Positions 1 to 33,929 of a DNA stretch of 33,929 bases are shown piece by piece. Origin of the DNA: Paenibacillaceae bacterium (lineage in GTDB: Bacteria > Bacillota > Clostridia > Lachnospirales > Lachnospiraceae); NCBI GenBank assembly GCA_015057715.1, contig SVDS01000044.1:1-33929 (forward strand). Direction: 5' to 3'. The notes below the pieces were generated by a model, which did not search any database, was not told the DNA's origin, and saw nothing but the letters and a program-made list of their open reading frames with translations. Position 1 is the stretch's first letter. Each line of letters opens with the position of its first letter. The position numbers were made by a program, and so were the translations under genes.

Positions 1-1170
1 TTCAACCAGCATGGCAATTCCCATCCCTCCGCCAATGCATAATGATGCCACACCGTAACGGGCGGATCTGCGCGCCATCTCATGCACCAGAGTAACCAGT
101 ATCCTGGCACCGCTTGCTCCAAGAGGGTGTCCGATCGCAACTGCCCCGCCGTTAACATTCACCTTTGACTTGTCAACTCCAAGTTCCTTTGTTACTGCCA
201 CTGACTGTGCTGCAAATGCCTCATTTAACTCCAGTAAATCGATATCATGAATGGTTAATCCCTGCTTTTTCAAAAGTGTATTAACTGCCTTTACCGGCCC
301 TATTCCCATATATGCAGGATCAACGCCTACCAGCGAATAGCCTTTGATATAAGCCATTGGTTTTAAATCATACTCTCTGCATTTATCTTCGGATGCCACA
401 AGCATGGCTGCTGCACCATCACTGATTGGGGATGCATTTCCGGCTGTAACTGTTCCGTCCGTTTTAAATACAGTTCTTAACCCGGAAAGCTTTTCCAATG
501 TGGTATCTGCTTTGATGTGTTCATCTTCTAAGAAGCAGATTTCTTCTTTCTTCTTTTTAACGGTTATTGGAACAATCTGGCTATCAAAGATCTTAGCATT
601 TTTTGCTATTGCTGCCTTCATATGGCTGCTATAAGAAAACTCATCCTGCTCTTTCCTGGTTACCTTATATTTTTCTGCTACATTTTCTGCCGTAATTCCC
701 ATATGATAATGATTTATGGCACATGTAAGAGCATCAGTAACCAGACTGTCTACCAGTTCCCCATTCCCCAATCGGTAACCGTTTCTTGCTTTTTTCAAAA
801 GATAAGGTGCATTAGACATGCTTTCCATTCCACCGGCTAAAACAACGCTGTTTTGTTCCGCCAGAATTGAATCAAATGCCAGCGCAACTGTATGCAGCCC
901 GGAGCCGCAGACCGTATTTACGGTGGAGGCAGGAATCTCAACCGGGATACCTGCATTTACTGCTGCCTGTCTGGCAGGGCTTTGACCAATTCCTGCCTGA
1001 AGCACATTTCCCAGATATACTGCATCAATAAGTGAACTCTCTAATTTACTTTGTTCCAGACAGGACTGAATGACCGCGGTTCCCAGTTCTGATGCATTTA
1101 AGGTTGAAAGAGTACCGTTAAAGGAACCAACAGCAGTTCTTACAGGGCTTATTAAAGCTATTTTTTTCAT
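1..1170 (-). CDS. thlA: acetyl-CoA C-acetyltransferase (thiolase), C-terminus cut by window edge
   Basis: Condenses two acetyl-CoA to acetoacetyl-CoA (or the reverse), the entry step to butyrate/butanol or ketone-type metabolism in anaerobes; cytosolic. The reading frame is open from the ATG at 1170 to base 1 with no stop, 390 codons. The C-terminal GGG motif (CIGGGMG) is already present, so only a few residues lie outside. The three family catalytic residues are visible: Cys88 in NTVCGSG, His348 in AIGHPLGASGAR, and Cys378 in CIGGGMG. The N-terminus starts MKKIALISPVRTAVG, the usual thiolase opening. It is preceded by its own putative promoter and palindrome and separated from the kinase gene by a terminator, so it is probably the first gene of its own unit. 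Neighbouring beta-oxidation genes may lie beyond the window edge. Confidence 0.96.
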   Translation of the reverse strand, partial: MKKIALISPVRTAVGSFNGTLSTLNASELGTAVIQSCLEQSKLESSLIDAVYLGNVLQAGIGQSPARQAAVNAGIPVEIPASTVNTVCGSGLHTVALAFDSILAEQNSVVLAGGMESMSNAPYLLKKARNGYRLGNGELVDSLVTDALTCAINHYHMGITAENVAEKYKVTRKEQDEFSYSSHMKAAIAKNAKIFDSQIVPITVKKKKEEICFLEDEHIKADTTLEKLSGLRTVFKTDGTVTAGNASPISDGAAAMLVASEDKCREYDLKPMAYIKGYSLVGVDPAYMGIGPVKAVNTLLKKQGLTIHDIDLLELNEAFAAQSVAVTKELGVDKSKVNVNGGAVAIGHPLGASGARILVTLVHEMARRSARYGVASLCIGGGMGIAMLVE

Positions 1171-1265
1171 TTTATTTGCTCCTTTCTATTCTCATTTCTT
1201 GTTTACAGCCACATTCTCCTACTTCTTATGGTGGTTTTCAACAAAAGTCGTACAACTTACAGTTT

Positions 1266-1310
1266 TTATGTATAATCTACAACTTTTTGAATGTTTCAAT
1301 TATGAAACAT
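1266..1310 (-). promoter_or_regulatory. putative thiolase promoter overlapping a palindromic operator
   Basis: Bases 1291-1310 form an inverted repeat, ATGTTTCA-ATTA-TGAAACAT, with 8-bp perfect arms. On the minus strand a TTGAAA hexamer (1294-1299) lies inside it, followed by a weak -10 candidate (GATTAT or TATACA, 1269-1277). TACAACTT also occurs twice, at 1251-1258 and 1278-1285. A palindrome over a -35 box is what a repressor site for the thiolase gene would look like. The regulator is unknown; the sequence is not the standard Rex box. Confidence 0.4.
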
Positions 1311-1336
1311 CTTGTGTAAATAAAGATCAGAAAGCA

Positions 1337-1386
1337 AAAAGAAAGCACTCCGAACTTTTTTTATACCAGTCCGTGTGCTTTCTTTT
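1337..1386 (-). terminator. terminator after the histidine kinase gene
   Basis: A 12-bp perfect stem (AAAAGAAAGCAC / GTGCTTTCTTTT) encloses about 26 nt. On the minus strand the distal arm reads into a T-rich tail, directly after the kinase stop at 1403. The A-rich opposite flank means it could also work for plus-strand transcripts. Confidence 0.7.
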
Positions 1387-1402
1387 CAGCAAATAATATA
1401 TC

Positions 1403-2710
1403 TTAATTAAATATTATCTTACAGGAGAAGATCCTGTTTTCTTCTTCCAAAACCATACTTCCATTATACTTTTTAATTATATTTTCCACATTCAAAAGAC
1501 CAATTCCATGATTTTTTCCTTTTTTTGAAACTGGCCTGCCACGATGCCACCTTTCTATGGGAGCTGTGCTGTTGGTAATATTTATAACCGTAAAATCATT
1601 AAATTTATCTAGCTTAACTTTGATAAATCTGTCCTGTGGCACCTGGTCACATGCATCGATGGCATTGTCCAGCAGATTTCCAAATATTGTTGTTACTTCA
1701 ATTGGCTCCATAAAGGAAAGATCAACAACGCCTATTTCCAGATTGAACTTTATTTTATGATAGATGGCAATTCGCTTCTTATCGTTTAATATCACATTTA
1801 AAATAGGATTATTGGTATAGTCCTCCAAAGACAGCGGAATCAGTAATCTTCCTATTTCTTTGGCATATGTAAGTGCTGCTTTATGATCATTTGTCCGATA
1901 CATCTCCTCGATCAGATTCAGACGCTTATATACATCATGAAGTATTATAATAGACTCATTATACTTTTCTTTCTGATCTTCATAAAATTCATACTGCAGC
2001 AAAGACTGCTGCTCCAACAATTTTAATTTTACTTTTAGCTGGTTGTTTTCTTCTACAAATCTTGCAAGATATAAAAAATACAGATCAGCAAATAAAATGC
2101 ACCCCATATTAATGAGTATCAGTATATATTCTCTTACATTTGTAATTTTCGGGATTACCACGATGATTACAGCTATATTTGTCATACTGAACAATATAAT
2201 GATTACTTGTATCAGGCATTGGGTAATTGTATACTTTACAGCAAAATCTTCCCGCCAGAGTCTGGTGATAATCAGATAATAAACAATGAGGACAACTAAC
2301 TTGGAAAAAGTTAGTTCCATACTTTTGATCATAACAGGCTGAATCCCGTGAATCTGAAATTTCAGAAGTATGTATTCCAGCATTACTACGCCAACTGTTT
2401 CGCAAACAGTTAATATTAAAATCAAAACCGGAACTTCAAAGATCCGGTATAATAATTTTTTATTGTCATTGCCATAGAAAATATTATTTATTAAACTAAA
2501 CAGCACAATCCAGATTACTATAGTAAGGACTGGGTGCCCCAATTCATTTATCATTACAACTATAAAAAATGCGGCTGTTTTTAATAATAAGTTAAAAAAC
2601 CGGTTATTTATTTTCCGTTCATTTCTTTCTTCTATATATTGAAATAGAATAATGATATTAATCATACATGAAATGAAGGTTCCGAATGTAAGAATCATAT
2701 AATTTTCCAT
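1403..2710 (-). CDS. GHKL-type sensor histidine kinase (AgrC-like)
   Basis: Membrane sensor kinase of 435 residues. The first ~215 residues are strongly hydrophobic with about six membrane segments. A short coiled linker (around 216-245) follows, then the kinase core. The H-box is at 254-262 with His258 (ILHDVYKRL). The N-box is at 341-354 (GNLLDNAIDACD, Asn345/Asn349). The G-box is KGKNHGIGL, about residues 397-405. This architecture is that of the AgrC/ComD/VirS group, which senses peptides or small ligands and phosphorylates LytTR regulators. The start has an AGGAGG site inside the end of the upstream regulator gene (8-bp gap), so both are co-transcribed. No AgrB or AgrD partner is visible, so the ligand is unknown. 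Confidence 0.9.
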   Translation of the reverse strand: MENYMILTFGTFISCMINIIILFQYIEERNERKINNRFFNLLLKTAAFFIVVMINELGHPVLTIVIWIVLFSLINNIFYGNDNKKLLYRIFEVPVLILILTVCETVGVVMLEYILLKFQIHGIQPVMIKSMELTFSKLVVLIVYYLIITRLWREDFAVKYTITQCLIQVIIILFSMTNIAVIIVVIPKITNVREYILILINMGCILFADLYFLYLARFVEENNQLKVKLKLLEQQSLLQYEFYEDQKEKYNESIIILHDVYKRLNLIEEMYRTNDHKAALTYAKEIGRLLIPLSLEDYTNNPILNVILNDKKRIAIYHKIKFNLEIGVVDLSFMEPIEVTTIFGNLLDNAIDACDQVPQDRFIKVKLDKFNDFTVINITNSTAPIERWHRGRPVSKKGKNHGIGLLNVENIIKKYNGSMVLEEENRIFSCKIIFN

Positions 2711-2718
2711 TTTTCCTC

Positions 2719-3462
2719 CTATACATTACTCTGTATGAAATTATTTAGTTTTTTCCTGAAATCCGCTGATTTTTTCTGGGAAACAGGAAGTTTATCATTA
2801 TTATTTAACAGGACTTCGTAACCTTTTATATTTTTTATATGTCTTAAATTTACCAGAATGCTTTGATGGCAGGCTTCAAAATTGTACTTTTTCATCCTTT
2901 CTGTTAAGTTTTTCATTTTATCTATAAAAAAATATTCTTCTTTTTCAAGTTTTATTTTTATTTTTCTATTTATATACTCAAAGTAAAAAATATCTTTGAC
3001 TTCAAAACTTTTTATTCTGCTTTCTAATTCACCAGCCTCTGTGACTTCTATAATTTCAAAATTAATAATCTCTAATTTACCAGGTTCTTCCTGAATGTAT
3101 TGTATAATTTCCTGAAGCTGACGTTCCACATTGATCTTTGTAACGGGTTTTTCCAAAAAAGCAAATGCATGAACATAATTGACAGCCTGTCTGCAAAATT
3201 GTTTATAACTAGTGGTATAGATGACTTTAACATTCCGGTTCATTTCCCATATTGTTTTACCAATCTGAATCCCATTCATTCCGGTTAAGGCAATATCAAG
3301 AAATATCAGATCGAACTTTCCATGAAAATCAAGCAGCTCTTCTCCTGACTTAAAAGTTATAATTTGAAATGGAATTGATACGGATTTCATATAACCTTTC
3401 ACAAATTTTGCTATTCTGACTGAATCACTTTTATTATCATCACAAATGGCAATAAGAAGCAT
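2719..3462 (-). CDS. LytTR-family response regulator (AgrA-like)
   Basis: A 247-residue DNA-binding response regulator. The receiver domain (about 1-125) has the acidic pair Asp8/Asp9 in CDDN, the phospho-acceptor Asp56 in LIFLDIAL, and the conserved Lys105 in LEKP. The C-terminal LytTR domain (about 145-243) includes the typical YFEYINRKI and LVNLRHIKNI segments. The start at 3462 has a GAGGGGGG ribosome site. It lies first in a two-gene operon with the downstream kinase, which very likely phosphorylates it. Targets are not visible here apart from possible autoregulation, suggested by repeats in its own promoter. Confidence 0.92.
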   Translation of the reverse strand: MLLIAICDDNKSDSVRIAKFVKGYMKSVSIPFQIITFKSGEELLDFHGKFDLIFLDIALTGMNGIQIGKTIWEMNRNVKVIYTTSYKQFCRQAVNYVHAFAFLEKPVTKINVERQLQEIIQYIQEEPGKLEIINFEIIEVTEAGELESRIKSFEVKDIFYFEYINRKIKIKLEKEEYFFIDKMKNLTERMKKYNFEACHQSILVNLRHIKNIKGYEVLLNNNDKLPVSQKKSADFRKKLNNFIQSNV

Positions 3463-3511
3463 TAATACCCCCCTCTTCTGATATTTTATATTGTAGTAAT
3501 AAAACGCTTAC

Positions 3512-3564
3512 ATTCTATATCCTTTTTATGTACATTTCAACCCAACCGCCAAAATTGTACATTT
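3512..3564 (-). promoter_or_regulatory. promoter of the two-component operon with GTACATTT direct repeats
   Basis: On the minus strand TTGAAA (3535-3540) and TAGAAT (3512-3517) are separated by 17 bp, a good sigma-A promoter about 50 bp before the regulator start. GTACATTT occurs at 3530-3537 and again at 3557-3564 in the same orientation (27-bp step), one copy touching the -35 box. LytTR proteins bind paired direct repeats, so these may be autoregulatory sites, although the usual step is nearer 21 bp. Confidence 0.5.
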
Positions 3565-3623
3565 TGAGTGCTAATATTTACATATTTGCCTCTAAATTCT
3601 GATGATGTCTATGAAACAAAATC

Positions 3624-3665
3624 AGAGCGGGTACCGAATTCTTTCCTCAATTCGATACCCGCTCT
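3624..3665 (-). terminator. orphan long hairpin, probably a minus-strand terminator
   Basis: Two 17-base arms (AGAGCGGGTACCGAATT and its complement with a single C/T difference) enclose an 8-base loop. On the minus strand the stem is followed by GATTTTGTTTC, so it could end transcripts coming from the right. No intact gene lies on that side, which fits the idea of a lost gene. It also insulates the two-component promoter just downstream. Confidence 0.5.
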
Positions 3666-4281
3666 ACACGTTTTCATCCATTAGTTAACTTATGCCTCTC
3701 TTTAGATTTTTGATATTGCTTTTCTGGATGATTCTCTATATGAACTTGTTTTCGCTTCCCTTACTGATCCCTTATGCAATCTCAATTACTCTGCTTCTTA
3801 TTTTCATTCTTCTATCTTGTCAGGGAACCATTGGGTTTGGATCGCTGGAAATAACCAGCGAAATTACTTTAATATAGTTCTGACCAATCATAGGCACGTC
3901 AATGAATTGCCGGACCCTTCTGCCATCTTCCATGTCAGCTTAACTGCTGGAATCCACTGGCTTTTATAAAGTGGGGAAACGTCTTATCTTTTGCCTGAGC
4001 ACTTTGTCAGTCAACAGGCGTTACAACTGTTTTTGGTGGAATCGACCTCCTTTGGCTCTTTCTTATGAATTATTTTAGAAAAAAGAGTGTAACTGTTAAT
4101 CTTTTGTAGATGATATTATTATAATGCATAGCGTTTTATTTTGCAAGTTATTTTATAGAATTTTAATCTTTTATTTTTCTATTTACTAATTGTGTATGTT
4201 TATTCTGATAATTTATTCTATTAATACACTTTAATTGTTAATTCATTGTCAGATGACATTGTTATATTTTTATCAATGCAA

Positions 4282-4334
4282 TTGTTTTTTTGTAAACATA
4301 TGGTATAATGTGCGAAAAGGATTTGTAAAAAGGA
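4282..4334 (+). promoter_or_regulatory. promoter and ribosome site of pncB
   Basis: TTGTTT (4282-4287) and a perfect TATAAT (4304-4309) are 16 bp apart, about 35 bp before the ATG at 4343. AAAAAGGAG (about 4326-4334) sits 8 bp before that ATG. Together they place transcription and translation starts downstream of an earlier in-frame ATG at 4235 and rule that one out. Confidence 0.75.
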
Positions 4335-4342
4335 GAAAAACT

Positions 4343-5806
4343 ATGAGCCAGCGCAATTTAACTTTATTAACAGATCTCTATGAGTTAACCATGATGCAGG
4401 GTTACTTCAAAGAGAAAGATGCCAACGAGACCGTAATATTCGATGCCTTTTACCGCAGTAACCCGGGCGGAAACGGGTACGCGATCTGCGCTGGTCTGGA
4501 ACAGGCGATTGAATATATCAAAGAATTGGAATTTAACAGTGAGGATGTGGACTATTTAAGATCCACCGGACTGTTTGAGGAAGACTTTTTAGAATACCTG
4601 CTTCATTTTAGATTTTCCGGAGATATTTACGCCATACCGGAAGGAACCGTCATATTTCCCAGAGAACCTCTGGTAAAAGTAATCGCTCCAATTATGGAAG
4701 CCCAGCTGGTAGAGACGGCGCTGCTCACCATTATTAATCATCAAAGCCTGATTGCCACAAAGACCGCCCGAGTCGTATTTGCTGCGGAAGGTGACGGAGT
4801 TATGGAATTTGGTCTGCGCCGTGCCCAGGGACCAGATGCCGGTATCTACGGTGCCCGCGCTGCCATGATCGGAGGCTGTGTGGGAACCTCCAATGTCCTG
4901 GCGGGAAAGATGTTTAACGTCCCGGTTAGGGGGACTCATGCACACAGCTGGATCATGAGCTTTCCTGACGAGCTTTCTGCATTTCGCAGTTACGCAAAGC
5001 TTTATCCAAAAGCATGCATTCTGCTGGTAGACACTTACGATACGCTAAAATCCGGTGTTCCCAATGCAATTAAAGTTTTCAAGGAGATGAAAGAAGCAAA
5101 TATTCCACTGACCAGTTATGGAATCCGGTTAGACAGCGGAGACCTTGCCTATCTTTCCAAAAAAGCCAAGAAAATGCTTACGGAAGCAGGATTTCCTGAT
5201 GCCATTATTTCTGCCTCCAATGACCTTGATGAGACTCTGATCAACAGCTTAAAGATCCAGGGCGCAACCATAAACTCCTGGGGAGTGGGTACTAATTTAA
5301 TCACCTCCAAGGATTGTCCTTCTTTTGGAGGAGTATATAAACTGGCAGCTGTTATGGACCGGAAGACTGGAGAATTTAATCCTAAGATTAAACTTTCAGA
5401 AAATGCGGAAAAGATCACCAACCCTGGCAATAAAGAGATCAAACGAATTTACAGCAGGGAAACAGGCAAGATTATTGCTGATTTAATATGTCTGGAAGGC
5501 GAAGTATACGATGAAAACCATTCACTTCTTCTCTTTGATCCGATTGAGACATGGAAAAAGACACACCTCGCACCAAATACTTATACCATGAGGGATTTAC
5601 TGATTCCTGTATTCCAGAAAGGCAAGTGCGTCTATGAATCCCCTGCTGTAATGGATATCCAGGCTTATTGTAAAAAAGAGCTTGATACCCTCTGGGATGA
5701 GTCAAGGCGTCTAGTTAATCCTCATGAGGTTCACGTTGACCTGTCTAAGCCGCTTTGGAACATGAAAAACCAGTTGTTGGACAACTATCATTTTCAGGAA
5801 TCCTGA
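4343..5806 (+). CDS. pncB: nicotinate phosphoribosyltransferase
   Basis: Converts nicotinate, PRPP and ATP to nicotinate mononucleotide in the NAD salvage (Preiss-Handler) pathway; cytosolic. The 487-residue product has the usual length of the Gram-positive form. It opens with NLTLLTDLYELTMMQGY, the conserved N-terminal signature. The core contains GTHAHSWIMSFP, which carries the histidine expected to be phosphorylated, then DTYDTL and IRLDSGDL, the phosphoribosyl-binding region. The start at 4343 is chosen because it follows an AGGAG site and promoter; an upstream in-frame ATG would add 36 residues unlike the family. It stands alone as a single-gene unit with a strong terminator behind it. 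NiaR control is possible, but I see no clear operator. Confidence 0.95.
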   Translation: MSQRNLTLLTDLYELTMMQGYFKEKDANETVIFDAFYRSNPGGNGYAICAGLEQAIEYIKELEFNSEDVDYLRSTGLFEEDFLEYLLHFRFSGDIYAIPEGTVIFPREPLVKVIAPIMEAQLVETALLTIINHQSLIATKTARVVFAAEGDGVMEFGLRRAQGPDAGIYGARAAMIGGCVGTSNVLAGKMFNVPVRGTHAHSWIMSFPDELSAFRSYAKLYPKACILLVDTYDTLKSGVPNAIKVFKEMKEANIPLTSYGIRLDSGDLAYLSKKAKKMLTEAGFPDAIISASNDLDETLINSLKIQGATINSWGVGTNLITSKDCPSFGGVYKLAAVMDRKTGEFNPKIKLSENAEKITNPGNKEIKRIYSRETGKIIADLICLEGEVYDENHSLLLFDPIETWKKTHLAPNTYTMRDLLIPVFQKGKCVYESPAVMDIQAYCKKELDTLWDESRRLVNPHEVHVDLSKPLWNMKNQLLDNYHFQES

Positions 5807-5822
5807 TTATATTAAGGCACAA

Positions 5823-5854
5823 AAAACGGCAGTCCTTTTACAGGCTGCCGTTTT
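5823..5854 (+). terminator. terminator after pncB
   Basis: A perfect 10-bp stem AAAACGGCAG / CTGCCGTTTT with a 12-base loop lies 17 bp after the pncB stop. The arms carry A and T tracts, so it can act in both directions. Confidence 0.85.
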
Positions 5855-5988
5855 CCTGTTATTGTTCACATTCTGGTCACAATATTGTTACATGCCGGAC
5901 AAACTCTCTTCATATTTTACTCATATACTTAAATCATCAGAAAAAGATGTTGCCAACATACTTTGAGATAAGAATTTTTTTCATAATT

Positions 5989-6043
5989 GCCGGTATTCCT
6001 CGTAGGGGATACCGGCTCCTCCCTTTTTAGGGGGGCTTTTTTT
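5989..6043. terminator. two consecutive terminator-like hairpins
   Basis: The first hairpin (5989-6016) pairs GCCGGTATTCC with GGGATACCGGC apart from a central T/G. The second (6018-6035) pairs CCTCCC with GGGGGG around TTTTTA and is followed by eight pyrimidines ending in seven T (6036-6043), a classic plus-strand terminator. Read from the minus strand the first hairpin may end the acyltransferase/DUF6472 transcript. pncB already has a nearer terminator, so the plus-strand signal here is unexplained. Confidence 0.6.
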
Positions 6044-6224
6044 ACATCTGCTTCTTTACAATAGAATAATCATCACCATATTTAAAGTGGGGGCAGCTCT
6101 GATGGAAATCACTTAAAAAACGCATCATCTCATCCTCGTCTAAATTAATGCCACACTCATAATATTCATACTCTTCGTTGTATTGATAATACATACAATA
6201 TTCACAACTGCTTTTATTTGCCAT
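6042..6224 (-). CDS. DUF6472-like cysteine-containing mini-protein
   Basis: A 60-residue acidic protein with four cysteines: a CEYC pair near the N-terminus (Cys7, Cys10), Cys24 in YYECGINLDEDEM, and Cys44 in SCPHF. The spacing suggests a small metal-binding (zinc ribbon-like) fold. The pattern matches, from memory, the DUF6472 family found widely in Lachnospiraceae; the function is unknown. It starts with ATG behind an AGGAGAA site and lies 12 bp after the acyltransferase gene, so the two are probably co-transcribed. It is real rather than spurious because codon content, ribosome site and composition are all coherent. Confidence 0.8.
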   Translation of the reverse strand: MANKSSCEYCMYYQYNEEYEYYECGINLDEDEMMRFLSDFHQSCPHFKYGDDYSIVKKQM

Positions 6225-6236
6225 TATTGTTCTCCT

Positions 6237-7295
6237 TTATCTGTTATTTCTCCGTCTCCATATCAGTTGCGGAATCCTTTTTAACAGTTTCATTACCGTT
6301 TCATCCAATAACCAGGCTATTACCAGAGAAATGAAAAATGTCATTGCCGTCAGGCAGATAATTTTAGGAATATAAAAATGTCTGATCCATGTTTTCTCTA
6401 TAATTGCAGCGGAGAACTGTCCCAACACCAGATAATGGATTAAATATATACCATAGCTGTGTCTGCTGATCAATCCGCAGGCGTTTGTAAAGCCAGGGAA
6501 TGATACCGTTCCATATCGTTCAAAAAACAGAAAGACAGCTGATGCCATAGCTATCATAGTGGGTGCCAGATCATGAATACCGGGTGTAAATCCAGGTGTA
6601 AAAAACTTCTGAATCATGGTCAGCGCAAATCCTGCAAATCCTGCTGCCAGGAAAGGAAAATACCTGCTGTTCTGATATAAACGCTTTAATGTATAGCCAA
6701 GCACAAAGTAAATCAGCCAGCCTTTAAATATGATATATTGAAAAAACTCTCCTGGTAAAAAACCAAGCGGCTGCAGATAAACAAACAGAGTCTGAATAAT
6801 AAGAATCATGAACAGAAAAATCCTCAGCTCATAATCTGTCATAGCCTTTAGCATTCGTGATAAAAATGGCGCACACAAATACAACCCCAGAATCACGTAC
6901 ATAAACCACATGTGCGGGGCCATGGGCGTAGTTTCTGTCAGCCAGCCAAAAAGCCATGCTTTGATATGCGGGAAGAACCCAAGCTTCTCCTGCCCCAGGT
7001 ATACATTGTAATAGAAATAATAAATTCCGGTATAGAAACCAAATGGGATCACAATGGTGCGAAACCGTTTTTTATAAAATGCCAGGATGTTCTCTGTACC
7101 ATAATCAAGAATAAACAAACCACTGAGCATAAAATAGATTCCTACAAAAGACAAAAGCACAGGCATAAGCATTGCACTAAAAAGCCGCTGCGCATTATTG
7201 GCTGCCTGGGCAGGAATGGAATGCACCATAATAATTGCAATAACTGCAATTACCCGCAGATAATCATACTGAATTTCCCGATTTTTCCGTTCCAT
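6237..7295 (-). CDS. acyltransferase family 3 membrane protein
   Basis: A 352-residue integral membrane protein with about ten hydrophobic segments across its whole length. Near the N-terminus it shows DYLRVIAVIAIIMVHS, the acyltransferase-3 pattern with Arg14 and the catalytic-type His25. Such enzymes (OafA/WecH type) transfer O-acetyl or other acyl groups onto cell-surface polysaccharides, peptidoglycan or exported molecules; the acceptor here cannot be told. Arg/Lys-rich loops (YKKRFRTIVIP) follow the second segment as in the family. The DUF6472-like gene follows 12 bp downstream. The ribosome site AGGAGG(C) lies upstream of the ATG at 7295. Confidence 0.88.
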   Translation of the reverse strand: MERKNREIQYDYLRVIAVIAIIMVHSIPAQAANNAQRLFSAMLMPVLLSFVGIYFMLSGLFILDYGTENILAFYKKRFRTIVIPFGFYTGIYYFYYNVYLGQEKLGFFPHIKAWLFGWLTETTPMAPHMWFMYVILGLYLCAPFLSRMLKAMTDYELRIFLFMILIIQTLFVYLQPLGFLPGEFFQYIIFKGWLIYFVLGYTLKRLYQNSRYFPFLAAGFAGFALTMIQKFFTPGFTPGIHDLAPTMIAMASAVFLFFERYGTVSFPGFTNACGLISRHSYGIYLIHYLVLGQFSAAIIEKTWIRHFYIPKIICLTAMTFFISLVIAWLLDETVMKLLKRIPQLIWRRRNNR

Positions 7296-7383
7296 ACGTT
7301 ATCTTAAGCCTCCTTTTTTCTATTGCAAAGTATAACATAAAAAATCTGCTTTTGACAATTTTTTTATTTTTTCGAAAAAAGAG

Positions 7384-7412
7384 TAGACAAACGGGTATAC
7401 CTGTGATATTAT
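7384..7412 (+). promoter_or_regulatory. promoter of tRNA-Glu
   Basis: TAGACA (7384-7389) and TATTAT (7407-7412) are 17 bp apart, about 30 bp before the tRNA. Between promoter and tRNA lies a small hairpin (TGTCA-GAGA-TGACA), possibly part of the trimmed leader. Confidence 0.6.
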
Positions 7413-7441
7413 AATGGAGCTGTCAGAGATGACAGGGAAAC

Positions 7442-7513
7442 GGCCTATTGGTCAAGCGGTCAAGACGCCGCCCTCTCACGGCGGAAACCCGGGTTCGATT
7501 CCCGGATAGGTCA
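7442..7513 (+). tRNA. tRNA-Glu (anticodon CTC)
   Basis: Complete cloverleaf of 72 bases. The acceptor stem GGCCTAT pairs with ATAGGTC (one G-T pair), with discriminator A at 7513. The anticodon stem CCGCC/GGCGG encloses the loop CTCTCAC with anticodon CTC, reading GAG. The T stem CCGGG/CCCGG encloses TTCGATT. CCA is not encoded and must be added after processing. It is a single-gene unit with its own promoter and terminator. Confidence 0.95.
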
Positions 7514-7520
7514 TAGGTAA

Positions 7521-7556
7521 AAAACTGAGTTTTCCATTAGAAAACTCAGTTTTTTT
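7521..7556 (+). terminator. terminator of tRNA-Glu
   Basis: A 13-bp perfect stem AAAACTGAGTTTT / AAAACTCAGTTTT with a 7-base loop is followed by more T residues, starting 8 bases after the tRNA. Confidence 0.9.
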
Positions 7557-7585
7557 GTTGAGATATTAATATCTTTTGCATTAAA

Positions 7586-7632
7586 AAAAGACATGGGCAG
7601 GACTTTGTTAACGTCTCATACCCATGTCTTTT
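7586..7632 (-). terminator. terminator after the flavodoxin gene
   Basis: Arms AAAAGACATGGG and CCCATGTCTTTT form a 12-bp perfect stem around about 23 nt, directly after the flavodoxin stop on the minus strand. It is symmetrical enough to be bidirectional, backing up the tRNA terminator. Confidence 0.75.
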
Positions 7633-7635
7633 CTA

Positions 7636-8058
7636 TTATGCAAGTGCCTTTCCAAGCTCCACACACTGGGCTGCCCCATCATCATCAGGCTCATTGTTGC
7701 AAATCACACTGTCATGAACCAGAACTGCACCAAGAGATTTTACGGAATCTTCCCAGTTGCGCATCCACTCACCATCTCCCCAGCCATAAGAGCCGAATAA
7801 AGCAATCTTCTTTCCACTGAGTTTCGCCTCACAGCTCTTAAACATCGGTTCAAATTCGCCATCCTCTAATTCTTCACTTCCCATGGAAGGACAGCCAAAG
7901 GCTACAGCATCGTAATCATCCATCTGATCTGCTCCAAAATCGGAAGCGGTAAACAAAGAAGCATCTGCACCTGCAGCTTTTGCACCTTCCAGTACTTTAT
8001 TTGCCATAGCTTCCGTATTACCGGTTCCGCTCCAATATACAACTGCGACTTTACTCAT
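7636..8058 (-). CDS. flavodoxin (short-chain, FMN-binding)
   Basis: A 140-residue soluble electron carrier that replaces ferredoxin under iron shortage. The FMN-phosphate loop is WSGTGNTEAM (Ser10-Thr15). The FMN-ring loops are seen as FGCPSMGSEEL and GSYGWGDGEWM. The C-terminus ends within the usual length of short-chain flavodoxins. It is highly acidic, as expected. It lies 33 bp downstream of the DUF3793 gene in what looks like a two-gene operon, preceded by a GAGG ribosome site and closed by a strong hairpin. An iron-box-like palindrome upstream of the operon fits iron-controlled expression. Confidence 0.95.
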   Translation of the reverse strand: MSKVAVVYWSGTGNTEAMANKVLEGAKAAGADASLFTASDFGADQMDDYDAVAFGCPSMGSEELEDGEFEPMFKSCEAKLSGKKIALFGSYGWGDGEWMRNWEDSVKSLGAVLVHDSVICNNEPDDDGAAQCVELGKALA

Positions 8059-8091
8059 CTTATCCTACCTCTTTCTTTCCTTTTTATATGC

Positions 8092-8646
8092 TTAAGCAGC
8101 TACTGTAAGCTGCCAGACTGATCTTCCATTTCTCCAGAGCCGAGAATAAATAGTTCTGCATTTTTGATATCTGGCAAAGGTTTTCACCGCTTCACATTCA
8201 TTGCAATATACTTTCCAACAGCCTAAGCACTTACAGTTCTTTCCTGAATTTTTAATAAAACCAATTACGTCTCCCAGGGGATACCCAAGAAATAATCCGA
8301 TCTCATGAGGAAAGCCCCCCTCTTCTTTCAGGCGGATTTTTAATCTGTCCAGGGCATGATCCACATCCATTTCTTCGTAACCGTAATTTTTTAAAAATCT
8401 GCTTACTCCCGGCCTGTTTAAATCCTTCATTAAATGAGACTTGCGATATACATAAATCAGAGCCTTATTCCCGCGTCTGTATAATTCAATCAATGATATG
8501 CCTTTCTCTCCCAGCTGCAGGTTTAAATATTCCAGCTGGCAGCGCAGTTCATCTTCTGAAGTAAATGAATGATTAAACAGATTTGCGGTTTTCAAAGAAG
8601 CCAGGGTTGGGGAACAATATTCAATTAAATGCCTTTCCAGTAACAT
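8092..8646 (-). CDS. DUF3793 family protein
   Basis: A 184-residue soluble protein of a family common in clostridia and often found beside flavodoxin or iron-related genes; biochemical role unknown. It begins MLLERHLIEYCSPTLASLK, typical of DUF3793, and holds GFPHEIGLFLGYPLGDVIGF in the middle. Near the C-terminus a cysteine cluster (CKCLGCWKVYCNEC) could bind iron or another metal. The start at 8646 is chosen because GGAGG lies 7 bases upstream; two earlier in-frame ATGs (8652, 8679) are too close to or before that site. It heads the operon with flavodoxin. The iron-box palindrome lies about 80 bp upstream of the start. Confidence 0.85.
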   Translation of the reverse strand: MLLERHLIEYCSPTLASLKTANLFNHSFTSEDELRCQLEYLNLQLGEKGISLIELYRRGNKALIYVYRKSHLMKDLNRPGVSRFLKNYGYEEMDVDHALDRLKIRLKEEGGFPHEIGLFLGYPLGDVIGFIKNSGKNCKCLGCWKVYCNECEAVKTFARYQKCRTIYSRLWRNGRSVWQLTVAA

Positions 8647-8723
8647 ATTCATACCTCCATCATGAAATTTGTTTCCCATTTATCATTCAAAAACTGTAAC
8701 AGCCTATTCGTATGGGTTGTTTG

Positions 8724-8739
8724 GTTAGTTTTAACTAAC
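8724..8739 (-). promoter_or_regulatory. iron-box-like palindrome before DUF3793-flavodoxin
   Basis: GTTAGTT-TT-AACTAAC is a perfect 7+2+7 inverted repeat. It resembles operators of DtxR-type iron repressors. On the minus strand a promoter-like pair (TTGCCT, then TATTTA/TATATA) lies just upstream, so the palindrome would sit at the transcription start where a repressor blocks. Iron control is inferred from the sequence type and from the flavodoxin in the operon. Confidence 0.5.
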
Positions 8740-8935
8740 ACTATATAAATACCATATTTTTCACTTTCAGGCAATACTGTTTTTGCTTAATGGGAATTTT
8801 TCTACTATATGATAGTATCTGCAAAGAGGTTTCTGTTACTGTACCAAATTCTGTCATAATTTCTTCATTGTTTTCATACTATTTTTAGATCCTGGTCAAA
8901 ATTCCTTCACATTTTCCATGTATGATAATATCATA

Positions 8936-9142
8936 AACATGAAAGATCCCACAAAGTGGTCAGAGCGCTTTCATACATATGTTTTCTAAGTCGGCAGAGT
9001 TGCTCTGAAAAGCTTCTTTGCCGGCTCAACCTAAAAAATGTTAATGAATTTGTCAATATTGCATTCCTGAATCCAGGGATTTCATATATATAATAAAGAA
9101 GAAGCTGCAGCCGTTAACGGTCTGTAGCTTCTTCTTTATTAT
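8936..9142 (+). ncRNA. possible small structured RNA, family not recognised
   Basis: Hairpin 1 (8939-8974) pairs ATGAAAG with CTTTCAT and encloses an inner CCAC-AAA-GTGG stem. Hairpin 2 (8990-9025) pairs GTCGGCA with TGCCGGC (one G-T) and encloses CAGAG-TTG-CTCTG. CAGAGC (8961-8966) in hairpin 1 is complementary to GCTCTG (9002-9007) in hairpin 2, so a pseudoknot or a switch between folds is possible. A plausible plus-strand promoter is TTCACA (8906-8911), 17 bp, TATCAT (8929-8934), and the bidirectional hairpin at 9090-9142 could end it. No coding gene follows on the plus strand. The same fold exists on the minus strand, so orientation is uncertain. Confidence 0.25.
9090..9142 (-). terminator. 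strong terminator of the catabolic operon
   Basis: A 17-bp perfect stem (arms at 9090-9106 and 9126-9142) with an inner CCGTTAACGG palindrome lies 9 bp after the SDR stop. Arms rich in A on one side and T on the other make it functional on both strands. Confidence 0.85.
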
Positions 9143-9151
9143 GTAATCACA

Positions 9152-9916
9152 CTATTTTACAAGATATCCGCCATCTACCGGAATAGCAGTTCCGTTTAAA
9201 TAATCAGATGCAGATGATGCCAGGAAAAGTACCGGTCCCTTTAAATCTTCCGGCGTTCCCCATCTGCCGGCCGGTATTCTTACGGTACATTCATCTTTTC
9301 TCGCCTGGGTCATATTGGCACACATCTCGGTATCCATATAGCCTGGGCAGATACAGTTAATGTTAATATTCCGCCCTGCACAGTCTACAGCCAGACTCTT
9401 TGTCAGCTGGGAGACAGCACCTTTTGTTGCAGTATAAGCAGGTACGGTAGTGCCACCAAACCAGGTAACCATGGAACCAATGGTGATAATCTTACCGCCA
9501 GTTGACTGTGTAAGCATAACCTTTAACGCTTTCTGTATCATAATGAACACATGGTTTAAATTAATATCCACCACCAGATCCCATTCTTCCATGGGAAATT
9601 CCTCAGGAAGATGTCTTCTTTGAATTCCGGCAGCCGGAATCAACACATCAAGCTTTCCTTCTAAAATATCCATAGATTCTGCAAAAATTCGGTTTATATC
9701 CTGGCGGTCTGCCAGATTTCCCGCTACACCGTAGGCTTCATAACCTTTATCCTGGTATTCCTTTACAACCTGTTTCAGTTTGTCTTCCTGTACATCGATC
9801 AGTACCACTTTACAGCCGGCTTCCAAAAGACCTTCGGCCATTCCTCTGGATAATCCCTGAGCGCCTCCTGTTACAATGCAATGCTTTCCTGTTACATCAA
9901 ATTTACTGGATATCAT
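9152..9916 (-). CDS. SDR oxidoreductase, KduD/gluconate 5-dehydrogenase-like
   Basis: A 254-residue NAD(P)-dependent short-chain dehydrogenase acting on a sugar acid. It has the N-terminal Rossmann loop TGGAQGLSRGM, catalytic Ser in TIGSM, catalytic Tyr/Lys in PAYTATKGA, and the C-terminal LNGTAIPVDGGYLVK typical of KduD-like enzymes. AAGIQRRHLPEEFPMEEW also matches that group. Two motif changes stand out: the third glycine of TGxxxGxG is Ser, and NAG is AAG. It is the last gene of the operon, 12 bp after the MDR gene. Candidate reactions are D-fructuronate/D-mannonate interconversion or a KduD-type reaction; substrate specificity cannot be read from sequence. Confidence 0.9.
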   Translation of the reverse strand: MISSKFDVTGKHCIVTGGAQGLSRGMAEGLLEAGCKVVLIDVQEDKLKQVVKEYQDKGYEAYGVAGNLADRQDINRIFAESMDILEGKLDVLIPAAGIQRRHLPEEFPMEEWDLVVDINLNHVFIMIQKALKVMLTQSTGGKIITIGSMVTWFGGTTVPAYTATKGAVSQLTKSLAVDCAGRNININCICPGYMDTEMCANMTQARKDECTVRIPAGRWGTPEDLKGPVLFLASSASDYLNGTAIPVDGGYLVK

Positions 9917-9928
9917 GTCTGTTCCTCC

Positions 9929-10951
9929 CTAATCAAATAGTATTACGGTCTTTTTCACTGCCGGATCCGGATTTTCCATGTTCTTAAATACCTGATCAAT
10001 CTCACTGAATTTCACAAAAGTTGTGGCGAGACCTTCCAACTGGTATTTCCCCTCTGCCATGTTCTTTGCTACAGGCTGAAACTGATAGGCGCTCATTCTG
10101 CTTCCAATAATGTCAAGTTCCCGCTTGTTTATATCTGCCTGACTGAAACTCTCTGGTTTATCTGAAAATCCCATGGGAATCACTCTGCCTGCGTTGCATA
10201 CGATTCCCGGTTGTAAGAGAAGGGTGAGACTTCCTGGAAAACATGCGGAGTCAAATGCCGCCGTACAGCCATGTCCGCCGGTAATCTGGGCTATCCTTTC
10301 AGCAATATCCTCTGTTTTGCTGTTAATTGTCTCATCTGCTCCAAAGGATTTTGCACGGATTAAAGAATCATCGTCAATATCACAGCAGATCACCTTTGCT
10401 CCGATTACCTTACAGGCCTGAAGAATAATAGTTCCAATGGTTCCGGTTCCAAGAATAAATACTGTATCATCAGGCTCAATTCTTCCCCGTCTGGTGCAGT
10501 GGGCTCCTATGGCAATCGGTTCGATTAAGGCAGCGTCTTTCCATGGAATGGAATCTTCTATTTTATATACATCATCTTCGGGTGCTGTAAAATACTCTCT
10601 CCAGCCTCCGTCAGTACCGCTGCCTCTCACCAGCACATGTTCGCATACTTCTTCTCTTCCATGGGTGCACTGATAGCATTCACCGCAGGTGATAATTAAG
10701 TCCACTACTACGTGGTCTCCCACTTTGACATTTGTAACATTTTTACCTGTTTTGGCCACAATTCCAGCATTTTCATGACCTGGTACCAGAGGATAGGTAG
10801 AACAGGGGTTCTCTCCTCTGTAGATATGTAAATCGCTACCGCATACTCCGGCTGATTTCATTTGAATTAACACTTCATTATCACCTGGTTCTGGTATGGG
10901 AATTTCACGAATCTCATAGTGAAACGGGCTGGTAATTACACAAGACTTCAT
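9929..10951 (-). CDS. zinc-dependent MDR dehydrogenase, RspB/L-gulonate 5-dehydrogenase-like
   Basis: A 340-residue zinc alcohol dehydrogenase. Catalytic zinc ligands are Cys37 (GVCGSDLH) and His59/Glu60 (PGHENAG). Structural zinc cysteines are 89, 92, 95 and 103 (CGECYQCTHGREEVC). The Rossmann loop is LGTGTIGTI with acidic CCDIDDD after it, indicating NAD preference. The start at 10951 follows a GGAGGAAACAACA site; an upstream in-frame ATG would add 33 residues of unrelated sequence inside the preceding gene. It sits between a mannonate dehydratase and an SDR, the RspA-RspB arrangement. Enzymes of this type oxidise polyols or aldonates such as L-gulonate at C5; that assignment is inference from context. 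Confidence 0.9.
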   Translation of the reverse strand: MKSCVITSPFHYEIREIPIPEPGDNEVLIQMKSAGVCGSDLHIYRGENPCSTYPLVPGHENAGIVAKTGKNVTNVKVGDHVVVDLIITCGECYQCTHGREEVCEHVLVRGSGTDGGWREYFTAPEDDVYKIEDSIPWKDAALIEPIAIGAHCTRRGRIEPDDTVFILGTGTIGTIILQACKVIGAKVICCDIDDDSLIRAKSFGADETINSKTEDIAERIAQITGGHGCTAAFDSACFPGSLTLLLQPGIVCNAGRVIPMGFSDKPESFSQADINKRELDIIGSRMSAYQFQPVAKNMAEGKYQLEGLATTFVKFSEIDQVFKNMENPDPAVKKTVILFD

Positions 10952-10983
10952 TGTTGTTTCCTCCTTGTTTCTTCTGCTATTAA

Positions 10984-12231
10984 TTAAGGGGTCTGAAGCG
11001 CACCATCTCTGCGCCTGGTCTGAGTCCAGGTGACAACGGTATTTTCGCATGGATATTTTGCAGCTTCTTTTTCATTGATATCAACTCCAAGACCTGGCTT
11101 ATCATTGGCATACACATAGCCGTCAATAAATTCCGGAAGTCCGGGAAATACCTCTAAAAGCGCTCCCCTTGGGCCTTTTAGGTCCTGAATTACAAAGTTT
11201 GGCGGCTCAATTCCTGACCACTCCTGTACACCGAAATTTGGTGCAGAAAGATCTAAATGAATATTGGCTGCATGGGCAATGGGTGACATATCTCCCGGTC
11301 CGTGCCACGCCGTTCTTACCCCATACTGCTCGGCAAAGATCTGAAGCTTTCTCGCCGGGGTAATGCCTCCGATCTGACTTAAATGAACCCGGATAAAATC
11401 AATTAAGTGTTCTGCGATTATCTGCTTCCATTCCACAGAATTATTAAACAGCTCTCCCTCTGCAATGGGAATACTTGTCTGTTCCCGCAAATTTCTAAGC
11501 CAGGGAAGCTGCTCAATGGAAACCGGATCCTCCAGGAAGAATAAGTCATAAGGTTCCAGCGATTTTGCCAGCTTAATAGCATCTACTGGAGCAATTCGTT
11601 CATGAACATCATGAACCAGATTCATATCGTATCCAATCTGATTTCTGATGTCTTCAAAAAGTTTGACCGTATTGCGGATATATTCTCTGGAATCCAGATA
11701 CACACCGCTTAAAGCTCCCTTAGGAGCGGTAGCTGGAACAGTTCCATAGCTGTCTCCTCCATAACCACCGCACTGGCACCTGATACTAGTAATACCCATT
11801 TCTTTATAACGCAGGATATTTTCACACACTTCGTGTGCATCCTTTCCATCTGCATGGCGGTAAACGGGAATTCCCTCCCTGCATTTCCCGCCAAACAGCT
11901 GGTATACCGGCATGCCTGCCATCTTTCCCTTAATATCCCATAATGCCATATCCACCCCGGAAATTGCATTGTTCTCTATTGGTCCGTTTCTCCAATACCC
12001 ATTCTGGTGCATAAGCTGCCAGATATCCTCGATCCGGTCCACCTCTCTGCCTGTAAGAAGCGGCCTTAGATATTCCTCCACTACCGTCTTTACTGCCAGA
12101 TGACGGTAGGCAAAAGTCCCACAGCCAAGCCCGTACAGCCCTGGCTGATTGGTTATTACCTTTACAACCACCAGATTAATCCCTTCCGGTGCCGTGAGTA
12201 TTACCTGAATGTCACTGATTTTTGTATCCAT
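10984..12231 (-). CDS. manD: D-mannonate dehydratase, enolase superfamily (RspA/ManD type)
   Basis: Dehydrates D-mannonate to 2-keto-3-deoxy-D-gluconate; Mg-dependent, cytosolic. The 415-residue protein has an N-terminal capping domain and a C-terminal barrel. Metal ligands are visible at Asp208 (VHDVHER), Glu234 (FLEDP) and Glu260 (AEGELFN). His210 and His310 (AWHGPGD) and Tyr157 match ManD catalytic positions, with a constant offset of two from the Novosphingobium enzyme as I recall it. The C-terminal part (APNFGVQEW) is also ManD-like. I chose the second of two adjacent ATGs (12231), 5 bases after GGAGG. It overlaps the preceding ATPase gene by 20 bases, indicating coupling. Some family members are weak on mannonate or use gluconate, so specificity is not certain. 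Confidence 0.88.
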   Translation of the reverse strand: MDTKISDIQVILTAPEGINLVVVKVITNQPGLYGLGCGTFAYRHLAVKTVVEEYLRPLLTGREVDRIEDIWQLMHQNGYWRNGPIENNAISGVDMALWDIKGKMAGMPVYQLFGGKCREGIPVYRHADGKDAHEVCENILRYKEMGITSIRCQCGGYGGDSYGTVPATAPKGALSGVYLDSREYIRNTVKLFEDIRNQIGYDMNLVHDVHERIAPVDAIKLAKSLEPYDLFFLEDPVSIEQLPWLRNLREQTSIPIAEGELFNNSVEWKQIIAEHLIDFIRVHLSQIGGITPARKLQIFAEQYGVRTAWHGPGDMSPIAHAANIHLDLSAPNFGVQEWSGIEPPNFVIQDLKGPRGALLEVFPGLPEFIDGYVYANDKPGLGVDINEKEAAKYPCENTVVTWTQTRRRDGALQTP

Positions 12232-13228
12232 CATTTCCTCCTTCCAGCTCTCTGGCTTTTTCCCTTGATTCTTCATAGAAATGACAGGCTGCATAGTGGC
12301 CTGGTTCCACTTCTTTTAAATCCGGCTTCTGGGTTTTGCAGATATCTCTGCATAAAAAGCACCTGGGCGCAAATCTGCAACCATCACCTGGATTAATGGG
12401 GCTGGGTACATCTCCGGTCAGTACAATCCTGCTTGTTTTTTCTTTAAAATTTATTTTTGGAACTGCTGACAGCAAGGCGATGGTATAGGGGTGAAGCGCA
12501 TTGGCAAATATTTCGTCAGTCTGCGCCATCTCTATAATCTGCCCTAAATACATCACTGCCACTTTCTGGGAAATATGCCTTACCACACTTAAATCATGAG
12601 AAATAAACAGGAAGGATAAATTCATCTTTTTCTGCAGATCCATGAGCAGATTAATAATTGTAGCCTGAATTGATACATCCAGAGAAGAAACCGGTTCATC
12701 ACAGACGATAAATTCCGGTCCTAAAGATAATGCTCTGGCGATCCCTACCAGCTGACGCTTTCCTCCATCCAGCTCATGGGGATATTTATCCAGTACATAT
12801 TTCTCCAGTCCACAAAGCTCAATGATCTCTTCAATCCTCTGCCTCCGTTCATTTCCTGAACAGAGGTTATGGATCCGATAGGACTCCTCCATAATGCTTT
12901 GAATGGTTTTTTTTGGATTTAACGAGGAATAGGGATCCTGGAAAATGATCTGGATTTTCTTTCTGAAATCCATGCTTTCATCGCCTTTGGAGTCCAAAAC
13001 GCTGCTTCCCTTATAAAGGACTTCTCCAGCAGTTGCTTTATGAAGCCTCATGATTACATTTCCTACTGTCGACTTTCCGCAGCCGGATTCACCCACCAGT
13101 CCCAGAGTTTCTCCTGGCATGACTGAAAAGCTGATACCATCAACAGCATGAAGAACTCCTTTGTTTTTTACTTTAAAATGTTTCTTTAAATTCCGGACTT
13201 CAATCACCGGAAGATTCTGCTTCTCCAT
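12212..13228 (-). CDS. Dpp/Opp-type ABC transporter ATPase (DppF/OppF)
   Basis: A 338-residue ATPase energising the uptake system encoded upstream. Walker A is GESGCGKST (46-54), the Q-loop is Gln97 (IFQDPYSSLNP), Walker B is FIVCDEP (173-179), and the H-loop is ISHD. The signature reads LDGGKRQ (153-159) instead of LSGGQRQ, a variation I believe occurs in part of the clostridial DppF group. The C-terminal oligopeptide-type extension with four cysteines (CRFAPRCFLCRDIC) probably binds an iron-sulfur cluster or metal. The start codon shares one base with the stop of the partner ATPase (TAATG), so the two are coupled. Confidence 0.93.
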   Translation of the reverse strand: MEKQNLPVIEVRNLKKHFKVKNKGVLHAVDGISFSVMPGETLGLVGESGCGKSTVGNVIMRLHKATAGEVLYKGSSVLDSKGDESMDFRKKIQIIFQDPYSSLNPKKTIQSIMEESYRIHNLCSGNERRQRIEEIIELCGLEKYVLDKYPHELDGGKRQLVGIARALSLGPEFIVCDEPVSSLDVSIQATIINLLMDLQKKMNLSFLFISHDLSVVRHISQKVAVMYLGQIIEMAQTDEIFANALHPYTIALLSAVPKINFKEKTSRIVLTGDVPSPINPGDGCRFAPRCFLCRDICKTQKPDLKEVEPGHYAACHFYEESREKARELEGGNDGYKNQ

Positions 13229-14196
13229 TAATTTGCTTCCTCCCTCTCAAAACAGGCCACCAGATGACCTGACCCGTATTCCTGAAGCGGCGGCACTTCC
13301 TTCCTGCAGCGGTCAGTACAGGAATTACAGCGGGGATGGAATTTACAGCCGGCAGGCAGTAAACAGGCATTTGCCACATTTCCCGGAATGAAAGCCAGAC
13401 GGTTTCTGGGTCCGCTTAAATTTGGAATGGCACCTAAAAGCCCTTTTGTATACCAATGCCTGGGATTTGTAAAGACTTCTTCCACAGTGCCGTATTCGAT
13501 AATGGTTCCGGCATAAATGACAGCAACCTTCTGGCAAAGTTCTGCAATAATTCCAAGATTATGGGTAATCATCAGCAGGGAGCTGGAACGTTTTCTCTGC
13601 AGTTCCTTCATCAGCTCTAAAATCTGTGCCTGTATGGTCACATCAAGTGCTGTGGTGGGTTCATCCGCAATTAAAAGCTCCGGATTACAGGCAAGAGCTG
13701 CTGCAATGCCCACTCTCTGTCTCATACCGCCGGAAAACTGATGGGGAAAATCATCCAAACGGTACTTTGCAATGCCTACCAGTTCTAAAAGTTCCTGCGC
13801 TCTTTTTCCAGCCTCTTTTTTACTTAGCTTTTCATGCTTTCTGATTACCATGGAAATCTGTTCTCCAACAGTAAATAATGGATTTAAGGAGCTTAAGGGA
13901 TTCTGGAATATCATGGATATTTTATTTCCTCTCATCTCCTCTAAGCTTTTGTGATTCATATCAAGAACCGATCTTCCATCAAAAAGTATGGAACCTCCGG
14001 TTATGTTGCCCACTTCTCTTGGAAGAAGCTTTAAGGCAGATAAGGCAATGGTTGTCTTACCGGCTCCAGTCTCTCCCACAAGTCCCAGTGCTTCTCCCCG
14101 CTCAATGGTTAAATTAATTCCATTCAGTGCCTTTGCGGTTGCCCGCCCGGTTTTATATTCTACATGCAAATCTTTTATTTCCAACAATGGTGCCAT
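13228..14196 (-). CDS. Dpp/Opp-type ABC transporter ATPase (DppD/OppD)
   Basis: A 322-residue ATPase, partner of the gene below. Walker A GETGAGKTT lies at 41-49. The signature is FSGGMRQR, Walker B LLIADEP, the D-loop TALD and the H-loop ITHN. A C-terminal cysteine-containing extension (CKFHPRCNSCTDRC) is typical of the oligopeptide/dipeptide family. The start at 14196 follows GGAGGCGACAAC; the longer in-frame start at 14280 would run into the permease gene. It sits 16 bp after that permease. Together with the other ATPase it forms the heterodimeric motor expected for a Dpp system. Confidence 0.94.
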   Translation of the reverse strand: MAPLLEIKDLHVEYKTGRATAKALNGINLTIERGEALGLVGETGAGKTTIALSALKLLPREVGNITGGSILFDGRSVLDMNHKSLEEMRGNKISMIFQNPLSSLNPLFTVGEQISMVIRKHEKLSKKEAGKRAQELLELVGIAKYRLDDFPHQFSGGMRQRVGIAAALACNPELLIADEPTTALDVTIQAQILELMKELQRKRSSSLLMITHNLGIIAELCQKVAVIYAGTIIEYGTVEEVFTNPRHWYTKGLLGAIPNLSGPRNRLAFIPGNVANACLLPAGCKFHPRCNSCTDRCRKEVPPLQEYGSGHLVACFEREEAN

Positions 14197-14212
14197 GTTG
14201 TCGCCTCCAGCC

Positions 14213-15067
14213 TTAATCTTTGTTTTTGGGATCCAGTATGTCGCGTACTCCGTCACCAAGGAAGTTAAATGCCAGTACAATGATCATTAATGTGACTCCC
14301 GGAACAACCACCGTCCAGGGTGCAGTGGCGATATATTCTCTGCCATCTGCAATCATGGAACCCAGAGACGGATTGGGAAGGGGAACTCCCATACCAAGAA
14401 AGCTTAAATTTGCCTCCGTCAAAATGACAAATCCGATCTGCTGGCTCATTAAGATAATGAGCGGAGTCAGTACGCAGGGAAGAACCTGGGTGATCAGTAT
14501 CCTGGCATTGGAAGCGCCAAGCACTCTTGATGCCTGGATAAATTCGCTGTTGCGGATTCCCATTACGCTTCCCCGCACCACCCTTGTATAAGAGGTCCAG
14601 CCCACAATGGCAAGAACCAGTAAAAGATTGGGTACGCTGTTGCCGAAGATTGCCATAACGGTAATTGCAAGTACCATGGTTGGAATGGACAGCTGTATAT
14701 CACAGATACGCATGATTACATTATCGATGGTGCCCCCGAAAAATCCGGCAATCGCTCCAAGAGCCGTTCCGATTAAAGCAGGGATCAGCACTCCTGCTGC
14801 TGCAATTAACAAAGAGATGCGGCAACCCGTAACCAGTCTTGTAAAAATATCCTGTCCAAGGGCATCTGTGCCCAATATGTATCCGTTGATTCCGTTTGCA
14901 AGGAATTCCGGTGAAATCAGTCGTTTTCTTAAATCCGACTGTATGGGATCATGAACCACAAACAGCGGAGAAGTGAAAGCTGCCAGAGTTACAAAAACTG
15001 CGATAACCAGCCCAATCACAAAGAATTTTGATTTTCTCATCCTTCGAAGTAATTCACTTTTTTTCAT
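14213..15067 (-). CDS. Dpp/Opp-type permease (DppC/OppC)
   Basis: A 284-residue inner-membrane permease. It has one N-terminal membrane segment after MKKSELLRRMRKSKF, a short outer loop with HDPIQSDLRKRL and LGTDALGQDIFTRL (the OppC hallmark), and five further membrane segments. The EAA loop, which contacts the ATPases, reads QASRVLGASNARILITQVLP. It pairs with the DppB-type permease encoded 12 bp upstream. Confidence 0.93.
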   Translation of the reverse strand: MKKSELLRRMRKSKFFVIGLVIAVFVTLAAFTSPLFVVHDPIQSDLRKRLISPEFLANGINGYILGTDALGQDIFTRLVTGCRISLLIAAAGVLIPALIGTALGAIAGFFGGTIDNVIMRICDIQLSIPTMVLAITVMAIFGNSVPNLLLVLAIVGWTSYTRVVRGSVMGIRNSEFIQASRVLGASNARILITQVLPCVLTPLIILMSQQIGFVILTEANLSFLGMGVPLPNPSLGSMIADGREYIATAPWTVVVPGVTLMIIVLAFNFLGDGVRDILDPKNKD

Positions 15068-15079
15068 GTTCTCTCCTCC

Positions 15080-16009
15080 CTAATTCAGACTCATGCGCGG
15101 ATCAACAGCCACGTAGATGATGTCCACCAATATATTAATGATTACGAACAGGGAAGCCGTCACAAGCAGAATAGACTGAATCAGTGGAAAATCCCTCATG
15201 TTAATGGCTTTTACAGTCAGACTTCCAAGCCCCGGCCAGCCAAATACCTGTTCCACTATAATCGCCCCTGCAAGAAGCTGTCCGATCTGCATACCAATGA
15301 TGGTAATAGTAGGAAGCAGCGCATTTTTTAAAGCATATCTGGTATAGATCTTAAAATTACCGATTCCTCTTGCCTTTGTGGCTGTAATGTAATCCTCTTC
15401 CAGTACCTCATACATTCCGGAACGGAGCATTCTTGTGACTAAAGCAGCCAGGGGAAGCCCAAGGGTGAGTGCCGGAAGAATCAGATTCCGGAAGGAACCG
15501 TATCCCTGTGTGGGAAGCACTCCCATATAAACCCCGAAAAACAGGATAAAGAGAAGCCCAAGCCAGACCTGGGACATGGACATTCCTAAAAGGGCAAATA
15601 CCATGGAGAAAAAATCAATTGCTGATCCCTTCTTAATTCCCGATATAATTCCCATGGGAAAACTGACTAAAATGGATACAACTACTGCAGCAAAGGTCAG
15701 TAAACCAGTTGCCGGAAGCCGTCCGAATATCAGTTCCCCACAAGAACGGTTAAAAAAAATAGATGTACCCAGATTTCCATGGAGAACATCCCCAATGTAA
15801 ATGAAGTATTGCTGAATCAACGGTTTATTCAATCCCATTTTCGCTTCTACGGCTGCAATCTGCTCCACTGTGGCATTATCCGGCAGCATAAGAGCTGCCG
15901 GATTGCCCGGGGCGAGACGCATAAGTCCAAAGGCTACAATGGATACGCCAAACAGCACGATAACTGCTGACAGCAGTCTTTTTACCATAAACTGCATGAA
16001 ATTCTGCAT
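15080..16009 (-). CDS. Dpp/Opp-type permease (DppB/OppB)
   Basis: A 309-residue permease with six membrane segments. The N-terminus MVKRLLSAVIVLFGVSIVAF and the following APGNPAALMLP are the standard DppB opening. The EAA loop is TKARGIGNFKIYTRYALKNA, and the conserved VEQVFGWPGLG lies after it. It follows the binding-protein gene by 22 bp. The DppB/DppC/DppD/DppF/SBP set is complete, which is notable because the downstream enzymes handle sugar acids and not peptides. Confidence 0.94.
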   Translation of the reverse strand: MQNFMQFMVKRLLSAVIVLFGVSIVAFGLMRLAPGNPAALMLPDNATVEQIAAVEAKMGLNKPLIQQYFIYIGDVLHGNLGTSIFFNRSCGELIFGRLPATGLLTFAAVVVSILVSFPMGIISGIKKGSAIDFFSMVFALLGMSMSQVWLGLLFILFFGVYMGVLPTQGYGSFRNLILPALTLGLPLAALVTRMLRSGMYEVLEEDYITATKARGIGNFKIYTRYALKNALLPTITIIGMQIGQLLAGAIIVEQVFGWPGLGSLTVKAINMRDFPLIQSILLVTASLFVIINILVDIIYVAVDPRMSLN

Positions 16010-16031
16010 TTCATTACCCCCTGGTTATAGA

Positions 16032-17615
16032 TTAGTTTTTCATGACTCTTGAAAGGTCAATAATAGTGTCGTTGTAAAGCTTCACTCCGCTCAGCTTATT
16101 GGAATAGGCATTGATGGTATCCAGATTGATGAAGTAGCACATACGGCCTCCGTCTTCCATCATCAATGTAAACGCCTGCTTTAACAACTCATCCTGCTTG
16201 CTTCTGTCAATGGTCTGTCTGGCCTCTGTTAACAGGGACGTGATCTCAGGATTTTCAAGCTGAGTATTGCAGCAATCAGACAGCCAGTGTGTAATCATAT
16301 GTCTCCATGGAGAACCGTTGTTGTAAAATACATTGGAGAATGCAATATCATAGTCTCCGGCTGAGCGCTTAGTTACAAACGTAGCGCCTTCCATGATTTC
16401 CAGTTTTACATTAAATCCTGCTTCAGTCATCATGGACATGACTGCCTGAAGCACCTCTTTTGTACGGGGTACCTTTCCATCAATAGCCATGAAATAGATT
16501 TCTTCTCCCTTGTAGCTGCTTTCTTTTAGAAGTTTCTTCGCAAGCTCTGGATCATACTGGTTGTATTTGCTTTCCAAATCCTTATCGTACCCTGTAACGC
16601 CTTCCATTACAGGCCAGTAAGCAGGAGAACCGGAACCAAGTATGCTTTCCACTATTAATTTACGGTCAATGGCGTGGGTCAGGGCAAGGCGCACATTTTT
16701 ATCTGCAAAGGGTTTTCCCTCTCCCGACTGAAGAGCCATCCAACTGATGGTTGTACCTGGCTTTGAATCCACCGTAACTCCATTTGTTCCGGAAAGTACA
16801 TCCACCTGATCTGGGGGAATGTTAGATATCAAATCAAATTCACCGGTTCTCATACTGGATACACGGGTGGTGTCTTCCGCTATTGGTTTATATATGATTT
16901 TATCCACATTGGATTTCTGATTACCCCAATCCCAGTAATCATCGTTTCTTACGAATACGGCTTCATTACCCGGATCCCAGCTGACAAATTTCCATGGACC
17001 TGTACCAGGGCTTGTCTTAAACAGATCCTCTCCCTGCTCTGCCAAAGCCTTTGCCGGAAGCATGGGCATATAGGTAAGCTGGTTGAGCATATCACCGATT
17101 GGCTTCTTACAATGTACAACAGCTGTATATTCGTCTGCTGCTTCCACAGATTCAATATCAGACCAGAGGAAATTCATATTTAAGGTATTGTTAAACGCAC
17201 CTCGTTCCAGAGTTGCCTTTACTGAGTCCGCATTGAAGTCTTCTCCATTATGAAATTTGACTCCCTGTCTTAATTTAAAAGTCCAGTCCAGACCGTCATC
17301 GGATACACTCCATTCTGTGGCAAGACCTGGTTCATAATTTCCTGCGTGGTCCGTACGAACCAGCATATCGTAAATCAGAAGCTGAATGCTGTAAAACGGA
17401 ACAACTGGCTGTCCCATGGGATCCCATGTGTAGACATCTTCAGACATGGAAAATGTCACAACATTCTCTCCGCCTTCTTTTTTACCTGCAGAGGTTTCCG
17501 TACCGCCCGCCCCATTGGTTCCCGGGGTACTGCTTTTTGTGCCGCCCCCGCAGCCTGACAGTGTGCCAACCCCCAGGACAGCCGCCAGCAGACAGCAAAT
17601 AATTCTTTTTCTCAT
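16032..17615 (-). CDS. family-5 extracellular solute-binding lipoprotein
   Basis: A 527-residue lipoprotein that captures the ligand for the Dpp-type transporter. The signal peptide MRKRIICCLLAAVLGVGTLSGC ends in a lipobox LSGC, giving a lipid-anchored Cys22, followed by a Gly/Ser/Thr linker. The mature part has family-5 features such as YDMLV, LATEWSVSDDGLDWTFKLR and VKFHNGEDFNADSVK. The start at 17615 is chosen because it yields a clean signal peptide; an upstream in-frame start adds 65 residues of non-secretory sequence. It is the first and presumably most expressed gene of the operon. Family-5 proteins bind peptides, nickel, opines or oligosaccharides; context favours a uronate-type ligand. 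Confidence 0.92.
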   Translation of the reverse strand: MRKRIICCLLAAVLGVGTLSGCGGGTKSSTPGTNGAGGTETSAGKKEGGENVVTFSMSEDVYTWDPMGQPVVPFYSIQLLIYDMLVRTDHAGNYEPGLATEWSVSDDGLDWTFKLRQGVKFHNGEDFNADSVKATLERGAFNNTLNMNFLWSDIESVEAADEYTAVVHCKKPIGDMLNQLTYMPMLPAKALAEQGEDLFKTSPGTGPWKFVSWDPGNEAVFVRNDDYWDWGNQKSNVDKIIYKPIAEDTTRVSSMRTGEFDLISNIPPDQVDVLSGTNGVTVDSKPGTTISWMALQSGEGKPFADKNVRLALTHAIDRKLIVESILGSGSPAYWPVMEGVTGYDKDLESKYNQYDPELAKKLLKESSYKGEEIYFMAIDGKVPRTKEVLQAVMSMMTEAGFNVKLEIMEGATFVTKRSAGDYDIAFSNVFYNNGSPWRHMITHWLSDCCNTQLENPEITSLLTEARQTIDRSKQDELLKQAFTLMMEDGGRMCYFINLDTINAYSNKLSGVKLYNDTIIDLSRVMKN

Positions 17616-17675
17616 AATGTTCTTTCCCTTTCTCCATACAAATTCACACCAAACCGAGCTCGTTGCTGTATGGTG

Positions 17676-17705
17676 AGTATAGCTTACTTGTATGAAGACT
17701 GTAAA
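17676..17705 (-). promoter_or_regulatory. promoter of the transporter-catabolic operon
   Basis: On the minus strand TTTACA (17700-17705) and TATACT (17676-17681) are 18 bp apart, about 60 bp before the binding-protein ATG. No catabolite-response element is evident. The weak spacing suits activation by the divergent AraC-type regulator. Confidence 0.6.
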
Positions 17706-17800
17706 TATCCCATTCTTCAACTGGTTTCCATTATTTGCCCTGAAAAGATAATATTTGTTAATAGAACAAAATTTATCAAAAGATAGACTTCTTTCAGCAC

Positions 17801-17829
17801 TTGTTATCAATCTTTAAATCTTATATACT
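17801..17829 (+). promoter_or_regulatory. promoter of the AraC-type regulator
   Basis: TTGTTA (17801-17806) and TATACT (17824-17829) with 17-bp spacing lie about 50 bp before the ATG at 17881, which has a GGGAGGGG ribosome site. The divergent promoters leave about 95 bp between them for shared operators. Confidence 0.7.
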
Positions 17830-17880
17830 TATTTTTGTTACATTTACATAATTTTCTACACCTGGGAGGGGCTATCATAC

Positions 17881-20184
17881 ATGAATCATAATTTAAAAGA
17901 CATCTTACGTAAATTCCGGAACAAAAAACTTCTGACACAGCTTTTTACTGTAATGGCTGCTTTCAGCGGAATTTTAATGGCAGTGGTATCCATGGTAGTC
18001 AACCACCAGACTACGGCCACCTTTCTAAAAAATAATAACCTGATCTACACCAACACTCTGGAAGTTTCCATTAAGACACTGGATACGTTATTTTCCGGTT
18101 TTCACAACTCCCTGACTCATATTACCTATGATGCAAGCATTGTGGATTCCGTCGTGACTCCAAAGCCCTTAGACTCTGTAGCCAATTATCAGGTATGGTC
18201 AGTTCTAAACGGTTACTGCCAGGAAACAGAAGGAATGGAAGAAATTTATCTCTACATAAGAAAAACCAATCAGGTTCTTACATCTACCTATGAAAAATGT
18301 TCCCTTGACTTTTTTCGGGAGAGAGATCTGGTAAACAGGCACTTTGCCTCCCGCCCTTCCACTGTTCTGCTGAAAAGCGGACGCACCACCTCCATTGAAA
18401 TTTATAAGGACAGAGTTTATATGGTGAGGGACTTTCCCTTAAATGGGGAAAAAGGTTTGGGAACTCTGTTTATGAAGATGAAGTCTTCTGTTCTTTCTGA
18501 TGCACTGGAAGCCGCCCAGACATCCTATAGCCACCTTCTGGCCTATGATAATGATTTTAATCCGCTCTTTCCCGGTACGCTTAATTATGACAGGGTGCCA
18601 GAAGGTTTGACTGATCTGATACCGGGGTATATAAAAGAAGGCAGAAATACCATATATTCCGACAATCAGCACTATTATTTCTGTCAGTCTGATCAGACCG
18701 GAATTAATCTGGTTCTGTTGGTTGATGATACGGCCTTCATGCCTTCCACACGTATGGTATTCATGAATTCTCTCCCTTATTTTGCCCTGATTTTAATTTT
18801 AAGCAGTCTTTTGTCGGTGTGCGTTCTCTACTTAAGCTATATGCCTGTACAGAAATTAAAGAAAATGATCTCATTAGAGGAAAGCAGTGGTAACAATGCT
18901 GACAGCAAGAATGAATGGGACTATTTAACAGAAAGTTTTTTAAAGATATCCAATCATAAATATCAGCTGGATTATATTTTAAGTAATATGATTCCAAAAA
19001 TTTCCAAGGAATTTTATTTTGATTTGTTGAACGGAAAACCAATGGATCTCCCTTATATTCAAAGCATACTTACAAATATAGGCAGTCCTTTAAATACAGA
19101 AGATCCATGCAAAGTGATCACAGTCACTTTGCAGGATTTTGTTGATCCAATTTTGAAAAACCATCTCGCTGACAGTTTAAAGCAGATTCTTAAACGGAAT
19201 TCAGATGGTATCTGCAGATATGTACTGCAACAGATCGATGAATCCCTTTATGCAGTGATCATTCAGTTTATAGCAGACCTTGGATATAGTAAAATTACGA
19301 ATTTTGAAATTAAGCTGGAACAAGCCTTTTTTCAATCCAACGATGGCCGGAGTAACGGTGTATTACTGGAGATTGGTCCGAAATGCAGTTCTATTCAGAA
19401 TGTGTCCTTTTCTTATCAGGAAAGCCTGGAAAGACTGGCCAGGCAGAAATACCCTTCAAAAAAGACCAATGAAAAAACAGTGCGCAATGAGGAAGACTCT
19501 GTAAAGTTCAACCATCATTTCTTCCAGCTGCAGATGAAATCAATCTTAGAGTTAATTATGAAAGGGGATACTGACACAGCTTTAAAAAAGGCACTCCATA
19601 TCTGCCATACCCTGCCTCACGACGGTAATCCTGAAGAGATATGCAGAGCTTATGAATATTACCGTCTTGCTTTTGTAAATACACTTGCCTCCTACCGCAT
19701 TACGGAAGCCGAAGAAAAGGAATACGCATTCCTCTTTGATCCGGACCCTTATCCCTCCCAATGCGCAGAGAATCCTGCCTGTATGCAGGAGTATATGGTA
19801 CCGTTTTGTACAGCTGCCGTAAATCTTCTGTCAGAAAAATATCTAAAGCAACAGCATAAGTATTTAATTCGGGCTAAACGCTGCATTGAAGAGTGCTATG
19901 CAGACCCAAATCTTTCCCTGAATCTGCTGGCAGAACAGTGCAAAACTACCACCAGCTATTTAAGCAGGCTTTTTAAAGAGAGCTTTGGAATTAATTTTGT
20001 GGACTATTTAAACCAGTACCGGATAGAAAAGGCCAAAGAGCTGCTTATAACTACCAGTAAACCGGTAAAAGAGATTGCTTCCAATACAGGCTTTAATTCC
20101 CAGCAGAACTTTATCCGGGTATTTAAAAAGCATGCAGGCGTGACGCCTGGACAGTTTAAGTCTGAAAAAGAAAGTACGAAATAA
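17881..20184 (+). CDS. membrane-anchored AraC-family transcriptional regulator
   Basis: A 767-residue one-component sensor-regulator. A first membrane segment lies at about 20-42 and a second at about 298-325 (MNSLPYFALILILSSLLSVCVLYL). The ~250 residues between them form an extracytoplasmic, probably Cache-like, sensor domain. The cytoplasmic middle part (about 330-655) has no motif I can name. The C-terminal ~105 residues are a double helix-turn-helix AraC domain, with LSLNLLAEQCKTTTSYLSRLFKE and IASNTGFNSQQNFIRVFKKHAGVTPG-type segments. Such proteins typically activate neighbouring sugar uptake operons after sensing the ligand outside. It is divergent from the transporter operon, its likely target. 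Confidence 0.9.
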   Translation: MNHNLKDILRKFRNKKLLTQLFTVMAAFSGILMAVVSMVVNHQTTATFLKNNNLIYTNTLEVSIKTLDTLFSGFHNSLTHITYDASIVDSVVTPKPLDSVANYQVWSVLNGYCQETEGMEEIYLYIRKTNQVLTSTYEKCSLDFFRERDLVNRHFASRPSTVLLKSGRTTSIEIYKDRVYMVRDFPLNGEKGLGTLFMKMKSSVLSDALEAAQTSYSHLLAYDNDFNPLFPGTLNYDRVPEGLTDLIPGYIKEGRNTIYSDNQHYYFCQSDQTGINLVLLVDDTAFMPSTRMVFMNSLPYFALILILSSLLSVCVLYLSYMPVQKLKKMISLEESSGNNADSKNEWDYLTESFLKISNHKYQLDYILSNMIPKISKEFYFDLLNGKPMDLPYIQSILTNIGSPLNTEDPCKVITVTLQDFVDPILKNHLADSLKQILKRNSDGICRYVLQQIDESLYAVIIQFIADLGYSKITNFEIKLEQAFFQSNDGRSNGVLLEIGPKCSSIQNVSFSYQESLERLARQKYPSKKTNEKTVRNEEDSVKFNHHFFQLQMKSILELIMKGDTDTALKKALHICHTLPHDGNPEEICRAYEYYRLAFVNTLASYRITEAEEKEYAFLFDPDPYPSQCAENPACMQEYMVPFCTAAVNLLSEKYLKQQHKYLIRAKRCIEECYADPNLSLNLLAEQCKTTTSYLSRLFKESFGINFVDYLNQYRIEKAKELLITTSKPVKEIASNTGFNSQQNFIRVFKKHAGVTPGQFKSEKESTK

Positions 20185-20217
20185 AAGATAGGAAACATGC
20201 GGGAAAGGCGGCAATTT

Positions 20218-20245
20218 CACCGTTTTGTAATTAGTACATACTATA
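20218..20245 (+). promoter_or_regulatory. candidate sigma-K-like promoter before the small-protein/glycosylation cluster
   Basis: CACC (20218-20221) and CATACTATA (20237-20245) match the Bacillus sigma-K consensus (AC, about 17 bp, CATANNNTA), here with 16 bp after AC. The sequence is AT-rich and weaker sigma-A readings are possible, such as TTGTAA near 20226. If right, the cluster would be made in the mother cell late in sporulation. Confidence 0.3.
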
Positions 20246-20249
20246 TATA

Positions 20250-20265
20250 AGAAATACGTATTTCT
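20250..20265 (+). promoter_or_regulatory. perfect 16-bp palindrome before the first small-protein gene
   Basis: AGAAATACGTATTTCT is a perfect palindrome 27 bp before the ATG at 20293 and just downstream of the promoter candidate. It may be an operator or a 5' stabilising stem in the leader. Confidence 0.4.
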
Positions 20266-20292
20266 ATTATTATATCAAGTGGGGGCGTTATC

Positions 20293-20577
20293 ATGGCTAA
20301 TTATAAACCAGTTGTCAGGACAATCGGGGCAGCATCAGCTGCTTCAGGCATTGTTCTTCCTGCAAAGCTTTCAACTACAAGCTGGGTACTTCTTTTAGTC
20401 AGGGGTACTGCTGTATTTAGCAATACAATCTTAAGAAGTGGTGCTGTTGCTATCTGGAAAAGCACAACTCCAACAACCGCAGAACCAAGTGAAGTAACCT
20501 TTACAGATGCAAACGCAGTTTACGGTATTTCCACCAAAGCCGGTGTTCAGCTCAGATTCAAATTCTACGCTAAATAA
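20293..20577 (+). CDS. 94-residue protein of unknown function, first gene of cluster
   Basis: Not recognised. The product is rich in Ala, Thr, Ser and Val, has no Cys, and shows no signal peptide or membrane segment. Alternating hydrophobic stretches (TSWVLLLVRGTAVF, GAVAIWKSTT) suggest a beta-rich fold. The end is aromatic and basic (QLRFKFYAK), as seen in some self-assembling or exported beta proteins. GGGGGCG is the ribosome site. A GC-rich hairpin follows the stop and could stabilise or end part of the transcript, so this gene may be expressed above those behind it. The many Ser/Thr residues would offer glycosylation sites for the Maf enzyme downstream. A structural surface subunit is a guess from context. 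Confidence 0.75.
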   Translation: MANYKPVVRTIGAASAASGIVLPAKLSTTSWVLLLVRGTAVFSNTILRSGAVAIWKSTTPTTAEPSEVTFTDANAVYGISTKAGVQLRFKFYAK

Positions 20578-20584
20578 AAGCTCC

Positions 20585-20612
20585 GGGGTGTTCATTTTTT
20601 TTGGGACACCCC
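20585..20612 (+). other. GC-rich hairpin between first and second cluster genes
   Basis: GGGGTGT pairs with ACACCCC (plus T-G and C-G) around a T-rich loop. No T run follows the stem, so it is not a standard terminator. A 3' stabiliser or partial attenuator of the first gene's mRNA is more likely. Confidence 0.45.
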
Positions 20613-20630
20613 TACAAAGGAGGCGGTGGT

Positions 20631-20921
20631 ATGTTATCTAAATTATGTTTTACAGGCTGTCAGTTAATCTGCTCCGGAGTTGTAACTGCAGATGTGAATT
20701 TAGCATGTGATTCAAATCTGTTTCTTACAGGAACGGTATATACTCCTACCGGAGAACCTTTGCCTGATGCTGCCATTGAAGTACGCATACTTGATGACGC
20801 TGATCCTCCCCGGGTGATCCGGGTCGGTGTCACGTTTTCTCTTGCAGATGGCACTTATGGGGTCTCTCTGCCCAGAATACCTGGCAGACAGTATCAGCTG
20901 CTGGCTTTTTCGCCTTTATAG
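20631..20921 (+). CDS. small carboxypeptidase-regulatory-like beta-sandwich protein
   Basis: A 96-residue protein. From about residue 30 it has the pattern FLTGTVYTPTGEPLPDAAIEV, then a turn with DGTYGVSLP, and ends YQLLAFSPL. This is the carboxypeptidase-D regulatory-like (transthyretin-like) fold reduced to one domain. The first ~28 residues contain three cysteines (CFTGCQLIC) and are not a clear signal peptide. The start at 20631 follows AAAGGAGG. It is one of four such small paralogues in this cluster, with the glycosyltransferase gene 37 bp downstream. Role unknown; a surface building block or glycan acceptor is the context-based guess. Confidence 0.75.
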   Translation: MLSKLCFTGCQLICSGVVTADVNLACDSNLFLTGTVYTPTGEPLPDAAIEVRILDDADPPRVIRVGVTFSLADGTYGVSLPRIPGRQYQLLAFSPL

Positions 20922-20958
20922 GCATTGGCTTAAGGTCACCATTCTTGTGGAGGAAGCT

Positions 20959-22689
20959 ATGAAAATAATTAAAACTTCTGATGGATATAAAGTCTGCCGT
21001 ATAAAAAAAGAAAAGAAATATGAATATCTGGCAGATATTACACATTACGACCAGGAGATTCGTAAGCTTATGGATACTCTGGATGGATTAAAATTCGATT
21101 CCCTTGTTTTTTTATTCGGCATAGATACCGGAGCTTATTTAGAGCAATTAAGAAAATGTCTCTGCAGCAAAAACACTGTTATTATCTTTGAACCAAACCC
21201 CTCCGTTTTCAAACAGTTCCCGGCGGCCTTAAGCGATAATATTCATCTGGTTTTTTATGAAGAAAAACTGGTGAAGCAGATATTTGAACAGACCATTACT
21301 TTTAAAAATATCAATAATATCTATTTTTATGCGTTTGGAAATTACCAGAAAATCTATAAAAAAGAATATGACCGGCTGATCGAACATCTGGACTGGACTA
21401 TCATGAACGCTGCCTCCCAGGTATATTTAGCCAAGCGTTTTAAAAATGTTTTCATAAAAAATATGATAGCAAACATGAAAATAATTCATCAGGCTACTCC
21501 TGTCAACAACTATGTATTTTCCAACAAGGACGTTCCCGCCATTGTAGTATCCGGCGGAGCTTCTCTGGAACAGAATATAAAGGATATGTTGAAGCAGAAG
21601 GATAAATTGAACGATTACTTTATTATAACAGGAAGCAGAACATTAAAAGCACTTGTTCAAAACGGAATTGTTCCGGATATGGTTGTTTCCGTTGATCCGG
21701 TAGATGCCAATTATGAAATGATGAAAGATTATCTGGATTTAGACGTGCCGCTGGCATTTTATGAATACAGCAACCGTTATCTTCTAAGGGATTATAAAGG
21801 AGGGAAAATTCTGATTTCTCTTCTGTTTTCCCATACCATAAAAGGAATGGAGCATTTGAAATCGGTGTATTGCGGCGGATCTGTATCCCATGCCTGTATT
21901 GACATCGCCAACATGCTGGGCTGTTCTCCCATTCTTCTTACTGGTCAGGATTTTGCACTTACAAATAAAAAACATCACGCAGACAGCGCAGTGTTTCCCT
22001 TTGACAGCAGCAGCCGGTATGATGCCCAGATCATGATTAAGGATGTCAATGGCAATCTCACAGAAACAACGGTAACCCTGGATTCCTTCAGACGAAATCT
22101 TGAGTATTATATCAGCTGTTATAAAGACCAGCCCCGTGTCCAATTTATTAACTGTTCTTATGGAGCGGAAATAAAAGGGGCTCCTCACAGGGAATTAAGT
22201 GAGATATTGGAAAAAAGTACTTTTTCCAGTCATAAAACTCCCTGCAGACCAAATCATGAACTAAATCTGAATCCTGAAACGACAATTAAAACCATTTTGG
22301 AATTTTTAGATAACTATCTGACTAAAACCAGTCAGGGATTGGAATTGTGCCAGATCATCCTATCTGAAAATAAGACGAAATCTCTTCTGGATGTTGAAGA
22401 AGACGATATAGATCTTCAGAGAATCCTATATATCCTACAAATTGTAAATAACATTGAAAATGACCCATACAACCAGTTTTTTGGAGGGTATTTTACGGAA
22501 TTCCTCTATGATATGAAAGAAAAAAACAATAATATGTCTGCAAAAGATTTTGATAAATTAACTTCTGACCTTCAATATCAGACACTTTTTTTCAAAGAAT
22601 ACTTAGAACGCCTCAATGAAATACTTGCAGAGGTTAAGGATACCATTGTCTCAACGGTATCAGAATTCTACCAATCGCATATAGTTTAG
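20959..22689 (+). CDS. Maf-type protein glycosyltransferase (DUF115/MptE-like)
   Basis: A 576-residue cytosolic enzyme of the motility-associated-factor family, which attaches nonulosonic acids (pseudaminic or legionaminic acid) to Ser/Thr of surface proteins, classically flagellin. The N-terminal part (1-150) has a Rossmann-like LVFLFGIDTGAYL and VIIFEPNPSVF. The core MptE-like domain starts with PAIVVSGGASLEQNI (Gly199-Ser202 region) and contains IVPDMVVSVDP and CSPILLTGQDFALT. The C-terminal ~130 residues are helical. The start at 20959 follows GTGGAGG; an earlier in-frame start (20827) would overlap the previous gene heavily. A full legionaminate pathway lies downstream, so CMP-legionaminic acid is the likely donor. 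The acceptor is unknown because no flagellin is nearby. Confidence 0.88.
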   Translation: MKIIKTSDGYKVCRIKKEKKYEYLADITHYDQEIRKLMDTLDGLKFDSLVFLFGIDTGAYLEQLRKCLCSKNTVIIFEPNPSVFKQFPAALSDNIHLVFYEEKLVKQIFEQTITFKNINNIYFYAFGNYQKIYKKEYDRLIEHLDWTIMNAASQVYLAKRFKNVFIKNMIANMKIIHQATPVNNYVFSNKDVPAIVVSGGASLEQNIKDMLKQKDKLNDYFIITGSRTLKALVQNGIVPDMVVSVDPVDANYEMMKDYLDLDVPLAFYEYSNRYLLRDYKGGKILISLLFSHTIKGMEHLKSVYCGGSVSHACIDIANMLGCSPILLTGQDFALTNKKHHADSAVFPFDSSSRYDAQIMIKDVNGNLTETTVTLDSFRRNLEYYISCYKDQPRVQFINCSYGAEIKGAPHRELSEILEKSTFSSHKTPCRPNHELNLNPETTIKTILEFLDNYLTKTSQGLELCQIILSENKTKSLLDVEEDDIDLQRILYILQIVNNIENDPYNQFFGGYFTEFLYDMKEKNNNMSAKDFDKLTSDLQYQTLFFKEYLERLNEILAEVKDTIVSTVSEFYQSHIV

Positions 22690-22718
22690 TAAATCCTATG
22701 AGAATAGAGGGTATGCAT

Positions 22719-22883
22719 ATGGAAGACGACGTTCAATTTGATTCAATTAAGAACAATTACAAAGAAATGAAAGTATCCAAAATGATTGTAAACGGAAAAG
22801 AGCAGGAAGGAAACATCATCAGTGCTGAAGTTACAAAAGACAGTCAGCAGTTAAACGTGACCGTTTATACCCAAAACGAGTAA
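22719..22883 (+). CDS. 54-residue acidic protein of unknown function
   Basis: Not recognised. The start at 22719 (MEDDVQFDSIK) is preferred over ATGs at 22698 and 22713 because AGAGGG lies 7 bases upstream. The second half (KMIVNGKEQEGNIISAEVTK...) reads as beta strands with a VNGKE turn. The product has no cysteine, signal peptide or membrane segment. It lies between the glycosyltransferase and the second beta-sandwich gene, all co-directional with short gaps, so it probably belongs to the same system. Confidence 0.7.
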   Translation: MEDDVQFDSIKNNYKEMKVSKMIVNGKEQEGNIISAEVTKDSQQLNVTVYTQNE

Positions 22884-22913
22884 AGCTTGAAAGAAAGGGG
22901 GCGAAACGAAACC

Positions 22914-23237
22914 ATGGACTGTCATAAACATTCCTCTTACACCATAAGAGGCTCCAGGCTTCTGCCCTGCAGAGAGAATCATTTTGATTTTCATCTTGGC
23001 CGTATCAACTTTCAAATCATAAAGGGAACTGTTTACTGCCTGAATCAGACCCCCAGCGCCGGAGCTGCCGTACAGATCACCCAGGTCGATCTGGTGAATC
23101 ACACTTCGACTGTACTTGGTTACGCAATTACAGATGAAGCGGGGCGTTATGTCTTTTCCCTGGAGGCACGGCCTGACATGAAATATGAGATTTCGGTCTT
23201 CGCCCCATTAATCACTGAGCGAAAGGGGGATATTTGA
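22914..23237 (+). CDS. small carboxypeptidase-regulatory-like beta-sandwich protein
   Basis: A 107-residue protein with the same plan as the gene at 20631. After a Cys/His-containing N-terminus it shows IIKGTVYCLNQTPSAGAAVQI, then GYAITDEAGRYVFSLEA and ends KYEISVFAPLI. The start is uncertain: ATG 22914 lies about 13 bases after AAAGGGGGC, while an upstream TTG (22887) lies before that site and is unlikely. The TGA stop overlaps the next ATG by one base, implying coupled translation. Likely one of a set of subunits, not an enzyme: no catalytic motif is seen. Confidence 0.78.
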   Translation: MDCHKHSSYTIRGSRLLPCRENHFDFHLGRINFQIIKGTVYCLNQTPSAGAAVQITQVDLVNHTSTVLGYAITDEAGRYVFSLEARPDMKYEISVFAPLITERKGDI

Positions 23238-23533
23238 TGAGCTGCTATACCGAACTTTTAATATCACCAAAGAATTTTAATAACAGAAATATAGCTTCGG
23301 CAGTCATTACCATGGATTACGTTCCTGAAGTACTGCTGACCGGAACCGTTTATAATAACCGGTGTGAAGCTGTAGAAGGCGCAGTCGTTCGTGTTATCGC
23401 TGTGGCCTCTCTTATTAAAAAGGATCTTGGTTATGTAATGACCAATCAATTTGGAGAATTTGCCATTGTGGTAGAAAAGAATCCGCAAATCAACTACCAG
23501 TTCGATATCTACGAACCGGTCCTCACCAGTTAA
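23237..23533 (+). CDS. small carboxypeptidase-regulatory-like beta-sandwich protein
   Basis: A 98-residue paralogue. It has LLTGTVYNNRCEAVEGAVVRV, then GYVMTNQFGEFAIVV and QINYQFDIYEPV. The start ATG shares one base with the previous stop (TGATG) and follows GGGGG with 7-base spacing. No signal peptide is seen, as in its relatives, so export would have to be by another route, or the proteins are released or assembled on a spore. It is closer in length and layout to the preceding gene than to the one after. Confidence 0.78.
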   Translation: MSCYTELLISPKNFNNRNIASAVITMDYVPEVLLTGTVYNNRCEAVEGAVVRVIAVASLIKKDLGYVMTNQFGEFAIVVEKNPQINYQFDIYEPVLTS

Positions 23534-23548
23534 TTAAGGGGAAATGTT

Positions 23549-23785
23549 ATGGCACGTGGAATAATCAGAGGAATGGTCCGCTACAAAAATCGTGTTCCCG
23601 TGAGAGGGGCCATCATTATTTTGGAACGAATGGTAAATGTATTTAATGAAGAACTGAAAGAAGACGACTGGGAAGGTGTCTACCTGGGTTTCACTCAGAC
23701 GAACATACACGGGGAGTTTTATTTTTCTGTTCCGGACAATACCGTTACATACCGGGTAAAAGTATTTGACAATCATCATGAGTGA
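23549..23785 (+). CDS. minimal carboxypeptidase-regulatory-like beta-sandwich protein
   Basis: A 78-residue protein, the shortest of the four paralogues; it lacks the N-terminal extension. The pattern is IIRGMVRYKNRVPVRGAIIIL, a longer acidic insertion (FNEELKEDDWEGVY), then GFTQTNIHGEFYFSVPD and YRVKVFD. It starts at ATG 23549 after AAGGGG. It ends 11 bp before the first legionaminate gene, linking the small-protein set and the sugar pathway in one transcript. Confidence 0.78.
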   Translation: MARGIIRGMVRYKNRVPVRGAIIILERMVNVFNEELKEDDWEGVYLGFTQTNIHGEFYFSVPDNTVTYRVKVFDNHHE

Positions 23786-23796
23786 GGAGGGACATC

Positions 23797-24777
23797 ATGA
23801 AAAAGGTACTGGTCACGGGAGCAGACGGCTTTATCGGCAGTCATCTGACGGAGGAGCTTGTCAATCGAGGGTATCAGGTAAAAGCATTTGTCTACTATAA
23901 CTCCTTTGGTACCTACGGCTGGCTTGATACTCTTCCCACACATATAAAGGTTGAAATTGAAATACATAGCGGAGACATCCGGGATCCCAATGGAGTAAGG
24001 GCAGCTGTATCCGGTGTTGATTCCGTCTTTCACCTGGCAGCGTTGATTGCCATTCCATACAGCTATGAGTCTCCTGATTCTTATGTGGATACCAATATAA
24101 AAGGTACCTTAAATATCCTTCAGGCTGCAAGAGCCTTAGAAACTGGCAAAGTATTGATTACATCCACTTCAGAAGTCTACGGCAGTGCCGACTATGTTCC
24201 CATTGATGAATCTCATCCCTTTAAAGCCCAGTCCCCTTATTCTGCTACGAAGATAGGCGGTGACCGGCTGGCGGAATCATTTTACAGGAGTTTTTCTCTT
24301 CCTGTTGCAATTGTGCGGCCGTTTAATACGTATGGCCCAAGACAGTCAGCAAGGGCAGTCATTCCCACAATTATCAGTCAGCTTCTGGCCGGAAAGGAAG
24401 ACATCCATCTGGGAAGTCTTACTCCTACCAGAGATTTTAATTATGTAAAGGATACCGTTAACGGCTTTATTGAAATCGAATCATCGGAACATACCGTAGG
24501 AGAAGAAATTAATATAGCCAGCGGAATAGAAATTTCCATCGGTGAACTTGCCCTGGAACTGATCCGCCAGATTAATCCAAAGGCTGAGATCATTTGTGAA
24601 AATGAAAGACTTCGCCCGGAAAAAAGCGAAGTGACAAGACTTCTTGGATCAAATAAAAAACTGAAAGCCCTGACCAACTGGAAACAGCAATATACCTTAT
24701 CTCAGGGTCTGGAAGAAACCATACACTGGATGGAAAACAATTTAAACCATTACCGGACAGACCGGTATAACATTTAA
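23797..24777 (+). CDS. legB: nucleotide-sugar 4,6-dehydratase (LegB)
   Basis: A 326-residue extended SDR. The NAD loop is VTGADGFIGSH at the N-terminus, the catalytic segment STSEVYGSADYVPI is followed by YSATKIGGD (Tyr/Lys pair), and FNTYGPRQSARAVIP binds the nucleotide sugar. In legionaminate synthesis LegB converts GDP-GlcNAc (or UDP-GlcNAc in other systems) to the 4-keto-6-deoxy form. The start at 23797 follows GAGGAGGG. The assignment rests on the sequence plus the exact set of partners; alone it could be called a generic dTDP-glucose or UDP-GlcNAc dehydratase. Confidence 0.87.
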   Translation: MKKVLVTGADGFIGSHLTEELVNRGYQVKAFVYYNSFGTYGWLDTLPTHIKVEIEIHSGDIRDPNGVRAAVSGVDSVFHLAALIAIPYSYESPDSYVDTNIKGTLNILQAARALETGKVLITSTSEVYGSADYVPIDESHPFKAQSPYSATKIGGDRLAESFYRSFSLPVAIVRPFNTYGPRQSARAVIPTIISQLLAGKEDIHLGSLTPTRDFNYVKDTVNGFIEIESSEHTVGEEINIASGIEISIGELALELIRQINPKAEIICENERLRPEKSEVTRLLGSNKKLKALTNWKQQYTLSQGLEETIHWMENNLNHYRTDRYNI

Positions 24778-24799
24778 TAGAAACTGCAGGAGGCATCCC

Positions 24800-25948
24800 A
24801 TGATTCCCCTATCTGTGCCTGTAATCAAAGGCAATGAAAAAAAATATGTAGACGAGGCGATTTCAAATGGCTGGGTCTCTGCTTCGGGCAGCTATGTAAC
24901 CAGATTTGAACATGAAATGGCTGATTATTTAAAGGTAAAACAAACAGCTGCGGTCCAAAGCGGCACAGCTGCTCTCCATCTGTCTTACCTTCTATCCGGG
25001 GTAAAACCAGGTCAGGAAGTAATCGTACCTGCACTGACTTTTATTGCCGCGGTGAATCCTGTAAAGTATCTGGGTGCAGAACCAGTCTTTATGGATTGTG
25101 ACGATTCACTGAATATGGACTGTCAGAAACTGGAAGATTTTCTAAAAAAGGAATGTACAAAAACAACATTGGGCCTTAAAAATAACAAATCCAAACGGAT
25201 TATCACTGCAATCACAGTAGTTCATATCTTTGGAAATATGGCAGATATGGAATCCCTCGTCCGCCTGGCTGATGAGTATGGCTTAAAACTGATTGAAGAT
25301 GCCACGGAAGCACTTGGAACCAGATATACAGACGGGATATATGAGGGGAAATTTGCAGGTACCATGGGTGATTTCGGTGCCTATTCCTTTAACGGCAATA
25401 AAATCATCACAACCGGCGGCGGTGGAATGGTGACTGCAAAAAAAGCGGCTGACGTGGAACGATGTGTTTATCTGGCAACTCAGGCAAAGGATGATTCTCT
25501 CTTTTATGTCCACAATCACATTGGCTACAATTACCGGATGACCAATATGCAGGCAGCCCTTGGAGTCGGGCAGCTGGAATGTCTGGAAGATTATATCCAC
25601 ATTAAGGTACAAAATTATAATTATTACAGGGAAAAGCTTGAGAATTTTGAGGATTTGCAACTGATGCCATTTAACGAGAAGGCCAGAAATAATCACTGGT
25701 TTTACTCTCTTCTTTTAAAGAACAAGGCTTTAAAAAGAGATATACTTATAAGACAGCTGAAAGAAGCCGGTATTGAGACCAGACCCATCTGGAAACTGAA
25801 TCACACACAGACCATGTATCAGAGCTGCCAGACCTATTATATTGAAAAAGCGCCTTTCTATCAAAGCAGAATCATAAATCTGCCCTGCAGTGTGAATGTA
25901 ACGGAAGCAGACATGGACTTTATTATAGAAGCTTTAAGGAAAAGCTGA
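24800..25948 (+). CDS. legC: PLP-dependent nucleotide-sugar aminotransferase (LegC)
   Basis: A 382-residue DegT/DnrJ/EryC1/StrS-family aminotransferase that adds an amino group at C4 of the keto sugar. Typical motifs are AVQSGTAALHLSYLL near residue 60, IEDATEALGTRY (PLP-binding Asp), and SFNGNKIITTGGGGM with the Schiff-base lysine. Near the C-terminus ETRPIWKLNHTQ is a family hallmark. The start follows GCAGGAGGC. It lies 22 bp after legB, its pathway predecessor. Confidence 0.92.
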   Translation: MIPLSVPVIKGNEKKYVDEAISNGWVSASGSYVTRFEHEMADYLKVKQTAAVQSGTAALHLSYLLSGVKPGQEVIVPALTFIAAVNPVKYLGAEPVFMDCDDSLNMDCQKLEDFLKKECTKTTLGLKNNKSKRIITAITVVHIFGNMADMESLVRLADEYGLKLIEDATEALGTRYTDGIYEGKFAGTMGDFGAYSFNGNKIITTGGGGMVTAKKAADVERCVYLATQAKDDSLFYVHNHIGYNYRMTNMQAALGVGQLECLEDYIHIKVQNYNYYREKLENFEDLQLMPFNEKARNNHWFYSLLLKNKALKRDILIRQLKEAGIETRPIWKLNHTQTMYQSCQTYYIEKAPFYQSRIINLPCSVNVTEADMDFIIEALRKS

Positions 25949-25969
25949 CAACCGGAAGGAGGGATTGGC

Positions 25970-27016
25970 ATGGACGTGGAAAAATTCTTTGTTACACCGG
26001 ACATTCCAATCAGAGATGCAATCCGGCAGTTAGATGAGACGGCTAAGAAAATGCTGCTGGTTGTAAAAGATCATAAGCTGACAGGAGTTATAACAGACGG
26101 AGATATCCGCCGGTGGATTCTGCAAAATAAGGATTTGTCCATGCCAGTGCATCATATTATGAATCCCTCCCCCATTGTTATAAAAGAAGAGGAACTTTCT
26201 GAAGCACTGAATATCATGAAGGAAAAGCGAATTGAAGGGCTCCCTGTGGTAAATGACAACGGCCAGGTTCTTGATCTGGTCTTCTGGAATGAACTGCAGC
26301 AAGAAAAAAAGCAGCCTGTAAGGAAACGGAAAACTCCGGTAGTAATCATGGCAGGAGGGAAAGGTTCCAGGCTTTACCCTTATACAAAGATCATTCCGAA
26401 ACCACTAATTCCCATCGGAGATACCCCAATTGTAGAACGAATTATGAATCAGATGATCTCCTATGGATTTACAGAGTTCTATTTGACAGTCAACTACAGA
26501 AAAGAGCTGATTAAAGCATATTTTAATGGAGATCGGCGCTATCATCTTCATTTTGTGGAGGAAAAGGAAGCCCTTGGAACAGCAGGATCCCTGACTCTTG
26601 TGAAGGATCAGATTCCAGGAAGTTTTTTTGTCAGCAACTGCGATATTCTGGTTGATATTGATTATGCAAAGCTCCTTCTTTACCACAAAAAAAGCAAAAA
26701 CCAGATTACGGTTGTGACAGCCATGAAAAATTATGAGATTCCTTATGGAGTGATCTCTCTGGACAAAAACGGCTGCATTCAATCCATGAGTGAAAAACCA
26801 AAGTATGAATTTCTGGTCAGTACAGGGCTTTATGTACTGGAAAAAGATATTTTAAAATATATTCCCGGGGATACACCATTTGACATGCCGGATTTAATCC
26901 GCCTGTGTATGAAGAATGACGAAAAAGTGGGCGCTTACCCGGTTATGGACAGCACATGGCTTGACATGGGGGAATTCAGTGAAATGAAAAAGATGGCTGA
27001 GAGAATGAAACTATGA
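25970..27016 (+). CDS. ptmE: CBS-domain sugar-1-phosphate nucleotidyltransferase (PtmE)
   Basis: A 348-residue fusion. Two CBS motifs occupy about 1-118 (GVITDGDIRRWIL and IEGLPVVNDNGQVL). A nucleotidyltransferase domain then begins VVIMAGGKGSRLYPYTKIIPK. The architecture equals Campylobacter PtmE, which makes GDP-glucosamine from GlcN-1-phosphate and GTP to feed the GDP-sugar version of the legionaminate pathway. The CBS pair may sense nucleotides. The stop overlaps the next start (ATGA). No GDP-GlcN N-acetyltransferase or GlmS-like partner is found in the window, so those steps must be supplied elsewhere. Confidence 0.87.
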   Translation: MDVEKFFVTPDIPIRDAIRQLDETAKKMLLVVKDHKLTGVITDGDIRRWILQNKDLSMPVHHIMNPSPIVIKEEELSEALNIMKEKRIEGLPVVNDNGQVLDLVFWNELQQEKKQPVRKRKTPVVIMAGGKGSRLYPYTKIIPKPLIPIGDTPIVERIMNQMISYGFTEFYLTVNYRKELIKAYFNGDRRYHLHFVEEKEALGTAGSLTLVKDQIPGSFFVSNCDILVDIDYAKLLLYHKKSKNQITVVTAMKNYEIPYGVISLDKNGCIQSMSEKPKYEFLVSTGLYVLEKDILKYIPGDTPFDMPDLIRLCMKNDEKVGAYPVMDSTWLDMGEFSEMKKMAERMKL

Positions 27017-27660
27017 AAAAAAAGCTGATCCTCCTGGGTGGAGGCGGTCATGCAGAAAGTGTGATTGATACCATTCGTTCAAAAAAAGAATACCAGATTG
27101 CAGGGATCTTAGACAACGGCAAAAGCCGTGGAATGACAGTCTCCGGCATTATGGTGCTTGGGTCTGATGAACTACTTGCAGATGTTTACGGCAGAGGTAT
27201 TCGATATGCGGTAATTGCAATCGGGAGCGTGGGAAATCCACAGACAAGAATCCGGCTTTTTGAAGAGTGTAAGGCCATCGGCTATCAACTCCCATGCATC
27301 ATTGATAAAAGCGCTGTACTATCCACAGATTTTCATATGGGGGAAGGGATCTTTATCGGTAAAGGAGCTGTCATAGGAGCGGGTGTAAGCCTGGGTAATG
27401 GCTGTATCATTAACAGCGGCGCAATTTTGGAGCATGGCTGTGCAGTTGGATGCTTTGCTCACGCAGCACCTGGCTGCACACTCTGCGGTAACGTAACAGT
27501 AGGGGATAATACTCATATTGGGGCAGGAAGTACTGTGATCCAGAACCGGACCATTGGAAGTAATTCCATGATCGGTGCAGGCAGCCTGGTTCTGTCTGAC
27601 ATTTCCTCAAACAAGCTGGTATATGGAAGTCCTTCAAGGGAGGTTGGTCGTTTTGAGTAA
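27013..27660 (+). CDS. NeuD/PglD-type acetyltransferase, probable LegH role
   Basis: A 215-residue left-handed beta-helix acetyltransferase. The N-terminal Rossmann-like part has GGGGHAESVIDTI, and the rest is hexapeptide repeats (GEGIFIGKGAVIGAGVSLG and similar). PglD-type enzymes N-acetylate the 4-amino group of nucleotide sugars. In this operon it would produce the diacetamido sugar after LegC, the role of LegH; NeuD-like O-acetylation of the finished sugar is the alternative. The start overlaps the ptmE stop, and the end overlaps the TTG start of the next gene by eight bases. Confidence 0.85.
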   Translation: MKKKLILLGGGGHAESVIDTIRSKKEYQIAGILDNGKSRGMTVSGIMVLGSDELLADVYGRGIRYAVIAIGSVGNPQTRIRLFEECKAIGYQLPCIIDKSAVLSTDFHMGEGIFIGKGAVIGAGVSLGNGCIINSGAILEHGCAVGCFAHAAPGCTLCGNVTVGDNTHIGAGSTVIQNRTIGSNSMIGAGSLVLSDISSNKLVYGSPSREVGRFE

Positions 27661-28648
27661 AATTATGATAATAGCCGAGGCTGGAGTTAACCATAATGGA
27701 GATTTAAACATCGCAAGACAGTTAATTGATGCCGCTTGTGCAGCAGGCGCAGATGCGGTCAAATTCCAGACCTTCCGCGCAGAGCTCTTAGCTACTCCCA
27801 AAGCGAAAAAAGCAGATTATCAGTTTCATTACACAGGTACGGATCACTCTCAATTTAAAATGTTAAAGGAACTGGAATTATCCTGGAAGGACTTTAAGCT
27901 TCTCTCCGACTACTGCACCTTCCGCGGCATTCAGTTTCTCTCCTCTCCTTTCGACGAGGACAGTATGGAGTATCTGGACAGCATAGGTATGAAGATTATT
28001 AAAATACCATCCGGCGAGATCACAAATTATTGCTTTTTAAAAAAAGCAGCGTCATTAAAAAAGCCGGTTATCCTTTCTACTGGAATGTCAACGCCAGCAG
28101 AAATCCGGGATGCCCTAAAACTTCTGGACCAGAGCGGACAGGATATCACACTTCTCCACTGTTCCAGCATTTACCCAACGCCCATGGAAGATGTAAATTT
28201 AAACGCCATGATTACCTTGAGAGAGATGTTTCATAAAAATACAGGATATTCTGATCACACTGCCGGCATCGAGGTAGCGGTGGCTGCGGCTGCACTCGGA
28301 GCCTGTGTTATTGAAAAGCATATGACTCTTGATAAAACCATGCCGGGGCCGGATCACCGGATGAGTCTGGAGCCGGACGAATTTAAGCACATGGCTGACA
28401 GTGTGCGAAATATTGAACAGGCAATGGGCAACGGAATAAAAGCTCCTGCAGGAGACGAACTGAAAAACCGGGATCACGTAAGAAAGTTTCTGGTAGCTGC
28501 AAAGGACATTCAGATGGGTGAGCCGTTTACAATGGAAAATCTCTGTGCCAAACGCTGCTCTCCCGGAATCTCGCCTATGGAGCTTCCTCAGATTCTTGGT
28601 ACTCTTGCAGACAGAAACTATGGAAAGGATGATAAAATAGGGGAATGA
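27653..28648 (+). CDS. legI: N,N'-diacetyllegionaminate synthase (LegI/NeuB family)
   Basis: A 331-residue enzyme condensing a diacetamido-trideoxy-hexose with PEP to make legionaminic acid. N-terminal IIAEAGVNHNGDL and the following DAVKFQTF are the NeuB barrel signatures; IKIPSGEITN and GYSDHTAG are conserved active-site segments. The C-terminal ~60 residues form a SAF (antifreeze-like) domain. The chosen start is TTG at 27653, 9 bases after GGGAGG, giving an N-terminus MSKIMIIAEAG. An ATG at 27665 is possible but poorly spaced and would cut into the first strand. The stop overlaps legG by four bases. Confidence 0.93.
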   Translation: MSKIMIIAEAGVNHNGDLNIARQLIDAACAAGADAVKFQTFRAELLATPKAKKADYQFHYTGTDHSQFKMLKELELSWKDFKLLSDYCTFRGIQFLSSPFDEDSMEYLDSIGMKIIKIPSGEITNYCFLKKAASLKKPVILSTGMSTPAEIRDALKLLDQSGQDITLLHCSSIYPTPMEDVNLNAMITLREMFHKNTGYSDHTAGIEVAVAAAALGACVIEKHMTLDKTMPGPDHRMSLEPDEFKHMADSVRNIEQAMGNGIKAPAGDELKNRDHVRKFLVAAKDIQMGEPFTMENLCAKRCSPGISPMELPQILGTLADRNYGKDDKIGE

Positions 28649-29808
28649 TCAGACTATGTGTGGTAACTGGCAGCCGGGCGGAATACGGTTTGCTGACTCC
28701 ATTGATCCGGAATATAATGAAAGACCAGGACTTGAAACTACAGCTTCTGGTTACGGGAACCCATCTGGATACCCGGTTCGGACTTGATTATCAGGAAATG
28801 GAACAGGACGGAATTGTAATTGATGAAATGGTGGAAATGAACCTGGCCAGTGACACTTCCTATGGCATCTGCAAATCCATGGGACTGGAGCTGATTGGCA
28901 TCTCCGGCGCCTATGAACGGTTAAACCCCCATATGATACTCCTTCTTGGAGACCGCTATGAAATTTTTACGGCAGCAAGTGCCGCCGTGATCTGCAAGAT
29001 TCCAATCGCCCATATACATGGAGGGGAACTGACTCAGGGAGCTTATGACGACTGCATGCGCCATGGAATCACAAAAATGAGTTATCTTCATTTTACCAGC
29101 ACGGAAGAATACAGAAAGCGGGTGATCCAGCTGGGAGAATCGCCTGACAGAGTATTTAACGTAGGAGCACTGGGCATAGAACAGATTAAGGGTCTGTCTC
29201 TTCTGTCAAAAGAGGAGCTGGAACAATCACTTCATACAGCTCTGCCCTCCCCACTTTCCCTGGTCACATACCATCCCGCTACACTGGATCCTTTCAGTGC
29301 AAAAAATCAGTTTCAGCCGCTTTTAGATGCTCTGGATTCCTTTCCAGAGCTATTTACAGTGTTTACGGGAAGCAACGCCGACACTGGAGGAAATCAGGTC
29401 AATGAAATGGCGATTTCCTATACCAGAAAACATCCGGAGCGGGCGGTATATATTTCTTCTTTAGGTTCCCTTCGGTATTTAAGTCTGATGAGTGTAAGCC
29501 GGCTTGTAATTGGCAACTCTTCCAGTGGAATCCTGGAAGCCCCCGCTTTCCATGTTCCCACGGTGGATATCGGACTCCGGCAGCTAGGCAGAATAAAGCC
29601 AGAGTCTGTCATCAGCTGCGGTACATCCGCCGAAAACATTGGTCATGCAATTTCTCAGGCAATGAATCTGGATCTTAAGAACCATACTTTCAAAAATCCC
29701 TATGATTGTCCGGGAACCAGCCAAAAAATCATCACATGCATAAAAGAGGCGTTTCGTACGGGAATTCATCTGGAAAAAGAATTTTATGATATTGATTGGA
29801 GACTGTAA
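28645..29808 (+). CDS. legG: hydrolysing nucleotide-sugar 2-epimerase (LegG/NeuC family)
   Basis: A 387-residue enzyme that inverts C2 and removes the nucleotide to release 2,4-diacetamido-2,4,6-trideoxymannose. It contains VTGSRAEYGLLTPLI, LLGDRYEIFTAA and HIHGGELTQGAYDDCMRH, then VIGNSSSGILEAP, all standard for NeuC-type hydrolysing epimerases. The start ATG overlaps the legI stop (ATGA), and its stop shares one base with the legF start, so translation is coupled across three genes. Confidence 0.93.
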   Translation: MIRLCVVTGSRAEYGLLTPLIRNIMKDQDLKLQLLVTGTHLDTRFGLDYQEMEQDGIVIDEMVEMNLASDTSYGICKSMGLELIGISGAYERLNPHMILLLGDRYEIFTAASAAVICKIPIAHIHGGELTQGAYDDCMRHGITKMSYLHFTSTEEYRKRVIQLGESPDRVFNVGALGIEQIKGLSLLSKEELEQSLHTALPSPLSLVTYHPATLDPFSAKNQFQPLLDALDSFPELFTVFTGSNADTGGNQVNEMAISYTRKHPERAVYISSLGSLRYLSLMSVSRLVIGNSSSGILEAPAFHVPTVDIGLRQLGRIKPESVISCGTSAENIGHAISQAMNLDLKNHTFKNPYDCPGTSQKIITCIKEAFRTGIHLEKEFYDIDWRL

Positions 29809-30515
29809 TGATTCAGAAAAAAAGAGTTCTTGCATTAGTACCGGCCAGAAGCGGCTCAAAGGGCATCAGGGATAAAAATATCAGAGAAATGAATGGGAAG
29901 CCATTAATGGGATATACCATTGATGCCTGTATAAAAGCAGGATTTTTTGACGATATCCTTGTATCTACCGATTCAGTACTTTATCAAAAGACGGCAGTAG
30001 AGCTTGGTGCCTCAGCTCCATTTTTAAGACCGCTTAACCTTTCCGGTGATGAATCAGCCTCATGTGATGTGATCCTTCATGCAATAAATGAAATGAAAAA
30101 GCTTGGGAAGGAGTATGACTATTTTATGCTGCTTCAGCCTACCTCTCCCCTTAGAAACGAAGAACATATTCTGGAAAGCATGAATTTACTATTTGAAAAG
30201 CATGCCGATTCCGTAATCAGTGTCTGTCCCTATGATTGTAAATGCTATCTTTCAGTGGAGATTACTGAAACTGGTGAAATAAAAACGCCAGATTCCCTAA
30301 AAAAACAGATTAGGAGACAGGATGTAAAATCCGGCTTCCGGATCAACGGCGCCATCTATCTTACATCTGTCCCCAATTTTCTTAACTATGGTAATTTTTA
30401 CAGCGGAAAAACTTATCCCTATTTTATGAATCCTTTAGACTCTGTGGACATCGATGACAACGATCAGTTCTATCTGGCAAAACTCATACTGAGTGACAGA
30501 GCTGGTACGTCATGA
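29808..30515 (+). CDS. legF: CMP-legionaminate synthetase (LegF/NeuA family)
   Basis: A 235-residue cytidylyltransferase that activates legionaminic acid with CTP for the glycosyltransferase. It begins with LALVPARSGSKGIRDKNI, the CMP-sugar synthetase signature. ILVSTDS, LQPTSPLRNEEHI and INGAIYLT follow in the family order, and VDIDDNDQF closes the active site. The start at 29808 (TAATG) follows GGAG; an earlier ATG at 29796 lies inside legG. It is the last gene of the plus-strand cluster and overlaps the convergent peptidase gene by six bases, with no terminator between. Confidence 0.93.
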   Translation: MIQKKRVLALVPARSGSKGIRDKNIREMNGKPLMGYTIDACIKAGFFDDILVSTDSVLYQKTAVELGASAPFLRPLNLSGDESASCDVILHAINEMKKLGKEYDYFMLLQPTSPLRNEEHILESMNLLFEKHADSVISVCPYDCKCYLSVEITETGEIKTPDSLKKQIRRQDVKSGFRINGAIYLTSVPNFLNYGNFYSGKTYPYFMNPLDSVDIDDNDQFYLAKLILSDRAGTS

Positions 30516-30530
30516 AGGCTGGTACGTCAT
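30501..30530. repeat. 17-bp-period tandem duplication at the legF/peptidase junction
   Basis: GCTGGTACGTCAT occurs at 30501-30513 and again at 30518-30530, separated by four bases. It lies exactly across the convergent stop codons, TGA of legF at 30513-30515 and TGA of the peptidase at 30510-30512 on the other strand. It looks like a recent slippage or repair duplication that reshaped both C-termini. Confidence 0.8.
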
Positions 30531-31655
30531 AAGTCCCAGAGCCAGAAGAGTGCTTTTCTCCAACTGATCTGCTGTTGTGTATTCGCTTGTGGTATGCACC
30601 TCATTCATGCCACAGGCGACCACAATGCCCCTGATTCCGTTGCGTACAAAATGGTTGTTATCACTTCCGCCCAGTGTCTTGTGGGTGTCTGCCTCTACGC
30701 CAATGTCATCGCAGACCCTTTTAAAGCGCTTTACCACCTCTTCATCCTCATGGATTTCATAGGCCTCGATCTGCTTTTCAAAGGAATATTCTATGCTTCC
30801 CCCGCGGCAGCCCCCAGCTTCTTCAAAGACTTTTTTCAGCTTTTCCCATTCTTCCATAGCACGGTCATCCTTCAGACTGCGTATCTCACCAATTAAAATG
30901 CACTCATCCGCAACAATATTTCCCTGCTTTCCTCCGCTTATCTTTCCGATGTTAACCGTAGTCTCTTCATCAGCCCAACCCTGCTTAATGCGGGAGATAG
31001 CGGTTGCTGCAATCTCTATGGCATTAATTCCAAGCTGGGGGCAGAAACCGGCGTGGGCATTCTTTCCCTTTACTTTGATTTCAAAGGATAAAAGAGTGGG
31101 CGCTGCTAACGCTGCATTGCCAATCTCACCGCTTAAGTCAAACACATATGCCAGTTTGGAATGGATAGCAGAATAGTCCGCAAGCTGGCTGCCTTTTCCG
31201 TAATTTTCTTCTGCCACAGGAAACAAAACTTCAATATCTGGATGGGAGATGTTTTGTTCCTTTATGGTTCGGACTGCCTCCAATATTGCTGCAATTCCGG
31301 AAAGATCGTCTGCTCCCAGAACCGTCTCTCCTTCAGAAGTAATCACACCGTTTTCATCCTCTGCGGCATGCTTCCCAATTCCAGGTCTCACCGTATCCAT
31401 ATGAGCGGATAAAAGAACTGGCTCTCCAGCAGTATTCCCTTTTAAATAACCGTAAAGATTACCTGTTGGGATTGCATCTCCATAACCTGGAATCCGTTCT
31501 TTCAGACGAATACCAGCATCATCTTCTTTTACTGCAAACCCCAGCTGTTTCATCTCTTCAATCAGATAATCTGCAATTTCTCTCTCATGATACGTCTCTG
31601 AATCAAATTCCACCATTCGTTTAAACTGGCTGACCAGCCTGCTTCTGTTAATCAT
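30510..31655 (-). CDS. M20 metallopeptidase, peptidase T-like
   Basis: A 381-residue cytosolic di-zinc aminopeptidase of the PepT-like group (YqjE type). Zinc ligands are visible in LSAHMDTV (His), GADDLSG (bridging Asp), PVAEEN (Glu pair), FDLSGE (Asp) and EVHTTSEYT (His). Between them lies the dimerisation/lid domain. Likely cleaves small peptides after other peptidases. The start at 31655 has only a modest CAGGTGA ribosome site. It follows the GST-like gene by 18 bp and is probably co-transcribed with it. Its last residues (TYQPS) come from the short duplication at the convergent junction. Confidence 0.9.
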   Translation of the reverse strand: MINRSRLVSQFKRMVEFDSETYHEREIADYLIEEMKQLGFAVKEDDAGIRLKERIPGYGDAIPTGNLYGYLKGNTAGEPVLLSAHMDTVRPGIGKHAAEDENGVITSEGETVLGADDLSGIAAILEAVRTIKEQNISHPDIEVLFPVAEENYGKGSQLADYSAIHSKLAYVFDLSGEIGNAALAAPTLLSFEIKVKGKNAHAGFCPQLGINAIEIAATAISRIKQGWADEETTVNIGKISGGKQGNIVADECILIGEIRSLKDDRAMEEWEKLKKVFEEAGGCRGGSIEYSFEKQIEAYEIHEDEEVVKRFKRVCDDIGVEADTHKTLGGSDNNHFVRNGIRGIVVACGMNEVHTTSEYTTADQLEKSTLLALGLMTYQPS

Positions 31656-31673
31656 TCAATCACCTGCCTGGAA

Positions 31674-33650
31674 TTATTTAGTCACTGATTCCTGTCTTTT
31701 AAACTTTTCTTCTGGAGTTTTACTTAACTGTCTTCTGTTTTGCGGGGCTGACCAGATGCCTTCGTAATCAATCTGATCCACAAAGCGGGAATTAAAATCC
31801 TGGAAAAGAGATTTGTTATCTGATCTTGATGCTGCAATATCGCGGAAATAGGTATTATTCCGAAATGCAGGGATCACATATAAATCTCTTAAGTATCCCC
31901 ATATGTTTTCATAGTCCACTACTCTGCGTTTAATGGGACCAAGGTTTCTGTAATAATGGGTATCAAACCTTGCCAGCGTTACAAAAAGCCTGACGTCACT
32001 GTCCGTTACATAATCTCCCAATAGAAACCGGCTGACAGACAGCCGTTCCTCAATCTGATCCAAGGCACGGTAAAAATCGTCAAAAGCCTCTTCATAGGCT
32101 GTGATTGACTGTGCAAACATCATACGGTAAGTGGCATTGTTGACATTTGGAAACAGCCAGTCATTATAGGCATCGATCTCACTTCTTAACTCGACTGGAT
32201 AAAGATCCGGTGCATCAACCGCCTGAAACGGACGAAATGCTGTTTCGAAATAATTCGTCAATCTGTGATAATCATTATTTACTACCTTTTTTGTGGTAAT
32301 ATCCACCAGAGCCGGAACGGTGCAGCGCCCTTTGTAATCAGGATCTGCATTGTAATAAAACTCGCTTAAAAACTGTGCTTTTAGAACAGGATCTTTTCTG
32401 TCCTCATTATACACGAATTCCCATCCGTATGCACTATTTTCTTTGCTGTGACCCACAAGATTAATTCCAATCGCATCTTCCAGCCCCAACAGCTCTCTTA
32501 CGATAGACGCCCGGTTAGACCAGTGGCAGCCTTTTGCCCAAAACAGCCGGTACCGTCCCCTCTCTGCCTTTAATTCTCCATCTGCCTCTCCAAATGGTGT
32601 TGTAAAATGGTTGGGCTGGCGGATAAATGCTCCTCTTTCATCGATTTCATTCTCAATCTCTTTTGGCCGGGGTCTTGGTGCTGTGGTGCTCCCTGTATGA
32701 TATTGGATTTTGTCTCTGCCATGAGGGGCGTTCCATGAGGTAAGATCCGGACCCTTTGGTACAATCTTATATGGATTGCCAGCCACCGCACATAAATGAT
32801 AATGCTTTTTAATTGCTTCAAAATCAGTGGTTTCCTTAAATTCAGGCAGTGAATACAGATCTCTGACATAACCCCATAGATTTTTAAAATCAGTAATACG
32901 GCTGCGGTTTAACTGAAAGCCATTATAATAAGCACTATCAAAGCGGGCCAGCGTTACATAAAGGCGCACATCGGATTCTGTAATGGTGTCTCCAAAAAGA
33001 TAACGGCTTTTGCCAAGCCTTTCTTCCAGCCAGTCCAGGCGGGAAAATACAAGATTATAAGCCTCGTTATAAGCTTCCTGACTTCTTGCAAAACCTGCTT
33101 TATAGACTCCGTTATTAATCTCATGAAATAAAATCTCATTTAATTCATCAATTTCCCTGCGCAGATTTTCCGGATACAAATCAGGTGCACCTGGCTTATG
33201 ATACTTCTTCCATTCCACTTCCCAGTATTTTGTCAGATTAAAGTAGTCGTTATTTACCACCTGTCCGGTTGTTAAATCAACGACTGCAGGTACGGTAAAT
33301 CTTCCGCTGTAATTTTCGTCTGCTTTTAAATAAGCCTCGCTTAAATACTGAATCCCCAGTACCGGATCTTTTCCATCCTCGTCTAACGTAAATGCCCAGT
33401 CCGTTCTCCCTACATCTGGTCTCACCGGATCAAGTGTTCCAAGACTTATCGCATCTTCCAGTCCAAGAAGCCTTCTTACGATGACAGACCGATGTGCCCA
33501 TGGGCAGGCAGGAGACCAGATCAGTCGGTAGCGTCCCGCTTCTACCGGAAGAGTTCCCTCCTCTTTACCAAAAGGAGTTGTAAAACGGTTTTTCTGGCGT
33601 TTAAATGTTCCATCCTGCTGGACTTCTTCTTTAATAAACTTTTCTGACAT
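31674..33650 (-). CDS. tandem two-domain glutathionyl-hydroquinone-reductase-like protein
   Basis: A 658-residue protein made of two similar ~320-residue halves, each like a complete Xi/omega-class glutathione S-transferase (YqjG/PcpF type). Half 1 has Cys49 in ACPWAHR, the redox motif of glutathionyl-hydroquinone reductases. Half 2 has Cys375 in GCHWSNR, where Pro is replaced by His. In both, the usual NES segment that grips glutathione reads NNDY (133-136 and 458-461). Both halves repeat SDVRL(Y/F)VTLARFD and NLWGY/NIWGYLRDLY. The linker (about 300-335) is Pro/Arg rich. A thiol-dependent reductase of quinones or chlorinated or oxidised compounds is likely, perhaps with a thiol other than glutathione. 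The start follows AGAGGGA. No frame break is seen, so it is a genuine fusion. Confidence 0.88.
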   Translation of the reverse strand: MSEKFIKEEVQQDGTFKRQKNRFTTPFGKEEGTLPVEAGRYRLIWSPACPWAHRSVIVRRLLGLEDAISLGTLDPVRPDVGRTDWAFTLDEDGKDPVLGIQYLSEAYLKADENYSGRFTVPAVVDLTTGQVVNNDYFNLTKYWEVEWKKYHKPGAPDLYPENLRREIDELNEILFHEINNGVYKAGFARSQEAYNEAYNLVFSRLDWLEERLGKSRYLFGDTITESDVRLYVTLARFDSAYYNGFQLNRSRITDFKNLWGYVRDLYSLPEFKETTDFEAIKKHYHLCAVAGNPYKIVPKGPDLTSWNAPHGRDKIQYHTGSTTAPRPRPKEIENEIDERGAFIRQPNHFTTPFGEADGELKAERGRYRLFWAKGCHWSNRASIVRELLGLEDAIGINLVGHSKENSAYGWEFVYNEDRKDPVLKAQFLSEFYYNADPDYKGRCTVPALVDITTKKVVNNDYHRLTNYFETAFRPFQAVDAPDLYPVELRSEIDAYNDWLFPNVNNATYRMMFAQSITAYEEAFDDFYRALDQIEERLSVSRFLLGDYVTDSDVRLFVTLARFDTHYYRNLGPIKRRVVDYENIWGYLRDLYVIPAFRNNTYFRDIAASRSDNKSLFQDFNSRFVDQIDYEGIWSAPQNRRQLSKTPEEKFKRQESVTK

Positions 33651-33674
33651 TCCAATTCCCTCTTTCTTTATGAT

Positions 33675-33929
33675 CTACTTATGTTTCATATCTTCTCTGC
33701 CATACTCATCTGCAAACCGGAATGTCTGAGGCAGCATAAATCCCTGATTTTCCATCCAGTTTAAAGAATCTTCCGTTCCGCTGAAGATGCACATTGCAGT
33801 CTTATTTCTTCTGAATCCCATTTTTTCATAAAGGGCTACTGTTCTTGGATGGGTGTAGAGAATAATATTCTGACCTCTGACCTGATCAAGCAGCTTTGTA
33901 ATCAGGGTTCTTCCTATTCCCTGTCCCTG
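33675..33929 (-). CDS. GNAT-family acetyltransferase, C-terminal part (start outside window)
   Basis: Eighty-four codons from the window edge to a TAG stop at 33675. The visible part begins with QGQGIGRTLI, the acetyl-CoA pyrophosphate-binding loop of GNAT enzymes, and continues with TVALYEKMGFRRNKTAM, the family's conserved strand-helix after it. The substrate cannot be told. It ends 24 bp before the GST-like gene on the same strand, so it may head that small operon. Confidence 0.85.
   Translation of the reverse strand, partial: QGQGIGRTLITKLLDQVRGQNIILYTHPRTVALYEKMGFRRNKTAMCIFSGTEDSLNWMENQGFMLPQTFRFADEYGREDMKHK

Follow-up and report, generated by a model that had tools for sequence, protein, structure and literature searches.

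Genes of the operon

The window, that is, the whole stretch of 33,929 nucleotides analysed here, comes from a Lacrimispora-like genome and contains an operon of 14 genes at 20293-30515, all on the plus strand (Table 1). The operon comprises six small-protein genes (P1, P2, and P4 to P7), one gene for a Maf (PF01973), and seven genes of the CMP-legionaminate type; an earlier, sequence-only reading had recognized this co-directional set and its three kinds of gene, but put its size at twelve to thirteen. Intergenic distances as annotated range from -11 to +53 nt, the minimum becoming -8 with the TTG at 27653 as the NeuB start. A scan of 17500-31700 against Rfam gave no match.

Table 1. Features of the operon and its upstream region, in window positions
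Feature	Position	Strand	Evidence
Promoter of σK type, CAC-N16-CATACTATA	20218..20245	+	window and 15/15 related loci with upstream DNA
Perfect palindrome AGAAATACGTATTTCT, directly after the -10	20250..20265	.	14-base core in 13/16 upstream regions
P1, 94 aa, all-beta (low-confidence model), 21 Ser/Thr	20293..20577	+	alignment, hhalign, AlphaFold, residue count
Hairpin, P1-P2 gap	20580..20622	+	z scores vs control segments
P2, 96 aa, CarboxypepD_reg-like beta protein	20631..20921	+	PF13620 E 0.0016, below cut-off
Maf-type glycosyltransferase, 576 aa	20959..22689	+	PF01973 E 3.9e-41; own clade
P4, 61 aa, no known family	22698..22883	+	conserved core in 17 alignment rows
P5, 107 aa, CarboxypepD_reg-like beta protein	22914..23237	+	PF13620 E 2.8e-4, below cut-off
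P6, 98 aa, CarboxypepD_reg-like beta protein	23237..23533	+	alignment; PF13620 E 0.09 in window copy
P7, 78 aa, beta protein, P6 relative	23549..23785	+	hhalign 96.2%; PF13620 E 0.036, below cut-off
LegB, NAD-dependent 4,6-dehydratase	23797..24777	+	TIGR04180, 495 bits, above cut-off
LegC aminotransferase	24800..25948	+	TIGR04181, 462 bits, above cut-off
CBS + nucleotidyl transferase	25970..27016	+	PF00571 + PF00483
NeuD/PglB-type acetyltransferase, LegH-like	27013..27660	+	TIGR03570, above cut-off
NeuB/LegI synthase, TTG start 27653 or ATG 27665	27653..28648	+	TIGR03569 above cut-off; PseI below its own
NeuC/LegG epimerase-hydrolase	28645..29808	+	TIGR03568, above cut-off
CMP-nonulosonate synthetase, LegF-like	29808..30515	+	PseF TIGR03584, 164 bits, below cut-off

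LegB, LegC, the acetyltransferase, the epimerase, and the synthase all score above the curated cut-offs of their families, as expected of a CMP-legionaminate-type pathway; the putative CMP-sugar synthetase matches PseF (TIGR03584) only below its cut-off, at 164.4 bits against 205.7. The CBS-nucleotidyl transferase is presumably PtmE-like. NeuB (PF03102) is matched strongly at a single place in the genome, in the operon (325 bits); two further matches, at 37.5 and 23.5 bits, are weak though above the Pfam cut-off. For the family and locus scans, NeuB and LegF were taken from 27650 and 29805, each a codon ahead of its likely start. Maf belongs to PF01973 (MptE-like/DUF115), with 141.1 bits against a curated cut-off of 34.6, and is the sole match to that family in its own genome at E ≤ 0.001; a PDB sequence search with it gave no match.

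Five of the six small proteins are mutually related beta proteins of the carboxypeptidase-regulatory/transthyretin-like kind, P1 and P2 being linked by hhalign at 94.5%. By sequence the five resemble CarboxypepD_reg, and membership in PF13620 is not claimed: window copies score 13.6-21.6 bits against a gathering cut-off of 32.3, with no match for P1 and P4, and among related copies 30 of the 36 members of the P2, P5, and P6 groups match at E ≤ 0.01 (best 3.6e-7). The AlphaFold model of P1 has a pLDDT of 60, and that of P5, with five strands, 78.7. A fold search with P5 gave no match at E ≤ 0.001 (best 0.026), and the beta-protein profile reached at best E 0.018 against the PDB. In a Kyte-Doolittle scan with 19-residue windows none exceeded 1.44 in any small protein, and there is no strongly hydrophobic N-terminal segment. 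P4 has no convincing match, with none in Pfam and a weak one in NCBIfam far below cut-off; it was tried as a further beta protein and rejected (hhalign probability 0.15%), and is a possible partner or acceptor of Maf. The earlier description of the six as unknown small proteins stands for P4, and gives way to one CarboxypepD_reg-like group for the other five.

The promoter region and the hairpin after P1

The motif CAC-N16/17-CATANTATA starts 72-76 nt before the ATG of P1 in the window and in all 15 related loci with DNA upstream of the first gene; L036 and L050, where no DNA precedes P1, are omitted from this count. It has 15 matches in 627,300 bases of 17 system loci (loci carrying this operon), every one at P1, and none in 767,658 bases of flagellar loci; in the window's own genome it occurs at one other place, ahead of a gene for an ABC transporter, which is not evidently a spore gene. 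The motif resembles the consensus for mother-cell σK given in the available text of PMC3416734, with -35 KCACM, -10 CATANNNTA, and suitable spacing. The -10 is present in 16/16 upstream regions and the -35 is exact in eight of them, including the window; of the rest, six differ from it by a single base, as does L045, and L048 differs by two. This conserved promoter of apparent σK type is the main new point. It is absent from the sequence-only reading, as is the likeness to CarboxypepD_reg that five small proteins share.

In the window's own genome the dpaA-like gene, the one σK control, gives a partial match only, and YabG, wanted for the same use, is absent; comparison with σ28 was uninformative because the genome's own fliC shows no clear site. 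The genome's sigK is split into two parts, and a serine recombinase gene adjoins one of them, which counts in favour of the spore reading. The palindrome was considered as the operator of a regulon and rejected: its 14-base core has one exact copy in the genome, and four more at one mismatch compared with three for the control.

The hairpin 3' of P1 is kept although its sequence changes, with z < -2 in 13 of 15 cases against 4 of 45 control segments; the two outside the threshold are the window (-1.6) and L048 (-1.7). The hairpin and simulation lists consist of the window and 14 loci, L049 being counted in the locus scan and the motif fit but not in these lists.

Conservation apart from flagellar genes

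The genomes sampled were 200 from the family and 398 from the phylum. Related loci number 17, which is a lower bound because the contigs were scanned by two exact peptide patterns; L046 and L050 coincide with G144 and G170, and these places recur as L029/L030. Fourteen loci span P1 to LegF and 12 of these retain all 14 genes in order, so that chance co-location is rejected; the losses are LegC in L047, and P7 and LegB in L050. The operon is conserved in Lacrimispora and relatives, and the P1 profile is found in 3/200 family genomes, the three that have a close Maf. A phage or plasmid gene set was also rejected, Maf being unmatched in phage records and P2 in plasmid records, as was the inclusion of the upstream AraC-family gene (17881-20184) in the module, since that gene matches in 8 of the 17 loci, two of the 17 being without upstream DNA.

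Mafs are known from flagellin, and flagellin is present at 21/21 of the distant-Maf loci fetched in the family. By contrast, none of the 17 system loci, which reach at most 10 kb to either side and include four short contigs, matches any of seven flagellar proteins; the names of these queries other than FliC are presumed from gene order and sequence, and only the two PF00669 genes among them come from family search. None of the window's ORFs looks flagellar by eye. The operon is thus not flagellar by position, in agreement with the earlier statement that no flagellar gene is present. It had also been expected that the small genes would travel with Maf and the sugar genes away from flagellin, as the retained order and the flagellin-free system loci bear out; the opposite arrangement, Maf beside flagellin in relatives and small genes not travelling with it, is not the case in these loci.

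In a tree, system Mafs form one clade with support 100/100, apart from Mafs of flagellar loci; three fragments of the frame-disrupted Maf of L049 are included as separate rows. Between system and flagellar Mafs (17 and 27 rows) 18 positions are conserved in at least 90% of both groups, and four differ systematically; for example, Tyr401 in system Mafs stands where flagellar ones have Glu, and activity of the system Maf is therefore predicted only.

A proposed role at the spore surface

The operon probably coats the spore surface with sugar, not the flagellum; the spore is the likelier site because the operon stands behind a conserved promoter of the σK, late-sporulation type. We consider it rather likely that the product is a legionaminate-decorated spore-surface layer, with Maf, in the mother cell, modifying at least one of the small proteins made alongside it. 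From the observed operon, its conservation apart from flagellar genes, the promoter motif, the hairpin, and the enzyme families, we infer the following course. Late in sporulation, σK in the mother cell would drive transcription of all 14 genes from a single promoter; LegB, LegC, the CBS-nucleotidyl transferase, NeuD, NeuB, NeuC, and LegF would make a CMP-legionaminate-type sugar, which cytosolic Maf would put on Ser/Thr of one or more small proteins made with it. These would be built onto the spore from the side of the mother cell, an arrangement that needs no secretion signal. P1 is favoured as the acceptor or main structural protein because its gene comes first, it is rich in Ser/Thr, and the hairpin after it could raise its yield. 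The chances seem about even that Maf has moved from flagella to the spore in a self-contained Lachnospiraceae module, whose paralogous transthyretin-like proteins would form a spore layer or appendage and be legionaminylated in the mother-cell cytoplasm.

Points counted against the spore reading are the -35 exact in only half of the upstream regions, the partial match at the dpaA-like gene, the site before the ABC transporter gene, flagellin-family genes in all hosts, Tyr401, and the gene losses in L047 and L050.

Glycosylation of flagellin in trans, in which the operon would supply Maf and CMP-legionaminate for a flagellin encoded on a different contig, with the small proteins as accessories, is unlikely in our judgement. 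A flagellin-family (PF00669) gene is present in 17/17 host genomes, and the genome of the window encodes its flagellin on contig C8 and has another PF00669 gene on C38; its single PF01973 gene is the one in the operon, and no sugar gene is evident by eye in the stretches around its flagellin and FlgL. Clusters of Leg and Maf genes outside the flagellar region of Clostridium are read as flagellar in the available text of PMC13317340. Against this stand the σK-type promoter, the separation of system Mafs from flagellar-locus Mafs, the fixed place of six small genes in the operon, and, in G144, a second Maf adjoining flagellin.

That promoter would equally suit a Maf that acts on a spore protein from outside the operon, or a sugar destined for a spore polysaccharide, with the small beta proteins only as scaffold, and the acceptor site in P1-P7 is a candidate only. 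The five paralogous small proteins keep a fixed place next to the transferase, whose family is known for protein O-glycosylation in the accessible part of PMC11339370; both points argue for regarding either arrangement as improbable. As for a vegetative cell-surface form of the coat or filament proposed in the sequence-only reading, small beta proteins could build one, but with no strongly hydrophobic N-terminal segment, a σK-type promoter, and a neighbouring AraC-type regulator that does not travel with the genes, we give it very little credence.

If a spore-surface layer is indeed made, the presence of a whole Maf clade in an operon of sporulation type would reveal a second use of the Maf family, and the sialic-acid-like sugars on spores may affect the adherence of commensal spore-formers and their perception by the host.

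SgtA and BclA3 of Clostridioides difficile presumably belong to other families than Maf and the beta proteins. The likeness of that pair to the present system is that a glycosyltransferase modifies a spore-surface protein (available text of PMC7157674). P4, encoded directly after maf, may be compared in gene position with GlfM, a co-encoded factor that acts with Maf-2, as described in the available text of PMC13317340. Flagellin Maf/nonulosonate islands share with the operon a Maf enzyme beside nonulosonate genes (PMC13317340, PMC4065374, PMC9298399, each as far as its available text goes); they differ from the system loci, which have none of the seven flagellar genes, a σK-type promoter, six small proteins, and a separate Maf clade. 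Compared by description, spsA-L of Bacillus subtilis (spore crust) is likewise a sporulation-linked gene set making legionaminate for the spore surface, and legionaminate on B. subtilis spores has been published (PMC7439481). In the available text of that 2020 paper no Maf gene is named, and the spore transferase and acceptor were still to be identified. The operon described here, in contrast, encodes Maf and candidate acceptors together and, if the proposed role is correct, would supply spore nonulosonates with a specific transferase and a handful of acceptors to consider.

A conserved operon apart from flagellar genes

The window, contig C18 of a genome of 5.4 Mb, encodes a Maf 96-97% identical to the Mafs of Lacrimispora defluvii, L. 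xylanisolvens ASCUSBR21 and a Hungatella-labelled MAG. The sequence-only reading had twelve to thirteen co-directional genes; the common direction stands and the number is corrected to 14, with intergenic gaps of -11 to +53 nt (see table; P proteins are the small proteins, numbered by gene order). LegB and LegC exceed their curated cut-offs, and NeuB exceeds its own and does not reach that of PseI; on these scores legionaminate is a better fit than pseudaminate; the CMP-sugar synthetase, matching PseF below cut-off, does not discriminate between the two. Elsewhere in the window, a 658-aa ORF consists of two similar halves, with CPWA (first) and CHWS (second) at the likely active site; each half resembles what we take to be glutathionyl-hydroquinone reductase.

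Features and their coordinates
Feature	Source	Position	Strand
Operon: P1, P2, Maf, P4, P5, P6, P7, LegB, LegC, CBS-nucleotidyl transferase, NeuD, NeuB, NeuC, LegF	window	20293-30515	+
Palindrome past the -10 element	window	20250-20265	
Two-halved ORF	window	31674-33650	-
Second strict promoter motif	L071 (contig C217)	1460-1529	
sigK candidate, piece	L063 (contig C267)	1498-1779	
sigK candidate, piece	L064 (contig C13)	1435-1866	
Repeat-extended P4	L047	11684-12238	

Two peptide patterns were searched against genome contigs of 84,980 species; the 17 related loci so found belong to Lacrimispora, Lachnotalea, Galacturonibacter, [Clostridium] fimetarium, [Clostridium] aerotolerans, two Clostridium sp. 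and several MAGs. The stretch from P1 to LegF is spanned by 14 of these (P1 of L050 is cut by the contig end), and 12 of the 14 hold all 14 genes in identical order; the exceptions lack LegC (L047) or P7 and LegB (L050), and the three non-spanning loci (L036, L037, L048) are consistent with the order up to contig limits. The operon is a conserved module. The 12 include L049, on the complete L. xylanisolvens ASCUSBR21 chromosome, despite P2, Maf, PtmE-like, NeuB, NeuC and LegF genes split between reading frames, through either sequencing error or decay. The AraC gene upstream of the operon has matches in eight of the 17 loci. L036, on a contig labelled Paenibacillaceae MAG, has a Maf 91% identical to the window's and groups with L. 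xylanisolvens; it is probably a mis-binned Lacrimispora contig.

Among 200 genomes of the family, Maf (E <= 1e-20) is found in 23 and P1 (E <= 0.01) in three, namely the window's own genome, G144 and G170, which are also the three with Maf identity of at least 48%. A P2 profile (E <= 1e-6) matched the own genome alone across 398 genomes of the phylum. For comparison, up to 20 kb was taken around the Mafs of the other 20 Maf-bearing family genomes and the second Maf of G144. All 21 loci hold flagellin, and often what we take to be FliD, FliW and FliS, queries named by gene order and sequence; the same threshold (tblastn E <= 1e-4) gave no match of seven flagellar queries in any of the 17 system loci. 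The operon is not a flagellar locus. The earlier statement that no flagellar gene is present extends, for these seven queries, to all 17 relatives, and the conserved gene order bears out its expectation that the small genes travel with Maf outside flagellar loci. One branch of the Maf tree (100/100, length 2.2) separates system Mafs (20 rows, fragments included) from 27 flagellar-locus rows, and the NeuB tree supports the same split (97/100). System Mafs retain the core residues of the family; position 401 is Tyr in them and mostly Glu in the flagellar group, and three further differences are fixed.

Small proteins and proposed control of P1

P2, P5 and P6 share a pattern: CarboxypepD_reg (PF13620) is matched by 30 of 36 aligned members (E <= 0.01, best 3.6e-7), the window copies scoring below the Pfam cut-off. 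Profile comparison of the beta small proteins covered, and linked, P2-P5 (98.9%), P6-P7 (96.2%) and P1-P2 (94.5%). P5 is predicted, with a mean pLDDT of 78.7, as a beta protein of five strands, and it matched no PDB fold at E <= 0.001 (best 0.026); the weak matches include complement macroglobulin-domain, transthyretin-like and also TNF-like chains. The P1 model is all-beta but poor (pLDDT 60). P4, with about 40 conserved residues, is a separate protein. In [Clostridium] fimetarium (L047) many QES(E/D)(P/A)-type repeats lengthen it, forming an acidic, Ser-rich spacer that is itself a possible glycan acceptor, and a C-terminal P4 motif ending (K/R)RS is common to L043-L045 and L047. No 19-residue segment of the small proteins exceeds 1.44 (Kyte-Doolittle), N-terminal segments reaching at most 1.33.

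Before P1, CAC-N16/17-CATA(C/T/A)TATA is retained although upstream DNA aligns poorly between distant members. Every one of the 15 loci containing this DNA has a single copy, and the 17 system loci, searched on both strands over 627,300 bases, yield no other; 767,658 bases of flagellar loci yield none. First-order Markov simulations gave it in 0 or 1 of 2000 for each of 15 upstream regions. The stricter TCAC-N16/17-CATANTATA has two copies in the own genome versus one for a reversed control, the second lying roughly 40 bases ahead of the ATPase gene of an ABC transporter, in a locus with no evident sporulation gene. The tie to P1 is strong, and any wider regulon is putative.

The window elements, TCACC / ACATACTATA, may be set beside the B. 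subtilis sigma-K consensus, KCACM / GCATANNNTA, and Epulopiscium spoVFB, TCACA / TCATATTATA, as listed in PMC3416734. Of 16 upstream regions, eight have a -35 element that fits KCACM exactly, seven deviate from it at one base and L048 at two. C. difficile sigma-E and sigma-K are described as near-alike at -10 and distinct at -35 (PMC3789822); the -35 of the system promoter is of the sigma-K kind. As in-genome controls, a dpaA-like gene (best match to TIGR02853, below cut-off) has a partial match, CAC-N16-CATATAAAC, and YabG is absent from the own genome. Two pieces make up the best sigK candidate; its 3' piece lies immediately after a large serine recombinase gene, as expected with interruption by a skin-type element. 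The perfect 16-base palindrome just past the -10 is kept in 13 of the 16 regions and is single-copy in the genome.

A stable hairpin 3' of the P1 stop codon is kept while its sequence varies between lineages (z < -2 in 13 of 15, the exceptions being the window at -1.6 and L048 at -1.7), versus 4 of 45 equal-length control segments of neighbouring coding sequence (mean z -3.31 vs -0.43). In the window no T run follows the stem, which suggests a role in stabilisation or processing more than in termination. Such a role would favour a high yield of P1, as expected of a main structural protein.

Spore layer, vegetative coat or flagellin

A PF00669 gene scores above cut-off in all 17 host genomes, strongly in 16 (in the L037 draft the match is weak and FlgL-sized), and none of the hosts was found to lack flagellar genes. 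The explanation that the operon's Maf and legionaminate modify, in trans, a flagellin encoded elsewhere therefore stands, though we consider it improbable. The Galacturonibacter flagellar Maf locus (L033, on contig C8 of G144) has no LegB, LegC, NeuB or LegF match across the 20 kb covered; it may therefore depend on a sugar donor made at another site, perhaps by the system operon.

Spore layers are laid down from the mother-cell cytoplasm, and cytoplasmic modification would for this reason suit them. Maf is described as glycosylating flagellin before export (PMC4065374), which makes it a cytoplasmic enzyme. A surface protein with no evident signal peptide, modified by such an enzyme, would be natural for a spore layer and hard to explain in a vegetative coat.

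In titles and abstract starts of open-licence PMC papers, we found none on Maf acting on spores, on nonulosonate on clostridial spores or on the gene set of this system. The sps genes of B. subtilis make legionaminate for the spore crust, the transferase and acceptors being described as still to be identified (PMC7439481). Clostridium Leg+Maf clusters, including that of C. taeniosporum, lie outside the flagellar region; they have been read as flagellar, with chemotaxis genes adjoining two of three (PMC13317340). Spore nonulosonate glycosylation is known, and the system would be a case of it with a Maf moved away from flagella.
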